From: Metabacillus halosaccharovorans
GTDB lineage: Bacteria > Bacillota > Bacilli > Bacillales > Bacillaceae
Length of the DNA: 64,000 bases
Reading direction: 5' to 3'
Assembly: GCF_002019635.1 (NCBI RefSeq)
Contig: NZ_KV917372.1
Location: 1,922,001-1,986,000 of the forward strand
Part shown: one piece after another, positions 1 through 64,000 of the stretch
How the letters are laid out: every line of letters starts with the position of its first letter
Numbering within the stretch: the stretch's first letter is position 1
Position numbers and translations under genes: made by a program
Notes under the pieces: model-generated
Database searches by the model: none
The model's input: the letters and a program-made list of their open reading frames with translations, nothing else
Told to the model about the DNA's origin: nothing

Positions 1-1574
1 GGAATTTGAATGATAAACTCTGTGCCTTTTTCAACACTTAAATTTAGTTGAATGGATCCTCCTAATGTTTCGACACTTTTGCTCACTAAATATAAACCGT
101 AGCCGCGATTTTGTCCTTTTGTCGAATACCCTTTTTTAAATATGTGAGTAAACTGTTCTTCTTTAATCCCCGGACCTGAATCTCTGACTTTAATTAAAAG
201 TTGATTTTTATTATAGTTTAACTTTACCTTCAGCTTCTTTTCCTTCATTTCACTCATAGCTTCTATCGCATTATCTATGACATTTCCGATAATGGTAATT
301 AATTCATGAGTCACATGATCCTCGCTAGGTTTTGGTATGATTGTCTCATTATCTATTTTCATCTCTACCTTATTTTCCCTAGCGGTACTAAGCTTGCCCA
401 TAATAAATCCAGCGAGGACAGGATCTTTAATATCTTTAGTCACATAACTAACTTCGTTTACACGATGATCAACAATTTCATTTATAAAATCCATTAACTC
501 ATCATAAAATTCCATCCTAACCATTCCAAGAATAACATGGAGCCGATTCATAAACTCATGTGACTGAGCACGCAATGCTTCAGCATATATTCGAACACCT
601 GTTAATTGTTCTGCCAATTGATGAACTTCCGTTTTATCCCTAAAAGTTGAGATAGCTCCGACAATTTCTTTGTTGACAATCAATGGAGCTCGATTAGTTA
701 AAAGTGTCACACCATTGACCGCTATCTCTTCATCTTTTTCAGGCTTTCCCGTTTTTAACACCCGGTCTAGCTTTGAGAATGGTAGATATTCAGTTAGTTT
801 CATACCTACAGGATTATCCGATAGGCCGATATTCGTAAATATTTTCAAAGCTGATTTATTGACTAGTGTTATTGTCGAATTTTTGTCTACTGCAATTATC
901 CCTTCATGTACAGAATGAAGCATTGTATTTCGTTCTTCATGAATTTTTGCAATCATAAACGGTTCTAATCCAAATAAAATCTTTTTTATATATCCCGCTA
1001 GGAAAACTGCGCCTACGATACCAACTAAAATACCTACAATAGATCCAATAAAAATATTTTTATGACCTTTTTTAAGTGCTTTTTCAACGTTATTAAGTAA
1101 TATTCCAACAGAAACTGCTCCTATCTGTTCATTTTCATCATTATAAATAGGAGTGAATGAACGTAATGACTCCCCTAGTGTACCTTTCGATATAGAAATA
1201 TGTTCTTCTCCAGTTAATACCTCCTTCTCATCACCGCCAACAAAACGTTTCCCAATCTTTTCTGAATCAGGATGAGATTTTCTAATTCCGTTCATATCCA
1301 ACACTACAACAAAAAGAACATCAGCTGCTTGTTGAATATCAACTGTATACTCTTGGATTGCCCCACCATCATCTTCTTTCTCAAGCCCACTTATAACGAT
1401 TTCAGATTTGGCAACTGTTCTTGATACAATCTTTGCTTTTTCTTCCTGGTTGTTACGAATAGATTCACTAACTGTATGACTAATTAATAAATCAGTTAAA
1501 AGCAACGATATAAGAACAACTAAGCATACAAAGAAAATAATGATAGTACTTAGCTTATATTTTTGTTTTGACAA
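1..1574 (-). CDS. DcuS/CitA/MalK-type sensor histidine kinase, C-terminus cut by window edge
   Basis: Membrane sensor kinase of the citrate/malate/C4-dicarboxylate family. The frame opens at a TTG (1574) preceded by an AGGAG site and runs off the left edge after about 524 codons. Visible parts: TM1 (about residues 10-32); an extracellular PAS-type domain with the SHPDSEKIGKRF...GGDE...KGTLG.SLRSFTPIY pattern of DcuS/CitA/MalK; TM2 (about 173-195); a cytoplasmic PAS domain (about 215-310); the phosphoacceptor stretch LRAQSHEFMNRLH with His339; N-box NVIDNAIEAM (431-440) and G1 box DSGPGI (465-470). A CitB/DcuR-type response regulator would be expected past position 1. The malic enzyme and 2-hydroxycarboxylate symporter in the same block suggest malate as signal, as for B. 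subtilis MalK; that is inference. Confidence 0.9.
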   Translation of the reverse strand, partial: MSKQKYKLSTIIIFFVCLVVLISLLLTDLLISHTVSESIRNNQEEKAKIVSRTVAKSEIVISGLEKEDDGGAIQEYTVDIQQAADVLFVVVLDMNGIRKSHPDSEKIGKRFVGGDEKEVLTGEEHISISKGTLGESLRSFTPIYNDENEQIGAVSVGILLNNVEKALKKGHKNIFIGSIVGILVGIVGAVFLAGYIKKILFGLEPFMIAKIHEERNTMLHSVHEGIIAVDKNSTITLVNKSALKIFTNIGLSDNPVGMKLTEYLPFSKLDRVLKTGKPEKDEEIAVNGVTLLTNRAPLIVNKEIVGAISTFRDKTEVHQLAEQLTGVRIYAEALRAQSHEFMNRLHVILGMVRMEFYDELMDFINEIVDHRVNEVSYVTKDIKDPVLAGFIMGKLSTARENKVEMKIDNETIIPKPSEDHVTHELITIIGNVIDNAIEAMSEMKEKKLKVKLNYNKNQLLIKVRDSGPGIKEEQFTHIFKKGYSTKGQNRGYGLYLVSKSVETLGGSIQLNLSVEKGTEFIIQI

Positions 1575-1688
1575 TGAATCCACTCCTAAAAAAAATTCCT
1601 GGATTTAATATAAAAAACCTTACCTAAACAGATTATTAGGAAGGCTAAAAAAGCAAAATATCTCTCTTAATAATACATAATCCAAGAT

Positions 1689-1877
1689 TCATGTTGAAGC
1701 AATTTCCTTAATACCCGAAATACGAATCGAATTCACCTTTTCATGTATATCTTTTAAAACGAGTGCTTGTTTATTTACATCGAGATTAAAAATATGACCT
1801 TTACACATTTGCAAAGATTCATTTTAATAATGAGTAATTGTTAGCAAACGATTTTTTGTTAATTCTTGTAAGAACAT
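1689..1877 (-). pseudogene. Decayed YolD-like protein remnant
   Basis: One minus frame of 63 codons reads MFLQELTKNRLLTITHY, a TAA stop, then NESLQMCKGHIFNLDVNKQA and LVLKDIHEKVNSIRISGIKE before a TGA. The pattern of an ITxY strand, a G-I/H strand, (D/N)xxNKQxxLKD and IRISxIKEI resembles the C-terminal beta-barrel of YolD-like proteins. The internal stop and the lack of the usual N-terminal half suggest a dead fragment. The family call is from memory of the pattern and is moderate at best. Confidence 0.4.
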
Positions 1878-1919
1878 CTCTTTGGTCCCTCTATTGCTAG
1901 CGATCTATTAAAAGGCTCT

Positions 1920-1933
1920 AGTTAACGTTTACA
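1920..1933. promoter_or_regulatory. cre-like site (CcpA operator candidate)
   Basis: On the minus strand the site reads TGTAAACGTTAACT, which fits WTGNAANCGNWNNCW. It lies about 100 bp past the malic enzyme stop and about 350 bp upstream of the sensor kinase start, so the target is unclear and it may be fortuitous. The rest of 1575-2034 holds the YolD remnant and a 10-bp inverted repeat (1951-1960 / 1989-1998) with a long loop and no U-run. Confidence 0.3.
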
Positions 1934-2034
1934 TTACTAATGTTTTTATCGCCTTGAACACCTTTTCTCTCCTTAAAGAATCAAAGTATGTTCAAGGCTT
2001 TAAAAGCTTATAGCATTATTGATAAATCGTAAAC

Positions 2035-3258
2035 TTACTTTACTACTAGTAGATCCCCATTAGGTTCTTGTGAATTCAATTCTTTTCTCGTAACTCCTGA
2101 TTTTATGGCTGCATCTGCAACAGCTTCTGCAACATGTTTTGCTACTCTTGAATCAAATGGATCCGGAATAACATAATCAGCGTGAAGTTCTTCACTGTTA
2201 ATTAATCCAGAAATTGCATAAACTGCAGCAACTTTCATTTCTTCGTTAATTTCCTTCGCACGAACATCTAAAGCCCCGCGGAAAATTCCTGGGAATGCAA
2301 GGACATTATTCACCTGATTTGGGAAATCAGAGCGTCCAGTTCCAACAACAAGTGCTCCCGCTTCTTTTGCCTCTTCAGGCATAATTTCTGGTACCGGGTT
2401 AGCCATAGCAAAAATAATTGGATTCTTATTCATCGAACGAACCATCTCTTTTGTAACTGCTCCTGCCGCAGAAACCCCAACAAACACATCAGCACCTTCC
2501 AATGCATCTGCTAATGACCCTTGTTTTTGCTCTTTATTTGTAAGATCTGCCATTTCTTCTTTGAATTTATTCATACCAACTGGACGATCTTTATAAATAA
2601 TTCCTTTTGTATCACATAAAATGACATCTTTTACACCCATATTTAGCAACAACTTAACAATCGCTACGCCTGCAGCTCCAGCCCCATTTGCTACAACACG
2701 AATATCTCCAATTTTTTTGTTTGCGAGTATAAGAGCATTAATAAGTCCTGCTGCTGTCACAATAGCTGTTCCATGTTGATCATCATGAAAAATAGGGATA
2801 TCGCACTCTTTGCGTAAACGATCTTCAATTTCAAAGCATTGCGGTGCAGCAATATCTTCTAAGTTTACTCCGCCAAAAGTAGGTTCTAACATTTTGACGT
2901 GCTCAACAATTTTATCCGTATCAGTCGAATTTATACATAGAGGAAAGGCATCGACATTTGCAAATTCTTTAAATAACAATGCCTTTCCTTCCATAACTGG
3001 CATAGCTGCTTTCGGTCCGATATCTCCAAGCCCAAGGACAGCAGTTCCATTTGAAACAACGGCAACAAGATTTCCCTTCATTGTGTAATCATATACTCTG
3101 CTTTCCATCTCATGAATTGCCAAGCAAGGCTCCGCTACACCAGGTGAATAAGCAAGACTTAAATCTTTTGCATCCCGTACTTTGACTTTAGAGTATACAC
3201 TAAGTTTCCCTTGATTTTCTTTATGCATCTTCAATGCTTCTTCGCGTAATGTTGACAT
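2035..3258 (-). CDS. ytsJ: Malic enzyme, YtsJ-like (oxidative decarboxylation of malate)
   Basis: Converts malate to pyruvate and CO2 with reduction of NAD(P). The 407-residue length matches the short bacterial malic enzymes such as B. subtilis YtsJ. The N-terminal malic domain carries the [10 protein letters not shown] and [20 protein letters not shown] stretches and [18 protein letters not shown]; the metal-site [11 protein letters not shown] follows. The NAD-binding domain starts near [13 protein letters not shown], and the C-terminal half keeps [13 protein letters not shown] and [11 protein letters not shown]. The ATG follows a GGGAGA site. The gene sits between the C4 sensor kinase and mqo, so malate has two routes here: decarboxylation to pyruvate and oxidation to oxaloacetate. 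NADP versus NAD preference cannot be decided by eye. Confidence 0.93.
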
Positions 3259-3580
3259 AACTAAATCTCCCTGCCCTTGTTGAATTTTACCACTAATTGA
3301 AAATGATAGATTAGCATATTAGTTTCTATATAAATCACTGATCATATTAGAAGGTAACAAATATACTTTTTAGATATACAAATCAGGAGAAAAAAGCGCT
3401 TTCTATTTACTGCGATATTATTGGCTCTCCTTCTTTAACAAAAATTATAGTATTTTTTAGAAAACTTCATAGTTTTTGTAACTTTTTAAACTATTTTTTA
3501 ATTTAAATAAGTTTTGCTCAAAAAAGCACACTTTATTTGACTTTTTACTGTCTACTCTAGTTTTAGATTAGATTAAAGAA
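3259..3580 (-). promoter_or_regulatory. Intergenic region with malic enzyme promoter and cre-like site
   Basis: No gene seen. A TATAAT -10 box on the minus strand lies at 3444-3449 with a poor -35. A cre-like sequence AAAAAGCGCTTTCT at 3391-3404 (two mismatches to consensus) would fall just downstream of the start point, where CcpA could act as a roadblock. The remainder is AT-rich and featureless. Confidence 0.4.
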
Positions 3581-5086
3581 TTAACTCATGACCAGTTCAG
3601 GCTTTTTTTCGCTTAAACCAAGTGTTTGAGCTGTTAAATGAAGAATTTCGTTCAGAAGATCTGGATTTGCATTTAGTGATAAGCCATAAGAAGGAATCAT
3701 TTCTTTAATTTTAGGTTCCCACTTTTCTATATGCTCAGGGAAGCATTTTTCTAGAACTTTAAGAATGACATGCACGGCGGTAGAAGCACCAGGAGAAGCG
3801 CCAAGCAATGCTGCAATCGAACCATCAGCAGCATTAACAACTTCCGTACCGAATTGTAGTGTTCCGATACCAGCTTCAGTATCTTTAATCACTTGCACAC
3901 GCTGGCCTGCAACAACCAAATCCCAATCCTCACTTTTTGCGCTCGGGATAAACTCACGTAATTCTTCAATGCGCTGTTCTTTTGATAACATAACTTGGTG
4001 GATCAGGTATTTTGTCAATGATATGTTTTTTGCACCTGCAGCCAACATCGTTAATAGATTATCCGGTTTAACTGATGTGACCAAATCAAACATTGAACCA
4101 TTTTTCAAGAACTTAGGTGTGAACCCAGCAAATGGTCCAAATAACAATGATTTTTTATCCCCAATAAATCTTGTGTCAAGATGTGGAACAGACATTGGAG
4201 GTGCACCAACCTTAGCCTTTCCATAAACTTTTGCATGATGCTGTGCTATGACATCTGGATTATTACACACCATAAATAATCCGCTTACAGGGAATCCTCC
4301 AATATGTTTCCCTTCTGGTATACCGGTTTTCTGAAGTAAATGGAGACTTCCTCCACCCCCTCCGATAAAGACGAATCTTGCAGAATGACGTTCGACAGTA
4401 CCGCTAATCAAGTTCCGCACTTGTAATTCCCACAATCCTTCGCTGGTACGTTTTATGTCTTGAACACTATGTTTATAGTTTACTTCGACATTTTTACTCT
4501 CTAAGTGGTCAAATAACATGCGCGTTAAAGCACCAAAGTTGATATCAGTGCCTGAGTCGATTTTAGTTGCAGCTATAGGTTCATTCGTTGTTCGTTCTTG
4601 CATAATAAGCGGAATCCATTCCATTAGTTTTTCAGGATCATCGGAAAATTTCATTCCTTGAAATAACGGATTTTTTGATAGCGCTTCAAATCGTTTCTTT
4701 AAAAACGACACATTTTGTTCTTCATGAACTAAACTCATATGAGGTAATGGCATGATAAAATCTTGTGGATTTTGGATCATCTTGTTGTTTACAAGATATG
4801 ACCAAAACTGCATAGAAACCTGGAATTGTTCATTAATATTTATCGCTTTGCTCATATCGATTGATCCATCCGGTTTTTCGACTGTATAATTAAGCTCACA
4901 CAGTCCCGCATGTCCCGTGCCCGCGTTATTCCATTCGTTGGAGCTTTCCTCACCTGCGTTTGGAAGCTTTTCAAACACCTTAATTTCCCAATCCGGTACC
5001 AATTCCTGCAAAAGTGTTCCCAAAGTTGCACTCATCATTCCAGCACCAATTAAAATAACGTCTGTTTTCGTTTTTCTGTTGCTCAT
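3581..5086 (-). CDS. mqo: Malate:quinone oxidoreductase
   Basis: Membrane-associated FAD enzyme oxidising malate to oxaloacetate with electrons passed to quinone. The 501 residues match the family length. The N-terminal FAD-binding loop [10 protein letters not shown] (14-23) is followed by the Mqo signature [45 protein letters not shown] and [17 protein letters not shown] are further family blocks. The ATG at 5086 has a GAAAGGAG ribosome site. It lies downstream of pckA on the same strand with a terminator-like hairpin between them. Mqo feeding oxaloacetate to PckA makes a malate-to-PEP route. Shadow frames on the other strand were ignored. Confidence 0.96.
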
Positions 5087-5129
5087 TTTTACTGCTCCTT
5101 TCTCTGTTGATTCATACTTTCTGCGCGTG

Positions 5130-5165
5130 AAAAAAAGACAACTCCACCATATGGTGAAGTCTGTC
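5130..5165 (-). terminator. Hairpin plus U-run between pckA and mqo (terminator or attenuator)
   Basis: On the minus strand a near-perfect stem (gacAgACTtCACC / GGTGgAGTtGTC, loop ATAT) is followed by seven T residues. It lies about 115 nt past the pckA stop and about 44 nt before the mqo ATG. It probably ends pckA transcripts, but any mqo promoter placed upstream of it would make it an attenuator. Confidence 0.65.
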
Positions 5166-5280
5166 CAAATTGTTATAAATTGTTCGGAATTTCATCATAC
5201 GTTTTCATTTAACAAATAATCATTCGTTTTATGTCTCAACAAATTTCTGTAAAAACTAAAACAGTCGGGTCCGCTCTTTC

Positions 5281-6867
5281 TTAAACAAGAGGTCCGCCCA
5301 GCTTAACAATCTCTTCAGATACATTTGTGAACTTTTTAAAGTTTTCATTGAACTTGCTGGCAAGATTTAACGCTTTTGCATGATAAGCTTCCTTGTCAGT
5401 CCAGGTTTTTTCTGGAATTAATACTTCATTAGGTACACCTGGAACTTGAAGAGGTATTTCCAGGCCGAAGATGTCGTCCTTTGCTGTTTCCGCATTTTCT
5501 AATTCTCCGTTAAGTGCTGCTTTCACCATTGCACGAGTGTAGGAAAGATTCATACGTTGACCTGTGCCATATTCTCCGCCAGTCCAACCAGTGTTCACTA
5601 AGAATACGTTCGCATTGTGCTTTTCAATTTTTTGGCCAAGCATTTCTGCATAACGAGATGCGTCAAGCGGTAAGAATGGTGAACCGAAGCAAGTAGAAAA
5701 CGTTACTTGTGGAGATGTAATCCCTCGCTCTGTTCCTGCTAGCTTACTCGTATAACCGCTTAAGAAATGATACATGGCTTGTTCTTTAGATAGTTTGCTG
5801 ATTGGAGGCAGCACGCCGAATGCATCAGCCGTTAAAAACACAATTGTATCCGGGTGTCCGGCCACACTTGGAAGCATGATATTATCGATTGCGTCAATTG
5901 GATATGCTGCACGTGTATTTTCCGTTAGAGATACATCATTGTAATCTGCGAGACCAGTATTCTCATTAATGACTACATTTTCTAATACAGCTCCGAATGT
6001 AATAGCATCAAAAATCTGAGGTTCCTTCTCCCTAGATAGGTTTACGCATTTTGCATAGCAACCTCCTTCAATATTAAATACACCATGATCAGACCATCCA
6101 TGCTCGTCATCTCCAATTAACTTACGGTTGGGATCTGCAGAAAGCGTTGTCTTTCCTGTTCCGGATAAGCCGAAGAACAAAGCTACTTCACCTTCTTCAG
6201 ATACGTTTGCAGAGCAGTGCATAGGTAAAATATCTTGTTCCGGCAACAAATAGTTCATGATAGAGAAAATGGATTTCTTCATTTCACCTGCATACTCAGT
6301 ACCACCGATCAGAATGACACGCTTTTCAAAAGAAACAATGATGAACGCTTCTGAATTTGTCCCGTCAATATCCGGATTAGCTTTGAATGTTGGGGCGGAT
6401 ACGATTGTAAATGGTTCATTTTGATCTGAGGAATCAATCTCTGTCGGACGAATAAACAATTGCTGTGCAAATAAATTATGCCAAGCAAATTCATTTATTA
6501 CTTGAATTGGAAGACGAGTGCTGTGCTCCGCTCCAGCAAAGCCTTTAAATACGAAGATTTCTTCTTTATTTTTCAAATACTCTAATACCTTTGTGTACAG
6601 ATTATTAAAATGCTCCTTAGAGATTGGTTGATTAACAGTACCCCAATCAATTTTATCTGCAGTAGATGCTTCCTTAACAATGTATTTATCTTTAGGAGAA
6701 CGGCCTGTATATTTACCTGTTGAAACAGAAACAGCACCGGTTGACGAAAGTTTACCTTCCCCTCTTTTTAATACTTTTTCCACTAACTGTGAAACACTTA
6801 ATTGAACTTGTGTATTGCTGCCATTTACTAACTCATGTAAATCAATTTGAACGTTGACAATACTCAT
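5281..6867 (-). CDS. pckA: Phosphoenolpyruvate carboxykinase (ATP)
   Basis: Gluconeogenic enzyme: oxaloacetate plus ATP to PEP, CO2 and ADP. It has 528 residues, the normal length for the ATP-type family. Visible motifs: [14 protein letters not shown] near residues 49-62, the kinase-1a P-loop [14 protein letters not shown] (233-246), the metal-site stretch [10 protein letters not shown] that follows it, and EGGCYAKC. The C-terminal half keeps [15 protein letters not shown]. The start ATG follows AAAAGGATG. It is adjacent to gapB, and in B. subtilis both are repressed on glucose by CcpN. A CcpN box was clear only upstream of gapB, not here. Confidence 0.97.
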
Positions 6868-7018
6868 ATCTATATCATCCTTTTATCTTTTTAATGAATA
6901 TTTCTCGTAATCTATTTAAATAGTACATACATTAACTTAAAAGCTTCATACTATTTATTGGGTTTGTTAGTGAATTATTTTTGAAATTTGAATTTGTCCT
7001 AATAATAAAAATGATCGA

Positions 7019-8047
7019 CTAAATAAATTGCATGTCTTTATTTCTAGTAAACTGGTCTGCTACTAGCTTTACAAGGTCTACTACGCGACAGGAATATCCC
7101 CACTCATTATCATACCAAGCAAGAACCTTTACCTTTCGGGTTCCCATAACAATTGTAGATAAACCATCAATAATAGACGAACTTGGATTTGTATTGAAAT
7201 CTACAGACACAAGCGGTGTATCACAAAATTCTATAATTCCCTTCATTGATCCTTGAGATGCAATTTGGAAAGCTTTATTAATTTGTTCCACTGTCACATC
7301 ACACTTTACGTCAATAACAAGGTCTACAAGCGATACATTTGGAGTCGGAATACGTAGTGCCATACCATGTAATTTACCGGATAAATGTGGTAGAACCTTG
7401 GCTAATGCTTTAGCAGCACCTGTTGTAGTTGGAATAATGGATTGTGCACAAGCACGAGCTCTACGTAGATCCTTATGTGGATTGTCTATATTATTTTGAT
7501 CATTTGTATATGCGTGTACAGTTGTCATTAAGCCATTCTCAATGCCAAATTGTTCATCTAACACCTTGACGACTGGAGCGAGACAATTGGTTGTACAAGA
7601 TGCATTTGAGATCACATCGTGTTTTGTCATATCCAATTGCTCATCATTTACACCAACTACAATCGTCACATCTTCATTTTTACCTGGAGCTGTTAAAATG
7701 ACTTTCTTCGCTCCTGCTTCCAGGTGAAGATTCGCTTGTTCTTTAACGTTAAATTTACCTGTTGCTTCAATCACGACATCAACGCCCAGCTCCTTCCAAG
7801 GAAGCTCTTGAGGGTTACGATGATTAAGAAGCTGAACCAGCTTTCCATTCACCATTAATTGATTTTGTATTACCTCTATCGTACCGTCAAACTTCCCATG
7901 TACTGTGTCATACTTAATAAGGTGTGCCAATGTTTCGGCAGGGTAGCTTGCATTTATAGCAACAATATGGAATGCGCTTTCTTTAATCGCTTGACGGAAC
8001 ACCATTCTCCCAATGCGTCCAAACCCGTTAATCGCAACATTAATCAT
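7019..8047 (-). CDS. gapB: Gluconeogenic glyceraldehyde-3-phosphate dehydrogenase (GapB type)
   Basis: Catalyses the reversible oxidative phosphorylation of glyceraldehyde-3-phosphate, in the gluconeogenic direction for GapB enzymes. The Rossmann start INGFGRIGR is intact, and the second strand reads VAINASYPAETLAHLIKYD; the Asn-Ala in place of the NAD-selecting Asp marks the NADP-using GapB branch. The catalytic Cys is at about 151 in SNASCTTNC, and HAYTNDQNNIDNPHKDLRRAR and WYDNEWGYSCRV are typical. The 342 residues fit. The ATG follows GAGGGGGA. It lies next to pckA, and two CcpN-like boxes sit just upstream, consistent with glucose repression. Confidence 0.96.
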   Translation of the reverse strand: MINVAINGFGRIGRMVFRQAIKESAFHIVAINASYPAETLAHLIKYDTVHGKFDGTIEVIQNQLMVNGKLVQLLNHRNPQELPWKELGVDVVIEATGKFNVKEQANLHLEAGAKKVILTAPGKNEDVTIVVGVNDEQLDMTKHDVISNASCTTNCLAPVVKVLDEQFGIENGLMTTVHAYTNDQNNIDNPHKDLRRARACAQSIIPTTTGAAKALAKVLPHLSGKLHGMALRIPTPNVSLVDLVIDVKCDVTVEQINKAFQIASQGSMKGIIEFCDTPLVSVDFNTNPSSSIIDGLSTIVMGTRKVKVLAWYDNEWGYSCRVVDLVKLVADQFTRNKDMQFI

Positions 8048-8071
8048 ACTAATAAGTCCCCCTCAGTCAAT

Positions 8072-8115
8072 TGTGTTATACTATTAAAACATTAATCTAT
8101 ATATAGTATAACACA
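8072..8115 (-). promoter_or_regulatory. Two inverted CcpN-like boxes upstream of gapB
   Basis: A 13-bp perfect inverted repeat (8072-8084 and 8103-8115). Each arm contains TGTGTTATACT, which fits the published B. subtilis CcpN box TRTGHYATAYW as I recall it. The repeat starts 25 bp upstream of the gapB ATG, and TATACT within the distal arm could also serve as a -10. A CcpN-type repressor at this position would block gapB on glucose. Confidence 0.6.
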
Positions 8116-8219
8116 TTAAAGGGTAATCTATTACGTTTTTTTACTTTTTTTAATTACATTTTCTTAAAACACCTTACTTCTAAAGAACGTTTTCAGTAGA
8201 AAACAAGTAATCTAGGTCC

Positions 8220-9425
8220 TTATATGACTATTTCATAGCTTTTTATCAATTGAACGACATCACGGGCAATCATCACTTCTTCATTTGTAGGAATAATGAT
8301 TACCTTTACAGGAGAATATGGATAGCTAATAAACCTTTCTTCACCACGGACTTGATTCAGTGCAGGATCCCAATAAACACCCATAAATTCTAATCCACGT
8401 AACACACGAGAACGGATAATGTCACTGTTTTCTCCAATTCCAGCAGTAAAGATAATAGCATCTACTCCAGACATTTGTGCTGCATATGAACCAATATATT
8501 TATGAATTCTACTAGCGAATACTTCAAGAGCCGTTTCTGCACGGACATTTCCCTCTTTAGCGGCTTGTTCAATGTCACGAAGATCGCTTGATAATCCTGA
8601 AATTCCCAAAACACCACTCTTTTTATTTAAAATATCTAATACTTCCAGTTCTGATTGACCTGTTTTTTCCATAATGAATGGAATTAATGCCGGATCAATG
8701 TTTCCTAAACGAGTTCCCATTGCAACACCTGCAAGCGGAGTAAAGCCCATTGAAGTATCAATAGATCTACCACCTTCAATTGCAGCTATACTCGCCCCAT
8801 TTCCTAAGTGACAAGAAATCAATCGCAATTGTTCAATCGGACGTCCTAATAATTCTGCTGCTCTTTCAGATACATACTTATGTGAAGTACCATGAAATCC
8901 ATATTTACGAATTCCATATTTTTCATAATATTCATAAGGTAAACTATATAAAAATGATCGTTCAGGCATTGTTTGATGGAAGGCCGTATCAAAAACTGCT
9001 ACTGTATCTACCTTTGGTAATACTTCTTTGAATGCTTTAATTCCAACAATATTCGCCGGATTATGAAGTGGCGCTAAATCTGAAAGCTCCTCAATTTTCT
9101 GAAGTGTTTCATCTGTAATTAAAACAGAGTGGTGAAATCGCTCACCTCCGTGTACTATACGATGACCGATTCCTTCAATTTCATATAAAGTCTTGAGAAT
9201 TCCAAAATCTATGAGTTTGCTAAGAAGTATCTTAACTGCAGCTGCATGGTCTGGAATGTCTACTCTATCTTTTACTTTTTCTCCGTTCACTAAAATAGTG
9301 AATATTCCCTTTTCTAAGCCAATACGTTCTACTAACCCCGCTGTTAGAACTTCTTCACTTGGCATTTCAAATAATTGAAACTTTAAAGAAGAGCTCCCTG
9401 CATTGATTGCAATTATTTTTGCCAT
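8220..9425 (-). CDS. ackA: Acetate kinase
   Basis: Interconverts acetyl phosphate plus ADP with acetate plus ATP. It has 401 residues, the family norm. It starts with [13 protein letters not shown] (ATP-grasp-like actin fold, signature 1) and contains [35 protein letters not shown] (second signature), HLGNGASI and GIGENS. Asp at FDTAFHQT and the flanking Arg/His are the catalytic set of the family. GGAGCAGT precedes the ATG at 9425. It lies between gapB and the dicarboxylate symporter on the same strand; it would allow acetate excretion or use during growth on malate. Confidence 0.97.
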
Positions 9426-9546
9426 GATATTTACTGCTCCTTTTCATCCAAACCATTTTTAACATAGTTCAGCTACATATGGAGATTAGACCAGGCTTTA
9501 ATCCCTTGATTAATAGCAAAAACCTGGACTTGCTCTCCCTATCCTA

Positions 9547-10887
9547 TTAACTAAACAGCTTCATTAAGATTGTTGCCATGATTACTGTAGCAGCACCACC
9601 AAGTCTTGTAGCTACTTGTGCAAATGGCATTAATGACATTCTGTTGGATGCAGATAAAATTGCTACGTCTCCTGTTCCTCCTAATCCGCTATGACACCCC
9701 GTTACAATCGCTGATTCAACCGGATGCATATTTAAGAACTTACCAACAAAATAACCTGTCCCAACCATTGCAATGACAACAGATAGACAAACGACCACAT
9801 ATGCAGGAGTTACTATTTTCACAACTTCCTCCAATGGAATAAACAGCATTCCCAAGCCAACCATAAGTGGCCAAGTTAAACCGGTAGAAACAAATTTATA
9901 AAGATGAAATGCACCCCGTTCCATTTTTGCCGGCATGAGCTGAAGACACTTAACCAATGTAGCAGCCACAATCATTAAAACTGGACCCGGAATACCTAAA
10001 AACATATGGGCAAATTGACCGAAGATGAAAAAGCCACAGGCAAGAAGTAAACCTGCACCCATTAACGAAAAATCAACAGGAGCATTGATATTTGTATTCT
10101 CGTTGTTCATCTCTTTAACGCCATCTTTTGATTTGACTAATATGCCATTTCCGGTAAGCTCCGGCTTTCTTTCCCCTAAATTTTTCATTAATCCCGCACA
10201 TATAACTGCGACGATATTTCCGATAACTGCAGCAGGAATCATTTGAGATACATACGTTTCAGCTGATCCACCTAGAATTTGCGAGTACGCTAGTGACAAT
10301 GGTAAAATTCCTTCACCAACCCCTCCTCCGATAATAGGAACAATGATATAGAAAAAGGTATGCTTCATCTCATAACCAAATAGTGCTCCAACTGATATAC
10401 CAACAACAATAGATGCTATAGTTCCGAGAACAAGCGGTATAAACATCTTTGAAAAACCTTGAATCAACACTCTACGATTCATTCCCAGGATACTTCCAGC
10501 TACTAAAACGGAAATATACAAATAAAGAAAGTTCGACGTTTTCATTAATATTGTCACCGCTTCCATCGAAGCCGGATTAAAGAGGTTAAAAAATACAAGA
10601 ATAGATGGGACTAGTAGAGCTAATATAGCAGGACCACCAATATCTTTTAAAATAGGAATCTTCATCCCCAAGTCCCCTAGTAAAATCCCAAGCACCATAA
10701 TAACCGCAAATCCACCGATCATATCTGGAGGTAGTTGATTATAAACAGATGCACCATAAACAATTGCTGCTAATACTAAATAAAGTGGTAACGGGATAAC
10801 CCCTACCTTTATTTGTTTAAACTTTGTTAGAAATCCCTTTTTTTCATCTTCATGTTGAAGCGTTTCCAATTTTCTTGCTGTTTCCAT
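9547..10887 (-). CDS. 2-hydroxycarboxylate (malate/citrate) symporter, MaeN/CimH/CitS family
   Basis: Integral membrane carrier of the 2HCT family, expected to import malate or citrate with sodium or protons. The 446-residue protein has many hydrophobic segments and the two re-entrant-loop signatures of the family, GGGVGEGILP in the first half and GLGGTGDVAIL in the second. The cytoplasmic N-terminus is about 30 residues long and a hydrophilic loop sits mid-protein (about 237-268). AAAGGAGGA precedes the ATG. With the DcuS/CitA-type kinase, malic enzyme and mqo nearby, malate is the likely substrate, but MaeN and CimH cannot be separated by eye. Confidence 0.9.
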   Translation of the reverse strand: METARKLETLQHEDEKKGFLTKFKQIKVGVIPLPLYLVLAAIVYGASVYNQLPPDMIGGFAVIMVLGILLGDLGMKIPILKDIGGPAILALLVPSILVFFNLFNPASMEAVTILMKTSNFLYLYISVLVAGSILGMNRRVLIQGFSKMFIPLVLGTIASIVVGISVGALFGYEMKHTFFYIIVPIIGGGVGEGILPLSLAYSQILGGSAETYVSQMIPAAVIGNIVAVICAGLMKNLGERKPELTGNGILVKSKDGVKEMNNENTNINAPVDFSLMGAGLLLACGFFIFGQFAHMFLGIPGPVLMIVAATLVKCLQLMPAKMERGAFHLYKFVSTGLTWPLMVGLGMLFIPLEEVVKIVTPAYVVVCLSVVIAMVGTGYFVGKFLNMHPVESAIVTGCHSGLGGTGDVAILSASNRMSLMPFAQVATRLGGAATVIMATILMKLFS

Positions 10888-10977
10888 GAAGTTAATCCTC
10901 CTTTATTGTTTCTGTAACTACAGAATAGTTGCACCGCTTCCCAAAAAGAAGTTTATGAAATTTATAATAGTGTTTTG

Positions 10978-11024
10978 ACAATAAAAAAAGTAAGCAACAA
11001 AAAGTTGCTTACTTTTTTTATTGT
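10978..11024. terminator. Perfect bidirectional intrinsic terminator
   Basis: A 21-bp perfect stem (10978-10998 / 11004-11024) with an AAAAA loop; core AGTAAGCAAC / GTTGCTTACT flanked by A- and T-tracts. It sits between the symporter start and the MerR remnant, and on the minus strand would have ended the MerR transcript. Confidence 0.85.
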
Positions 11025-11052
11025 TTTATATAAATACTTGTGAGAAAAGAGC

Positions 11053-11262
11053 CTAGTTTATATTCTGCTGAATCTCATGCAAGGAGTAACTTTCTAGTTC
11101 CTTGGCATCTTTTATAAGTTCTTGGCGATATAATCCGACGTATAAACTCGATAACCATTCTCTGATCTATATATTAGGTTTGAGTATAATATTATGGTCC
11201 TCATATTAACGAATAGAAGCCATACTTACACCTGTTCTCTCTGCAAGATTGCCTCTCGTCAT
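11053..11262 (-). pseudogene. Decayed MerR-family regulator
   Basis: The minus frame from an ATG at 11262 reads MTRGNLAERTGVSMASIR, stop, YEDHNIILKPNI, stop, then shifts frame: the +1 frame gives ENGYRVYTSDYIAK and the original frame gives DAKELESYSLHEIQQN before a TAG. This is a MerR N-terminal domain (LAERTGVS.ASIRYYE, ENGYRVYTSDY, AKEL.YSLHEIQ) broken by two stops and at least one frameshift, with no effector domain left. GAGGTG precedes the ATG. It is clearly non-functional. Confidence 0.8.
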
Positions 11263-11483
11263 TCCTTTCACCTCTTATACCTCCTCTCTGTCCTTACCCC
11301 TGATAGGAGAGACATTTTTTTGTAAGAATTGAAAATAGTGTTTCTTACTAAAAGACGTGGTAATAAACACTTATCACTTGTACATATAGTAAAGATTTAC
11401 AAGTGAAAATCATCTATGTAACTAAATTGATATATATTCTTAATATAGTAATAAATCGACTTGTAAATGTGATTCAATGATAA

Positions 11484-11524
11484 TAAAAAAGCTTCACTCC
11501 CTTATATACAAGGGAGTGAAGCTT
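11484..11524 (-). terminator. Strong stem-loop terminator (minus strand)
   Basis: A 15-bp perfect stem, 11489-11503 / 11510-11524, with loop ATATAC; on the minus strand it is followed by TTTTTT. There is no intact gene directly upstream, so it may belong to one of the decayed frames or end read-through from the esterase gene. Confidence 0.75.
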
Positions 11525-11605
11525 CTCACTATTATAAATTAATAGGTACAATTCTTTTCTAATTTCTTATAACTGGAAAAATAAATAACTAATTCTTCCT
11601 ATAAA

Positions 11606-11794
11606 TTATTTAAGATGGCTTTGGAAGTCATTAAAGTAGTTAACATTAGTTTCAGTTTCAGTTTCAGCTTTAAACGTATTATGAAGTGGTGATAAAGAAA
11701 AATTCCCGTTGCTGCTATTGATAATAATTTTTTCAATTTCAAAATAGTATGCAATAACCCAACGCGCTAGTAAATAGTAATCCCTTACATTTAC
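11606..11794 (-). other. Open remnant frame without start codon
   Basis: Sixty-two sense codons end at a TAA (11606). The frame starts at a stop, has no ATG, GTG or TTG start, and includes VRDYYLLARWVIAYYFEIEK and NGNFSLSPLHNTFKAE. Amino-acid use looks protein-like, so it may be the tail of a lost gene. A small agtttc repeat (about 11649-11669) gives the ETETET stretch. Family not recognised. Confidence 0.25.
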
Positions 11795-11877
11795 TTAAAT
11801 ATAAATACCGATTATAAGAGAATGCTAGTTTTTTAATAAACACCCGCTTTGAATAAAGGCTCTATTCGGGATCATTA

Positions 11878-11970
11878 CTATTTTTGCTCATCAACATTCT
11901 CTATCATTACTTTATCTATATATGATACGAGAGCCTGATCCTCAAAAATTTGGGTCAGACTCTCTATCAT
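11878..11970 (-). other. Possible 30-codon ORF or remnant containing an imperfect hairpin
   Basis: ATG at 11970 with AGAAGG just upstream encodes MIESLTQIFEDQALVSYIDK then VMIENVDEQK and a TAG. An imperfect inverted repeat (about 11929-11965) lies inside it and could instead be an inefficient terminator of the esterase transcript, although no U-run follows. I cannot tell gene from chance. Nothing else is evident in 11525-12029. Confidence 0.2.
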
Positions 11971-12029
11971 TATACCTTCTTACAGATATTAACTATTCGT
12001 AATTCTTTCTCTTTGTCTCTGTTTTTACC

Positions 12030-13403
12030 TTAATTGCCATTGTTTGCTTTGTTGCCGTTATTACCTTTATTACCTTTGTTACCCTGATTGCCATTGTTGT
12101 TTTGATATCCGTTGTCGTCTTGGTCAGCTTTCCACAGATGATCCTCTACAAAAGCGGCATATAACAACTGCCACGTTTCCCAGTCATGCGCTGCAGGAAC
12201 TTCAAGATATGCATGGTCAATTCCCTTTTCTGTCAGTGCCTTGTCTAAGTTTTTCACCGGTTCAAGTCCAAAGTCCCAAATACCTGTGCCCAGCATTACA
12301 GATGGTTTGTCCAAATCACTATAAGTATCAATGTTGTTCAGTTCATCACCCGTCACTGCATAACTCCAAATTCCAAAATAGGCAAATTCGTCTGCGTGGT
12401 TAAAATACATCCGATTAGTGGTCATTCCACCCATTGACAAACCAGCGTAAGCGCGACCTTCAGGCTTATCATATACATTATAGTTAGCTTCGATATAAGG
12501 CATAATATATTCAAATTGGTCTTCTTCTATTTTTCCATAGTCCCAATTAAAGTCCTGATTATTCATGGTTACGACAACAAACGGCTCAGCCGTTCCATCT
12601 GCAATCAAATTGTCTGTAATATTAGCCACTGCTCCCTCGTTCATCCAACGCAGTTCATTGCCATATTTATCGCCAGACATACCATGAGTAAGGTAAAGCA
12701 CCTTGTAAGGTTCTTCGCGGTTAGGATCATATCCGTCAGGCAGGTAAACCGCAAGACCGCGTTTATCATCGGCAGCTCCTGTATAGGATACAGTTTCCAC
12801 CGTGCCTGTCTTTTTATCTTTGCGGGGAAGCTCTACTGAGCGATCAAGAAAATCTCCTGTTCCCATTGTTTTCGATTTATACGGAACATAGACCATACTA
12901 GACAGACTAGAAATATTTGTCGCCGTATTGGTTAGCGTCGGATTATTAGGGTCATCCAGTCTTGCCGTTGTACTACCATCCGGATTAGTGATACGGAAAT
13001 TGTAGACAAAAGCACCGCTGGAAAGTGGAACTTTTGCTCCCCATAAATGATCACCAAGATTCTCCATGTTTACATATAATGTTGTATCACTATTACCACC
13101 AGCTGGGAACATACCTGCTTTGTAATCCTTCGGTTGATATGGGTTTGCAAAACCATCTTCAAGTGTGAAATGATTAAAGGTGTCACTATATAGTTCAACC
13201 TTTGTTGCTTCTTTAGTCTCATCCTCGTAAATAAACGTCGCATAATAGCCAGTCGGAGAAGTAGGATCCACCTTCACAGTTACACCAGGTTTATATTTAG
13301 CGTAATTAACTTCAGAAGACTCTGAAGCAAACACTGATATATTATTGCTAAATAACAAGCATACCATGTATGCAATAACTCCCAGACACAATACTTTTTT
13401 CAT
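12030..13403 (-). CDS. Secreted CE1-like esterase (feruloyl/acetyl xylan esterase type) with Asn/Gly/Lys-rich tail
   Basis: Exported carbohydrate esterase. A signal peptide (residues 1-27, ending SVFA) is followed by an E-set/CBM48-like domain (about 35-180) and an esterase-D-type alpha/beta hydrolase domain (about 190-425). The nucleophile elbow is AGLSMGG (Ser323), the His lies in AAHDWETW (His406), and an acidic residue near IWDFG (Asp377) is a candidate third member. This resembles the feruloyl esterase module of XynZ-type enzymes. Residues 430-457 are a low-complexity NNGNQGNKGNKGNN run, likely a flexible or wall-interacting tail. No anchor motif is visible. A cre-like site lies about 95 bp upstream. 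The exact ester substrate is unknown. Confidence 0.88.
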   Translation of the reverse strand: MKKVLCLGVIAYMVCLLFSNNISVFASESSEVNYAKYKPGVTVKVDPTSPTGYYATFIYEDETKEATKVELYSDTFNHFTLEDGFANPYQPKDYKAGMFPAGGNSDTTLYVNMENLGDHLWGAKVPLSSGAFVYNFRITNPDGSTTARLDDPNNPTLTNTATNISSLSSMVYVPYKSKTMGTGDFLDRSVELPRKDKKTGTVETVSYTGAADDKRGLAVYLPDGYDPNREEPYKVLYLTHGMSGDKYGNELRWMNEGAVANITDNLIADGTAEPFVVVTMNNQDFNWDYGKIEEDQFEYIMPYIEANYNVYDKPEGRAYAGLSMGGMTTNRMYFNHADEFAYFGIWSYAVTGDELNNIDTYSDLDKPSVMLGTGIWDFGLEPVKNLDKALTEKGIDHAYLEVPAAHDWETWQLLYAAFVEDHLWKADQDDNGYQNNNGNQGNKGNKGNNGNKANNGN

Positions 13404-13496
13404 TTTCTTTCTCCCCTCTCAAATTCCTTCAGTCATAGATTAATTTAATAAAAGCGATTAACTAATACCTAAACTAGTTCATCTGTCCCCCTTTGT

Positions 13497-13510
13497 TGAA
13501 ATCGCTTACC
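13497..13510. promoter_or_regulatory. cre site candidate upstream of the secreted esterase
   Basis: TGAAATCGCTTACC differs at one position from TGWAANCGNTNWCA. It lies about 95 bp upstream of the esterase ATG, in the promoter zone between the esterase and the binding-protein gene, and suggests CcpA control. Confidence 0.55.
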
Positions 13511-13668
13511 ATTTAATCGAAACGAAATGTTTCTTGATCATTATGTTATCAAATAGGGGAAGAGTAAGTTTGTTGAAAATTTTGAGTTATTTGTTGAATA
13601 TTTTGATCTACTGTATAGGGCTTTCTATTAAAAAGGGTTATTTTTCAAGATAAGTGACGGCTTCTAGT

Positions 13669-14958
13669 TTATTCAGTATCAGCAATCGCCTGTTCTAATG
13701 CCTCCGCTACCTTATCCATCGCTTCTTTTGATGTAGTTTCTCCACTTAAAGCTTTTACTACTGCATCTCTCATTTCAGAAGATACCTTTGATATAACAAC
13801 TTGATTTCCCCAGTCATTTGCTGCTGCCATCGGTGTATTTTCTAATTCGTTTGAGAAGGTTTTAAACATCTCTTTACCAAACTCATAATCTAATTCACTA
13901 TTATCCTTTCTCGCACTTAAAAATAGTGACTCTTGATTGAATTTTGCATTAATTTCTTGTGATGATAAATAGTTAATAAAATCAGCTGTCTCATCTTCTA
14001 CCCCTGTATTTTTAAAGCCCATAATGTAATTTCCACCTGGGACAGATGAACGGATCTCATTTTTTGGAAGGTACGTTACACCCCACTCAAAATTCTCAAT
14101 ATCCTTGTAATTGCTTAACATCCAATTACCAGCTAAGTATGCTGCAGTGGTTCCCGAACGGAAAAGGTTACCCGGATTTTCTCCACCTAACCAAACAGAT
14201 TCAGGAATGATTCCTTCTTTATGCAGATTGATAAAGTAGTCCAGTGCTGCAACACCTTCCTCATTATTGATTGCCGGTTTAGATAAATCTTCAGTAAAAA
14301 TACTTCCACCAAATTCATAGAGTAGCGTTGAATATCGATGAGGTGTTCCATCGACTACTAATCCGTATTTAGCTCCCCCTTTTTCCTTTACCTTTTGAAT
14401 GACAGCAGCAAATTCATCCCATGTCCAAACCTCATCAGGTGATTGAGGAACTGTAGCTCCTGCTTTTTCAAACAATGTTTTGTTATAAATCAGTCCGTTT
14501 GACGAAACATCCATTGGTGTAGCAATAATTTTGTCACCTTTTACATAGTACGGTTTAATAGAAGGTAGAAACTGTGAAGTAAATTCATCCACTCCTCCTA
14601 CATATGAAGAAAGATCCAATGCCTGCTCTGAAAAAATCCCGGTATTTGAAATACGAGTCAAAGCAGGAGGCTGTCCACTAGCAATCATTGTTTTTAATTT
14701 CGTTTCAAGATCACTATAGCCAACTTCAATTATTTTGATTTCAACATGTTCATTTTTCGCTTGATATTCTTTAATGATTTCCCGCATAACATCCCCTTCA
14801 ATTCCTGCAGAAAACCAGAGAAACTCTAACGTTACTTTTTCATTCGTTTCTTTATTTTCCATATCTTTAACAGAAGCACCTTCAGAGCATGCGACTACCA
14901 TAACAAATAGAAATACTGTAAGCCATGTTAGGCATATCTTTTTCCATTTACTTTTCAT
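13669..14958 (-). CDS. Sugar ABC-type solute-binding lipoprotein (family 1), no permeases nearby
   Basis: Extracellular sugar-binding lipoprotein. The ATG at 14958 (MKSKWKK) is chosen because AAAGGAGAGG is nine bases away; the ATG at 14964 lies too close to it. The lipobox VVAC gives a lipidated Cys after about 24 residues, followed by the type-1 binding-protein fold (LEFLWFSAGIEGDVMREIIK, DVSSNGLIYNKTLFEKAG, WTWDEFAAVIQKVKEKGG, NWMLSNYKDIENFEWGVTYLP). About 430 residues, the usual size. It directly follows the YesM/YesN-like pair (77 bp gap), yet no permease gene is next to it. It may feed permeases elsewhere or act as the ligand-sensing partner of the kinase. Confidence 0.9.
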   Translation of the reverse strand: MKSKWKKICLTWLTVFLFVMVVACSEGASVKDMENKETNEKVTLEFLWFSAGIEGDVMREIIKEYQAKNEHVEIKIIEVGYSDLETKLKTMIASGQPPALTRISNTGIFSEQALDLSSYVGGVDEFTSQFLPSIKPYYVKGDKIIATPMDVSSNGLIYNKTLFEKAGATVPQSPDEVWTWDEFAAVIQKVKEKGGAKYGLVVDGTPHRYSTLLYEFGGSIFTEDLSKPAINNEEGVAALDYFINLHKEGIIPESVWLGGENPGNLFRSGTTAAYLAGNWMLSNYKDIENFEWGVTYLPKNEIRSSVPGGNYIMGFKNTGVEDETADFINYLSSQEINAKFNQESLFLSARKDNSELDYEFGKEMFKTFSNELENTPMAAANDWGNQVVISKVSSEMRDAVVKALSGETTSKEAMDKVAEALEQAIADTE

Positions 14959-15040
14959 ACACATCCTCTCCTTTTTTTGAGAGTAGTTGATTCTTGAATT
15001 GATAGGTTAAAGAGGAATTGATTATCATTTATACCTTCCC

Positions 15041-16600
15041 TCATTTAATTTTCTTATAAGCTGAAGGTGTTGTTCTCGTAAATTTCTTAAAGACTTGTCC
15101 AAAGTATCTTGAATCCAGAAAACCTACTTTTTTTGACACTTCATTTGCTTTTAAATCAGTATTATCTAATAGCATTTTGGCAACGTTAATTCGTCTATTT
15201 GTTAAAAAAGTACTTAGATTTTCTTCCGTTTCCTTTTTAAAGGTCCGACTCAAATAACTAACGCTAACATTTAGTTTTTCAGCAATAAATTGTGCATTTA
15301 AATCCGGATTACTATATTGCTGTTCGATTATTTGTTTTGCTTGCTCTACTAATCCTAAGTTATTATTATTCATTGTTTTATAAAGATGATGTTTCATCTC
15401 TACACAGATCTCGTACATAAAATCTCTTAATTCGTCAAATGTATGAATCCGTTCAAGCTGTTCATACCCAACTTCCAATTCAAAATTTTTATCCCATTTC
15501 GATACAACAAGACCTAGCTTAATTAATAACTCTAAACAATGATTTAATATAGGCGTTTTATCAAAAGTAGATTTAAAGATCTCAAATAACTCTTTAAATC
15601 TATTTGAAAACACCTCAAGCTCCCATTCTTCAAACCCTTCCACAAAGCTCGTAGATTTGAATGATAATTGATTATTAGTCTGTCCTAATTTTTCATCGTC
15701 AAAAATATGAAGTTGACCCGTCCCAGTGAAATAACTCTTTGACAACGCTTTAACAGATTGGAGGTAAGAGGTATGTAAAGAATCCACGGAAGCGTAAAGT
15801 CCTCCAATACCAATTGAAACGATTAACCTCTCCTCAATAGATAGAAAATATAGAATACGTTCAGCTAATTCTTTTAATCGTGCTTCTACTACTTTATTTG
15901 GTAAGGTTTGTGATAAAGAAGGCAAAATATGAAGTTGCTGATCATGTGTGATCATTCTTACTTGAATACCTTTGTTTAAAAATAGTTTCTCAATAGAATC
16001 TATTATCGGTTGAAAAGAGAGAGTATGATGTAAATCATTAAATAGTTGAATTGTGATTACAGCACCTTTTCCATTGGTTAGTTTATTGTTATCCATTCCT
16101 CTTAAATGATGCGTATTTATATTCCCTTTAACAGTAATGTCATATAATATTGACTGCTCTATAATGGGTTTGCTCTCTTGAAGGGCTGTTTCCATATATT
16201 CATAATTTTTCTCTTTATCCCTATGTTGCTCAATTTTATTTACTGCTTTTTTTATGACATAGCTGACTTCGTCTTTGTCTGTTGGTTTAAGTAAATAATC
16301 AAAAACACCATGTTGAAGTGCTTCCTTAGCATAGCTAAATTCATCGTAACCTGATAATAGAATGATTATCGTCTTCTTTTGATTTCGCTGAACATACTCA
16401 GCCAATTCCAATCCGGTATGACCCGGCATAACAATATCCGACACCACAATATCAGGATTGAGCTCATCTATCATCTTCTTCCCCTCGAATCCATTCGAGG
16501 CTATTCCACAAATCTCACACCCAAGTCCTGTCCAATCTATTTTCTCAGACAGGCCTTTACTTATTAATGGTTCATCATCCAAAATAAGTACTTTATACAT
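15041..16600 (-). CDS. YesN-like AraC-type response regulator
   Basis: Transcription activator paired with the upstream kinase. The start MYKVLILDDEP (ATG 16600) is preferred over an upstream in-frame start, because GGAGGAGGAC lies just ahead of it inside the 3' end of the kinase gene and the two genes are only one base apart. The receiver domain spans about residues 1-120 (LDDEP; phospho-Asp in DIVVSDIVMPG; LLKPTDK), then a middle region of about 280 residues and a C-terminal AraC/XylS helix-turn-helix pair (AQFIAEKLNVSVSYLSRTFK ... ANEVSKKVGFLDSRYFGQVF). About 519 residues. Likely targets: the binding-protein gene just downstream and perhaps the esterase. Confidence 0.93.
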   Translation of the reverse strand: MYKVLILDDEPLISKGLSEKIDWTGLGCEICGIASNGFEGKKMIDELNPDIVVSDIVMPGHTGLELAEYVQRNQKKTIIILLSGYDEFSYAKEALQHGVFDYLLKPTDKDEVSYVIKKAVNKIEQHRDKEKNYEYMETALQESKPIIEQSILYDITVKGNINTHHLRGMDNNKLTNGKGAVITIQLFNDLHHTLSFQPIIDSIEKLFLNKGIQVRMITHDQQLHILPSLSQTLPNKVVEARLKELAERILYFLSIEERLIVSIGIGGLYASVDSLHTSYLQSVKALSKSYFTGTGQLHIFDDEKLGQTNNQLSFKSTSFVEGFEEWELEVFSNRFKELFEIFKSTFDKTPILNHCLELLIKLGLVVSKWDKNFELEVGYEQLERIHTFDELRDFMYEICVEMKHHLYKTMNNNNLGLVEQAKQIIEQQYSNPDLNAQFIAEKLNVSVSYLSRTFKKETEENLSTFLTNRRINVAKMLLDNTDLKANEVSKKVGFLDSRYFGQVFKKFTRTTPSAYKKIK

Positions 16601-16601
16601 T

Positions 16602-18359
16602 TTAGTCCTCCTCCCTTTGGATAGGTAAAACGATTTCAAACAACGTTCCGATGTTTTTATTACTTTCAATCTTCAGTCCATTATCTTTCCCATATAATAA
16701 TCGAATACGGTTTTGTACAATTAAAATTCCATTGCCTGTACCTTTTGATTCATCAATTTTCTCGTACTTACCTTCCAATAGTGCTGTAACAGTACGTTCA
16801 TCCATGCCAACCCCATTATCAATAACTTGTATGTGTAATTTGTTATTTTTAATCATTCCATTAATAAAAATATATCCATTACCTATTTTCTTTTCTATTC
16901 CATGAATCATTGCATTTTCAACGATTGGTTGCAGAATTAATTTAGGTACAACATATTGTTTAACTTCTGAATCAATATGAACTGAATAATGAATTTTATC
17001 CTGAAATCTAATGCTTTGAATGGCCATATAATCGTCAATATAATTCATTTCTTCTTCAAGTCTAATAAACTCACGATTATTTGTTATACTCGTTTTTAAC
17101 AATCTACTTAAAGCTGTCGTTATTTTACTCACCTTTTCAGCATCTCCATATTGAGCCATCCAATTGATTGTATCCAATGTATTATAGAGAAAATGTGGAT
17201 TTATTTGAGCCTGAAGTGCTCTGAGATGAGCCTCTTTTTCACTAATCTCTTTCTTATAGATGTCAAAAACTAAGGTATTAATTTTATCCATCATTCTATT
17301 AAAGCTTTCTCCCACTCTTCCCAACTCATCCACTCGGTCGATCTGCACCTGAACATTAAAATTATCTTTTTCTACTTCATCCATTACTGCACTTAGTTGA
17401 TTTATAGGTTTGACGATATAGTTGGTGCTGAACCAAATCACAATAATGCCAACTAAAATAGCTACTACTCCTATTAGGAAAACCGATTTGCCAATAAGGG
17501 CAGGCCCTTCCGAAATCTCGTGTAAACTAATTAACGAAATAATCTTCCACCCTGTTAAGTCTGATTGATATTTATTAATAATCAATTTTTCCGAGTTAGG
17601 GGCTTCAAGAATAGGATTAGAGTTATCATCATGTTGATTTTTATTAGAAATCCATGTTGTAACCGCTTTTAATTCTTCGCTACCTGTATTTGACAAAACA
17701 ACATGATTATTTTTATCAAGAATAATGATATGCCTTTCCTCTGTTGGATCAAATTTTTGAATCCTTTCCTGTAAATATGATTGATTCATGGACATCGTTA
17801 GATAGCCAATGTCATTCATTTTATCTGACTGTATATCGTAAATCTTCCTATTAGCTGTAATCACAGATTGCTCAACTTCCCATGTTACTTTGCCATTTTG
17901 ATCATATTTCTTTGTGTCCATAGTATTAAAAAAGTCGAAGTTTGAATTGTTCACCCTTCTCCTTAAATTCACTCTTACTCTTTCAGTATCGTATAGGTAG
18001 ATAAGATCAACTTCATCGAACATGATCGTTTCATCTGTTACTTTTGAAGTTAAATTCTTATTTAATACGTACTCTTGTTGATTCGTTTCGTATTGAGTTT
18101 TTAACAGGCTCTGGATGTCAGTATTAAATGATATGCCATCCATAACACGGTTAAAGGATTCTGCCATATTATCGACACTTTTACTTATTTGGGTGACCAT
18201 GATCGTATTGTATCTTATTGCCTCCTTTATCTGAATCTGTTTGGCAATCGTATAAGTTACGATTGCAGTTAACCCTATGATCAAAATAATATTTAGAGTA
18301 TTCTGCATTAGTAATTGATTTTTTAAATGGCGAAACCTGGGGAATCGTATTAATCTCAT
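16602..18359 (-). CDS. YesM-like sensor histidine kinase
   Basis: Membrane kinase of the LytS/YesM (His_kinase-HATPase) class, 585 residues. TM1 lies near residues 16-38, an extracellular dCache-like sensor runs to about 285, TM2 near 288-310, then HAMP (IVKPINQLSAVMDEVEKDNF), the His-box QAQINPHFLYNTLDTINWM and an ATPase domain (LILQPIVENAMIHGIEKK, DNGVGM, GTGNGILIVQNRI). It is followed after one base by its response regulator. A good sigma-A promoter lies about 130 bp upstream. Ligand unknown; the linked binding protein and esterase suggest a plant polysaccharide fragment. Confidence 0.93.
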   Translation of the reverse strand: MRLIRFPRFRHLKNQLLMQNTLNIILIIGLTAIVTYTIAKQIQIKEAIRYNTIMVTQISKSVDNMAESFNRVMDGISFNTDIQSLLKTQYETNQQEYVLNKNLTSKVTDETIMFDEVDLIYLYDTERVRVNLRRRVNNSNFDFFNTMDTKKYDQNGKVTWEVEQSVITANRKIYDIQSDKMNDIGYLTMSMNQSYLQERIQKFDPTEERHIIILDKNNHVVLSNTGSEELKAVTTWISNKNQHDDNSNPILEAPNSEKLIINKYQSDLTGWKIISLISLHEISEGPALIGKSVFLIGVVAILVGIIVIWFSTNYIVKPINQLSAVMDEVEKDNFNVQVQIDRVDELGRVGESFNRMMDKINTLVFDIYKKEISEKEAHLRALQAQINPHFLYNTLDTINWMAQYGDAEKVSKITTALSRLLKTSITNNREFIRLEEEMNYIDDYMAIQSIRFQDKIHYSVHIDSEVKQYVVPKLILQPIVENAMIHGIEKKIGNGYIFINGMIKNNKLHIQVIDNGVGMDERTVTALLEGKYEKIDESKGTGNGILIVQNRIRLLYGKDNGLKIESNKNIGTLFEIVLPIQREED

Positions 18360-18485
18360 ATTTTCACATCGCTTCTTCTAAAAGACATCTAAAACGAAAA
18401 AAGAAGATTCAACAAAAAAACACCATAACAGGTACTTTTTCGTGAATCTCCTAATCTCCGTCACAAATTATTAACTTGTGATTAA

Positions 18486-18515
18486 ATTATACTCTAAGGA
18501 AAAAAACAACGTCAA
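18486..18515 (-). promoter_or_regulatory. Sigma-A promoter of the kinase/regulator/binding-protein operon
   Basis: Minus strand TTGACG (18510-18515), an 18-bp spacer, TATAAT (18486-18491). It is the only strong promoter found in the 18360-18653 divergent region and predicts a leader of about 120 nt before the kinase ATG. For the plus-strand gene an extended -10 (TGgTATACT, TATACT at 18608-18613) is visible. Confidence 0.75.
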
Positions 18516-18653
18516 ACTCTTTAGAAAATTTATTTTTACCAATATTCAGAATTCAAAAGTTTAAATGTCTATTTTCACTGTATAATCCCTACACTCATAT
18601 TCAATGGTATACTTAAACTAAACACAAACCGTTTATTAAGGAGGCATTAAATA

Positions 18654-18953
18654 ATGGAGTTTAATAAAAGAGCATCTAATGCATCAAAATTAGCACAAGC
18701 TTTACAATCAGGCTCAATTAATGTAAAGGATATGGCTTCGATTGTTAATACTGCAAACAAATTTAAATCAAGTATTGTTCTGCATGCAGAAGAAAAAATA
18801 ATTGATGTAAAAAGTTTTCTTGGCCTAAGTGTATCCTTGATGTCCAATTCTACTCAGTATACATTAGAAATTCATGGTGATGATGAAGAAGAAGCAAAAG
18901 AAGAAATGAAAAAGGCTTTTAATGAGTATGGGATAAAGGTAGAAGTTAATTAA
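18654..18953 (+). CDS. HPr-like protein lacking the phosphorylatable histidine
   Basis: Small 99-residue protein with an HPr-type fold by pattern. IVNTANKFKSSIVLHAEEKI then IDVKSFLGLSVSLMSNSTQY aligns with the HPr helix 1, strands and regulatory loop, and TLEIHGDDEEEA with the final strand. The active-site loop corresponds to SINVKDMAS, so His15 is replaced by Asn and Arg17 by Lys. The regulatory serine position (KSFLG, matching KSIMG with Ser46) is kept. An N-terminal extension of about 11 residues is unusual. This recalls Crh, in which His15 is also lost. It therefore cannot carry PTS phosphate in the normal way; a role as a Ser-phosphorylated CcpA partner is inference. AAGGAGG precedes the ATG. 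Confidence 0.75.
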   Translation: MEFNKRASNASKLAQALQSGSINVKDMASIVNTANKFKSSIVLHAEEKIIDVKSFLGLSVSLMSNSTQYTLEIHGDDEEEAKEEMKKAFNEYGIKVEVN

Positions 18954-19008
18954 GCATATTATAAGTTTATAAATGAATACGTGGATTCAAATTTATAGAG
19001 AAAATTAT

Positions 19009-19052
19009 AAAAACGTCATACATCCTCATATCGAAGGTTTATGACGTTTCAT
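19009..19052. terminator. Bidirectional terminator between convergent genes
   Basis: Stem AAACGTCATA (19011-19020) with TATGACGTTT (19040-19049) around a 19-nt loop, T-rich on both sides. It separates the HPr-like gene (+) from the esterase operon end (-). Confidence 0.6.
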
Positions 19053-19195
19053 TTACACCTTTAGGTTTAGACCATACATATCCTTACATTTTACTCAGTG
19101 CAATTTTTGTACAATTGGAAGATTAGCGTAATTATTTTTCGCCATAATTTTTTTCAGCCATATTATTTTATTAATCTGACAAACACGCTCCCACC

Positions 19196-20512
19196 TTAAT
19201 TTATTTTATTGTATTGAATTTCACTTGTATCCTTATTATGACCTATACGATTTGATTGTAGTGCCAACCACTGAAGAAGAGTTACGTCTTTTCCATTTAC
19301 TTTTACGGGAGAACCATCGTAATCTAGTACACATTCATCTTTTAGCATATAAATCCAGGTACCATGTCCGAAGAATTCAAAAGGGTTGCCTTCAGAATCC
19401 TTGAAAATACCTGACGTATCTACTACCTTATCAAAATATGAAAAGTGAACATTTGGTGCACCGGCTTTTAGTAGTCGCTCATAAGTTGGAATTGCTGTAA
19501 TCTCCGGATCCACAATCGTATCATTTTGGGCATGTGTAAACCAAATAGGTGTATTTTTAATATCTTTAATTTGTTGATCTGTAATCATTTTATCCAGAAG
19601 GGCTTCGCATACAGGAAACGCTGCAGCGAAGAAGCCGGGGTAATCAATGATCATACGCATTGTCATAAACCCTCCATTTGAACAGCCACCAATATAAATA
19701 CGATTTACATCTATGTGTGGATGAACACTTACAAACTCGTCAATGAGCGCTTTCAATGCCGAAACGTACTTCGAATTACCACCCCAAGTAAACTCTTCAG
19801 AGCCATCATCCATCCACATTGTAGGTACTTGTGGAGCTAGAACATAAGCTCCTCCGAATATTTTCTGTACTTTTTCACTTGATAAATTTACGACATTATT
19901 TCCAGCATACGCAACTGTGGTGTCATAGCCACCTTCCCCTCCGCCATGCAACCAAATGATAAGAGGACGTTTTTCCTTACTCATATTTGGTGAATAATAG
20001 CCAAAACGCAGAGGCAACTCAGCATAAGAGGACTTACTGTTTACCCACCCTCTGACTTGCTCCATTTTACCGGCGCTAAAATGATCATAAACAAGACCAG
20101 AAATGGGATCATTTTCGGTTTGTATTTCTTTTACCTGTGTTATACGAAAATCGCAAAATACAAATACATTGTGTTCCAAATATGCAATTTCAGAATTTAA
20201 ACGATCGATTGCCTCACATTCAAGTTCTAGTGTAACGTAACTTCCTATTGTTGTTTTATTCCCTTCAACGTCTGATGTATAAGCTTTTGTAACTAGACAA
20301 TACCCTTTTGACGAATGAGTCTCTTCCGATATAAAGTCTTTTCTTAATTGAAGAATTTCACCGTTTTTTTTATTTCTTCGTTCTACATAAACATTGAAGG
20401 TATCTTCCGTTATCACCTCTGATTTAACAGTTTCAGGCAGCGGGAGAATGATTTTTGTTACATATGGGCCATAGTTGGTGACTTCGGTAACAGTCATGTA
20501 TGGACGATTCAT
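19196..20512 (-). CDS. Alpha/beta-hydrolase esterase with N-terminal E-set-like domain
   Basis: Cytoplasmic esterase of the phospholipase/carboxylesterase type; no signal peptide. Start MNRPYM at 20512 is chosen for its AAGGAG site eight bases away. Residues about 1-150 form a beta-rich domain; then the hydrolase core: oxyanion-hole strand IIWLHGGGEGG, nucleophile GGCSNGGFMT, acidic loop HAQNDTIVDP and catalytic His in FGHGTWIYML. About 438 residues. It is the last gene of the rhamnoside operon, 125 bp after another esterase, and probably removes acyl groups from imported oligosaccharides. The exact ester is unknown. Confidence 0.82.
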   Translation of the reverse strand: MNRPYMTVTEVTNYGPYVTKIILPLPETVKSEVITEDTFNVYVERRNKKNGEILQLRKDFISEETHSSKGYCLVTKAYTSDVEGNKTTIGSYVTLELECEAIDRLNSEIAYLEHNVFVFCDFRITQVKEIQTENDPISGLVYDHFSAGKMEQVRGWVNSKSSYAELPLRFGYYSPNMSKEKRPLIIWLHGGGEGGYDTTVAYAGNNVVNLSSEKVQKIFGGAYVLAPQVPTMWMDDGSEEFTWGGNSKYVSALKALIDEFVSVHPHIDVNRIYIGGCSNGGFMTMRMIIDYPGFFAAAFPVCEALLDKMITDQQIKDIKNTPIWFTHAQNDTIVDPEITAIPTYERLLKAGAPNVHFSYFDKVVDTSGIFKDSEGNPFEFFGHGTWIYMLKDECVLDYDGSPVKVNGKDVTLLQWLALQSNRIGHNKDTSEIQYNKIN

Positions 20513-20637
20513 TTTGATATCTCCTTTTATATATGGATTTAAATGAAACAAACGTACAAAAATTGGAAAATTCAAAGTTTACTTGTCTGTACATTCCTTC
20601 CGTGTTTTACTATAAATTACCTTTCTCTTTTGAGAGA

Positions 20638-21435
20638 TTATTTAACGATTTTGTTGCTTTCAAGTGGCAGCCAATCTAATACTCGTTGAATATTCGTATC
20701 CCAGTAGCTCCACTCATGTCCACCTGGCCCTTCTTCATAATGTAAGTCCACTCCTAAACCATTCGCATAGTCTCTAAATGTATGATTATTTTGATATAGG
20801 AAATCTTCTGTTCCACATGCCTGGAATAATTTAGGGATTCTTTTATTTTCTTTCTTCAATTGTTCCAATACGTATACTAAGTCATTCCTACTTTTAGGAA
20901 CAGTAGAGCTATCGCCGAATACATTTTCAAAAAAGCTTGGACCAGGTCCGTTCAAAGAGTCAACTAAGTCTAATAAACCCGACAGTGACGCAACAGCTGC
21001 AAATTTCTCCGGTTTACGCAACCCAAGTTTGAATGCACCGTAGCCTCCCATTGATAATCCTGCCGCAAAAGTATCTTCACGTTTATTTGAGATAGGAAAA
21101 GCAGCCTCAATAAAGTTTGGCAATTCCTCACTAATGTACGTCCAATACTTATGGCCATGAATCATATCACTATAACAGCTTAAGTCAGCATTTGGCATGA
21201 CAACAGCAATCCCTTTATCTTCAGCATACCTTTCTATCGAAGATAAACGTAACCAACAGGAATGATCGTCAGTTGCACCATGCAAAAGATATACTATAGG
21301 AAACTTTTTATGCTCATATGTTAGGTCTGATATGTTCTCGATATCTATTCTGTTTGTTCCAATAGGCAGTAATACATTTACGGATGTTTGCATCATAAGT
21401 GCCTTCGATTTAAAGCTCACTTGTAATAAGGCCAT
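20638..21435 (-). CDS. Esterase-D/tributyrin-esterase-like acyl esterase
   Basis: A 265-residue cytoplasmic esterase of the S-formylglutathione hydrolase/EstA/XynC group. Motifs: YLLHGATDDHSCW near 49-61, nucleophile elbow AGLSMGG (Ser128), GTEDFLY with Asp211 and GPGGHEWSYWD with His240. The GLSMGGYGAF and HEW pattern is shared with acetyl xylan and feruloyl esterases. AAGGAGG precedes the ATG. It follows the GH78 gene by 52 bp and is transcribed with it, so it likely deacetylates a rhamnose-containing oligosaccharide before or after glycosidase attack. Confidence 0.87.
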   Translation of the reverse strand: MALLQVSFKSKALMMQTSVNVLLPIGTNRIDIENISDLTYEHKKFPIVYLLHGATDDHSCWLRLSSIERYAEDKGIAVVMPNADLSCYSDMIHGHKYWTYISEELPNFIEAAFPISNKREDTFAAGLSMGGYGAFKLGLRKPEKFAAVASLSGLLDLVDSLNGPGPSFFENVFGDSSTVPKSRNDLVYVLEQLKKENKRIPKLFQACGTEDFLYQNNHTFRDYANGLGVDLHYEEGPGGHEWSYWDTNIQRVLDWLPLESNKIVK

Positions 21436-21487
21436 CTACTTTTCCTCCTTATAAAATGAATGAATATACTCCTTAGGACTCTCTTGT

Positions 21488-24382
21488 TTATACATGAACG
21501 AAAGATAGCTTCTCATCCAGTTTTTCTAATTGTTCAGTTGTTACTACTTTTGCACCTAATGGAGAGTGACTCAATTCTCTCAATGAACTCTCCGCGAATC
21601 GGTGAAGAATGATTTGGTTCGAAATCACATCTGGTAGTAATTCGGCTAAGATTTCTTCTGTTTCCTCGTTACTTAGTAACTCTCTAATACTATTGTTTGA
21701 GCTATATTTCAAGATATAATCTTTCGCAGGGATATATTCTATCTGATACGTACCTGCAATTAATTCTCCTTTTACGTGATCATCTTCTTGTACTGCCTTA
21801 ATTTCACTTCTAATCAATGGTTGACCGTTCACTATTACTTTATCTATTACAGCATCAGGTAAAATAAATTCAGCTGTAGAATTGAATGGTACTTTAAAAG
21901 CAAATGATAATTTACCATTTTTATGGATTTCCCAGCCACTCTCAATTAAGCCGCTTGCTGAATGTAGCTTTGCCTTTGCATATGATAATTTTCCATATGG
22001 TTTTGGATTGAACACAATTTTGCGATATCCTGGTGCATTCTCTACCGGATTAATTCCGCACATTTGCGTATACATCCACTCTGCGATTGAGCCATATGCG
22101 TAATGATTCAATGAGTTCATTCCTGTATCACTAATACTTCCATCTGCTAGAACTGAATTCCATCGCTCCCAAATAGTTGTTGCCCCTAATTTGACTGCAA
22201 ATAACCAGCTTGGAAAGTCCTCATTTAATAATAGGGTATAAGCATCTTCATTTGCTCCGTTTTCTGATAACACATGGCAAAAATATGGTGTTCCGACAAA
22301 TCCCGTTTTTAGATGCATCTTATCTGCACGTAATTTTGCTTTTAAATCAGTTATGACACGTATACGAAAATTGTCTGGAATAAGATCCATGTAAAGTGCT
22401 ACGATCATGGCTGTTTGTGTATGAATCGTGATTCTTCCATTTGGAGAAAAATATTCACTTTTTATTGCCTCTTTAATCTCATTAGCAAGTGTCGTGTATT
22501 CTTCTGCTACTTCGGTTTTACCTAATACAGACGCTGCTTTTACCACTAACTGTGCAGAGTAGCAGTAATAGGCTGAAGCAATATAATGAGCATCCGTTCC
22601 ACCCATTGGGCTTAATGGATCTGGACCATCAAGCGCTAACCAGTCACCAAAGTGAAAGCCATCCTGCCATAATCTCTTTCCGCCGGTTTCTTCATCTACT
22701 TTTTTGATGTAGTCTACCCAATCCTTCATCGTATCAAATTGTAGGTCAAGTAATTCCTTGTCTCCATAATGCTTATAAAGGACCCATGGAATGACTGTTG
22801 CCGCATCACCCCAAGCTGTAGAACCATGTCCTGTAACAAAACCAGGGTCATCTTTTGGTTTGATTTGTGGAACGATGAATGGGACGGATCCGCCAAGGCG
22901 CTTTTGCTCTTCCCTTAAATCAAACATAAATTTGTTATAAAATGCTGGAGAATACATATTGTAGCAAGCGGTTGAAGCAAATACTTGTGCATCCCCTGTC
23001 CAGCCCATTCTCTCATCGCGTTGTGGACAATCTGTTGGTACATCCAGGAAGTTTCCTTTTTGCCCCCATAATGCATTTGAAAATAATTGGTTTACTAATG
23101 GGTTTGATGTTTCGATATGACCTGTTTGATTAATATCACTGTAAATGACACATCCTGTAAAGTCCTCGAGATTAATTGCTTTATCAAATCCGGTTAACTT
23201 CACATAACGGAAACCAAAAAACGTGAAATATGGCTGTACTACTCTTTCACTTCCATCTGAAATATACGTATACTCTGCCTTTGCCGTACGTAAATTATCT
23301 CTGTAAAAACAGTCATTTTGCAGTATTTCTCCGTATTGAAGTTGTAATGTTGTGCCTTTTGGAGCATTTGTTTTAAAAGTAACCCACCCAGTCATGATCT
23401 GCCCCATATCAAGAACAGTTTCTCCCGCCGGAGTCGTAATGATATCAACTGGTTTACGAACTTCTTTAATCTTTACAGGTAAGCTTAGCCTTGCTAGGAA
23501 TTTATCAGTTTTTACTGCTGTTAGTGTAACTCCTGTCCAGCTACTATCATCCATATCCGCATGTGACCAATTTGGAATTTCAAGATTTGCATCATAGATT
23601 TCTCCATCATAAATACCACTGAACGTAATTGGTGATGATGTGCATTTCCAACTCTCATCAGAACCTATAACAACTGTCGAGCCGTCTTCAAGTGTTACAA
23701 AAATCTCTCCGATTACAGCAAATTCACTCCCATACAATTCATGGTGTCCACCGTCAAATCCAAAACGTCCCTTATACCAGCCATTGCCAAGCATAACTCC
23801 GATCGCATTACTTCCTTCAGATACTAAATCCGTCACATCATATGTTTGATACTGAATCCAATGATCATAAGCATTAAACCCCGGTGCAAAATACTCGTCA
23901 CTTACACGCTTACCATTAATTTGTAAGTCATAGATTCCTAATCCAGAAAGATAGACTCTAGCAGAAACGATACCCGTTGGTAACATAAATTCTTTTCTAA
24001 TTAGGGGGTGTATTTCTTTATCAAGGTCAGGTGAAATCCATTTCCCTTGCCATTTTTCATCCATTTTTGCTGTTTCAAACCATGCTGTATCACTAGTAAC
24101 ACTGTCACCAGTATCCCCCCAAACTGTTACCCGCCAGTAATAACGTGTACGAGGTTTTAATTCTAGGTCAAGTGAATATCCTAAACTATTAATCTCCTCT
24201 TGAACTCCACTATCAAAAAGGACGGCTGAAAAATTAGATTCTAAGCTGACTTCTACTTGCGCTGCTTTCTGTGAAACGGATAGACTATCACCCGCTGCTG
24301 TCACCCATGATAAATTTACTCGTCCAAATTCAAACCCTAAAGGATTCGTAATCTGGTTTGTTCGTAACTGAGTAATTTCCAT
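21488..24382 (-). CDS. GH78 alpha-L-rhamnosidase
   Basis: Removes terminal alpha-L-rhamnose from glycosides or rhamnogalacturonan fragments by inversion. 964 residues without a signal peptide, so intracellular. Order: fibronectin-like N-terminal domain (about 1-105), rhamnosidase N-terminal sandwich (about 120-290), a further beta domain (about 305-415), the (alpha/alpha)6 barrel with the GH78 signature DCPQRDERMGWTGDAQVF (451-468) that includes acidic catalytic candidates, and a C-terminal beta domain with the NHYAYGSIAEWMY ... GYRKIVFNPKP stretch. An extra tail of about 70 residues follows. AAGGAGGT precedes the ATG, and the GH3 gene upstream ends 20 bp before. Confidence 0.95.
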   Translation of the reverse strand: MEITQLRTNQITNPLGFEFGRVNLSWVTAAGDSLSVSQKAAQVEVSLESNFSAVLFDSGVQEEINSLGYSLDLELKPRTRYYWRVTVWGDTGDSVTSDTAWFETAKMDEKWQGKWISPDLDKEIHPLIRKEFMLPTGIVSARVYLSGLGIYDLQINGKRVSDEYFAPGFNAYDHWIQYQTYDVTDLVSEGSNAIGVMLGNGWYKGRFGFDGGHHELYGSEFAVIGEIFVTLEDGSTVVIGSDESWKCTSSPITFSGIYDGEIYDANLEIPNWSHADMDDSSWTGVTLTAVKTDKFLARLSLPVKIKEVRKPVDIITTPAGETVLDMGQIMTGWVTFKTNAPKGTTLQLQYGEILQNDCFYRDNLRTAKAEYTYISDGSERVVQPYFTFFGFRYVKLTGFDKAINLEDFTGCVIYSDINQTGHIETSNPLVNQLFSNALWGQKGNFLDVPTDCPQRDERMGWTGDAQVFASTACYNMYSPAFYNKFMFDLREEQKRLGGSVPFIVPQIKPKDDPGFVTGHGSTAWGDAATVIPWVLYKHYGDKELLDLQFDTMKDWVDYIKKVDEETGGKRLWQDGFHFGDWLALDGPDPLSPMGGTDAHYIASAYYCYSAQLVVKAASVLGKTEVAEEYTTLANEIKEAIKSEYFSPNGRITIHTQTAMIVALYMDLIPDNFRIRVITDLKAKLRADKMHLKTGFVGTPYFCHVLSENGANEDAYTLLLNEDFPSWLFAVKLGATTIWERWNSVLADGSISDTGMNSLNHYAYGSIAEWMYTQMCGINPVENAPGYRKIVFNPKPYGKLSYAKAKLHSASGLIESGWEIHKNGKLSFAFKVPFNSTAEFILPDAVIDKVIVNGQPLIRSEIKAVQEDDHVKGELIAGTYQIEYIPAKDYILKYSSNNSIRELLSNEETEEILAELLPDVISNQIILHRFAESSLRELSHSPLGAKVVTTEQLEKLDEKLSFVHV

Positions 24383-24402
24383 GCTTTTACCTCCTTAATA
24401 GC

Positions 24403-26634
24403 TTAATTTCTTATTTTATGGTTCTTTTTGTATTTTTTTGTTCGATCATCTTGAATGACACCGGACCAATTGAGCCCAAAAGCAAAATCATATTCATTTC
24501 CTTCTGTGTCTAAGTGACATACCATGTCATGTGGTACATCTTCGTATTGTTCTTCAACTGTCTTCATATGTGCTGGCAATTGCATTGGAAGAAGTCCTGA
24601 AGGTTCAGTTACTCCTGTTAAAATATCAAGTAGAGCTTGGTCCTGTACGCCAAAATTTAAGAGGAGAGCATCGATGTTACATTCAAACTCCTCAACTATA
24701 GTAGGTTTTGATAAAAGTAGAGACACAATTACAGGTTTACCCTTCATCTCTTCTTTTGTCTTTTGTACCAACTCAAGATCAGTCGTATTTCGAGGGGTAA
24801 AGGATTTCCCTTTGTAAGTACGATCCAATACATCTCTTACATCGCCCGCTATACTTTTTTCACGTGCGAATTCGGCCGTATATGTTCCATACTGTAAGCT
24901 AATCGGAACATATCCTGTTCCACCGTTTTCCACATCTTCTCTACTAAAGCCCTCACCCTCTGGACTTGATATACCAACTAACGCAAAATCTGCCTCATCA
25001 GGTTTATCTGTCACATTGAAATATTTCCTTACCACATCTAAATTAAATGAGTATTCATACTTTTCAGGTATTTCCATACCAAACCAGTTCTTTCCAGCAG
25101 CTAAATAGCGTTTTGGTATATAAACAGTCTTCCTTTTTACTAAGGGCAGAAGTTGATTTTTATTTTTCACCATAACAATTGACTTTAATTGCGCGTCGTA
25201 ACCCTTCGCCATAAATTCTTGGCTTCCAACTGTATCAGCACTTTTTTCAACATCCAAATATGGATTTTCAAATAGACCTAGACGGAAAATATTTAATAAT
25301 AAGCGAACAGCTGATGTTTCAAAGCGCTTACGCATAAATTCTTCGCCATGTTCTTTTACACCCATTTCATATGCTTCAATAATTGGAGCAGCCTCATTAT
25401 TCCCACCAAACTGGTCAACTCCTGCTATCAAAGCTTTATAATGACGTTCAGCAACTGTCAAGTGTTCTACTCCCCATGGTTTACCTGCAAAAATATCAAC
25501 GGCAGCTGGTTCATCTCCAGTAATTAGCCAGTCTGTACAAACGACACCACCATATCCATACCTGTCTCTCAGAAGATCTGAGATGAGATATTTATTATAT
25601 GAATTCCCTACATTTTCACTGTTCATATCGTCTTGGTCCACTGAAATAGTGTAATATGGCATAACGGCAGAAGCCTTGCCTGTTTTTCCAGAAAGTTTAA
25701 AGGCTCCTTCTGTAAACGGCAGTAGATGGTCTGCAAAATTGTTTCCAGGGTATACGGCAAACTTTCCGTAACCCCAGTGTGCGTCTCTCCCGGCTTCTCC
25801 TGAGCCACCACCTGGCCAATGCTTGACCATTGCGTTAACACTTTCTTCTCCCCAGCCATCAATTGTGTCATCTGTTGTTTGAAAACCATCTACATAAGCT
25901 TTTGCCAAATCAGCTGAAAGACTAGGGTCTTCACCAAATGTCCCATTAAATCTTGACCAACGCGGATCTGTTGCAATATCAATTTGTGGCGATAGCGCTG
26001 TTGTAATTCCCAGTGCTCTGTATTCTTTTGAAGCAATTTTTCCAAAATCTTCTGTTACTTCAGGATCAAAGGTTGCTGCAAGACCTAGTGTCTCTGGCCA
26101 CATTGAAATCTTGCCACCTGCACCTGCATTGTACTCTGTGCTTGCAACAGATGCGTGACGCGGGTCAGAGCTAGTGTTTATTGGAATACCTAATCCAATT
26201 CCCTCAACTAATTCTTGTGAATTATTATTCCATTGTGCAGCCACTTCAGGGCTTTCAACTGTAGTAATTAATACATGTCTCAAATCATCATTTGTAAGAA
26301 ATTCCTTTTGTTGATCTGATAAATCACTTGGATTTGCAACGCTTTCAAAAAATGGATTGCCACCATATGTACCCGGGAATGGCCCTTGGCCTGCAGGGAT
26401 TGATTGATGTCGACTATAAAGCATTAATCCCGCAATTTGGGCAACTGACATTTTTGAAGCCAAATCTTTTGCACGTTCTTCTGCAGATAAACGCCAGTCT
26501 TCATATTTGACTAATTTGCCGTCTTTATTTAAATCTTTAAATGCTTTTCCATCGACATTAAGAATTCGGACACCTGATTTACTAGAGTATCCTAAAGTAG
26601 GACCTCTTTCATTTTCAACATAATTTATGGGCAT
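24403..26634 (-). CDS. GH3 family beta-glycosidase
   Basis: Retaining glycosidase of family 3, cytoplasmic (no signal peptide), 743 residues. The N-terminal TIM-barrel domain has LGIPINTSSDPRH, FGEDPSL, VKHWPGGGSGEAGRDAH and VVCTDW with the nucleophile Asp at about 368. A C-terminal alpha/beta sandwich follows (SIVMVKNKNQLLPL, VSLLLSKPTIVEEF). GH3 enzymes cleave beta-glucose, beta-xylose or similar residues. Here it is co-operonic with GH78, so flavonoid-type rutinosides or cell-wall oligosaccharides are possible substrates; specificity cannot be read. AAAAGGAG lies before the ATG. Confidence 0.93.
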   Translation of the reverse strand: MPINYVENERGPTLGYSSKSGVRILNVDGKAFKDLNKDGKLVKYEDWRLSAEERAKDLASKMSVAQIAGLMLYSRHQSIPAGQGPFPGTYGGNPFFESVANPSDLSDQQKEFLTNDDLRHVLITTVESPEVAAQWNNNSQELVEGIGLGIPINTSSDPRHASVASTEYNAGAGGKISMWPETLGLAATFDPEVTEDFGKIASKEYRALGITTALSPQIDIATDPRWSRFNGTFGEDPSLSADLAKAYVDGFQTTDDTIDGWGEESVNAMVKHWPGGGSGEAGRDAHWGYGKFAVYPGNNFADHLLPFTEGAFKLSGKTGKASAVMPYYTISVDQDDMNSENVGNSYNKYLISDLLRDRYGYGGVVCTDWLITGDEPAAVDIFAGKPWGVEHLTVAERHYKALIAGVDQFGGNNEAAPIIEAYEMGVKEHGEEFMRKRFETSAVRLLLNIFRLGLFENPYLDVEKSADTVGSQEFMAKGYDAQLKSIVMVKNKNQLLPLVKRKTVYIPKRYLAAGKNWFGMEIPEKYEYSFNLDVVRKYFNVTDKPDEADFALVGISSPEGEGFSREDVENGGTGYVPISLQYGTYTAEFAREKSIAGDVRDVLDRTYKGKSFTPRNTTDLELVQKTKEEMKGKPVIVSLLLSKPTIVEEFECNIDALLLNFGVQDQALLDILTGVTEPSGLLPMQLPAHMKTVEEQYEDVPHDMVCHLDTEGNEYDFAFGLNWSGVIQDDRTKKYKKNHKIRN

Positions 26635-26739
26635 CTTACTTCTCCTTTTCCATTAAGATATTATTCTACTACTAGAATTTTCTTCAACTATGCCAACAAA
26701 TTTTAATATAAAATATTAGTATACGTTGCTAGGTCTTAC

Positions 26740-27363
26740 TTAATATTTTATTTCAACAACTCTTGAAGCTCGGGTAAAGGCATAGTTACTTAAAAACATA
26801 AGCAAAAATGCAGTCATACTTCCACTGAAGAATGGGATTAGCCCAGGAAATTTATAAATGATGAATAGTAAAAATCCAGTTAACACGACCATACAAAAAG
26901 TGGAAATTGGATTAATAGTCATGATAATAAATGCATTTTTAGCAACCTTCGTTAACTTCACATCATAATGAACAAAAACCGGAAAAATATATAGGACAGT
27001 TAATAAAAATAAAAGTGTTACAAGTCCATTAGGTATATATAAGACCTTTAAAGAAGGAATCGTTACGGAACTGATGATGTTCAAACTGGAATACATAATA
27101 AATGCAAAAATACTAATAAATATTCCTAGTATGTTACTTTTTACAAATTCCTTTTTATAATTGGACCAGAAGGTTTTAAAGACGGGGATATCCCGATCGC
27201 CCAATACCCATTTTCGGATAACAGCAAACATTGCAGTAGTCGAAGGGTAAAAACCTACTACACCCAATCCTACGATTGTAAATAAAATCCATAGAATATT
27301 TACATACATTAATCTTGCCAACCACAAGGAAATTGTATAAAAACTTTTCATCATGCCTTCCAT
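26740..27363 (-). CDS. YesL-like DUF624 membrane protein
   Basis: A 207-residue integral membrane protein with about five hydrophobic segments (for example VNILWILFTIVGLGVVGFYP and LVTLLFLLTVLYIFPVFVHY). DUF624/YesL proteins accompany Lpl/Yte/Yes-type ABC importers for plant oligosaccharides in Bacilli; their function is unknown. ATG 27363 is preferred to a GTG at 27372 because AAGGAG overlaps the GTG. It lies between the permease and GH3 genes. Confidence 0.85.
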   Translation of the reverse strand: MEGMMKSFYTISLWLARLMYVNILWILFTIVGLGVVGFYPSTTAMFAVIRKWVLGDRDIPVFKTFWSNYKKEFVKSNILGIFISIFAFIMYSSLNIISSVTIPSLKVLYIPNGLVTLLFLLTVLYIFPVFVHYDVKLTKVAKNAFIIMTINPISTFCMVVLTGFLLFIIYKFPGLIPFFSGSMTAFLLMFLSNYAFTRASRVVEIKY

Positions 27364-27420
27364 TGTTGCCACTCCTTACGTTCGATTAAATCATGAAATT
27401 TGTTGTTCAAAATGAGATAT

Positions 27421-27460
27421 AATCAAGGAGCCATGCAATGACTGCTTTGGCCCCTTGATT
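27421..27460 (-). repeat. Intercistronic stem-loop between permease and YesL gene
   Basis: Twelve-base arms (27421-27432 / 27449-27460) pair fully in the minus-strand RNA with one G-U pair. No U-run follows, so an mRNA-processing or stability hairpin is more likely than a terminator. Confidence 0.4.
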
Positions 27461-27475
27461 AACAGTGTACATCCC

Positions 27476-28369
27476 TTACCCTTTTACAGCCCCAATCGCA
27501 ATCCCCTTTACCAAATACTTTTGGAAGAATGGATAAGCAATTAAAATTGGTAACACACCAATCACTGCAATGGCCATTTGAACAGCAGTTGTTGGAATCG
27601 ATGCAGCTGAAGCACCTGCGTTACTTCCAAGATTTGAAGAATTAGAGGTTAAAAACTGAATGTCCTGAAGCATTCTATTTAATAGATTTTGAATACTAAA
27701 AAGGGAAGGCTCCGTAATATAAACCAATCCATTGAACCAGTCATTCCAATAGATGATCGTTTGCAATAATCCGATCGTAGCTAAAATTGGTAATGACAAC
27801 GGAAGAACGATCGAGAAGAAGGTTCTAAATTCACCTGCTCCATCCATTCTCGCTGACTCAATAACAGGTTCTGGTATCGAAGTCATAAAGAATGTTCTCA
27901 TTAATAAAACGTTAAAACCATTCATTAATAATCCTGGTACAATTAAAGCCCAAATCGTATTTTTAATATGGAATATTTCGGTGTACACAAGATAAGTAGG
28001 GACCAGTCCTCCGTTAAATAACAAAGTAAAGAATACGAAGAAGGCAAATACGTTTCGATATGGTAAATCGCGTCTAGAAATGGCATATGCCAGAAGTGAG
28101 GTAATCGTTAAGCTAGCTGTCGTACCAATTATCGTGATAAAAACTGTAACACCATATGCTCTTCCGATTTGTTCAAAGTTACTAATTAAATATTCATATG
28201 CCGCAAAGCTCCACTCTTTCGGAATGAATGAATATCCATCTAGTATTAACGATTCTTCAGATGTAAAAGAAGAAGAGATTAATATAACAAATGGAATAAT
28301 ACAGGATATTGTTAGAATGATGAGAAAGCTATGGGATACCCATTGTGTAATGCGATCAGATTTATACAT
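27476..28369 (-). CDS. Sugar ABC transporter permease (LplC/YtcP type)
   Basis: Inner-membrane permease of the MalG-like class. 297 residues with six predicted membrane spans and the ATPase-docking EAA loop ESARMDGAGEFRTFFSIVLPLSLPILAT. The C-terminal LVKGIAIGAVKG is typical of LplC/YtcP proteins. GGAGGTGG precedes the ATG. It follows the partner permease by 17 bp. No ATPase gene is nearby, as usual in Bacilli, where a shared MsmX-type ATPase serves such importers. Confidence 0.95.
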   Translation of the reverse strand: MYKSDRITQWVSHSFLIILTISCIIPFVILISSSFTSEESLILDGYSFIPKEWSFAAYEYLISNFEQIGRAYGVTVFITIIGTTASLTITSLLAYAISRRDLPYRNVFAFFVFFTLLFNGGLVPTYLVYTEIFHIKNTIWALIVPGLLMNGFNVLLMRTFFMTSIPEPVIESARMDGAGEFRTFFSIVLPLSLPILATIGLLQTIIYWNDWFNGLVYITEPSLFSIQNLLNRMLQDIQFLTSNSSNLGSNAGASAASIPTTAVQMAIAVIGVLPILIAYPFFQKYLVKGIAIGAVKG

Positions 28370-28386
28370 CTATTGCCACCTCCATT

Positions 28387-29364
28387 TTAAAATAAGGCAT
28401 TATCTTTATTGCGCAAACGAACGAGCCAGTTCGATAATATGACAAGAACAAATCCAACAATTGACTGATATAATCCAGCTGCAGCTGACATACCAATATC
28501 ACCAAGCTGCATTAATCCTCGATATACGTATGTGTCTATAACATTTGTTGTTTCATAGATAGCACCTGAGTTCATCGGTACTTGATAGAATAAACCGAAA
28601 TCAGAATAAAAAATACGGCCGATAGCAAGCAATGTCATCATCACAATAACAGGCATTATATTCGGAATTGAGATGTTCCAAATTTGTTGTATTTTTGAAG
28701 CTCCATCTAATTGGGCCGCTTCATAATACTCTTGGTCAATTCCAACAATGGCTGCTAAGAAAATGACACATAAAAATCCTACGCCTTTCCACACATTGAT
28801 AATGGTTAAAATATATGGCCAATATTTCGCTTCAAAATACCAGGCAATTTCTTCTAACCCTAACATTGGTAATAGTGTTTTGTTAAAGAAACCAACGTCA
28901 ACACTTAAGAAGGATAAACCTAGGTAACTGACAATAACCATTGAAATTAAGAAGGGAAGGAGAATGATGCTTTGATAAAAACTTTTGAAAAACTTGTTTT
29001 TAATTTCGTTCAGCATGATGGCAACAACGAGCGCGATAACAGTATTTAAAATAATAAATCCACCATTATATAGGATGGTATTTCTTGTAATAATATAAGC
29101 ATCTTGTGTACTAAATAAATACTCAAAGTTTTTAAATCCGATCCAATCACTTGCAAAAATCCCAACCGAGTAATTGATGTCTTTAAATGCAATGACTAAA
29201 CCTGCCATTGGCATATAGTTATTTATTAGCAAATAAATAAAGCCAGGTAGGATCATGATAAAAAGTGGCAAATACCTTTTTAATTTTTTTATTTTCGATG
29301 TTGTTTTCTGTTTGGGAACTACCTGTACCTCAGTTTCTAACGACTTGACTGATGCTTGTGACAT
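28387..29364 (-). CDS. Sugar ABC transporter permease (LplB/YteP type)
   Basis: MalF-like partner permease, 325 residues, with a roughly 30-residue Lys-rich cytoplasmic N-terminus and six membrane spans. The EAA loop is YYEAAQLDGASKIQQIWNIS followed by IPNIMPV, and the C-terminal SNWLVRLRNKDNALF is typical of LplB/YteP. AAGGGGGA precedes the ATG. It sits between the binding protein and the second permease. These importers carry rhamnogalacturonan or other plant oligosaccharides. Confidence 0.95.
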   Translation of the reverse strand: MSQASVKSLETEVQVVPKQKTTSKIKKLKRYLPLFIMILPGFIYLLINNYMPMAGLVIAFKDINYSVGIFASDWIGFKNFEYLFSTQDAYIITRNTILYNGGFIILNTVIALVVAIMLNEIKNKFFKSFYQSIILLPFLISMVIVSYLGLSFLSVDVGFFNKTLLPMLGLEEIAWYFEAKYWPYILTIINVWKGVGFLCVIFLAAIVGIDQEYYEAAQLDGASKIQQIWNISIPNIMPVIVMMTLLAIGRIFYSDFGLFYQVPMNSGAIYETTNVIDTYVYRGLMQLGDIGMSAAAGLYQSIVGFVLVILSNWLVRLRNKDNALF

Positions 29365-29505
29365 TTCAATCCCCCTTATTTAAAATGATTTACTAACATT
29401 CAGGCTTCCTCTCCTTATGTCAAACTGATAGAAAAACAGAAAAGGAAATGGTAAAATTTTCATCAACTTAATTAGAATAGTATTAAGTCGATGCCTTTGT
29501 TTATG

Positions 29506-29543
29506 AATAAGGAGAACTAGTGCACTTGCTAGCTCTCCTTATT
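29506..29543 (-). terminator. Stem-loop after the binding-protein gene
   Basis: AATAAGGAGA..CTAG pairs with CTAG..TCTCCTTATT (29506-29520 / 29529-29543). It lies 13 nt past the binding-protein stop. It lacks a U-run, so it probably protects the binding-protein mRNA 3' end or acts as a partial terminator. Confidence 0.55.
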
Positions 29544-29555
29544 TGCCCTCCATCA

Positions 29556-31022
29556 TTATTTACTAGCTTCCCACTCATCAAATTGCTTTTGTTTTTCAGC
29601 AATAATTTTGTCTAGTCCAGCTGATTTTAGTTTTTCATTAAAATCAGAAAGGCTTTTTTCTGGATCTAATGTACCAGACTCTATTCCTCTTCTAAACTCG
29701 GTTACAACGTTTGACGCAGCAGCAATTTCTGTTTTTACAGGATCTGGATTAAAAGTAAACCCAAATGCAGGAGAGATAATCCCAGAGTCATTAAACTCAC
29801 TCATTTCCTCCCAATAATCAGGTGAATTCCCAACCCAAGGATACGTTAAAGCGTTATTACCCATCATCCATGCATTGAACACATAACTAGATTCTGTAAC
29901 ACCTTCAGGCAATTGGATTGTCCCCTCTTCATTTACTTCGTAATGCTTCCCTTCAATACCATTCGCTAATAAATTCATGACATCAGCATCAGTGTATAGG
30001 AGGTTTAAAAATTCCATTGTTTTTTCTTTATTTCGTGTATTTTTTGAAATAGATAAATTAAATCCTGTTGATGCAGTTGTATAAATGAAAGGTTCGGATA
30101 ATTCTACTACTACCATTTCAGTACCAGCAAGTATGGACTCTTGAACATCATATCCTGGTTTTAAATTATTAAAATAACCAAACCCTTTACCAGCTGCAAC
30201 GACATTAACTGATGCCTCTGTAGAAGTTGCCGCATCTTTTAAAATATAGCCTTTTTGATACCACTCTCTTACTAGTTCAACATTTTCAATGTATTCAGGC
30301 TGTTCGAACAAGTTAACTATTTTTCCAGAATCATCAAAACGCATAACTCCTAGAGATTCGCCAAGTTCATCATATATTCCACCAGTCATTGAATATACAG
30401 GAGTCTGAGAAGTGTTAACCAACGGAGTCAATGTAGGTTCATTTTCCTTGACAATCGCGAACACTTCCCCTAAATCTTTCCAGTCTTTGATTTGAGTAAC
30501 ATCTATATTATATTTATCAAGAATATCTTTTCTCATCGCAATACCATAATTTGCTGACCAGTCACGAACACTTGGAATCCCATAAATATTTCCGTTAACC
30601 TTATTACCTTCTAAAATATGTTCTGGCATTGTTTCCAAAATTCCTTGACCATGCGATTCAAGCAAGTCATCTAAAGGCAGATATTGTCCTTTAATCGCAT
30701 TTGTGTTATATCCATAAAATGATGATGAAAGAATCAGATCTAATTGCTCACTACCTGTTAATAACAAGTTTGATTGTTCCTGCCATGCACCAGCACTAAT
30801 TGGCATTAGTTTAACAGTTGCATTAATCTTTTCTTTGGCAATTTTGCTAATTCCCTCTTGAACTGACTCAATATCTTGAATGTTCGAAAAATTCATGTAA
30901 GCCATTACGACTTCGTATGTGCCATCCTCGGTTGATTTTGTGCTGCTTTCTTCATTAGAACACCCTACCATCACTAATGCGGCCACTAATAGAAGAACTA
31001 GCATTTTAGACATTTTCTTCAT
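29556..31022 (-). CDS. Oligosaccharide ABC solute-binding lipoprotein (LplA/YtcQ type)
   Basis: Large extracellular binding lipoprotein of the LplA/YtcQ class, about 488 residues. Start MKKMSKMLV (ATG 31022) is chosen because AAAGGGGG lies eight bases ahead; an upstream in-frame start would use the ribosome-site region. The lipobox MVGC is followed by SNEESSTKSTEDG and the binding-protein domain (YGIPSVRDWSANYGIAMRKD, NISKNTRNKEKTMEFLNLLY-like stretch, WVGNSPDYWEEMSEFN). First gene of the rhamnoside operon, downstream of its YesN/YesM pair, with a cre-like palindrome 38 bp upstream. Confidence 0.92.
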   Translation of the reverse strand: MKKMSKMLVLLLVAALVMVGCSNEESSTKSTEDGTYEVVMAYMNFSNIQDIESVQEGISKIAKEKINATVKLMPISAGAWQEQSNLLLTGSEQLDLILSSSFYGYNTNAIKGQYLPLDDLLESHGQGILETMPEHILEGNKVNGNIYGIPSVRDWSANYGIAMRKDILDKYNIDVTQIKDWKDLGEVFAIVKENEPTLTPLVNTSQTPVYSMTGGIYDELGESLGVMRFDDSGKIVNLFEQPEYIENVELVREWYQKGYILKDAATSTEASVNVVAAGKGFGYFNNLKPGYDVQESILAGTEMVVVELSEPFIYTTASTGFNLSISKNTRNKEKTMEFLNLLYTDADVMNLLANGIEGKHYEVNEEGTIQLPEGVTESSYVFNAWMMGNNALTYPWVGNSPDYWEEMSEFNDSGIISPAFGFTFNPDPVKTEIAAASNVVTEFRRGIESGTLDPEKSLSDFNEKLKSAGLDKIIAEKQKQFDEWEASK

Positions 31023-31059
31023 TTGTTTCTTTCCCCCTTTGTTTTTACAACTCTTACAC

Positions 31060-31097
31060 AAAATTGTAAGCGCTTAAATATAAACGCTTACAATTTT
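31060..31097. promoter_or_regulatory. Long palindrome containing overlapping cre-like sites
   Basis: AAAATTGTAAGCG (31060-31072) and CGCTTACAATTTT (31085-31097) form a 13-bp perfect inverted repeat around a 12-bp centre. Each arm edge reads as a cre: TGTAAGCGCTTAAA on one side and TATAAACGCTTACA on the other. It sits 38-75 bp upstream of the binding-protein ATG, a good place for CcpA or a LacI-type repressor; as RNA it would fold into a hairpin. Confidence 0.6.
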
Positions 31098-31114
31098 GTT
31101 ATATTTATATTTTA

Positions 31115-31137
31115 AGGTGAATAATCAATATTCACCT
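31115..31137 (-). terminator. Probable terminator of the YesM/YesN operon
   Basis: AGGTGAATA / TATTCACCT, nine-bp arms with loop ATCAA, 27 nt past the regulator stop and followed on the minus strand by an AT-rich run. A weak U-tract lowers confidence. Confidence 0.45.
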
Positions 31138-31163
31138 ACCAAAAATACGACTAGTTAATTTCA

Positions 31164-32792
31164 CTATTCCGACTTTTCTAGACGCGACTTTTCTTTTCTA
31201 TACTCAACAGGTGTTGCATGAACCATTTTTTTGAAAATCGTTGAAAAATAAGAAAAATTAGAATACCCTGCTTTAAGTGCAACTTCACTTACAGGAAGGT
31301 CTGATTCTTCTAATAATTTCTTTGCATATTCTAATCGCTGATGCTGCATGAAATCTGAAATAGATAATCCTGTTTGTTTTTTGAATACTCTTGTTAAATA
31401 ATCCGGATTTAAATAAACATGATTCGCAATATCTTGGCGGGACAATCGCTGTTCGCCAAGATTATTGTTGATAAAATGAATAACCTTTTCTACGACACAA
31501 CCCTTATCCTGTGGAGACTGCATTTTATTTGCGACAACATCCACGATATAAAGTACCCATTCTTCAAGTGAACATAATGAGCGCAAAATCTTCTCAGGGG
31601 TTTCAATCAACATCTTATTTGAAAAAACTTCATTTGCTAGAACCCCTTTTTCTTGTAACACATAGAAAATAATTTGAAGGAAATCTTGATAAAATAAATA
31701 AAGTGAATGTGCAGTAATTTTACGCTCTTCCTTTTTCCACACAAGGAAATACTCACAAATCTCTTCTTCAAATCTTTTAAAAGAACATTTCTTTAATAAA
31801 TAAATCCATGAGTCAACTGGAATAGGAGGAACATAGCAATCTCCTGTTACTATATTTCGATATTCAATTGTTTGATTTTTAAGGGTTACATTATTTCGAT
31901 TTATTTCTAGTAATTTAGCAACCATACTAACTACTTCCTGTATTTGAACTTGTGTACCGATATAACAACATAACTCACATGAAAAAAACGTTGAAAATTT
32001 TGAAATAAACTCATTACATTTCTCGAAAAGATACGCTTTATTTATTGTACCTGTCTGTGGAAGTATCATTAATACTTGTCCACGATCTAGAGAGATAATC
32101 GGAAGATGGATGTCGATATCTTGATCCTCGACAGCTTCTTTTAGACCATTTTTCAAAGCATACTCTAACATTTTTTCATCTTTAATGGAAAGCTCTTTCT
32201 CTAAAGATTGTACATGAACAAGTATTGGTAAAAATACTTTGTATTTAGCATATGAAATATCGAATTTTTCCATATGCTGATTAATATCCGATAAAGAAGA
32301 TGGAACAACTTGTTCAATCAAATCTAACCAAAAACGCTCCTCAACCACAGTGCGGTGAGTTTTCTCAAATTTGAGATATGATTCATGTACTTTTTGCTCT
32401 TTTTGTACTTTATTAATCTTTTCAAATGCTTTTTCGACTTCATTTTCAAGTTCCCGATAATCTACAGGCTTTAATAAATAATTAAAGCTATTTAATTCAA
32501 GTGCTTTTTTTGCGTATGTAAAATCTGAATGACAGGTTAAAAAGATCGCCTCTGTTCTTGGATAGTTTTCTCGAACCCATTTTAGTAAATCTAGCCCTGA
32601 CCCTTTTGGCATTTCAATATCACATAAAAGAAGATCAATATCGTGTTTCATAAACATTTCTTGTGCTTTCGTCATACTGGTAGCAGTAAAAATGTTTGCT
32701 ATATTTAGATTTGCCCAATTTACACCAGCCTGAACTCCTCTAATAGAGTGAACTTCATCGTCAACAATTAACACTTGAAACTTTTCCATCAT
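31164..32792 (-). CDS. YesN-like AraC-type response regulator
   Basis: 542-residue activator: receiver domain (LIVDDEVHS; phospho-Asp in DLLLCDIEMPKG; LLKPVDY) over about residues 1-125, a long middle region, and a C-terminal AraC pair (SRQDIANHVYLNPDYLTRVF, VSEVALKAGYSNFSYFSTIF). Two ATG codons in tandem (32792, 32789) share one GGGGGA site, so the start is uncertain by one codon. It follows its kinase by 20 bp and lies directly upstream of the rhamnoside operon, its likely target. Confidence 0.93.
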   Translation of the reverse strand: MMEKFQVLIVDDEVHSIRGVQAGVNWANLNIANIFTATSMTKAQEMFMKHDIDLLLCDIEMPKGSGLDLLKWVRENYPRTEAIFLTCHSDFTYAKKALELNSFNYLLKPVDYRELENEVEKAFEKINKVQKEQKVHESYLKFEKTHRTVVEERFWLDLIEQVVPSSLSDINQHMEKFDISYAKYKVFLPILVHVQSLEKELSIKDEKMLEYALKNGLKEAVEDQDIDIHLPIISLDRGQVLMILPQTGTINKAYLFEKCNEFISKFSTFFSCELCCYIGTQVQIQEVVSMVAKLLEINRNNVTLKNQTIEYRNIVTGDCYVPPIPVDSWIYLLKKCSFKRFEEEICEYFLVWKKEERKITAHSLYLFYQDFLQIIFYVLQEKGVLANEVFSNKMLIETPEKILRSLCSLEEWVLYIVDVVANKMQSPQDKGCVVEKVIHFINNNLGEQRLSRQDIANHVYLNPDYLTRVFKKQTGLSISDFMQHQRLEYAKKLLEESDLPVSEVALKAGYSNFSYFSTIFKKMVHATPVEYRKEKSRLEKSE

Positions 32793-32812
32793 TGATCCCC
32801 CTATTCACCTAT

Positions 32813-34534
32813 TTACATGATTTCAATCGGCAATCTTATAATGACAGTTGCTCCTTTACCATGTTCATTTGAGAAATGAATGTCTGTTTGATCTTTATAT
32901 AACAAATTGAGTCTTCTTTTTATATTCCAGATACCAATACGTTCTCCTTCGTCAGTCATTAATACTTCATCATTTTCTAAACTATTTAACACTTCTTCAG
33001 GGAAGCCTTCCCCTGTATCTTGTACCTTTATTGAAATGAATTCATTATTTTCTTGTACAACTACTATTGAAATGTTTATTGGTTCATCCATAGTAAACGC
33101 ATGCTTGATTGAATTTTCAACCAAGGTTTGAATCACGAGCGGAGGTATTTTACACTCTGCTAACTCAGTAGGTGTTTGAATCGTGTATACAAACGAATCT
33201 GGGTAACGTAGCTGCTGAATTTTTAAATAGTTATCAGTATGCATGATTTCATCTTTTAAACGAACGAAATATGAATTACTTTTAAACATGAAACGGAAAT
33301 AATTTGCTAAACACTTTGCCATTTCTTGAATGACTGCATAATCCTTTACCGTTGCCAAATTATAGATAATATTTAACGAGTTAAGAAAAAAGTGTGGATT
33401 AATTTGTAGCTGTAAATGTTTTAATTCTGCTCGCTGATGATTCAATTTTTCTTCATAAATATTAATTTTTAAATCTTTTATTTCCGAGATCATATGGTTA
33501 AATGTTTCATTCAAAACGGCAAACTCTGTAGAACTATGCCTTCCGGGGAGTCTGATATCTAAGTCCCCCTTACGAAGTTTCTTCATCGCAAATACAAGTT
33601 GAGAAATTGGTTGAAGAAAAATCTTCCTCATGATAAACAAAAAGAATGATAAAAACAGGATGGAAATAAATATAAACACTGATGATATTTTATATAGAAA
33701 TGGTAATTGTTCTAGAATCTTGCTTTCTGGTATGAGCGCAAATAAATAGAAATCACCTTTATTCGAATGCTCCTTCATGACAATAAACGGTTCGTCATCA
33801 CCTGAAACCGCATACATATTTTTCTTGAATGAAATATCGATCCCTTCCTTTTCTACGAACGGTTTACTTGTTAAAGGTTCAAATGAAGAATTCGCTATTA
33901 AAGCCCTACCCGTGTCGCCAAAATCAAGATGCTTAAAAGGTATGATTAACTTGTCAATATCAACCCAAGCACCCACATAAATATTTTCATTTTTAATATA
34001 GTACAAAAGATAATTCCGATCCTTCCCTTCTAGTATTCTCCAATGACCATATTGAAGTGGTTCTGGCTTTGTTCTTATAAATTGTAAAATTTCATCCTTA
34101 GCTGAGTCTCTTTCCAATAAATCACTTCCAAATGTTTGTGTATTTAAAAAGTCATCATAAGCACTTGTGTACACAAAAACAGAATCGATAGCTCCGTAAA
34201 AATCCGCATTAGAGTGTAAGGTATTATTCAAACGAAGTTTTGCTTGAAGAAACTCATTAAAATCATGTTGCTCTCTCGATTGATAATAAGCTAGATCACT
34301 GTTATCTTGAGAAAGTTGATACAGATATTTTTCAACTATTTCCAGGTTTCGATCAATTTCACCCATATATATATTCAGCATATTTTTATTCGATTGAGCT
34401 ACTTGGTTACGGATAACAGATACTGAATAATATTGATTAACAACTAAGACGATGAGAAGCGGCCCAATTACTGCAAAAACTGCCAAGAATAGCTTAAAAA
34501 GTAAGGAGTTAAAGACTGGTTTTATCTTTCGCAT
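32813..34534 (-). CDS. YesM-like sensor histidine kinase
   Basis: 573-residue membrane kinase. TM1 near residues 11-30, extracellular sensor to about 280, TM2 about 285-305, HAMP (LQPISQLVFAMKKLRKGDLD), His-box LQLQINPHFFLNSLNIIYNL and ATPase motifs (PPLVIQTLVENSIKHAF, DTGEGF, GIGIWNIKRRL-like). Partner regulator downstream. The promoter TTAGAA-17-TATAAT is seen at 34607-34635. Likely senses a product of rhamnoside or pectin breakdown; ligand unknown. Confidence 0.93.
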   Translation of the reverse strand: MRKIKPVFNSLLFKLFLAVFAVIGPLLIVLVVNQYYSVSVIRNQVAQSNKNMLNIYMGEIDRNLEIVEKYLYQLSQDNSDLAYYQSREQHDFNEFLQAKLRLNNTLHSNADFYGAIDSVFVYTSAYDDFLNTQTFGSDLLERDSAKDEILQFIRTKPEPLQYGHWRILEGKDRNYLLYYIKNENIYVGAWVDIDKLIIPFKHLDFGDTGRALIANSSFEPLTSKPFVEKEGIDISFKKNMYAVSGDDEPFIVMKEHSNKGDFYLFALIPESKILEQLPFLYKISSVFIFISILFLSFFLFIMRKIFLQPISQLVFAMKKLRKGDLDIRLPGRHSSTEFAVLNETFNHMISEIKDLKINIYEEKLNHQRAELKHLQLQINPHFFLNSLNIIYNLATVKDYAVIQEMAKCLANYFRFMFKSNSYFVRLKDEIMHTDNYLKIQQLRYPDSFVYTIQTPTELAECKIPPLVIQTLVENSIKHAFTMDEPINISIVVVQENNEFISIKVQDTGEGFPEEVLNSLENDEVLMTDEGERIGIWNIKRRLNLLYKDQTDIHFSNEHGKGATVIIRLPIEIM

Positions 34535-34606
34535 TGCTTATGCCCCCGAGTAATAGAATCTAACCCAAACAAGGTAAAAATACCCATGGATAACTGAGTA
34601 TTTTTT

Positions 34607-34635
34607 ATTATACACTAATTGACAAAATTTTCTAA
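34607..34635 (-). promoter_or_regulatory. Sigma-A-like promoter for the YesM/YesN pair
   Basis: Minus strand TTAGAA (34630-34635), 17 bp, TATAAT (34607-34612), about 70 bp upstream of the kinase ATG. Confidence 0.55.
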
Positions 34636-34754
34636 CAATTACTTAAAAACTTATCCTTAAAAGAACTTAAATCTTATAAATTTTTTTATATAAATAGATT
34701 TATTTTTTTATATTATATAACACTTAAATTATTACACTCAACAAAATTTCCATT

Positions 34755-34789
34755 TTTTTAGTTATTATAATATAAATAATAACTAAAAA
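34755..34789. repeat. 14-bp inverted repeat in divergent promoter region
   Basis: TTTTTAGTTATTAT (34755-34768) and ATAATAACTAAAAA (34776-34789). It contains TTAGTT/AACTAA half-sites, the same core as the 18-bp repeats at 55.3 kb, but in the opposite order. It lies about 27 bp upstream of the -35 of the nucleoside-hydrolase-like gene and could be an operator for the LacI paralogue downstream. Confidence 0.45.
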
Positions 34790-34815
34790 TATGTGATTTT
34801 AACTAATTTTTTTTA

Positions 34816-34844
34816 TTGAATACACTTACATTCGCTGTTAAAAT
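34816..34844 (+). promoter_or_regulatory. Sigma-A promoter of the nucleoside-hydrolase-like gene
   Basis: TTGAAT (34816-34821), 17 bp, TAAAAT (34839-34844), about 35 bp before the ATG, with AAAGGGGG between. Confidence 0.6.
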
Positions 34845-34878
34845 TTATATATATCGTACTCTAAAGGGGGATTTATCT

Positions 34879-35838
34879 ATGAAACATCCATTTGATATTC
34901 CTGAATCTAAGAAAATTCGTTTAATTATTAATACGGATGCTAAAAATGAAGCCGATGATCAATTTGCTATTGTGCACGCATTATTAACACCTCGTTTTAA
35001 AATTGATGGAATAATAGCTGCCCATTTCGGTAAACACCGAACAGAATATTCTATGGTAGAAAGCTATGAAGAAGTGATCAAGGTTTTAGATATTATGAAC
35101 CTTCGAGACGAGGTAGATGTGTATAAAGGAGCAGTAAATGCAATGCCTGATGAAGAGACGCCTCAATTATCAGAAGGTGCTGATTTCATTATCCGTGAAG
35201 CAATGAAGGATGATCCAAGTCCTTTATATGTTGCGTTCTTAGGGCCTGTCACTGATTTAGCAGCAGCCTACATGAAGGAACCTGCAATCGCAGACAAACT
35301 GACAGCACTTTGGATTGGCTGCGGTGCCTGGCCGGAAGGAGAATTTGAATTTAACTTAATGAATGATATCAATGCAGCAAATGTCATTTTCCGTTCACCT
35401 ATTCCATTATGGGTCATTCCACAAAACGTTTATAAGCTTATGCGTGTGAGCATTGCAGAATTAGCTGTTAATGTTAAACCTTACGGAGAAATTGGCGCAT
35501 ACCTGTATCAACAACTAATAGACTTCAACTTTGACATGGTAGATAAATATATTCCTAATATGATCGAACACGCTAAACAGGACGGTAAGGAAATTGATCC
35601 TAAAGATTTTGAAGGATGGCCAAAAGGCGAAATGTGGCATTTAGGAGACTCTCCAATCGTTAGTTTACTTTTGGATGATCATCAGTATGGATACGAGATG
35701 AAGCCTGCACCTAGAATAACTTCTGATATGCGATATGTTCATTATCAAAAAGAGCGCTTGATTCGTTGGTATCATTTTGTTGATTCTACTTTTACGTTAC
35801 AAGATATGTACGCTAAATTAAAATTACATTACGGATAA
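34879..35838 (+). CDS. Nucleoside-hydrolase-fold (IUNH-like) N-glycosidase family protein
   Basis: 319 residues with the inosine-uridine nucleoside hydrolase pattern, in variant form. The N-terminal calcium loop reads LIINTDAKNEADDQFAIVHALL instead of the usual DxDxGxDDxxA, with two extra residues and an Asn at the first position. VAFLGPVTDLAAAY and the NLMNDINAANVIF stretch match the family's second substrate block. Start ATG 34879 follows AAAGGGGG. It lies in front of the LacI gene on the same strand, in a carbohydrate region without purine genes, so a glycoside rather than a nucleoside may be the substrate. That is inference. Confidence 0.75.
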   Translation: MKHPFDIPESKKIRLIINTDAKNEADDQFAIVHALLTPRFKIDGIIAAHFGKHRTEYSMVESYEEVIKVLDIMNLRDEVDVYKGAVNAMPDEETPQLSEGADFIIREAMKDDPSPLYVAFLGPVTDLAAAYMKEPAIADKLTALWIGCGAWPEGEFEFNLMNDINAANVIFRSPIPLWVIPQNVYKLMRVSIAELAVNVKPYGEIGAYLYQQLIDFNFDMVDKYIPNMIEHAKQDGKEIDPKDFEGWPKGEMWHLGDSPIVSLLLDDHQYGYEMKPAPRITSDMRYVHYQKERLIRWYHFVDSTFTLQDMYAKLKLHYG

Positions 35839-35884
35839 TAACTACCCCTATTTCCTTTTCTGCAGGAAATAGGGGTAGTTATTA
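35835..35884. terminator. Very strong stem-loop terminator
   Basis: A 21-bp perfect stem (35835-35855 / 35864-35884) with loop TTTTCTGCA; core ACTACCCCTATTTCC. It overlaps the stop codon of the nucleoside-hydrolase-like gene and isolates it from the LacI gene. Confidence 0.85.
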
Positions 35885-35931
35885 TTGGCAGTCTTCAAAC
35901 TAAACTCCCACTAAAACAATTTAACTTATGG

Positions 35932-35937
35932 TATAAT
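35932..35937 (+). promoter_or_regulatory. Extended -10 promoter of the first LacI gene
   Basis: TATGgTATAAT gives an extended -10 box; no clear -35. ACTAAA half-sites nearby (35899-35904 and 35969-35974 area) may be autoregulatory contacts. Confidence 0.45.
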
Positions 35938-35995
35938 TTAGGTTAAATAATTTATCTAACAAAATAGACTAAACTTTAAGTAGGTGTACCTTTTT

Positions 35996-37033
35996 ATGAA
36001 AATAGATGATATCGCTAAATTAGCAAACGTTTCTAAGTCTGCTGTTTCTTTAGCGTTAAACGGAAAACCTGGGGTGAGTCAAGAAACTCGTGACAAAATA
36101 TTAAAAATCGCCCATGATCATGGATATATCCCTCGCCCAATTATTAAGGCTGATCAGTATTTTCACTCACATTCAAAATTATTAAGATTTGTTGCATGTA
36201 CGAATGAAGGCATCGTTACAGAACAATATGAATCACTTCCATTTTTCACAGAATTAATTAACACTATTGAAAAGCAAATAAGTGCCAGCGGATATTCACT
36301 TATTGTTTCATCAATAAATATAGATAAACTGGATGAAGAAATATCCAGACTTGAGAGGGAACAAAAATCAGCCGGTATTTTGTTATTAGGTACTAACTTA
36401 AGACCGGAACAAATTAAACTTGTTTCTTCTATACAACCAAATTTAGTTGTATTAGATACTAATTTCGAAACATTAGATGTAAATTTTGTTGTAATGAACA
36501 ACGTTTACGGAGCTTATCAAGCAGGAAAATATTTAGTGGAATTAGGGCATCAAAATATTGGATATGTGGAATCACAAGCGAGAATGTACAACTTTGATAT
36601 GAGAAAAAAGGGATTTCTCCAAGCCATATCTGATAGTCATTTAAAAATTAATGATAATAATTTTTTCTCCATTTCACCAACTGTCATTTCGTCACAAGAG
36701 GTTTTTAAAGATAAAATAAAAAATCGTCTTAATCAATTACCTACGGCTTTGTTCTGTGAAGCTGATTATATGGCCATTAGTACGATAAAATCCTTAAGCG
36801 AACTAGGACTTAAGGTGCCAGAAGATATTTCAATTATCGGCTTCGATAATATTTTTGAATCTCAAGTTATCACTCCTGAGCTTACAACCATACATGTCAA
36901 AAAGGATAAAATAGCATTACTGGCGATTGAACAGTTAATTAGAGAAATTGACCACAATGATACAGATAAAATCAAAATTTTTGTTGATACAGATTTAATC
37001 ATAAGAAAGTCTTGTAAGGCTTTAGATGAATAA
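35996..37033 (+). CDS. LacI-family transcription regulator (paralogue A)
   Basis: 345 residues. N-terminal LacI helix-turn-helix and hinge (DDIAKLANVSKSAVSLALNG through HGYIPRP, residues 3-48), then the periplasmic-binding-protein-like effector domain (LRFVACTNEGIVTEQYESLP, GILLLGTNL, LGHQNIGYVES, FCEADYMAISTIKSL, IIGFDNIFESQVITPELTTI). ATG 35996 is chosen over an upstream GTG that overlaps the ribosome site. It is colinear, without gaps over nearly the whole length, with the LacI protein at 55580 (about two-thirds identical by eye). Convergent with the DUF4038-type glycosidase gene. Confidence 0.95.
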   Translation: MKIDDIAKLANVSKSAVSLALNGKPGVSQETRDKILKIAHDHGYIPRPIIKADQYFHSHSKLLRFVACTNEGIVTEQYESLPFFTELINTIEKQISASGYSLIVSSINIDKLDEEISRLEREQKSAGILLLGTNLRPEQIKLVSSIQPNLVVLDTNFETLDVNFVVMNNVYGAYQAGKYLVELGHQNIGYVESQARMYNFDMRKKGFLQAISDSHLKINDNNFFSISPTVISSQEVFKDKIKNRLNQLPTALFCEADYMAISTIKSLSELGLKVPEDISIIGFDNIFESQVITPELTTIHVKKDKIALLAIEQLIREIDHNDTDKIKIFVDTDLIIRKSCKALDE

Positions 37034-37046
37034 TGATAGAGAATGA

Positions 37047-37095
37047 AATAAGGAGGATGATTATATGGCCAATCCCATTAATCATCCTCCTTATT
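37047..37095. terminator. Bidirectional terminator, first copy of a duplicated element
   Basis: AATAAGGAGGATGATTA (37047-37063) pairs perfectly with 37079-37095. A shorter related hairpin follows the second LacI gene at 56750-56792. Confidence 0.8.
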
Positions 37096-37106
37096 ATATT
37101 CTCTAC

Positions 37107-38579
37107 TTATGATAAGACCTTCGTTATTCTTAAAGCCATATACGGTTTACCAGGCAAGTTAATACGACTCTCATCTGTATACAAACCTTCTAAAGGTGTA
37201 ATAGACATTTCCCAGGTATCAATTAACTCAACTTTATATTGATTACCTTTCGGGAGCGGCAATCGTTTAAACGAAGGCCTGCTTTGTCCGAAATAAGCTA
37301 AGATATATTCATCATCAACGATTCCCGCAGAAACATCCCAGCTAAAATCAATAGGAGTTAGTCTTTTCGCAGGACCTTCTTCTACTATATTTCTTAAGAA
37401 GGCGATCCTTTCCGGACTTTCTCCATGAAGTTCCCCACCATGAGACCACCAGATAATTCCTTCCGGATGCATATATGTTTCGCCATGTGTCACATATCCT
37501 CCACTACACACACCATCCCAAAATAGCTCAACCATTTTTTCACCTGTAATATTTCCCCATCCATGGTTGATGTCCCCTTCATAACGACATTCATCATTAA
37601 TGATCGGTTTCCGGAAGGTTTCACGCCACTCTTTAATAAAGAACATATCAGGATGCTGGATACTTGCATGAGTGACCCATGGCTTATTATGATCATACCA
37701 ATGGTTATTATTACGATAGTGAATGGTCGGGTGATGCCAGTTATGAATGGATCTTAAATGCTGTGCCGGATCTTTTTCCTGCACAAGTTTAAAGAAACGG
37801 TCCCAATCGTCCATTTTTTTACTTTTCATTAAATCAAATTCATTTGCAAATGACCACCAGATGTTACGGAAAGATGCTAATCGTGCTACTAAATAAGTTA
37901 AATATCGATCATCTGCTTCTTTTCCCATGTCTGAAAAGCCCCATCTATCATACGGATGGAAAATGATTAAATCTGTTTCAATCCCCATATTACACAAGTC
38001 ATCAATCTGTTTTTCTAATTTATGGAAAAAACTAAGGTTAAATAGTGTATAGTCGAAACCTTCCTCCTTAGAACCTGCAAAAGCAAACTCTACTGGTTCA
38101 TGAAGGTTATAATCATAATGCTTTGGAAATACACACATACGAATCTTATTAAATGGAGCATTTTTTAATGATTCTAATGTTTGATTTTCAAGCTCTTCTC
38201 CTTGATGATTCCATACATAGGCAGTTGTACCAAATGGGTAAAACGGTGTTCCATCTGCATACTGAAAATGAGTTTGATCTGATACTTGTACGGGTCCGTG
38301 ATTATTTTCCCCGGGAGTAGTACTTGTAAAAGATCCCGTTATCCCATTTAATGAAGAATTGTTACTATATGTAGTAAACGTCCATTCTCCTTCTGTATCA
38401 GGCATAAATCGTATCTTATATTTTCCGTTTCCATCATAAAATCCATCTGCTGTAACCGCTCTATTACCGATACTAAATGTCGCTCTTAATTTAATGTCTA
38501 TGAACGGATTTCCATTATCAGGTCCATCTAGTTCAACTTCAAAGCGATCCCAACACTCAACACTCTTCTGTTTATCCAT
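37107..38579 (-). CDS. DUF5060/DUF4038-type glycoside hydrolase-like protein
   Basis: 490 residues, start MDKQKS at 38579 with GGAGGGG ahead. The N-terminal beta-sandwich (WDRFEVELDGPDNGNPFIDI ... GFYDGNGKYKIRFMPDTEGEW, about 6-85) matches DUF5060. A TIM-barrel of the DUF4038 kind follows (FYPFGTTAYVWNHQ, NKIRMCVFPKHYDYN, IIFHPYDRWGFSDMG, WWSFANEFDLM, KPIINDECRYEGD), and a C-terminal beta domain ends in LPGKPYMALRIT. Glu in ANEF and Glu in NDECRYEG are the likely acid/base pair of a GH-A-type barrel. No signal peptide. Last gene after the binding protein; probably hydrolyses the imported glycoside. A tiny piece of a second copy is at 56821-56880. Confidence 0.85.
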   Translation of the reverse strand: MDKQKSVECWDRFEVELDGPDNGNPFIDIKLRATFSIGNRAVTADGFYDGNGKYKIRFMPDTEGEWTFTTYSNNSSLNGITGSFTSTTPGENNHGPVQVSDQTHFQYADGTPFYPFGTTAYVWNHQGEELENQTLESLKNAPFNKIRMCVFPKHYDYNLHEPVEFAFAGSKEEGFDYTLFNLSFFHKLEKQIDDLCNMGIETDLIIFHPYDRWGFSDMGKEADDRYLTYLVARLASFRNIWWSFANEFDLMKSKKMDDWDRFFKLVQEKDPAQHLRSIHNWHHPTIHYRNNNHWYDHNKPWVTHASIQHPDMFFIKEWRETFRKPIINDECRYEGDINHGWGNITGEKMVELFWDGVCSGGYVTHGETYMHPEGIIWWSHGGELHGESPERIAFLRNIVEEGPAKRLTPIDFSWDVSAGIVDDEYILAYFGQSRPSFKRLPLPKGNQYKVELIDTWEMSITPLEGLYTDESRINLPGKPYMALRITKVLS

Positions 38580-38625
38580 CTTTACATTTCCCCTCCAGAT
38601 TGATATTGTAAAGTACTTGTAAAAT

Positions 38626-38664
38626 GAAAAGGAACAGGCACTAGTTAAGTGATTGTTCCTTTTC
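38626..38664 (-). terminator. Stem-loop terminator between binding-protein and glycosidase genes
   Basis: GAAAAGGAACA (38626-38636) / TGTTCCTTTTC (38654-38664) with extra pairing in the loop; T-rich on the minus-strand 3' side. Expected to be leaky, giving more binding protein than glycosidase. Confidence 0.65.
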
Positions 38665-38680
38665 CATTTCAAAAAATTAA

Positions 38681-39946
38681 CTATTTAACCCCTTCTGCTG
38701 ATTTTTGTAAAAATTCGGCAGCTTCTTTTGGTGTAAACTCACCTGTTATTACATTATCTTGAGCTTCAAAAAACTTAACTACTAGATCCTGAGGTAATGC
38801 TTGGTCAGTAATGACAAATGCTCCCTCATTAAGAGAGTCTACAAGTGTAGGTACATTAGGAAACTCTTCCGGAATTTCTACTCCAGCTGCCGCTACAGGA
38901 AAATCATAATTATCTTTATACTTTTCGATTACTTCTTTAGATGTTGCGTATAAAGCAAACTCTACTGCCGCATCTTGTACTTCTTTCGATGCATGACCAT
39001 TTATTTGGAGCATCTCAACAAAACTAGAAACCCTTTGAGGTTCTTGATCAGTTGGGAACGGAAATACACCTATATTCTCTAAAGGAAACTCATCCTCTGT
39101 TGCAGTAGTATCAAACCAAGGTCCTTCTAATAGCATTGCAGCATCTCCACTATAGAATGGCATCTTAGCTTCATTAGGATCTGCTGTAATAAATCCTGTC
39201 GGGAAATATCCTTTTCCTTCCCACTCTTTTAATTTTGCGTAAGTTTCTTCAACAGCTGGGTTATCCCAGGATTGTTCTAAGCTAATTAACTGATCTTTTA
39301 ACTCAGGCCCTGCATAATGCTCTAGAACTGCTTCAGTAAATCTCATTGTATGCCATCCGAATTTTCCTCCAACTGAAACAGGAGTAATATTATTATCTTT
39401 TAACTTCGCCATAACTGCTTCAAACTCGTCAAACGTTTTTGGTACTTCAATACCTTGTTCTTCAAAAATATCTTTTCTATAGAAAATACCTAAGCCTGCA
39501 AGTTTTGTAGGTACCCCGGTAATTTTCTCTTCAAACTTTGTTAATTCAAGTGCAGTCTCTAAATATAATTCATTCCATTTTCCTTGCTCAGCATGTTCTG
39601 TTAAATCAAGTGTCAACCCGTTTTCCGGATAGAATGAACCTAATGTTCCTCCCCAGTTAAACCAGACATCAGGCATTGTATCAGAAGAAGCGGCAACTTT
39701 TAACCCCTCCTTATGAGCATCAACTGTTCTAGTCGAATAACTGATGTCAATTTCAGGATGCTCTTTTTCAAAATCCTCAATAACTGGTTCATATATACGT
39801 TTCTGAGTATCAAGACCCCAAAATTCAACCGTAATTTTGTCCTCTGATTCACTACTATTAGCGCTTTCATTCCCTTTTGAGCTACATGCACTTAAGATTG
39901 ATAAAACTAACACTGTGATCATTGTAATTGAAAACAATCTTTTCAT
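38681..39946 (-). CDS. Sugar ABC solute-binding lipoprotein (family 1)
   Basis: 421-residue extracellular binding lipoprotein; lipobox LSAC (Cys at about 21) then a Ser/Asn-rich linker and the type-1 fold (ITVEFWGLDTQKRIYEPVIE, MPDVWFNWGGTLGS, GIFYRKDIFEEQGIEVPKTF, AAMLLEGPWFDTTATEDEFP). GGGGAGA precedes the ATG. Third gene of a MalF/MalG-like importer set (41828 to 38681), whose spacing of 110 bp from the permease is normal. Substrate probably a plant-derived oligosaccharide handled by the glycosidase that follows. Confidence 0.93.
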   Translation of the reverse strand: MKRLFSITMITVLVLSILSACSSKGNESANSSESEDKITVEFWGLDTQKRIYEPVIEDFEKEHPEIDISYSTRTVDAHKEGLKVAASSDTMPDVWFNWGGTLGSFYPENGLTLDLTEHAEQGKWNELYLETALELTKFEEKITGVPTKLAGLGIFYRKDIFEEQGIEVPKTFDEFEAVMAKLKDNNITPVSVGGKFGWHTMRFTEAVLEHYAGPELKDQLISLEQSWDNPAVEETYAKLKEWEGKGYFPTGFITADPNEAKMPFYSGDAAMLLEGPWFDTTATEDEFPLENIGVFPFPTDQEPQRVSSFVEMLQINGHASKEVQDAAVEFALYATSKEVIEKYKDNYDFPVAAAGVEIPEEFPNVPTLVDSLNEGAFVITDQALPQDLVVKFFEAQDNVITGEFTPKEAAEFLQKSAEGVK

Positions 39947-40056
39947 TTGGATCTCCCCTTGTTTGTTTAATGAAAAATATTTTTCTCTCTTAAAACTTGT
40001 ATATTAAAAGTAATAGAACATAAAATTTAAATCATTGTATTCTATTACCATCAATC

Positions 40057-40884
40057 CTAACCTTTTACTGCTCCACCAAAACCATTCACAAAATGTTTCT
40101 GGAAGATAAGATAGACAAGAAGAACAGGTAAAACCGATAATAGAACACCTGACATCATTAGCGGATAATTTGTAGAATACTCGCCTTTGAATGACATGAT
40201 TCCTGTTGTAATTGTTTTAAGTTCATCCGATGTCAAGAAAATTTGAGCTAACAGAAATTCATTCCATGTTGCCAAAAAGTCTAAAATGACTAGAGTTGAA
40301 ATGGCTGGTAATGCTACTGGTAAAATAATTCTCAGGAATAAAAAGAGGTCACTGCACCCATCTATTCTAGCTGCCTCATCTAATTCATTAGGAATTCCTT
40401 TAAAAAATCCATATAAAATTAAAGTTGCCATTGGTATACCAAAGCCTATATAGATAAAGATTAATCCAACGTGTGTATCCATTAGATTCACCTTATTTAA
40501 CATAATAACCAACGGGACTAAACAAGCCTGAAATGGGATTGTCATTCCTAAGATAATAAACAAATAGACGGGTTTTTCCCATTTAAAGTTAAGACGAGTT
40601 AGACCAAACGCCGCTAACGCAGCCACAAAAATACCTAGTGGAACTTTAATGACGGAGATGATCAGACTATTCTTCATATACATCCCTAAATTTCCTTCTT
40701 TCCAAGCTTCCACAAAATTTCCCCATTGAAATTCTTCCGGCAGGGCATACAGTGGATTCCCGAATAAATCGCCATTGGATTTTAGTGAAGTTAAGAATAG
40801 AAAGAACACGGGTATTAACCAGACCAAAGCAAACGAAGTAATAAAGATATAAAATAACAACCTAGACGGTTTCAACTTTTTCAC
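40057..40884 (-). CDS. Sugar ABC transporter permease (MalG/LacG type)
   Basis: 275 residues, six membrane spans, EAA loop LDEAARIDGCSDLFLFLRIILP and C-terminal NGFGGAVKG. The start GTG at 40884 lies eight bases after the upstream permease stop with GAGGGAG immediately before it; a TTG at 40875 has better spacing and cannot be excluded. Partner of the 40893-41828 permease. Confidence 0.93.
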   Translation of the reverse strand: MKKLKPSRLLFYIFITSFALVWLIPVFFLFLTSLKSNGDLFGNPLYALPEEFQWGNFVEAWKEGNLGMYMKNSLIISVIKVPLGIFVAALAAFGLTRLNFKWEKPVYLFIILGMTIPFQACLVPLVIMLNKVNLMDTHVGLIFIYIGFGIPMATLILYGFFKGIPNELDEAARIDGCSDLFLFLRIILPVALPAISTLVILDFLATWNEFLLAQIFLTSDELKTITTGIMSFKGEYSTNYPLMMSGVLLSVLPVLLVYLIFQKHFVNGFGGAVKG

Positions 40885-40892
40885 ACTCCCTC

Positions 40893-41828
40893 TTAAACAT
40901 GTGATTTTTTACCTTGCCATAAAATATATGGTACAGCTATGATCATAACCAGGAATAATAGAATCATAGATATAGCAGAACCAGTTCCAACATTATTTAA
41001 CGTAAATCCTTGATAATACATCCATGAAGCTAAAACTTGTGTACTATGTGACGGTCCACCACCAGTCATCGCATAAATGATGTCAAACACTCTCATTGAA
41101 TAAAATAACGTTGTAGCAAAAACAATAATAAATGTTTCTCGCAAAAGCGGTAATGTGATATTGTAAAATGCTTGAAAACTATTTGCTCCATCTACTTTTG
41201 CTGCTTCAAACGGCTCTTTCGACATTGATTGTAATCCTGCTAAGAAAATAACCATTGAACTTCCTACATGTTGCCATGTCGCAGCAATAAATACGGCATA
41301 TAAAGCAATTTTTGGATCCGCTAACCATGGAATGCTATCAATTCCTACCTTATTAAGTAATTCATTTAGCAACCCCATATTTGGGTGATAAATCCATACC
41401 CAGATGATCGCAACAACGATATTTGATAGAATAAATGGAAAATAGAAAACAGCTCTAAACAACGCTCTACCTTTAAAACTTTTATTTAGCATTAATGCTA
41501 GTAAAAGTGCAAATCCCATACTAAAAACTAATGACAAGACAGTCCAGATAACATTATTTTTCAACCCTTTTAAAAATACGGTGTCATTTGTAAATAAGTT
41601 AATATAATTACCGAAACCTACAAAGATTTTCTCAACAGAAACACCATTCCATTCAAAGAGACTAAGATAAAAAGTATAAAATGTAGGTATTACGATAACA
41701 GTTATATAAATAATTAGAGCCGGAAGCATATACAATATCGGCTTCAAAGTCCGTTTTAATTCCGTCTTTCTTACTATTTTTTGTGGACTTGAAATAGGTA
41801 CACTTTTTTCTATTACTTCTTGTTTCAT
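40893..41828 (-). CDS. Sugar ABC transporter permease (MalF/LacF type)
   Basis: 311 residues, Lys-rich N-terminus of about 25 residues then six spans; EAA loop PFEAAKVDGANSFQAFYNIT followed by LPLLRET; FDIIYAMTGGGPSHSTQVLA is the typical MalF-side motif. AGGAGGGG precedes the ATG. First gene of its importer, about 260 bp downstream of the YesN-like gene 42088, with a cre-like site and terminator between. Confidence 0.95.
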   Translation of the reverse strand: MKQEVIEKSVPISSPQKIVRKTELKRTLKPILYMLPALIIYITVIVIPTFYTFYLSLFEWNGVSVEKIFVGFGNYINLFTNDTVFLKGLKNNVIWTVLSLVFSMGFALLLALMLNKSFKGRALFRAVFYFPFILSNIVVAIIWVWIYHPNMGLLNELLNKVGIDSIPWLADPKIALYAVFIAATWQHVGSSMVIFLAGLQSMSKEPFEAAKVDGANSFQAFYNITLPLLRETFIIVFATTLFYSMRVFDIIYAMTGGGPSHSTQVLASWMYYQGFTLNNVGTGSAISMILLFLVMIIAVPYILWQGKKSHV

Positions 41829-42006
41829 CAGATCCCCTCCTATTAAAAGCAGTCTAAATACAACTTACCAGGTCCTTTGTCACTTAAATTTTTATATCTT
41901 TTTTAATTCGAAACAACCATATACTGTTTACGCTTTCATTATCCTATAGTTTATTTTTGATTAATAGGAGGTGAATGTGATATATCTTGTGTTTTTACAA
42001 CTAATT

Positions 42007-42020
42007 TAAAAGCGCTTTCA
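42007..42020. promoter_or_regulatory. cre site candidate upstream of the ABC importer
   Basis: On the minus strand TGAAAGCGCTTTTA, one mismatch to TGWAANCGNTNWCA. About 180 bp upstream of the 41828 permease start, just after the regulator terminator. Confidence 0.5.
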
Positions 42021-42041
42021 AAAACTTCTTTAATGAACAAC

Positions 42042-42083
42042 AAAAAAAGAATGATCAACGATAACTTATTGACCATTCTTTTT
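42042..42083. terminator. Terminator after the third YesN gene
   Basis: AAAAAAGAATGaTCAA pairs with TTGAcCATTCTTTTT around a 10-nt loop; a T-run on the minus side ends the 42088 transcript four bases past the stop. Confidence 0.75.
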
Positions 42084-42087
42084 CATA

Positions 42088-43338
42088 TTAAGATCTCATT
42101 TTATATTCCTGTGGTGTTATTCCTACAGATTTTTTAAACACATGAGTAAAATGAGCTGGGTCATTATAACCGACTTGTTCGCAAACTTCGTAAATTTTTA
42201 ATGCAGGGTTCCTCAACAATTCCTTAGCTTTTTCAATACGCAGATTGATGAGATAGCTGGAAAAACTCTCGCCTGTTTCCTGTTTAAAAATTCTCCCAAG
42301 ATAAGTTGGATTCAAATAAACTTCTTCTGCTAATAATTTTAAGGTTAAATCCTCGAAGAGATAGGTTCTCATCTTCTCAAGTATAATTTCAATAACACGA
42401 CGGTTCTTTTTTCCTTCATATTTTTTTTCAAGTTGTTTAACTTTATCTGTATTTTGCTCGATATCTCCATAAAAGCTAATAGTAGAAACATTATTTTTTC
42501 TTGCTTCTTCCATGGCATACATACTTTCTTTATAACGGAAATGAAGTTCTGTTAAATTACTGCATGGAAAGCCAAATCCTATTAATAACTCAAATTTTAA
42601 CAGTGCACGAATTAGTTCATAAAGACGGCTCAATATTTCCTTATAAACCAGTCTTTTATCTTCACTATCATTAAAGAAAACAATAACAGCAATATGTTGT
42701 TCCTGAACAATGACATACGCTTTCCCAAAAGTAAGGAACCATTCCTCAATAATATTCTTAATTGCTGAATATGCATTAATCTCCACCCAACCCGCTTGAA
42801 GTGCGCTAGCTTCTTTTATACAACAGGTGAAGATCAATATTTCATTAAATCTAGGTATTAATTCATCATCATAAAGTGGGATAGGTAAACCAAAAAGTAG
42901 ATCGTCTAACCGTTTTTCTAGTATATCTCTTTCTCGTTTCTTTCTTAATCTATTTACATATTTCTCTTTCAAAATACAGTCTTCGATTTTTTCAATTGAT
43001 TCAAAAAGAGATTCAAAGGAACTGGGTTTTAAAAGATAATCAACTACTCCACACCTGAGAGCTTGCTGAGCATATCCAAAATCCTTGTATCCAGTTAATA
43101 GGATTACTTTTATATTAGAGAAATTCTCTTCAATATATTTACTTAATCCCAAACCGTCTACTGCAGGCATGCGAATGTCAGATATGACCAAATCAACTTC
43201 ATGCTTCTGTAGAATCGTAATGGCTTCTTCACCATCTTCAACAGCCGCTACTATCTCCCAGCTACTTTTTGCATCTTGAATCATTTCTTTAAGCGTCCGT
43301 AAGGCGAATGGTTCATCATCTACGAGCAATATTTTCAT
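42088..43338 (-). CDS. YesN-like AraC-type response regulator (short form)
   Basis: 416 residues: receiver domain (LLVDDEPFA; phospho-Asp in DLVISDIRMPAVDG; LLKPSSF) and a C-terminal AraC pair (LKLLAEEVYLNPTYLGRIFK, IYEVCEQVGYNDPAHFTHVF). It is some 100-125 residues shorter than the other two regulators in the window; the difference lies in the middle region, so the DNA-binding and receiver parts are whole. AGGAGGGG precedes the ATG, 20 bp after the kinase stop. Likely target: the ABC importer downstream. Confidence 0.93.
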   Translation of the reverse strand: MKILLVDDEPFALRTLKEMIQDAKSSWEIVAAVEDGEEAITILQKHEVDLVISDIRMPAVDGLGLSKYIEENFSNIKVILLTGYKDFGYAQQALRCGVVDYLLKPSSFESLFESIEKIEDCILKEKYVNRLRKKRERDILEKRLDDLLFGLPIPLYDDELIPRFNEILIFTCCIKEASALQAGWVEINAYSAIKNIIEEWFLTFGKAYVIVQEQHIAVIVFFNDSEDKRLVYKEILSRLYELIRALLKFELLIGFGFPCSNLTELHFRYKESMYAMEEARKNNVSTISFYGDIEQNTDKVKQLEKKYEGKKNRRVIEIILEKMRTYLFEDLTLKLLAEEVYLNPTYLGRIFKQETGESFSSYLINLRIEKAKELLRNPALKIYEVCEQVGYNDPAHFTHVFKKSVGITPQEYKMRS

Positions 43339-43358
43339 CTTACCCCTCCTCTGTTATC

Positions 43359-45119
43359 TCATTGTAGAAAAGGAATTACGAGCTGAACTTTAAGTCCTCC
43401 CAAAGAGCTAGAACTTAATTCAAGTTCATACTGATTACCATATATCAATTTGACCCGATGATGCAGGTTGGAAAGTCCAATTCCTGAATGCATCATTTTA
43501 TCGGTCTCAGATTCTAGATCTTCATTGTATTTCAAAGCATTTTCCATTTCTTCTTCGTTCATACCTTTTCCATTATCCTCTACAATGAATTTAACCATGT
43601 TGTCTTCCTTTGTAATGGAAATATTAATTAACCAATACTTTCTTTTTATACTCTCTAATCCATGGGTAATCGCATTTTCTACTAGGGGCTGTAGTAACAG
43701 CTTCATTACTGGAAATTCGAGAAGTTCTTCTTCCACATTCATCTTAATTTGCAGTTTATCTTCATAGCGATAACGTTGTAGTTCAATATAATGGTTTAAT
43801 TGCTTTAAATCTTCCTTTAGCCGTACAAATTCAGATCCAGGTTGGATACTATACCGCAGAAGTTCGCTTAATGACAATACCATCTCTGCAAGCTTGTTTT
43901 CCTTTTCACTTATTGCATAATAATAAATGGTATTGAGTGAATTGTATAAAAAATGAGGTTGAAATTGAGCTTTCATTGCGATTAGTTGTGCCTGTTTTTC
44001 TCTTATTTGTTTAAAAGACAAAATCCTTATTGTTTCTTCTAAATTTTCGATCATATGATTAAAGCTATCGTAAAGGACAGTAACCTCTCTATTATTCATT
44101 GTTCCTGTATAGGGTTTTAATTTTCCTCTTTTTAGATTAGACATGCGGGAAGCTAAATCTCTTATCGGCCTCGATAATGACCATGAGAAGAAGGAAGAAA
44201 ATAATAAAGAAGCAATAATTCCAAGAATCACGATAAAAAACGTACTATTTTTCATTCCTTTTAAATCCATTACGGCTTCTTCAACATCTATATAAGTAAC
44301 TACTGTCCAGTTACTATAGTTTGATGTGTAAGATGAGATATACACCGAATTTCCATCTATTTCCTCCTGTGTGATATTTCCATTATTTTTACTATCGTGA
44401 ACCTCTCCCAGGAAAGGACCGTCTATAATTTGGCCAAACTCACCTGAGTCAGTTGAGTACAATATACGTCCCGTTGAGTCAATAACCTGAACCTTATTAG
44501 AAGGATTTGCAAGGAAATTTCCAACAACATCCTCCGTAGCTTCAACTGGAATTACTGTTAGCATATAACCAATATTTTGAGATGGATGAGAATAATCTTT
44601 AATCTCTCTTACACCTAAAATGCCATGAATCAAATCCTCCGTTTCTATGTCATATAACATATTATTCGTTGTCCAGAACATCCCTCCAGCTGAATCAAGG
44701 AATGGATACCAATCCATCTGTTTAATATGAAATGGATGGTAGAATCCTCCTTCCCCTTGGTTGCCAACGAGTTCTACCAAAAATTCATTTCCAAGATAGG
44801 CCTGTTCATGCGTAATCACTTTTTGAACATTATAATCACGAACTTCTCGACCAAGTGGTTTTTCATTTATATTCTTTAAATATTCCTGCGTATCAGAATG
44901 TAAGGCAATCCTTAGCGAAAGACGGTCATATTCCTCTAGCATACGATCTATTTTCCCACTCATTTGAATAACCGACTCTAGTAAGTATTGTGATGTTTTA
45001 TTAACTACCACCTTAGAGGAAAACCGATAAGAAAAATAACTACTTATTGAGATGGTTATAATCATGATAATAGAAAATCCAATAATCATTTGTAATAATA
45101 TAGTAGGTTTTTGTTTCAT
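43359..45119 (-). CDS. YesM-like sensor histidine kinase
   Basis: 586 residues from ATG 45119 (MKQKPTIL), chosen because GGAGGAG lies right ahead. TM1 (about 8-30), extracellular sensor (to about 270), TM2 (about 274-296), HAMP (LSRPIRDLASRMSNLKRGKL), His-box MKAQFQPHFLYNSLNTIYYY (with FQP where the others have INP), ATPase motifs LLLQPLVENAITHGLE, DNGKGMN and GIGLSNLHHRV. Partner of 42088; adjacent to the DUF1593 gene. Confidence 0.93.
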   Translation of the reverse strand: MKQKPTILLQMIIGFSIIMIITISISSYFSYRFSSKVVVNKTSQYLLESVIQMSGKIDRMLEEYDRLSLRIALHSDTQEYLKNINEKPLGREVRDYNVQKVITHEQAYLGNEFLVELVGNQGEGGFYHPFHIKQMDWYPFLDSAGGMFWTTNNMLYDIETEDLIHGILGVREIKDYSHPSQNIGYMLTVIPVEATEDVVGNFLANPSNKVQVIDSTGRILYSTDSGEFGQIIDGPFLGEVHDSKNNGNITQEEIDGNSVYISSYTSNYSNWTVVTYIDVEEAVMDLKGMKNSTFFIVILGIIASLLFSSFFSWSLSRPIRDLASRMSNLKRGKLKPYTGTMNNREVTVLYDSFNHMIENLEETIRILSFKQIREKQAQLIAMKAQFQPHFLYNSLNTIYYYAISEKENKLAEMVLSLSELLRYSIQPGSEFVRLKEDLKQLNHYIELQRYRYEDKLQIKMNVEEELLEFPVMKLLLQPLVENAITHGLESIKRKYWLINISITKEDNMVKFIVEDNGKGMNEEEMENALKYNEDLESETDKMMHSGIGLSNLHHRVKLIYGNQYELELSSSSLGGLKVQLVIPFLQ

Positions 45120-45157
45120 ATCGCTCCTCCAGCTGCTGCATTGAATAATATGAAAAT

Positions 45158-45192
45158 AATCCTTATCTCCCTGAAAAAGGTAGATAAGGATT
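45158..45192 (-). terminator. Terminator after the DUF1593 gene
   Basis: Fifteen-base arms (45158-45172 / 45178-45192) with a single mismatch and a five-base loop; ATTTTC follows on the minus strand. It lies 56 nt past the DUF1593 stop and separates it from the kinase gene. Confidence 0.65.
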
Positions 45193-45247
45193 AACACAAA
45201 AATGAATGCTAATTTTTAAAGTTGTAGTTATAAAAGTTCTCCGACTT

Positions 45248-46771
45248 CTATCTTGAGACAGTTAATACTACCCTCTTGTATGATGTTAAAGGTTTATCAC
45301 CATTGTCCGTTGCTTCGAGAATAAAGTGTAGCGTTTGCCCATTAACAGCATCTGTAGGTACAGTAAATTGACTTATTACCTTGATCTCATCTTTTATTAA
45401 CTTTGCAATTTCTGGTGAACCTGGAGACGGAACAACAAATGGATAGAAATTCTCCGACTTAGTATTTTGTTCTTCCCCATCGGAAATTAAGTCTATCTGT
45501 CCAGGATAAGTACCTGCTTCCTCATATTGCCACCAGTGACCTGTAAGATTATCTCCATCTGGATCCTTAACAACCGCCTTTAAGATAATGGTTTGCCCAG
45601 GTCTAACAACTGTGTTCTCCAAGCCGACTACCTCGACAACTGGATGGTGATTTGCATCCTTATATTCCGGTGTAATAGTCCACTGCATCCTAGCTGCAAA
45701 GTCTCGTTGAGCAGCTCCGAACCAACGTGAGGAAGAATAGTCTTTTGAAGCCATGCCATTAGGATCAATGTCTTTGCCGTTTCTACCTCCCCAGCCACCA
45801 AAGCTTGCATCCACATGAGCATCAAGGCCATTGTCCAGGAGATTCATGTACATCGATGTGTCACCCTCGGATATCCAGGAACCGGGCTCTTCAACCCCAC
45901 CATACCACGGTATGTAACCGAGTTCCTTAAGTTGCTCTACAGTTACACCAGCAAATCCGAAAAAGTCAGTAATATCATTCTTATGCATTTGTTTTCCATC
46001 TCCCCAAACCATATAAAGCTCTCCGAAAGGTCCGACGTTGGATATATTTTCACGCGTCCATGCAGCTGAAAGAAAATGACGGTCCTCAGGTAGAACTACT
46101 CTACGTGCGGGGTATCCCCAGATTGATGTTGCCATTTCACGAAATTCAATATCTGGCCAAATTGGACCAATATAGGATTCGTAGACTCCATCTTGATCAC
46201 CAAATGACTGGATGACTACCTTTTTGGCAATCTTTTCATAAATATTCTTCCATTGACTACTATTCTTGTATTCCTCTTCAATTGACTTCAGAGCCCTTCC
46301 GATCGTTGATTGGCCCGCTCCCGTTAACAAGTATAATTTGCCCGGCTTATCATCTAGAATCAATTCCTTGATGAGATCTGATCCTGGACTGTCCTTTGAA
46401 ATGTCTCCTGGAAATTCCACATTGCCCTCATAAATCCGGGAGCGTAACTCATCAGGGTGTGGGTAACCTTCTGCATGAACCAAAAGATTCGGATACACTT
46501 CGGCGTAGGCTTCGACAGCATCCTCCATAAAGCATGAGCCCTCATCCCATCGCCATTGAGGAATCGGTCCTATTCCAAGCTGAGAATGTTCAGACTCCCC
46601 ACTGAATAATGTACCCTTGCCGTCACCCTTCCAATGAAATCGACTACTTGAATAAATCAGTCCTTCTGTTTCAAATTGATGACTGTAGAGCAGATATCGA
46701 ATGATCGTATTAAGATCATCAAGCTCTGGGTCGTGCAAAACTACGGTACGAAGCTTCTTATCCCTAGTCAT
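45248..46771 (-). CDS. DUF1593 nucleoside-hydrolase-like protein with C-terminal Ig-like domain
   Basis: 507 residues. The N-terminal part has the nucleoside-hydrolase-like start VVLHDPELDDLNTIIRYLL (calcium-loop Asp residues), LYLLTGAGQSTIGRAL and the block from GPFGELYMVWGDGKQMHKND. The C-terminal 120 residues are a beta-sandwich (VRPGQTIILKAVVKDPDGDN) like the domain that ends Sde182-type cellulose-binding proteins. No signal peptide is visible. AGGAGAAGTG precedes the ATG. It is the second nucleoside-hydrolase-fold protein in this island and again sits beside sugar uptake genes. Substrate unknown; the family is described mostly by domain, not chemistry. Confidence 0.82.
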   Translation of the reverse strand: MTRDKKLRTVVLHDPELDDLNTIIRYLLYSHQFETEGLIYSSSRFHWKGDGKGTLFSGESEHSQLGIGPIPQWRWDEGSCFMEDAVEAYAEVYPNLLVHAEGYPHPDELRSRIYEGNVEFPGDISKDSPGSDLIKELILDDKPGKLYLLTGAGQSTIGRALKSIEEEYKNSSQWKNIYEKIAKKVVIQSFGDQDGVYESYIGPIWPDIEFREMATSIWGYPARRVVLPEDRHFLSAAWTRENISNVGPFGELYMVWGDGKQMHKNDITDFFGFAGVTVEQLKELGYIPWYGGVEEPGSWISEGDTSMYMNLLDNGLDAHVDASFGGWGGRNGKDIDPNGMASKDYSSSRWFGAAQRDFAARMQWTITPEYKDANHHPVVEVVGLENTVVRPGQTIILKAVVKDPDGDNLTGHWWQYEEAGTYPGQIDLISDGEEQNTKSENFYPFVVPSPGSPEIAKLIKDEIKVISQFTVPTDAVNGQTLHFILEATDNGDKPLTSYKRVVLTVSR

Positions 46772-46889
46772 ATTATCACTTCTCCTAAAAATAAAAGTTT
46801 TCTAATGAGTAAATATTTCAAATATTAAATAAATACAAAGTCCCCCGTCTAATATACCGAGAGACTTAAGGAACTAGCAATCTATTTTC

Positions 46890-47816
46890 TTACTTTTTTT
46901 CATCTGACATATAAACATCAACCAATACTTTTTCCTCAGGTTTTTTACCATCCTTCAAGAAGTCGTGTACATAATTAACAGCTTCAGAACCGATAAATTC
47001 AAAATCTTGTACAGCTGTTACTTCCATTTCTCCTTTATCTATTAAATCGTACGCTTCTTTCGCTCCATCAAAACCGATAACAATAATTCCATCATCTTGT
47101 CGTCCGGCCGTTTCAATTGCACGTGCTACTCCAACTGCCATTGTATCGTTTTGAGCAAATACCACATCAATATCATCATGTTTTGCTAAAAAATCTGACA
47201 TTGCACTTTCCGCAGGTGCCATTGAGAAATCACCAACTGCTGTGTCCAAAATTTCAAATTCACTATCCGGGTTTTGTTCTGGATCAATAACGCTTAAGAA
47301 GCCGCCCCCACGTTCTCGTTGTGGAGCTGTACCGATAATACCTTCAATATGAATGACCTTACCACCTTCAGGTAATTTTTCTTGTAACCATTCTCCTACA
47401 AGCTTTCCACCTTTTAAATTATCAGTCACTAAATATGATAAAACACCTTCTACATCTACTGATCTATCAACTGTTACAACAGGAATATCCTGTGCGATAG
47501 CATCCCTTAGAGCGTTTGCTGTCGACGATTCATCTCCAGGGTTGATTACGATAGCGCTTACTCCTTGTTGAAGGGCATCCTCTACTTGAGAAGGTTGCTT
47601 AGAAGGGTCATTTTGTCCATCGTAGACTAATACCTCATATCCTAGTTCTTCACCCTGTTCGACAACAGCATCACGAAGTACATGAAAGAAAGGGTTTCCT
47701 AAGTCAGCCATTAATAAAGCTATTTTTTCTTTTCCTCCATCTCCACTGGATTGATTGCTACATGCTACCATCATAAATGTCAAAATTGAAAGCAAAACTA
47801 ATAATAACTTCTTCAT
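46890..47816 (-). CDS. Pentose-type ABC solute-binding lipoprotein (RbsB family)
   Basis: 308 residues; lipobox MVAC then the RbsB-type fold: KIALLMADLGNPFFHVLRDA, EVLVYDGQNDPSKQPSQVED, IVINPGDESSTANALRDAI, VTVDRSVD, VVFAQNDTMAVGVARAIE, VIGFDGAKEAYDLIDKGEME. Such proteins bind monosaccharides (ribose, xylose, allose, apiose and others). AGGGGGAG precedes the ATG. Last gene of the pentose operon, after the matching permease (29 bp). Confidence 0.95.
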   Translation of the reverse strand: MKKLLLVLLSILTFMMVACSNQSSGDGGKEKIALLMADLGNPFFHVLRDAVVEQGEELGYEVLVYDGQNDPSKQPSQVEDALQQGVSAIVINPGDESSTANALRDAIAQDIPVVTVDRSVDVEGVLSYLVTDNLKGGKLVGEWLQEKLPEGGKVIHIEGIIGTAPQRERGGGFLSVIDPEQNPDSEFEILDTAVGDFSMAPAESAMSDFLAKHDDIDVVFAQNDTMAVGVARAIETAGRQDDGIIVIGFDGAKEAYDLIDKGEMEVTAVQDFEFIGSEAVNYVHDFLKDGKKPEEKVLVDVYMSDEKK

Positions 47817-47844
47817 TTTTTCTCCCCCTTAATAGTTAGCTGAA

Positions 47845-48843
47845 TTATCTAGAACTCTTACGATCCAAAATCACCGCAAGGAGTATCACTAGCCCTTTAA
47901 TGAATTGCTGATAGAATGCAGATACACCGATAATATTTAATCCATTATTTAGTACACCGATAATAAGGACTCCAATTAATGTTCCAAATAACCTTCCTTT
48001 TCCACCCGCTAAGCTAGTACCACCAATAACAACTGCTGCAATAGCGTCTAGTTCAAAGCCAGCACCAGCAGTAGGTTGTGAAGAACTTAGACGGGATGTC
48101 AATATAACACCAGCTAACGCAGACATAACACCACTTATAATATATACTGATGTTTTAATTCGATCTGTTGGTAATGAAGATAATCTTGCAACTTCTTCAT
48201 TTCCACCGATAGCATATACGCCTCTACCAAAGACTGTTTTTTGGAGTATTATTAACAATAGGGCAAAGACAACAAGAAGAATAATCATCGGAAATGGAAT
48301 ACCCAAAATATCCCCTTGGCTAAAGAAATTTAATATTGGAGAATTCTCTGTTATACCCATTGCTGGAATACCATCAGAAATAATCATCGTTATCCCGCTA
48401 AACATCGTCATTGTTGCCAAAGTAACAATAAACGCCTGTAATTTAACTTTTGAGATAAGTACTCCATTAAACCATCCTAATAACGCTCCTAATAGCAACA
48501 CTAATGGAATTGCTATTAAATCAGGTGTACCTGACGCAACCATTAACCCTAACACCATTCCTGTTAAAGCTAAAATGGCACCTACTGATAAGTCTATTCC
48601 GCCGGTTAGAATAACGAATGTCATTCCAAAAGCAATTAAACCATTTATTGAAACCTGACGGAAAACATTCAAAATATTATACATTGATAGAAACTTAGAA
48701 TTCATTATTGAAATAATTAATACTAATACAAATAGGGCAATTACAGTTCCATACTTCCGATATATATTACTAAGGTTAGCTTTTTCTTCACTCTCTCCAT
48801 GTACAGTTCCATTCTTTCGATAGATATTACCGAGATTAGCCAT
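47845..48843 (-). CDS. Pentose-type ABC permease (RbsC family) with duplicated N-terminal segment
   Basis: 332 residues from ATG 48843 (MANLGNIYRKNG), chosen for GGGAGGG and the one-base spacing to the ATPase stop. About ten membrane spans; VTLATMTMFSGITMIISDG and AIAAVVIGGTSLAGGKGRLFG are RbsC hallmarks. Residues 2-14 (ANLGNIYRKNGTV) are repeated at 20-32 (ANLSNIYRKYGTV); the DNA shows the same short tandem duplication. The first copy is an extra cytoplasmic extension. Confidence 0.94.
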   Translation of the reverse strand: MANLGNIYRKNGTVHGESEEKANLSNIYRKYGTVIALFVLVLIISIMNSKFLSMYNILNVFRQVSINGLIAFGMTFVILTGGIDLSVGAILALTGMVLGLMVASGTPDLIAIPLVLLLGALLGWFNGVLISKVKLQAFIVTLATMTMFSGITMIISDGIPAMGITENSPILNFFSQGDILGIPFPMIILLVVFALLLIILQKTVFGRGVYAIGGNEEVARLSSLPTDRIKTSVYIISGVMSALAGVILTSRLSSSQPTAGAGFELDAIAAVVIGGTSLAGGKGRLFGTLIGVLIIGVLNNGLNIIGVSAFYQQFIKGLVILLAVILDRKSSR

Positions 48844-48844
48844 T

Positions 48845-50329
48845 TTATATCCCTCCCACTGCAGCATATTGCATGACACTTTCTTGTGTTGCTTCGTCTC
48901 GATTAAAAATCTTCACTAACTTTTTCTCATGCATCACTGCAATGCGATCACAAATACCAAGTATTTCAGGCAATTCACTTGATACAATAATAATTGCTAC
49001 ACCAGCCTTTTTTAATTGATTAATAATTTCATAGATTTCCTTCTTCGCACCAACATCAACACCGCGTGTAGGTTCATCCAGGATAAGTATTTTGGGATTC
49101 GTTATTAGCCATTTGGCTATGACAATTTTTTGTTGATTTCCCCCACTTAGCTTTCCAACTGAAATTTCCTGGCTTGCTGTTTTTACCTTTAGCTTTCCGA
49201 TGAACTCTTCTACCATACTTCTTATAGATCTATCTTCTATTAGTTTATTATTCGCAAATGAAGATAAAGATGGTAAGGCCATATTATCCCTAACTGAAAA
49301 ATCTAAGATTAGTCCTTCATTTTTTCGATCTTCTGTAATAAAACCAAGTCCCATTCGTTTTGCGACAATAGGGGAACTAATATTAACCTTTTTTCCACTT
49401 ATGTGAATTTCTCCTGAATCAAATTTGGTACTACCAAATATAGCATGCATAACTTCTGTTCTTCCTGAACCCATAAGTCCTGAAAAACCTAAAATTTCTC
49501 CCTTTCTAACATCGAAACTGACATTCTCAAATTTACCTTTTTGAGACAAATCTTTAACTGATAGTATGGTTTCACCAGGAGAGATTTCAATCCTCGGGAA
49601 CCGTTCATCTAAATCGTAGCCTACCATCATACTTACGATTTCATCGAAAGAGGTCTCCTTAATTGTTTTTTGACCAATATAGGCACCATCCCGCATAATG
49701 GTAATTTCATCACAAATGTCAAAGATTTCTTCCATTCGATGTGATATATAAACAAAAGAAACCCCTTTATCTCTTAGTTCCCTGATAATTTTAAATAATA
49801 AGGCTATCTCTTTATCGGTTAATGCAGCAGTAGGTTCATCCATGATAATAAGCTCTGCATCCATTAATAATGCTTTTGCTATCTCTACAAGCTGGCGACT
49901 TCCTATAGAAATATCTTTAATAAGTGTGCTTGGATCAATGTCTAAGCCCAGCATTTGAAGCTTTTCCTTTGCTATTTTAACCATTGCTTTCTTATCTATT
50001 AGGCCTAATTTATTCTTTTTTTCCTTACCCAAAAACATATTATCCACAATACTCATTTCGTTTAAAACATTGAGTTCTTGATGAATAAAAGCAATTTTTT
50101 TATTTTCACTATCCTTTATACTAGTTAACTCAAAAAGTTCTCCGTTTATTTCTATATCTCCGGTGTCCTTTGTATAGACACCTGTTAGTATTTTCATTAA
50201 AGTAGACTTACCTGCTCCATTTTCACCCATTAATGCGTGTATTTCCTTTTCTTTCACATGGATCCCAGCATCTTTTAATACCTGAACAGCCCCAAAACTT
50301 TTGCAAATTCCACTCATTCTTAATTCCAT
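48845..50329 (-). CDS. Pentose-type ABC ATPase (RbsA family, two nucleotide-binding domains)
   Basis: 494 residues with tandem ATPase domains. First: Walker A GENGAGKSTLMK (34-45), Q-loop, ISIGSRQLVEIAKALL signature and LIIMDEPTAALT. Second: degenerate Walker A GLMGSGRTEVMH, intact signature KLSGGNQQKIVIAKWL and ILDEPTRGVDVG. This is the monosaccharide class, as for RbsA/XylG. A consensus cre site lies 28 bp upstream. The stop codon is one base from the permease start. Confidence 0.96.
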   Translation of the reverse strand: MELRMSGICKSFGAVQVLKDAGIHVKEKEIHALMGENGAGKSTLMKILTGVYTKDTGDIEINGELFELTSIKDSENKKIAFIHQELNVLNEMSIVDNMFLGKEKKNKLGLIDKKAMVKIAKEKLQMLGLDIDPSTLIKDISIGSRQLVEIAKALLMDAELIIMDEPTAALTDKEIALLFKIIRELRDKGVSFVYISHRMEEIFDICDEITIMRDGAYIGQKTIKETSFDEIVSMMVGYDLDERFPRIEISPGETILSVKDLSQKGKFENVSFDVRKGEILGFSGLMGSGRTEVMHAIFGSTKFDSGEIHISGKKVNISSPIVAKRMGLGFITEDRKNEGLILDFSVRDNMALPSLSSFANNKLIEDRSIRSMVEEFIGKLKVKTASQEISVGKLSGGNQQKIVIAKWLITNPKILILDEPTRGVDVGAKKEIYEIINQLKKAGVAIIIVSSELPEILGICDRIAVMHEKKLVKIFNRDEATQESVMQYAAVGGI

Positions 50330-50356
50330 ATTCCCACCCCATTTCTATCCACTTGT

Positions 50357-50370
50357 TGTTAGCGGTTACA
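50357..50370. promoter_or_regulatory. Consensus cre site between kinase gene and rbsA-like gene
   Basis: Minus strand TGTAACCGCTAACA matches TGWAANCGNTNWCA at every position. It lies in the 141-bp gap inside the operon, 28 bp before the ATPase ATG. It suggests a CcpA roadblock, or a separate, CcpA-controlled promoter for the importer. Confidence 0.7.
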
Positions 50371-50470
50371 AAAACTTTGTCTAGAATATAGTTAATAAAA
50401 GCACTCTCATTAAGGGCAACTCTAAATTTCTTATTAATCATACAAAACACATAAGTAACCCTTTATTTGA

Positions 50471-51958
50471 TCATTTAACTAAAACGCTCTTTACCGATTC
50501 TTGCCAACCTTGATAATAACGATCTCTCAACTCACTTGAAATAACTGGTTGATATTTCTTACTTTCCTGATTTAGCCGTTGTATCTCATCAATCGAATTC
50601 CATATCCCAACACCTAATCCAGCTAAGTACACAGATCCTAATGAAGAAAGTTCTGCCACTAGTGAAACAACAACATCACTTCCAATCATGTCAGCTTGGT
50701 ACTGCATTAAAAATGAATTACTTGTCGCACCACCGTCTACTTTTAACTCTTTTATCTCAATGTTTGATTCATTTTTCATTAATTCAATAGCGTCAGATAC
50801 TTGATAGGTGATACTTTCTAACGCTGCACGAATAATATGTGCCTTCCCTGAATTTCGATTCATTCCCAAGATGGCAGCTCGTGCATATGGATTCCAATAA
50901 GGTGCACCTAAACCAACAAATGCAGGAACTAAGTATACGCCTTGATTATCCGGGATAGAAGTTGCGAGAGATTCAACCTCTGAGAAATCACTAAATAACT
51001 CAAGATCCTCTTTCACCCACTTCAGAACATCACCCGTGCTATTGATAATCCCCTCAAGTGCATAACTTACTTCACCATCAATCACCCATGCAACAGATGT
51101 AACTAAACCATTTTGTGCATTTACTAAATGACCAGTATTCATCATGACAGAAGTACCCGTACCATAGGTTGCTTTTGCCATTCCTTTTTCAAAGCACTTT
51201 TGTCCAAATAAGGCGCCCTGTGAATCACCTATGATTCCCGAGATCGGTAATCCTAAAAAAGAAAGATTAGGATCATTTACTCTACCAAAAATATCATTTG
51301 AGCTTTTCACCTCTGGTAGCATTGTTTTCGGGATATTGAATATCTCTAATAATTCATCGTCCCAAGCAAGGGTATGAATATTAAATAGAAGTGTTCTACT
51401 TGCATTTGTATAATCAGTTGCATGAACGCTTCCACCCGTTAACTTCCAAATTAACCAACTATCTATCGTTCCAAGTAATAGTTTTCCTTCATTTGCTTTT
51501 TCTCTTGCACCTTCAACATGATCTAAAATCCAACTTATCTTTGACGCAGAAAAATAAGGGTCAATCGTTAAGCCTGTTTTAGATTGGATTTTATCTTCAA
51601 ATCCTTTTTCTTTTAAGCCCTTACAAGAATCAGATGTTCTTCTACATTGCCATACGATTGCATTATAAACAGGAATTCCTGTTTCCTTATCCCAAACGAC
51701 AATGGTTTCCCTTTGGTTTGTTAAAGCCAACACTTTATATTGATTAAGAGAAACAGAGGCAAATTGAACAACCTCTGTTATCACATGTTTTACATTTTCA
51801 TAGATTTCTATTGGATCATGCTCAACCCACCCTGACTCTGGATAGTATTGTTTATGGGCTAGCGCAGTTTTATGTGTAATTTCTCCATCTGAATTTACAA
51901 CTAAAGCTTTTGTACCTGATGTGCTTTGATCGATCGCAAGTATATAGTTTGTTGTCAT
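50471..51958 (-). CDS. FGGY-family carbohydrate kinase
   Basis: 495 residues of the actin/hexokinase fold: phosphate loop ILAIDQSTSGTKALVV, catalytic-Asp region GIIGDSQGALFGQ, adenosine motif LKVDGGATSNSFLMQYQADM. Closest in feel to glycerol and pentulose kinases. Position between transketolase subunits and importer suggests that it phosphorylates a ketose made by the isomerase (e.g. apulose, ribulose or xylulose). The start ATG has a GAGGGAT site. It follows the transketolase C-subunit by 13 bp. Exact substrate not readable. Confidence 0.88.
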   Translation of the reverse strand: MTTNYILAIDQSTSGTKALVVNSDGEITHKTALAHKQYYPESGWVEHDPIEIYENVKHVITEVVQFASVSLNQYKVLALTNQRETIVVWDKETGIPVYNAIVWQCRRTSDSCKGLKEKGFEDKIQSKTGLTIDPYFSASKISWILDHVEGAREKANEGKLLLGTIDSWLIWKLTGGSVHATDYTNASRTLLFNIHTLAWDDELLEIFNIPKTMLPEVKSSNDIFGRVNDPNLSFLGLPISGIIGDSQGALFGQKCFEKGMAKATYGTGTSVMMNTGHLVNAQNGLVTSVAWVIDGEVSYALEGIINSTGDVLKWVKEDLELFSDFSEVESLATSIPDNQGVYLVPAFVGLGAPYWNPYARAAILGMNRNSGKAHIIRAALESITYQVSDAIELMKNESNIEIKELKVDGGATSNSFLMQYQADMIGSDVVVSLVAELSSLGSVYLAGLGVGIWNSIDEIQRLNQESKKYQPVISSELRDRYYQGWQESVKSVLVK

Positions 51959-51971
51959 ATCTATCCCTCGA

Positions 51972-52937
51972 TTAATTGTTATTCAATTGCAAAGCGATAT
52001 TTTTTACATTATCGACACTAATCCCATAATGCTTAAAGACTTCAGCAGTATTCCCAGTAATAGGAGGTTCATCTGGTATTCCAATGATTTTCAATGGAAC
52101 CGGTTGATGTTGAATGACCACTTCAGCAACAGCTGCACCTAAACCACCATGTATGCTGTGCTCTTCAATCGTAATAATTTTTCCAGTCTCACGCGCTGCT
52201 CTAATAATAGCTTCTTCATCTAAAGGCTTGATTGTGTGCATGTTGATTACTCTACAATTAATTCCTTCTTGTTCAAGTGCTTCTGCAGAGTCTAATGCTA
52301 CACGAACCGTTTCTCCACTAGCAATAATCGTTAAATCACTACCCTCTCTCATCGTAACCGCTTTACCAATTTCAAATTCGTATTCATCTGATACATAGGA
52401 ATCCTCTACTGGATTACGCCCAATTCTTACATAGGCTGGTCGGTCACTTTCAACTAAAGCTTCAATCATCTTCTTAGCTTCATGACGATCTGCAGGCATC
52501 ATCACATCAAGGCCAGGTATCGCACGTGTTACTGCTATATCTTGTAAGGAGTGATGTGACATACCAAGCGCACCGTAACTAACTCCTCCACTTATCCCGA
52601 TCAACTTTACATTTGTTTGCGAATAGGCAACATCTACTTTAATTTGTTCAATACTTCTCATACTTAAGAAACAAGCTGGTGAAGCAATAAACGGCTTTTT
52701 ACCAGAATGAGCCAACCCAGATGCCATCCCAACAATATTTTGTTCAGCAATTCCAACCTCAACAATTTGTTCTGGCAATTCTTTTCCAAACTGTACCATT
52801 GAAGCAGAGCCTCTAGAATCGCTTGTTAGCACTAATAGATCTTTATCTTTTTTACCAAGTTCTAATAATATTTCACTAATCGCCTGGCGATTGGCTATTT
52901 TATTACCTTTTGATGTTTTCACTGCAACATTTTTCAT
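51972..52937 (-). CDS. Transketolase, C-terminal subunit (pyrimidine-binding and C-terminal domains)
   Basis: 321 residues corresponding to the second half of a transketolase or DXS-like enzyme. The Pyr domain has VLTSDSRGSASM and the catalytic Glu in VGIAEQNIVGMASG (Glu65), GGVSYGALGMSHHSLQDIAV and PADRHEAKKM; the C-terminal domain has GEEHSIHGGLG-like IEEHSIHGGLGAAV. Its ATG overlaps the stop of the N-subunit gene by four bases, a sign of translational coupling into a two-subunit enzyme. Such split transketolases include apulose-4-phosphate transketolase. Confidence 0.9.
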   Translation of the reverse strand: MKNVAVKTSKGNKIANRQAISEILLELGKKDKDLLVLTSDSRGSASMVQFGKELPEQIVEVGIAEQNIVGMASGLAHSGKKPFIASPACFLSMRSIEQIKVDVAYSQTNVKLIGISGGVSYGALGMSHHSLQDIAVTRAIPGLDVMMPADRHEAKKMIEALVESDRPAYVRIGRNPVEDSYVSDEYEFEIGKAVTMREGSDLTIIASGETVRVALDSAEALEQEGINCRVINMHTIKPLDEEAIIRAARETGKIITIEEHSIHGGLGAAVAEVVIQHQPVPLKIIGIPDEPPITGNTAEVFKHYGISVDNVKNIALQLNNN

Positions 52938-53764
52938 ACTAAAACCTCCAATTGTTTTGAAAGTTCCTCCATAGCTAGGTTATATTCTTCTTCAGTTGGA
53001 ACGCGGTGATGCCAGCCTACTTGATTTTCAGCAAACGAAATTCCTTTTCCTTTTACTGTATTAGCTAGGATTAATGTTGGTTTCCCTGGAGTTTTTGGAG
53101 TATGACTGAATACATTAACTAGTTCTTTCACATCATTTCCTTCTACTTCAACAACTTCCCATCCAAAGCTTCTCCATTTATCTCCAAGTGGTTCAAGACC
53201 CATGACATCTTCTGTGGTATTCGTAATTTGCAGGCGATTTCGGTCAATAATTGCCGTTAAATTATCCAGTTTATATTGTGAAGCTGCCATCGCACCTTCC
53301 CATACAGAGCCCTCAGCCTGCTCTCCGTCTCCCATTAAGGTATAAACCCGATAAGATTTTCCATCCATCTTAGCAGCTAAAGCCATACCAACCGAAATTG
53401 GTAAACCGTGCCCCAATGAACCTGTATTCATCTCAATGCCAGGTACTTTATTATTCGGATGCCCAATTAGCCTGGAATTAAATTTCGAAAATGTTTTTAG
53501 TTCTTCTTTCGGAAAGAAGCCTTTATCAGCTAAAATAGCCCATAAAGACTCAACTGAATGTCCTTTACTTTGAACATAACGATCACGCTCTTCCCAATTT
53601 GGATTGTTTGGATCAATGTTCATAATCTTGTAATAAAGAACAGTTAAAATATCAGTGTTTGATAACGAGCCACCCGTATGACCTGTTCTTGCCTCATAGA
53701 TCATCGTTAATAGTGATTTTCTAATTTCTATCGCCTTTCTTTTCAAAAATGCAATCTCTTCCAT
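52934..53764 (-). CDS. Transketolase, N-terminal (thiamine-diphosphate-binding) subunit
   Basis: 276 residues from ATG 53764 (MEEIAFL), with GGGAGGG eight bases ahead; an upstream start would fall in that site. The PP domain shows HTGGSLSNTDILTVLYY, SKGHSVESLWAIL, NTGSLGHGLPISVGMA and the ThDP/Mg motif GDGEQAEGSVWEGA (145-158) followed by DRN. It transfers two-carbon units together with the C-subunit downstream. Coupled by overlap to that subunit and 28 bp from the isomerase. Confidence 0.9.
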   Translation of the reverse strand: MEEIAFLKRKAIEIRKSLLTMIYEARTGHTGGSLSNTDILTVLYYKIMNIDPNNPNWEERDRYVQSKGHSVESLWAILADKGFFPKEELKTFSKFNSRLIGHPNNKVPGIEMNTGSLGHGLPISVGMALAAKMDGKSYRVYTLMGDGEQAEGSVWEGAMAASQYKLDNLTAIIDRNRLQITNTTEDVMGLEPLGDKWRSFGWEVVEVEGNDVKELVNVFSHTPKTPGKPTLILANTVKGKGISFAENQVGWHHRVPTEEEYNLAMEELSKQLEVLV

Positions 53765-53791
53765 AATAAGAACCCTCCCATTTTTCACAAT

Positions 53792-55228
53792 TTATTTGTT
53801 AAGATCACTACCACGTAACCATGCTCTAATTTCATTTTCTGTCGGATCAACCGGGTCAGGTGTTAAACCAGGAATATACTCACATGCCTCAAATAGGACC
53901 GGGATTACGTTTGCATGAATTCCTACCGAATGATGAATATATGGGCCTTTAACTAATTTTTCTTCCCATAATGGCCAGTCATTTACCTCAACCCATACAT
54001 ATGAACCTCTGGTAAATGGTCCTTCAATTCCTTTTGCCTTCCCCAGAAAGATTGAATACTCTCCATGGTCTCCATCAAAACGAGCTAAAGTCATTTCTCC
54101 ACCTTTAATTTCACCTTCATGAGTTCCTGGAGAATGATCATCAAACAAAAAATGCTTGTTTAATTTTGGTTTTTCTTCTTTACTTAGTGAAACAGGGAAG
54201 TTCCCACAATGGAACAATAATTCACCATTTGGATTCTCAGGATGACGAACCGTGATGTCGGCAAAAAATGTTGGATGCGTATTTAATGTTGCTGCTTGAA
54301 CCATAATTGATGTAATCGCTCCATGGATATCTGTTTCACAAGTAACTGGAATTTGTTCATCCGTTAAAATTGCATTTGCTAAGCAAGGCATGATGCCAAT
54401 AATATCTTGTAGTGTTGACCAACATTGGATGGCAATCGCTGTACTCCTTGTATCTTCAGCCAACTGTTTCATGGCTACTTTTAATGATGCAATTCGTCTA
54501 ACATCTTCTTCAGTCACTGAGCTCCAATCAAGCTTTTCCTTGATATAATTCATAGCCTCATCTAATTCAGGACTATCCGTCTTTTCTATTTTTAACGTTG
54601 TTTTCTTTAACTCATCTAGAGTGATAGGATGGATTTGAATACCAAATGTCTCTAATAACTCACCCTCGTTGCAAATAACTGACCAGAAATCAGAAGGTCG
54701 AGTTGAAATCTGTAAAATTCTTAAACTACTAAAATGCTTAACTACATTTGCAGCACCAATGAAATTTTTAAAACCTCTCTCGAAGATTGGATCATCAACG
54801 CGGCAGTTCGTAATGTAAGTGAACTTTACATTAAATCGTCTTAAAACCTTCCCTGTTGCAAAGATTCCACATTGTGAATCACGAAGGCGCATACCATCTT
54901 CTAGTGGAGCTTCATCTCTAGGCCCCCAAAGCAATACCGGCTTTCCAATAGCCTTTGCCACACGAGCAACAATATCCTCAGTTCCAAAATTACAGTGAGG
55001 GAAAAACAGCGCATCCACTTCAGCATCTCTAAAACGTTTAATAATAGCAGGCTCTTCAAGGCGTTCATGTAATAGCCCTTCGTCGTTAATCCCCTCTAAA
55101 TCAACAATCTCAATATCCAATCCGAAGCTTTCAATTTTTTCTCTTATTAAGTTTTTGTATTTCAGTGCATCTTTTTTACTAAAAACAAATCGACGTGTAG
55201 GTGCAAAACCTAACTTTAATCTTTGCAT
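53792..55228 (-). CDS. L-fucose/L-arabinose-isomerase-fold sugar isomerase
   Basis: 478 residues with the FucI/AraA-like three-domain pattern. Domain 1: FAPTRR, VDALFFPHCNFGTEDIVARV, VLLWGPRDEAP; middle: DSQCGIFATGKVLRRFN. Metal-site candidates are Glu298 in TCETDIHGA, Asp324 in FADITV and a His in HHSVGIH (432-438), matching the Glu/Asp/His set of FucI. At 478 residues it is shorter than FucI (about 590). GGAGGTAA precedes the ATG. First gene of the pentose operon behind a sigma-A promoter with operator-like repeats. It likely turns an aldose into the ketose used by the kinase; the aldose is not known (D-apiose, L-fucose and D-arabinose are candidates). Confidence 0.82.
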   Translation of the reverse strand: MQRLKLGFAPTRRFVFSKKDALKYKNLIREKIESFGLDIEIVDLEGINDEGLLHERLEEPAIIKRFRDAEVDALFFPHCNFGTEDIVARVAKAIGKPVLLWGPRDEAPLEDGMRLRDSQCGIFATGKVLRRFNVKFTYITNCRVDDPIFERGFKNFIGAANVVKHFSSLRILQISTRPSDFWSVICNEGELLETFGIQIHPITLDELKKTTLKIEKTDSPELDEAMNYIKEKLDWSSVTEEDVRRIASLKVAMKQLAEDTRSTAIAIQCWSTLQDIIGIMPCLANAILTDEQIPVTCETDIHGAITSIMVQAATLNTHPTFFADITVRHPENPNGELLFHCGNFPVSLSKEEKPKLNKHFLFDDHSPGTHEGEIKGGEMTLARFDGDHGEYSIFLGKAKGIEGPFTRGSYVWVEVNDWPLWEEKLVKGPYIHHSVGIHANVIPVLFEACEYIPGLTPDPVDPTENEIRAWLRGSDLNK

Positions 55229-55299
55229 GAGTAGTTACCTCCAAGAAATGGTCTGAATTTAGGTCAATTTTAATTTTAAAGCGTATACATAAACTAAGT

Positions 55300-55317
55300 A
55301 ACTAAACCTTTTTAGTT
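55300..55317. promoter_or_regulatory. 18-bp operator-like inverted repeat, promoter-proximal copy
   Basis: AACTAAACCTTTTTAGTT, placed just downstream of the -10 of the isomerase-operon promoter. Same spacing and half-site AACTAA...TTAGTT as at 55376. Probable LacI paralogue B operator. The gap 55229-55579 also holds a cre-like site (55276-55289), with one mismatch. Confidence 0.6.
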
Positions 55318-55339
55318 TTTTTATATGTGTTATAAATGT

Positions 55340-55368
55340 ATAATAATTCATTTTTTTCAGTAGGTCAA
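55340..55368 (-). promoter_or_regulatory. Sigma-A promoter of the pentose operon
   Basis: Minus strand TTGACC (55363-55368), 17 bp, TATTAT (55340-55345). About 110 bp upstream of the isomerase ATG and flanked by two 18-bp inverted repeats. Confidence 0.65.
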
Positions 55369-55375
55369 TAAACTC

Positions 55376-55393
55376 AACTAATATTTTTTAGTT
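55376..55393. promoter_or_regulatory. 18-bp operator-like inverted repeat, promoter-distal copy
   Basis: AACTAATATTTTTTAGTT immediately upstream of the -35. With the copy at 55300 it brackets the promoter, as expected for a looping LacI-type repressor. Confidence 0.6.
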
Positions 55394-55485
55394 ATTTTAT
55401 TGGAATTTATATAAAAGTTTATTTAAAAACTTAATTTTACTCTTCATTCCTCAATGAATATGCTGATCATTATTATTACCAACAG

Positions 55486-55524
55486 ACTAAACGATATCAT
55501 GTTTAGTTTTATTTATGCTATAAT
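55486..55524 (+). promoter_or_regulatory. Promoter and operator of the second LacI gene
   Basis: ACTAAAC-8 bp-GTTTAGT inverted repeat (55486-55507) over the -35 zone, followed by the extended -10 TGcTATAAT (TATAAT 55519-55524). The same half-site as the operon repeats suggests autoregulation. Confidence 0.55.
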
Positions 55525-55579
55525 ACATAAAAATATTTAGTTTAATTCATATAAACTTTAAATAGGCAGGAGAAATTAG

Positions 55580-56671
55580 ATGAGACTAGATGATATCGCT
55601 AAATTAGCAAATGTTTCAAAATCAGCTGTTTCTTTAGCTTTAAATGGAAAAAATGGTGTGAGTGAAGAAACTCGAGATAAAATAGTCAAAATCGCACAAG
55701 AACACGGGTATATTCCACGTCCGATTCTAAAAGCTGAGCAATACTTTCAGACCCGAAATAAATTATTAAGGTTTGTAGCTTGTACAAACTCAGGAATTGT
55801 GACGGAACACTATGAATCACTTCCTTTTTTTATGGAGCTAATAAATAATATTGATAAACAGGTTAACCCCAGCGGATATTCCTTATTAGTAACATCAGTT
55901 GACATTAATATGTTAAAAGAAGAATTAACAAGACTTGAGCAAGAGCAACCATCTTCAGGTATTTTATTATTGGGAACAAACTTAACACCTGAACAAATCA
56001 ACATAGTATCGACTATTCAACAAAATTTAGTTGTTCTCGATACTTGCTTTGAAACATTAAATACCAATTTTATTGTAATGAATAATGTCCATGGGGCATA
56101 TTTAGCAGGAAGGCATCTTATTGAATTAGGGCACAGTGAAATTGGTTATATAGAGTCTAATTCAAGAATGTATAATTTCGAAATGAGAAAAATAGGGTTT
56201 TTACAGTCACTTAGTGAACATGGTTTAGAAATTAAGAACGAAAATGTATTTTTTCTATCACCAACAACCATTTCCTCCCAGGATGTCTTTATAGAAAAGA
56301 TAAAAAAGCGTTCACACAATCTTCCTACAGCTTTGTTTTGTGAAGCAGACTATATTGCAATTAGCGTGATTAAATCACTACTTGAGTTAGGAATTCGTGT
56401 ACCTGATGAGATATCGGTAATAGGATTTGATAATATTTTTGAATCCCAGGTTATTACTCCAGAATTAACAACTATTCATGTAAAGAAAGAAAAGATGGCT
56501 GCAATAGCAGTTGAACAACTTATTAATCAAATCGAAAATAACGATTTTGATCGAATAAATATGTTTATTGATACTGAATTAGTGGTAAGAAAATCCAGTA
56601 CTTTTTATAAAAATGAAAATATGACTGATGAAGTAAAACCTAATAAAATTTCTAGTACTTTAATAAACTAG
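55580..56671 (+). CDS. LacI-family transcription regulator (paralogue B)
   Basis: 363 residues; DDIAKLANVSKSAVSLALNG helix-turn-helix, hinge HGYIPRP and LacI effector domain with GILLLGTNL, ELGHSEIGYIES, FCEADYIAISVIKSL and VIGFDNIFESQVITPELTTI. Sister of the protein at 35996, differing mainly in the effector domain and in a 16-residue C-terminal tail. GGCAGGAG precedes the ATG. It is divergent from the pentose operon across a region full of AACTAA/TTAGTT repeats, and is the probable repressor of that operon. Followed by the shortened terminator copy. Confidence 0.95.
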   Translation: MRLDDIAKLANVSKSAVSLALNGKNGVSEETRDKIVKIAQEHGYIPRPILKAEQYFQTRNKLLRFVACTNSGIVTEHYESLPFFMELINNIDKQVNPSGYSLLVTSVDINMLKEELTRLEQEQPSSGILLLGTNLTPEQINIVSTIQQNLVVLDTCFETLNTNFIVMNNVHGAYLAGRHLIELGHSEIGYIESNSRMYNFEMRKIGFLQSLSEHGLEIKNENVFFLSPTTISSQDVFIEKIKKRSHNLPTALFCEADYIAISVIKSLLELGIRVPDEISVIGFDNIFESQVITPELTTIHVKKEKMAAIAVEQLINQIENNDFDRINMFIDTELVVRKSSTFYKNENMTDEVKPNKISSTLIN

Positions 56672-56749
56672 AGATTTTTTGTTCTCATTGACCTATTTGA
56701 TCACTAAAGAATCATGTAAGGTTAGAGACCAATAGTGACTAAAAAATAT

Positions 56750-56792
56750 AAGGAGGATGATTACTAGGCTATTTCTAATAAACATCCTCCTT
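56750..56792. terminator. Terminator, second copy of the duplicated element
   Basis: AAGGAGGATG (56750-56759) / CATCCTCCTT (56783-56792). It keeps the first copy's core aaggaggatgatta but the arms have drifted and the loop is longer. Confidence 0.6.
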
Positions 56793-56820
56793 AATTTATT
56801 GTCTACTTAAGATAAAAAAC

Positions 56821-56880
56821 CTAGTTCTCCTTAAAATATGTTTTACCAGGCAAGTCAATACGACTCTCATATGAAACCCT
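56821..56880 (-). pseudogene. Remnant 3' end of a duplicated DUF4038-type glycosidase gene
   Basis: Minus strand reads RVSYESRIDLPGKTYFKEN then TAG. The intact gene at 37107-38579 ends DESRINLPGKPYMALRITKV. The DNA match continues through ACCAGGCAAGT.AATACGACTCTCAT. The fragment lies in the same position relative to LacI B as the intact gene does to LacI A. The rest of the copy is gone, replaced by the Dabb gene. Confidence 0.8.
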
Positions 56881-56885
56881 TCTTT

Positions 56886-57188
56886 TTACGCAAAAGGATA
56901 GTCAACAACAACCACGTCTTCAATAACTCCTTCTAATGATCCCACAAACTCTTGATGAACTGGATGAGGCCCATAATTGTCCAGAGCATTCTTATTTTCA
57001 AAAGTCACTCGCAGCCCTAAAGTAAACCCCTTCATATTTTCCACTTCCTCTGTAACGTTAAATCCTGCCGTTAATTCTTTAATACCAGGAATCTTATCTT
57101 GAAAGCTATTAAGTCTTCCAAGTAATTCCTTTTCTTTCTCCGGTGTTAAAAATTCATTAAATTTAAAAAATACCATGTGTTCATACAT
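56886..57188 (-). CDS. Dabb (stress-responsive A/B barrel) domain protein
   Basis: 100 residues, a single alpha/beta-barrel-dimer domain: MYEHMVFFKFNEFLTPEKEK, IPGIKELTAGFNVTEE, GFTLGLRVTFENKNALDNYG, HPVHQEFV. Function in these proteins is not defined; some dimerise around small aromatic ligands. AAGGGATG precedes the ATG. It abuts the glycosidase remnant, so it probably arrived with or after the loss of that gene. Confidence 0.85.
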   Translation of the reverse strand: MYEHMVFFKFNEFLTPEKEKELLGRLNSFQDKIPGIKELTAGFNVTEEVENMKGFTLGLRVTFENKNALDNYGPHPVHQEFVGSLEGVIEDVVVVDYPFA

Positions 57189-57838
57189 TTTTATTCATCC
57201 CTTTCGACATAAATTTATTAGAAATTTCATCATTCTTTACATTATTACTCATTATACAGGGGAAATCCAAGCATTTTATCCAATAATTCCATAAATTGGA
57301 ATCATTTGAATTTTCAAAGGTGAAAAGCGTGTCCCTAGTCCCAACTATACTGTTAAACTCTATTCTACTGATCGTCTACCAATGTTTGTACACTTCCAGA
57401 TCCACTGTAATTTATTGTTGTGGAGAGACCCAGATATTTGAGACAAGGAAGTAACACTTCCGAAATAGTTTAAATCTATCACGATTACATAGAGGTGTTT
57501 TAAACGGAGAGAAAAGGTCATTCGGAAAATAAAATGGAAAGTCGTGAAAATGAGACAGCAAGATTATACCCATAGATAAAAGTTTTTAGTATTAAAAATA
57601 GAGGCAAATTCAGTATTACAATGGGACAGTACTGGGGGGACTTATTGTTTTTCTCAACTAGTGGGAAAACTATATTCTTATGATAAAGTAGCCGTCTTTT
57701 TGTTTTTTGGATAAGTTAAGAGGAGTTGGATCCATTAAGTGTTATTAAAGTAGTAACAGAACTTTCTTCTGTATACAAAGCTAAAGTAGCGTTTAGAAAT
57801 TAAAATATATACATGCCAACATAAATGGCATTAGGTGA

Positions 57839-57916
57839 AATTCAAAAGCTGTACTAGGACATCACCGTGTTCGAGTCACATTAGATACCTTTTTGCATGT
57901 AAGTACAGAGGTTTAA
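57839..57916 (+). pseudogene. C-terminal remnant of a tyrosine recombinase/integrase
   Basis: Between a TGA and a TAA the plus strand reads NSKAVLGHHRVRVTLDTFLH and VSTEV. The LGH..V.VTLDT(Y)xHV pattern is the C-terminal block II of phage/transposon integrases, where the nucleophilic Tyr follows TLDT; here it is Phe. Only the tail is left and no start codon is present. Confidence 0.7.
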
Positions 57917-57988
57917 ACAAAATTTTTCTAGAGAAAATGTGCAATTTGAAAGTATGTGATCAACCTTTTGATAAAAATACCGATAACA

Positions 57989-58023
57989 AAAAGGAAGGCT
58001 CTAACTCAAAGAACCCTCCTTTT
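57989..58023 (-). terminator. Terminator of tpx
   Basis: AAAAGGAgGG / CCTTCCTTTT type stem on the minus strand with a run of T, 22-56 nt past the tpx stop. Confidence 0.7.
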
Positions 58024-58044
58024 CTATAGTAATATTATTTTTTC

Positions 58045-58545
58045 TTATCGTGCTGCTTTAACAGCTTCAATTGCTGCCTCATAATTAGGATGATTTGAAA
58101 CTTCGTTTACATATTCAACATATGTAACCTTATCACTTGAATCAATAACAAAAACGGCTCTTGCTAAAAGACGTAATTCTTTAATATGAACGCCATACGC
58201 TTCACCAAATGAAAGATTACGGTGATCAGAAAGCGTTTTAACATTTTCAAGCCCTTTTGATCCACACCATCTTTTTTGTGCAAATGGTAAATCAACGCTG
58301 ATTGTTAACACTTCTACACCGCTTACACTAGAAGCATCTTCATTGAAACGACGAGTTTGTGCATCACAAACCCCAGTGTCAAGTGAAGGTACCACTGAAA
58401 TTAAGCGTACCTTTCCTTCAGAATCCTCAAGTCTTACCGGTGATAAATCATTATCAAGTACTACAAAATCAGGTGCAGTGTCTCCGACTTTTATTTCTTT
58501 TCCTACTAATGTAACAGGGTCATTTAAAAATGTAACTGAAGCCAT
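58045..58545 (-). CDS. tpx: Thiol peroxidase Tpx
   Basis: Atypical 2-Cys peroxiredoxin that reduces hydrogen peroxide and alkyl hydroperoxides with thioredoxin. 166 residues from ATG 58545 with AAAGGAGG. Peroxidatic Cys60 in [16 protein letters not shown] and resolving Cys94 in [10 protein letters not shown] are the Tpx pair. Housekeeping gene not obviously linked to the sugar genes around it. Confidence 0.96.
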
Positions 58546-58709
58546 ACCAATTCCTCCTTTATGTCTAAACATTGGATACACTTATCTAATGAATACAAAC
58601 AAATTAACTATCAACCTAACTCGTTTGTATTCTTGTATACTAAGTAATCCAATAACTAAAGTTTACTTTTCCATATTGTCCTTGTCAACATCCATAGTCT
58701 CATTTCTTT

Positions 58710-59990
58710 TTATTTAAAAAACTCAACCAAGAACAGAGACACTTCAGGAATGACTGTAATAACCGTTAAACTTAAAATCATCGCAATAAAAAATGGAACC
58801 GTAGCTTTAGCAAGAGACTCGATTGATAACCCCGATATTCCAGACCCAACAAATAGATTTACACCTACTGGTGGAGTGATAAAACCAATTGCCAAGTTTA
58901 CAATCATGATAATTCCAAACTGAATTGGGTCGATTCCAATATTAATGGCAATAGGCAATAAGATTGGAACTAATATAATGATTGCTGCTACAGTATCCAT
59001 AAACATTCCAACAAATAATAGCAAGAGATTAATAAGCAATAATATGACAAGAGGATTAGACGATACACTTAACAATGAATCAGCTACCAATCTAGGAATT
59101 TGTTCCATCGTTAAAATTCTTCCAAATGCATTTGCCGTCCCAATAATAATTAATATTGTTGCAGATGTTAATGCTGCATCCTTTAATACTTTAGGAAATG
59201 TTTTAAATGTCAGCTCTTTATAAACAAAAATACTAATAATTGCCGCGTATACAACAGCAACTACAGCCGCCTCTGTTGGTGTAAAGATACCTCCATATAT
59301 GCCTCCTAAGATAAGGATAGGAATAAATATGGCCCACTTCGCCTCATTAATCCCGGATAGCGCTCTTTTAAATGTAAACTTTTCACCATTTCCTTTATAG
59401 TTATTCTTTTTCGAGTAAATATAACTCCATGCCATCATTACGACACCAATTAGTACTCCAGGTATAATACCGGCAATAAACATATCACCAATTGATACAC
59501 TTCCAGATACACCGTATATAACCATAGGGATACTTGGTGGAATGATAATACCTAGTGCACCGGCAGCTACGACAACTGCGGTAGCAAATTTTTTATCATA
59601 GCCATATCCAACCATTGCTGGAATCATAATCCCTCCAACTGCTGCAACTGTTGCAGGACCAGATCCGGAAATCGCTGCAAAAAACATACAAGTCAGTACC
59701 GCCGCCATTGCGAAACCACCTGTAAAATTACCAACAAAAACATTAGCCAGCTTAAAAAGACGCTCTGATATTCCACCTTTCCCCATAATCTCTCCTGCTA
59801 AAATGAAGAAAGGAACTGCCATTAAAGGAAATGAATCAGTAGATTGAACAAGACTTTGTGCGAGATATTCAACTGATGTGACATCTGCATACAAAATTGT
59901 GACAAGAGAAGCTAATCCCAGAGATATACCGATAGGAACAGTTAAAAGTAAAAAGAATACGAAACTACCAAATAATACAAGTGCTGTCAT
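58710..59990 (-). CDS. TRAP transporter large permease (DctM family)
   Basis: 426 residues from ATG 59990; AGTAGGTG provides a better-spaced site than the GTG at 59999. Twelve or so hydrophobic segments; GSGPATVAAVGGIMIPAM and ALGIIIPPSIPMVIYGV are DctM hallmarks, as is ITPPVGVNLFVGSGIS near the end. Couples Na+ gradient to acid uptake. Follows the small permease with no gap; third part of the TRAP system behind the ADH. Confidence 0.95.
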   Translation of the reverse strand: MTALVLFGSFVFFLLLTVPIGISLGLASLVTILYADVTSVEYLAQSLVQSTDSFPLMAVPFFILAGEIMGKGGISERLFKLANVFVGNFTGGFAMAAVLTCMFFAAISGSGPATVAAVGGIMIPAMVGYGYDKKFATAVVVAAGALGIIIPPSIPMVIYGVSGSVSIGDMFIAGIIPGVLIGVVMMAWSYIYSKKNNYKGNGEKFTFKRALSGINEAKWAIFIPILILGGIYGGIFTPTEAAVVAVVYAAIISIFVYKELTFKTFPKVLKDAALTSATILIIIGTANAFGRILTMEQIPRLVADSLLSVSSNPLVILLLINLLLLFVGMFMDTVAAIIILVPILLPIAINIGIDPIQFGIIMIVNLAIGFITPPVGVNLFVGSGISGLSIESLAKATVPFFIAMILSLTVITVIPEVSLFLVEFFK

Positions 59991-59999
59991 ACTTATCAC

Positions 60000-60473
60000 C
60001 TACTCCCCAGATCTAAATAGATCAAATTGAATTTTCATTCTTTGAATGATTCGAATAGCCGTTAATAATAATCCAACCATTGGAGCTGCATACACCCATT
60101 GCATAGGTATATTTAAAGCCGGTGAAGTACGTGTAACTTGAATGACGACTTCAAAACTGAAGTATATGAGAATAACAGCAAATGCTAAAAATGCTAAATT
60201 TGCGCACATGGCTAACAAAAACTTACCTTTCCTTTTAAACAGCATTGCCAATGCGTCAACGCTTATATGTGCTTGCCGTTTTACTCCATAACTTACCCCA
60301 ATATAAATCATCCATATAAAAGCATACCTGGCTAATTCCTCTGACCAAACAAGAGAGGCACTTAATACATACCTCATAAACACTTGGATAAAAACGACTA
60401 CTACTGTTAGGATACTAAGTAAAATAAGTAAGAAGCCCTCTATATTCTCATCTAACCATTTTATAACCGACAT
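60000..60473 (-). CDS. TRAP transporter small permease (DctQ family)
   Basis: 157 residues from ATG 60473 (MSVIKWLDENIEG) with AAAGGGGG seven bases ahead. Four membrane spans; EELARYAFIWMIYIGVSYGVKR is the DctQ motif. It lies between the binding protein and large permease, as in most DctPQM operons. Confidence 0.93.
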   Translation of the reverse strand: MSVIKWLDENIEGFLLILLSILTVVVVFIQVFMRYVLSASLVWSEELARYAFIWMIYIGVSYGVKRQAHISVDALAMLFKRKGKFLLAMCANLAFLAFAVILIYFSFEVVIQVTRTSPALNIPMQWVYAAPMVGLLLTAIRIIQRMKIQFDLFRSGE

Positions 60474-60491
60474 AAATTTACCCCCTTTATA

Positions 60492-60538
60492 AAAAGCAGA
60501 ATCCACTGAAGATAACCATTCGGATAGATTCTGCTTTT
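60492..60538 (-). terminator. Stem-loop between the TRAP binding protein and small permease genes
   Basis: AAAAGCAGAATC (60492-60503) / GATTCTGCTTTT (60527-60538), 12 bp perfect, followed by TTTTT on the minus strand. Likely a leaky terminator giving excess binding protein. Confidence 0.65.
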
Positions 60539-60547
60539 CTCACCTTT

Positions 60548-61558
60548 TTACTCTTGAGCCTTTAGGATACGGTCGATAAGGTCTTTACCATAAGTATCTT
60601 CATATTCTTCATAGACAGATTTGGAAGCTTCTCTAAAAGATGCGACTTCAGGTTTATTCACTTTCATTCCCTCTTTTTCCAGCTCTTTTAAAAGAGTTTC
60701 TTCATCCTTCATAACTAAGTCTCTATGAAATGTTGAAGCTTCTTTTAAACTTGATTGAACGATTTCCTGCTGTTCGGATGTTAACGTTTGCCAAAATTCA
60801 TCACTTATTGCGACAGTAGTTGGGCTATATGAATGACTTGTTAAACTTAGATATTTTTGAACTTCATAGAACTTCGTTGCATGGATATTTGAGATCGGAT
60901 TTTCCTGTCCATCCACCGTACCTTGTTGTAAGGCCATATAGAGTTCTCCAAATGCCATTGGGGTAGGGTTTGATCCAAGCGATTCAAAGATGCTTACTAA
61001 TATAGGCATTTCAGGCGTGCGAATCTTTAATCCTTTTAAATCTTCAACTTTTTCAATTGGTTTTGAATTATTCGTAACATGTCTGAATCCGTTTTCGAAA
61101 TGTCCCAGCACACGTAAGTTGTCATCAAGTAATCCTGAAAATACTTCCTCACCAATTGGGCCGTCTAATGCTTCCCATGCCTGTTCATTTGTCTCAAATA
61201 AGAAAGGTAACCCAAAAACATCTACCTTTGGTTCATATTGTGCAAACGTACTAGCAGCTACCATTTGAATATCGTTAAATGAAACACCTTCAACCATTTG
61301 CGGCTCACTACCTAAAACCTCATTTGGGAAAACTTCAACTGTTATTTGATTATTGGACTTCTCTTCTACTAAAGATTTAAATTTCAAAGCAGCCTCATGT
61401 CTTGAGTTTGATTCGACGGCACTATGTGCAAATTTAATCGTAATTTTGTCCCCATTGTCATTACTTTTTTTACTATCACTAGATGTTTCTTTTCCACCAC
61501 AAGCAGCTAAAAAGACCACTAAAATTACTAACATAAATGATAAAGCTGTTTTTCTCAT
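60548..61558 (-). CDS. TRAP transporter solute-binding lipoprotein (DctP family)
   Basis: 336 residues; ATG 61558 preferred to the tandem ATG at 61561 for spacing from GGGGGAG. Lipobox LAAC, then DctP fold: IKFAHSAVESNSRHEAALKF, VFPNEVLGSEPQMVEGV, the substrate-Arg region GLKIRTPEMPILVSIFESLG, ALQQGTVDGQENPISNI. Carries an organic acid such as a uronate or aldonate; in this plant-glycan context an acid sugar is plausible, but not shown. Confidence 0.93.
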   Translation of the reverse strand: MRKTALSFMLVILVVFLAACGGKETSSDSKKSNDNGDKITIKFAHSAVESNSRHEAALKFKSLVEEKSNNQITVEVFPNEVLGSEPQMVEGVSFNDIQMVAASTFAQYEPKVDVFGLPFLFETNEQAWEALDGPIGEEVFSGLLDDNLRVLGHFENGFRHVTNNSKPIEKVEDLKGLKIRTPEMPILVSIFESLGSNPTPMAFGELYMALQQGTVDGQENPISNIHATKFYEVQKYLSLTSHSYSPTTVAISDEFWQTLTSEQQEIVQSSLKEASTFHRDLVMKDEETLLKELEKEGMKVNKPEVASFREASKSVYEEYEDTYGKDLIDRILKAQE

Positions 61559-61642
61559 CATTACTCCCCCTTATAATCGTATATATATTTTTAATAGGCA
61601 TTTTTTTAAAACGCACCTATCTTTTAACAAAGAAAGTAGAGA

Positions 61643-62674
61643 CTAAATTTTCATCATATCAACAACCACTTTTATTGGAGAACCATTTTTTGTTAAGGCT
61701 ACTTCCATCGCCTCATTTATCTGGTCAAAGTGATACCTATGGGTAATTAATGATTCAAGCTTATACTTACGACTCGCTAAAATATCAATTGCCATATCAA
61801 AGTCTTCTTTTACATACATTGAAGATCCATATATCTGAATCTCTGACATCATCAATCTATTTAAATCAATCGAAATTTGTTCTTCGAATAAGGCAATAGA
61901 AATGATTTTTCCTTTTCTTTTCAACACATTCAAAGCATCATCTACTATCGTTTCATAACTCGCTGTAAGAAAAACATGATCAAATTGACCAATATGAGCA
62001 GCAGCATATTCTTTTAAGGATTGATACCTTACATTCACAACATCCGTTGCACATAATTTTTTTCCTATTTCTAAATTTTTATCGATGGCATCTGTCAGAC
62101 ATATCGTTTCAGCCCCTTTGGCATGAGCAGCAACTGCCGTAACAAGTCCTATAGGTCCTGAACCAAGTATGGCTACTTTATCTCCCTGTTTTACTTCGGC
62201 AATATTTACAGCATGAACACCTACTGCAAGAGGTTCTGTAAGGACAGCTAAATCTGGCGTTAGCGTTTTCGGAAGTTTGTAAACACTCTTCTCTTTAGCT
62301 ACTACATATTCTGCGAACCCCCCATCCCACTCGGTTGTTCCGAGTACAACTTTTTCTTCGCAAAGATTGTAGTCCCCTTTTATACAAGAATTGCAATTCC
62401 CACATCCAATCTGCGGTTCAATCGTGACCATATCTCCTTCTTCAAACGTTAAGACACTATTCCCCACCTCTATTATTTTGCCGACTACTTCATGTCCTAA
62501 AATGCTTGGTGGATGCCGAAAAGGATGTTTTCCCAAATATGCATGAATATCAGAACCACATATCCCGGCACTTATCACTCTAATTAACACATCATTCCCC
62601 TTTATTTTTGGCACCTCTTTTCCAATGACCGTAAAATGTTCAACCCTATCAAATAATGCTGCTTTCAAAGCCAT
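61643..62674 (-). CDS. Zinc-dependent alcohol/polyol dehydrogenase (medium-chain family)
   Basis: 343 residues. Catalytic zinc ligands Cys39 in GICGSDIH and His61-Glu62 in GHEVVG; structural-zinc cysteines in GCGNCNSC...NLC (91, 94, 97, 105). Rossmann motif AILGSGPIGLVTAV. It resembles L-threonine, sorbitol, galactitol-1-phosphate and YjmD-like dehydrogenases; the polyol cannot be named. First gene of the TRAP operon, 84 bp upstream of the binding protein, under the promoter at 62940-62968. Likely oxidises a sugar alcohol or acid brought in by the TRAP system. Confidence 0.85.
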   Translation of the reverse strand: MALKAALFDRVEHFTVIGKEVPKIKGNDVLIRVISAGICGSDIHAYLGKHPFRHPPSILGHEVVGKIIEVGNSVLTFEEGDMVTIEPQIGCGNCNSCIKGDYNLCEEKVVLGTTEWDGGFAEYVVAKEKSVYKLPKTLTPDLAVLTEPLAVGVHAVNIAEVKQGDKVAILGSGPIGLVTAVAAHAKGAETICLTDAIDKNLEIGKKLCATDVVNVRYQSLKEYAAAHIGQFDHVFLTASYETIVDDALNVLKRKGKIISIALFEEQISIDLNRLMMSEIQIYGSSMYVKEDFDMAIDILASRKYKLESLITHRYHFDQINEAMEVALTKNGSPIKVVVDMMKI

Positions 62675-62712
62675 TCCCCCTTAAGCTATTTTTCATGAGA
62701 ACAACGCAGACA

Positions 62713-62726
62713 AGTAATCGCTTACA
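62713..62726. promoter_or_regulatory. cre site candidate close to the dehydrogenase start
   Basis: AGTAATCGCTTACA, one mismatch to consensus, 39 bp upstream of the ATG. Confidence 0.5.
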
Positions 62727-62856
62727 TTTTAAAAGATAAAACATAACCTTAATGAGTAGAACAGGATGTAACATACAGCAGAAGCCATACACAATAAGCG
62801 AAATCTACTAAGAACTTCTGATGTTTTCAACTCAAAAAGGTAACTGGAGACTATTT

Positions 62857-62870
62857 TGTTAGCGATTACA
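62857..62870. promoter_or_regulatory. Consensus cre site in the leader of the dehydrogenase/TRAP operon
   Basis: Minus strand TGTAATCGCTAACA matches TGWAANCGNTNWCA fully; it lies about 60-75 bp downstream of the predicted start point. Confidence 0.7.
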
Positions 62871-62906
62871 AAAATTAAAAAAACAATATTGTCATCTTAT
62901 AATCTT

Positions 62907-62929
62907 GTTAACTTGTATGCTAAGTTAAC
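62907..62929. promoter_or_regulatory. GntR-type operator candidate
   Basis: GTTAACTT (62907-62914) / AAGTTAAC (62922-62929), an 8-bp perfect inverted repeat with a 7-bp centre, just downstream of the -10 box. Probable binding site of the 63094 GntR/FCD repressor. Confidence 0.6.
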
Positions 62930-62939
62930 TTATAATCAC

Positions 62940-62968
62940 AGTATATCTACCCTTGACCTAAATGTCAA
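62940..62968 (-). promoter_or_regulatory. Sigma-A promoter of the dehydrogenase/TRAP operon
   Basis: Minus strand TTGACA (62963-62968), 17 bp, TATACT (62940-62945): a near-consensus promoter, about 265 bp upstream of the dehydrogenase ATG. The 62675-63093 gap has no other gene. Confidence 0.8.
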
Positions 62969-63023
62969 TGTAAATCAAAAGAATATTCAGAACCTTCCGT
63001 TGCTTTTTTATACCAAAATATAA

Positions 63024-63064
63024 AAAGGACTTTATCAAGAATGGAAACCTTGATAAAGTCCTTT
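63024..63064. terminator. Strong terminator after the GntR gene
   Basis: AAAGGACTTTATCAAG (63024-63039) with its perfect complement (63049-63064), loop of nine; T-run on the minus side. Confidence 0.85.
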
Positions 63065-63093
63065 AAGCATTTATTATAACCGTTCTTTTACAA

Positions 63094-63810
63094 TTAATCT
63101 TTCCAATATCGATCATAGAGGTTCTGCATATGAGTCGTCATTAGTTCCACAGCTTTCAATTCATCATGCTCTTCGATGGCTTTAATAAGCATTTTATGCT
63201 CTTCAAAGTTAACGTCTCGATAATCTGGACGAGTAAATGTCCGATCTCTAATGAGCTTCCACATTTCCTGCTGTTTCATTGCATTACTAATTGCAGCCAT
63301 AATTTTAATAAATAAGTCATTATGAGAAGCCTTTGCTATTCCTTTATGAAGGGCTTCATCAGTATCCGGGACGTATATGCCAGACTTTGTTTCTTCCTCC
63401 ATTTTTTGAATAGTTGAGCGAAGTTCCTCAATATCCTCGTCAGTTGCTCTTAGTGCAGCATATTTAATAATAACCGGCTCAATATTCATTCTTGCTTCTA
63501 CAATGTCTTCTGGTGAGGTTGAATCCAATATAAAAGCTGAATCAGAATGATTTAATATTTGTGTATTTTTAACATACACACCTTCTCCTTGACGAGAGTA
63601 AATGATACCATTCAACTCAAGAGCACTTAATGCTTGTCTAATCGGAGCACGACTAACTCCAAACTGTTCGCAAAGCTCTCGTTCTGCAGGTAATTTATCA
63701 CCTATATTGAAAGATCCTGATTGGATTTCTGAAAGAATTTGATTATAAATTTGTATATATAATTTTTCACTGGATACTCGATTAAAGCTAATTTTAATCA
63801 CTTCTCTCAA
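63094..63810 (-). CDS. GntR/FCD (FadR-subfamily) transcription regulator
   Basis: 238 residues: winged helix (SEIQSGSFNIGDKLPAEREL, CEQFGVSRAPIRQALSALEL, IIYSRQGEGVYV; residues about 20-80) and an all-alpha FCD effector domain (SPEDIVEARMNIEPVIIKYA, DEALHKGIAKASHND, EEHKMLIKAIEEHDELKAVE) with His residues that usually bind a metal and an acidic ligand. The start is TTG at 63810 with no clear ribosome site; GTG at 63801 is possible. Promoter at 63850-63878. It is upstream of the dehydrogenase/TRAP genes on the same strand and probably represses them via the 62907 operator. Confidence 0.92.
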   Translation of the reverse strand: MREVIKISFNRVSSEKLYIQIYNQILSEIQSGSFNIGDKLPAERELCEQFGVSRAPIRQALSALELNGIIYSRQGEGVYVKNTQILNHSDSAFILDSTSPEDIVEARMNIEPVIIKYAALRATDEDIEELRSTIQKMEEETKSGIYVPDTDEALHKGIAKASHNDLFIKIMAAISNAMKQQEMWKLIRDRTFTRPDYRDVNFEEHKMLIKAIEEHDELKAVELMTTHMQNLYDRYWKD

Positions 63811-63849
63811 TATGTATTCTTACGTGTAAACGTTACTAAAACACATTTA

Positions 63850-63878
63850 ATTATAAGCTTTTCTCTTTTAAAGAGCAA
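63850..63878 (-). promoter_or_regulatory. Sigma-A-like promoter of the GntR gene
   Basis: Minus strand TTGCTC (63873-63878), 17 bp, TATAAT (63850-63855). Confidence 0.5.
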
Positions 63879-63880
63879 CA

Positions 63881-64000
63881 CTAATACAGGATTAATTTAA
63901 CATATATCGAAGCTATTCTTGTTGATTGCTGCTGTTTGATTTCTTTATGGGTAACCCAGAAGTCCCCTTCGTACCACTTCTCTAGTTTCCAAAGCATTAA
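63881..64000 (-). other. 3' end of a possible minus-strand gene cut by the right edge
   Basis: A frame open to the edge encodes MLWKLEKWYEGDFWVTHKEI then KQQQSTRIASIYVKLILY and a TAG at 63881. Codon use looks coding, but only 40 codons are visible and the ATG near the edge could be internal. Family not recognised. Confidence 0.3.

Follow-up and report, generated by a model that had tools for sequence, protein, structure and literature searches.

Apiose is a branched sugar that occurs regularly in the cell walls of higher plants, as a component of rhamnogalacturonan II, and in a large number of flavonoid glycosides. In the known catabolic route, a transketolase acts on apulose 4-phosphate and glyceraldehyde 3-phosphate, which yields dihydroxyacetone phosphate and xylulose 5-phosphate. 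Pathways for apiose were reportedly first described by Carter et al. 2018, whose study may already include some of the loci considered here.

The D-apiose pathway of the Enterobacterales consists of ApsI, AplK, AptA/AptB and a CUT2-type ABC importer with a DUF2291 protein, and we compared it in the operons of E. coli SE15 (ECSF_RS02670-02715), Sodalis, Rahnella and Klebsiella. According to passages in PMC13001218, carriers of the apiose clusters of E. coli and Pectobacterium grew on D-apiose, and the operons of Sodalis, Rahnella and Klebsiella were assigned to apiose by similarity to these clusters. In the compared operons, ApsI was identified by its operon position. The RbsR operon of Thermotoga is taken here as a putative counterpart of the gene cassette described below. 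According to passages in PMC3750489, the ribose operons of T. maritima, T. neapolitana and T. lettingae encode a transketolase besides two predicted D-arabinose enzymes, and the T. maritima operon was induced 14- to 92-fold on ribose and to about the same extent on xylose. Going by this description, the T. maritima operon would resemble our locus in its ABC importer of the ribose type, its LacI-family regulator, a transketolase and two additional sugar enzymes, whereas it is annotated for ribose and D-arabinose and contains a ribokinase (PMC3750489). The sulfo-transketolase pathway (SqvD, SqwGH), as described in passages of PMC9594981, also combines an isomerase of the same superfamily with a transketolase, but our locus lacks an isomerase at the level of SftI and has an additional kinase.

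Organization of the locus and comparison with known apiose operons

The window, i.e. the whole analyzed stretch of 64,000 nucleotides from Metabacillus halosaccharovorans, contains the genes for RbsB, RbsC, RbsA, a kinase, a two-gene transketolase and an isomerase of the AraA/FucI fold in a single run on the minus strand (Table 1). The original prediction had listed the same parts, including the FGGY family of the kinase and the 4-bp overlap between the two transketolase genes, and all of them were confirmed. It had proposed D-apiose or a similar rare pentose as the substrate, which is supported by the fold of the isomerase, the kinase pocket, the importer types in orthologous cassettes and the apiosidase-like neighbors, but not by the transketolase, by kinship to ApsI or by the RbsB of the window. 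Based on these sequence comparisons, D-apiose is the best supported substrate of the cassette, and we regard it as likely. A literature search with apiose terms revealed no description of this operon among the matches listed, which were mostly titles and starts of abstracts.

The operon in the window is most likely a variant apiose operon and not a copy. Like the Enterobacterales operons it encodes a GlpK-clade kinase with two characteristic serines, a two-part transketolase and an RbsABC-like importer, whereas its isomerase belongs to another clade, its transketolase is not specially related, its type of cassette has an exchangeable importer as well as apiosidase-like genes alongside, and it is accompanied by a LacI-family protein where the Enterobacterales apiose records list a "sugar-binding transcriptional regulator". 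Regarding the transketolase, the N-terminal subunit is 46-48% identical to AptA-type proteins and the C-terminal subunit 38% identical to AptB-type proteins, which is within or below the 36-48% found for other Bacillota two-part transketolases from outside the cassette among the matches listed. The transketolase identities of 38-48% give no discrimination, since they do not exceed those to the generic two-part enzymes listed.

Table 1 Features of the cassette and its surroundings in the window.
Feature	Position	Strand	Basis
Aldose isomerase, AraA/FucI fold, proposed D-apiose isomerase (non-ApsI clade)	53792..55228	-	AF2 model and fold match
Transketolase N-terminal subunit; codon 9 is the likely start	52934..53788	-	Pfam Transketolase_N
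Transketolase C-terminal subunit	51972..52937	-	Pfam Transket_pyr and Transketolase_C
GlpK-clade FGGY kinase with altered glycerol pocket, proposed apulose kinase	50471..51958	-	TIGR01311; pocket REWYDSS
RbsA-type ABC ATPase	48845..50329	-	NCBIfam RbsA, 597.5 bits (below cut-off 745)
RbsC-type permease	47845..48879	-	NCBIfam ribose permease, 354.7 bits (below cut-off 398)
RbsB-type binding protein with ribose-like pocket	46890..47816	-	NCBIfam RbsB, 226.8 bits (below cut-off 337)
LacI-family regulator, divergent from the cassette	55580..56671	+	Pfam LacI and Peripla_BP_3
DUF5060, apiosidase-like (PF13204) and DUF5605 hydrolase	37107..38672	-	Pfam
Oligosaccharide-type ABC importer (binding protein, MalG-like and MalF-like permeases)	38681..41828	-	ORFs named from sequence
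AraC-type two-component response regulator and sensor kinase	42088..45197	-	ORFs named from sequence
Sde182-like protein with nucleoside-hydrolase-like domain	45248..46771	-	Pfam PF07632, 186 bits
IU-type nucleoside-hydrolase-like protein	34816-35838		–

The divergent LacI-family protein probably controls the cassette, judging from its position, and a divergent relative is located at a distance of up to 4 kb from the cassette in 59 of the 80 named loci, i.e. the best 80 of 558 confirmed relatives. A regulon based on regulator sites was dropped: the palindromes at 55300-55317 and 34758-34786 were each found once (0.04 expected), and since the patterns were picked after reading the sequence and did not recur, no regulon was built.

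Importers and apiosidase-like neighbors

The binding protein, which the original prediction had suggested comparing with apiose-binding proteins, is not of the apiose-operon type. It is only 28-29% identical to the corresponding protein of Rahnella and 25% to that of E. coli (44% between these two), whereas it matches the E. coli ribose-binding protein in the PDB with 186 bits. At the 15 positions assumed to form the ribose pocket of E. coli RbsB, the window protein agrees in 13 and looks ribose-type. However, the Rahnella-type pocket keeps 11 of the 15 positions and the pocket of the E. coli apiose binding protein is very different, so that the pocket comparison discriminates little. The window protein is also the only close RbsB in the genome, the next one being 34% identical.

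These features of RbsB would suit the catabolism of D-ribose or D-arabinose, in which the isomerase would form D-ribulose, the kinase D-ribulose 5-phosphate, the transketolase would only provide extra pentose-phosphate capacity and RbsABC would import ribose. We consider this unlikely, although ribokinase genes adjoin two other cassettes (L065 and L149) and the putative Thermotoga counterpart was published as ribose and predicted D-arabinose genes, with induction by ribose in T. maritima, according to passages in PMC3750489. RbsB-type genes accompany the cassette in only 5 of the 80 named loci, while a binding protein that is 57-67% identical to the one of the Rahnella apiose operon is found with the cassette in 7 of the 80 and additionally in L140. 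Moreover, a ribokinase gene is missing from the operon, and the only one above the cut-off in the genome lies on another contig (C1:841966). The pocket changes shared by the kinase and AplK (see below) and the strong enrichment of apiosidase-like genes nearby argue against ribose as well.

Of 49 genomes, at least 23 have a PF13204 gene at a distance of up to 10 kb from the isomerase gene, compared to 0.38 expected. This count is a lower bound, because the PF13204 matches were compared only with places that a custom profile had detected, and the corresponding binomial value treats the loci as independent, which the related Paenibacillus are not. The custom profile matched 30 of the 80 loci (31 with L077), and the Pfam check covered the loci L073-L123; the match in L077 was dropped, since its genome has no PF13204 match. 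Among the relatives of the window within one genus, PF13204 occurs in all seven genomes whose isomerase reaches 93% identity or more, versus one of the 53 others. In Listeria, the order of the operon is isomerase, the two transketolase genes, kinase, PTS and PF13204 (313 bits). The PF13204 protein of the window is a weak member (69.8 bits) of this broad family. Its first methionine is at codon 32 and no signal peptide is obvious by eye, which suggests that the hydrolase is probably cytoplasmic.

Relatives of the Sde182-like protein adjoin some of the other cassettes. PF07632 exceeds the cut-off in 24 of the 49 genomes, but a custom profile places a strong Sde182-type gene close to the cassette at a single one of the 49 loci (L077), and an enrichment of this type was therefore dropped.

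The kinase shares its pocket changes with AplK

The kinase scores 627.6 bits against TIGR01311 (GlpK), which is above the cut-off of 590.35, and AplK, itself a member of the GlpK clade, scores 495 bits, which is below. The pocket of the window kinase reads REWYDSS compared to REWYDQF in GlpK, i.e. Q246S and F270S, as in apulose kinases. Both serines are common to the window kinase and all four AplK proteins, with which it shares 38-41% identity, while Tyr135 is kept in the window and replaced by Leu in AplK. Among 89 kinases of the compared loci, 84 have REWYDSS, four the AplK-type REWLDSS and one is a plain GlpK; kinases outside 420-620 amino acids or below 250 bits were left out, and repeats are included (Listeria; Monoglobus; L133 and L146; L061, which is equal to the window). 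REWYDQF was present in all 33 GlpK sequences, none of which has Q246S or F270S (E. coli, two of the window genome and 30 high-scoring loci, leaving out one GlpK-like match, G080, with 581 bits). In a quick tree including a subset of 32 kinases of the compared loci, one of them a plain GlpK (L150), cassette kinases, AplK and GlpK formed separate groups without a settled order among the three. The kinase thus resembles GlpK in its overall sequence, but differs in both residues and in its tree group, and we ruled out a plain glycerol kinase on these grounds. It clustered neither with XylB-like kinases nor with GlpK.

An alternative order of reactions appears quite improbable to us, in which the transketolase would cleave the ketose before any phosphorylation and the kinase would act, like a glycerol kinase, on the remaining C3 compound (dihydroxyacetone or glyceraldehyde); the sugar could still be apiose. 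This order would fit the score above the GlpK cut-off and the precedent of SqwGH, which follows a separate isomerase and accepts an unphosphorylated sugar (passages in PMC9594981). On the other hand, all 33 GlpK sequences keep Gln246 and Phe270, neither of which is present in the compared cassette kinases of the window type, and according to a passage in PMC3245297 the five signature residues of GlpK include Phe270. If the assignment as apulose kinase is true, Ser-Ser at GlpK positions 246 and 270 would provide a residue rule to tell apulose kinases from glycerol kinases.

The isomerase belongs to a clade separate from ApsI

The isomerase has the AraA/FucI fold according to its structural model, from which the fold was taken, since a PDB sequence search revealed no relative. 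The original prediction had left in doubt whether apiose isomerases share this fold, which was settled by the apiose-type operons of Sodalis, Rahnella and one Klebsiella plasmid (pINF102.2): a protein of the "L-fucose/L-arabinose isomerase family", named "fucose isomerase" in the Rahnella record, adjoins the homologue of the apulose kinase. The E. coli operon, unlike these operons and the window, has no isomerase of this family. The window isomerase is 27% identical to these ApsI-type proteins, and its clade (support 83/99) is separate from the ApsI clade (100/99), so that it does not qualify as an ApsI orthologue. The first enzyme is most likely another version than in the known apiose pathways, judging from identity and tree.

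Both versions occur with the same type of kinase: in two Bacillota loci an ApsI-clade isomerase is paired with the window type of kinase. One of them (L149) combines an isomerase 44% identical to the one of Rahnella with window-type transketolase subunits (59% and 55% for the N- and C-terminal part), a kinase of 48% identity and an apiosidase-like gene found by the custom profile; the isomerase of the other (L147) has 47% identity. A sample of 398 Bacillota genomes contained ten, besides the window's own, with an isomerase of 51-65% identity, and the surroundings were fetched for nine of them. Window-type transketolase and kinase genes adjoin the isomerase in four (L140, L142, L143, L146), and a transketolase as well as a window-type kinase are absent beside it in the other five (L138, L139, L141, L144, L145), which is why the isomerase clade may serve other sugars. 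In L145, a fructose-6-phosphate aldolase gene adjoins the isomerase gene.

That the cassette itself handles another branched or rare sugar by the same chemistry has, in our view, only a slim chance: orthologues without a transketolase do adjoin other genes such as this aldolase, but apiose is indicated by the apiosidase-like genes and by the binding protein of the orthologous loci. We rejected as extremely unlikely that the operon is a sulfo-transketolase one for sulfoquinovose, since the sole NCBIfam match of the isomerase, sulfoquinovose isomerase (SftI, NF048012), reaches 108.2 bits against a cut-off of 700 and a true SftI is encoded elsewhere in the same genome (822.6 bits), and, although the same two enzyme families are used, no FGGY kinase is named in the sulfo-transketolase descriptions within the passages of PMC9594981.

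A putative pathway for D-apiose

For D-apiose as the substrate, we propose the following route. Apiose would probably be imported partly as apiose-bearing oligosaccharides by the oligosaccharide-type ABC importer, which is encoded in the same direction as the cassette, and would be released inside the cell by the apiosidase-like enzyme, while RbsABC may import free apiose, ribose or both. The isomerase would convert D-apiose to apulose, which the GlpK-derived kinase, its pocket opened by the exchanges Gln246>Ser and Phe270>Ser, would phosphorylate to apulose 4-phosphate. The two-part transketolase, assigned by its family, would then transfer a C2 unit to glyceraldehyde 3-phosphate, so that xylulose 5-phosphate is formed and dihydroxyacetone phosphate remains, as in the known route.

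More tentatively, and possible rather than probable as a whole, D-apiose isomerases might have arisen twice, with the window-type clade as the second, deeply diverged family, and Bacillota might have built their own apiose operon from this isomerase, the Ser-Ser kinase and the two-part transketolase, mixing with parts of Enterobacterales. In the same scenario, new apiofuranosidases would be represented by the nucleoside-hydrolase-like proteins of these loci, namely the Sde182-like protein, the IU-type protein and their relatives located downstream of other cassettes, and the "ribose plus D-arabinose" operon of Thermotoga would serve ribose and apiose. Assigning the cassette to apiose, if correct, would mend gene names in the records and suggest candidates for new apiosidases.

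Distribution of the cassette

Of the 80 closest named loci, 78 carry all four enzyme genes in full, and the other two are cut by contig ends. This is not an unbiased rate, because the 80 loci are the most similar of the 558. The cassette is present in Bacillus, Paenibacillus, Cohnella, Thermoanaerobacterium, Listeria and the pectin degrader Monoglobus. In the Listeria and Monoglobus records, the kinase is labeled "glycerol kinase" and the isomerase is named by its superfamily only. The gene set is common to many soil bacteria, where its usual labels are those of glycerol, fucose and general sugar enzymes.

Gene layout and reading of the cassette

In the Bacillus-like genome (5.4 Mb) carrying the window, one minus-strand run comprises, in this order, the genes for the isomerase, the N- and C-terminal transketolase subunits (TK-N, TK-C), the kinase, RbsA, RbsC and RbsB, followed by an Sde182-like protein, a sensor kinase with a response regulator, the two permeases and binding protein of an oligosaccharide-type importer, and finally a DUF5060-PF13204-DUF5605 hydrolase. 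ORFs and family matches bear out the parts list of the original prediction, i.e. isomerase, transketolase pair with a 4-base overlap, kinase and RbsABC in a single run. The four enzyme genes, here called the cassette, lie 3, -4 and 13 bases apart, and a LacI gene is divergent from the isomerase gene. The closest named record to the isomerase is Bacillus sp. J37 (100% across the isomerase). Two LacI-family regulators, alike by eye, flank the run.

Coordinates of features in the window and in compared loci
Feature	Location	Position	Strand
LacI-family regulator	window	55580-56671	+
Isomerase	window	53792-55228	-
Kinase	window	50471-51958	-
RbsB	window	46890-47816	-
Nucleoside-hydrolase-like protein	window	45248-46771	
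Apiosidase-like (PF13204) hydrolase	window	37107-38672	-
LacI-family regulator	window	35984-37033	
Nucleoside-hydrolase-like protein	window	34816-35838	
Window-clade isomerase	L145	9986-11404	
Fructose-6-phosphate aldolase region	L145	8570-9860	
Apiose binding protein	L057 (E. coli)	12009-12944	
Apiose binding protein	L159 (Rahnella)	284-1225	
Second two-part transketolase locus	L155, G000:C2 (window's genome)	about 1988000-1990000	
Sulfoquinovose isomerase	L154, G000:C1 (window's genome)	1112835-1113917	

The cassette is best read as what is probably a variant D-apiose operon of Bacillota, built with an isomerase of a different clade and a different transketolase. It is predicted to work like the known apiose pathway without being an orthologous copy of the apiose operon of Enterobacterales.

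Isomerase

Carriers of apiose clusters of the E. coli SE15 kind grew on D-apiose (excerpt of PMC13001218), and an isomerase gene is absent from the SE15 cluster, both in that excerpt and in the cluster itself. Searching with the SE15 cluster kinase retrieved operons on plasmids of Sodalis, Rahnella and Klebsiella (pINF102.2), which encode a binding protein, DUF2291, ATPase, permease, regulator, two-part transketolase, isomerase and kinase; a second Klebsiella plasmid carries the E. coli-type cluster without isomerase. The isomerases of the pINF102.2-type operons, labelled 'L-fucose/L-arabinose isomerase family' or 'fucose isomerase', would by operon position be ApsI. Since they are of the AraA/FucI type, the earlier doubt about the fold is settled in favor of a fold common to apiose-operon isomerases, but the window enzyme belongs to a different clade than ApsI (27% identity).

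Kinase

The window kinase scores above the glycerol kinase cut-off, which fits the label 'glycerol kinase' in Listeria and Monoglobus records; AplK, the apulose kinase, likewise falls in the GlpK clade. The glycerol pocket of E. coli GlpK and of the two GlpKs of the window's genome reads R83, E84, W103, Y135, D245, Q246 and F270. Gln246 and Phe270, the latter among the published signature residues of GlpK (PMC3245297), are kept in all 33 GlpK rows compared. Both are serines in the window kinase and in 84 of 89 kinase rows from the compared loci. In E. coli, Sodalis, Rahnella and Klebsiella, AplK combines these serines with Leu135, as do four AplK-type rows of the 89; the remaining one (L150) is a plain GlpK. 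A quick tree gave three groups, GlpK (support 97), cassette kinases (85) and AplK (100), their branching order not being settled.

Conservation and exchange of parts

Among the 80 named loci (the best 80 of 558 relatives), 78 carry isomerase, TK-N, TK-C and kinase complete and in that order, the other two being cut by a contig end, and a divergent LacI relative lies within 4 kb in 59. An RbsB-type importer is found near the cassette in 5 of the 80 and an apiose-operon-type importer in 7, with neither type in the rest within the DNA compared. The binding proteins of these 7 loci and of a further locus, L140, are 57-67% identical to that of Rahnella, while the apiose binding protein of Rahnella is only 44% identical to its E. 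coli counterpart. Their pockets differ from Rahnella's at 1-3 of 15 positions. However, whole-protein identity is the better argument, since the Rahnella pocket matches E. coli RbsB at 11 of 15 positions and the pattern in the E. coli apiose protein differs strongly. Most pocket positions differ between the E. coli and Rahnella proteins, and the E. coli type is accompanied by two SDR genes, without isomerase; its ligand may be a different form of the sugar, unless the alignment is off.

Two loci, L149 and L147, combine ApsI-clade isomerases (44% and 47% identity to Rahnella) with a window-type kinase, and L149 additionally carries a window-type transketolase and, by our own profile, an apiosidase-like gene. 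If the two isomerase clades act on one sugar, isomerases and importers would be expected to be swapped in this way next to the same kinase and transketolase.

Apiosidase-like and nucleoside-hydrolase-like neighbours

Across 60 genomes, comprising the window's own and its relatives, PF13204, the Pfam family named Apiosidase, occurs in 8, and 7 of these coincide with the full set of 7 genomes whose isomerase is at least 93% identical; this is weak alone, because all 8 belong to one genus. In 49 genomes reached via the named loci (130 matches in 361 Mb), PF13204 lies within 10 kb of the isomerase in at least 23, with 0.38 expected. The strict type (300-314 bits) occurs at L094, L100, L110, L114-L116 and L121, and in Listeria such a gene (313 bits) immediately follows a PTS gene. 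A weaker, DUF5060-like type is also present near cassettes; the window copy is a weak family member (69.8 bits).

Nucleoside-hydrolase-like proteins (Sde182-like or IU-type) recur by the cassette, in the window and at L058, L061, L067, L069, L072, L073, L077, L079, L083, L088, L102, L108, L113, L117, L119, L120, L129 and L130. The gene is the next co-directional ORF past the kinase at L079, L083, L088, L113, L117 and L119, and lies between transketolase and kinase at L129. These proteins are candidate apiofuranosidases; for the IU type, the recurrence is a raw count of loci.

Evidence for ribose or other substrates

Several features point to ribose. The window RbsB, the sole close RbsB in its genome, agrees with E. 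coli RbsB at 13 of the 15 positions taken to form the ribose pocket, and a ribokinase adjoins the L065 and L149 cassettes. Thermotoga ribose operons are described with a transketolase and two predicted D-arabinose enzymes, and that of T. maritima is induced by ribose and xylose (excerpt of PMC3750489). The T. maritima genome also has a PF13204 match, a finding consistent with this operon serving both ribose and apiose. A binding protein accepting both sugars would reconcile the ribose-type evidence with the apiose reading. Among solved structures, a Rhizobium protein (5ibq, 4ry0), reportedly crystallised with ribose and with apiose, comes closest (270 bits) to the apiose binding protein of E. 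coli.

The window subunits share 46-48% (TK-N) and 38% (TK-C) identity with AptAB, and TK-C shares 36-48% with many other Bacillota two-part transketolases among the matches listed. Judged by sequence identity, the window transketolase is no closer to AptAB than its TK-C is to these. Moreover, 5 of 9 isomerase orthologues from a drawn sample with surroundings examined have no transketolase beside them, so that the window clade may not be confined to a single substrate. At L145, a window-clade isomerase (50%) lacks a neighbouring transketolase and instead adjoins a fructose-6-phosphate aldolase that scores above its cut-off (292 bits) and a protein that by eye resembles RpiB; this setting hints at a different pathway.

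The window's own genome holds other sugar loci. Just past the right end of the window, a second two-part transketolase (TK-N 48%, TK-C 41%) is encoded next to genes for an SDR and a TRAP importer, and a true sulfoquinovose isomerase (822.6 bits) is encoded elsewhere.
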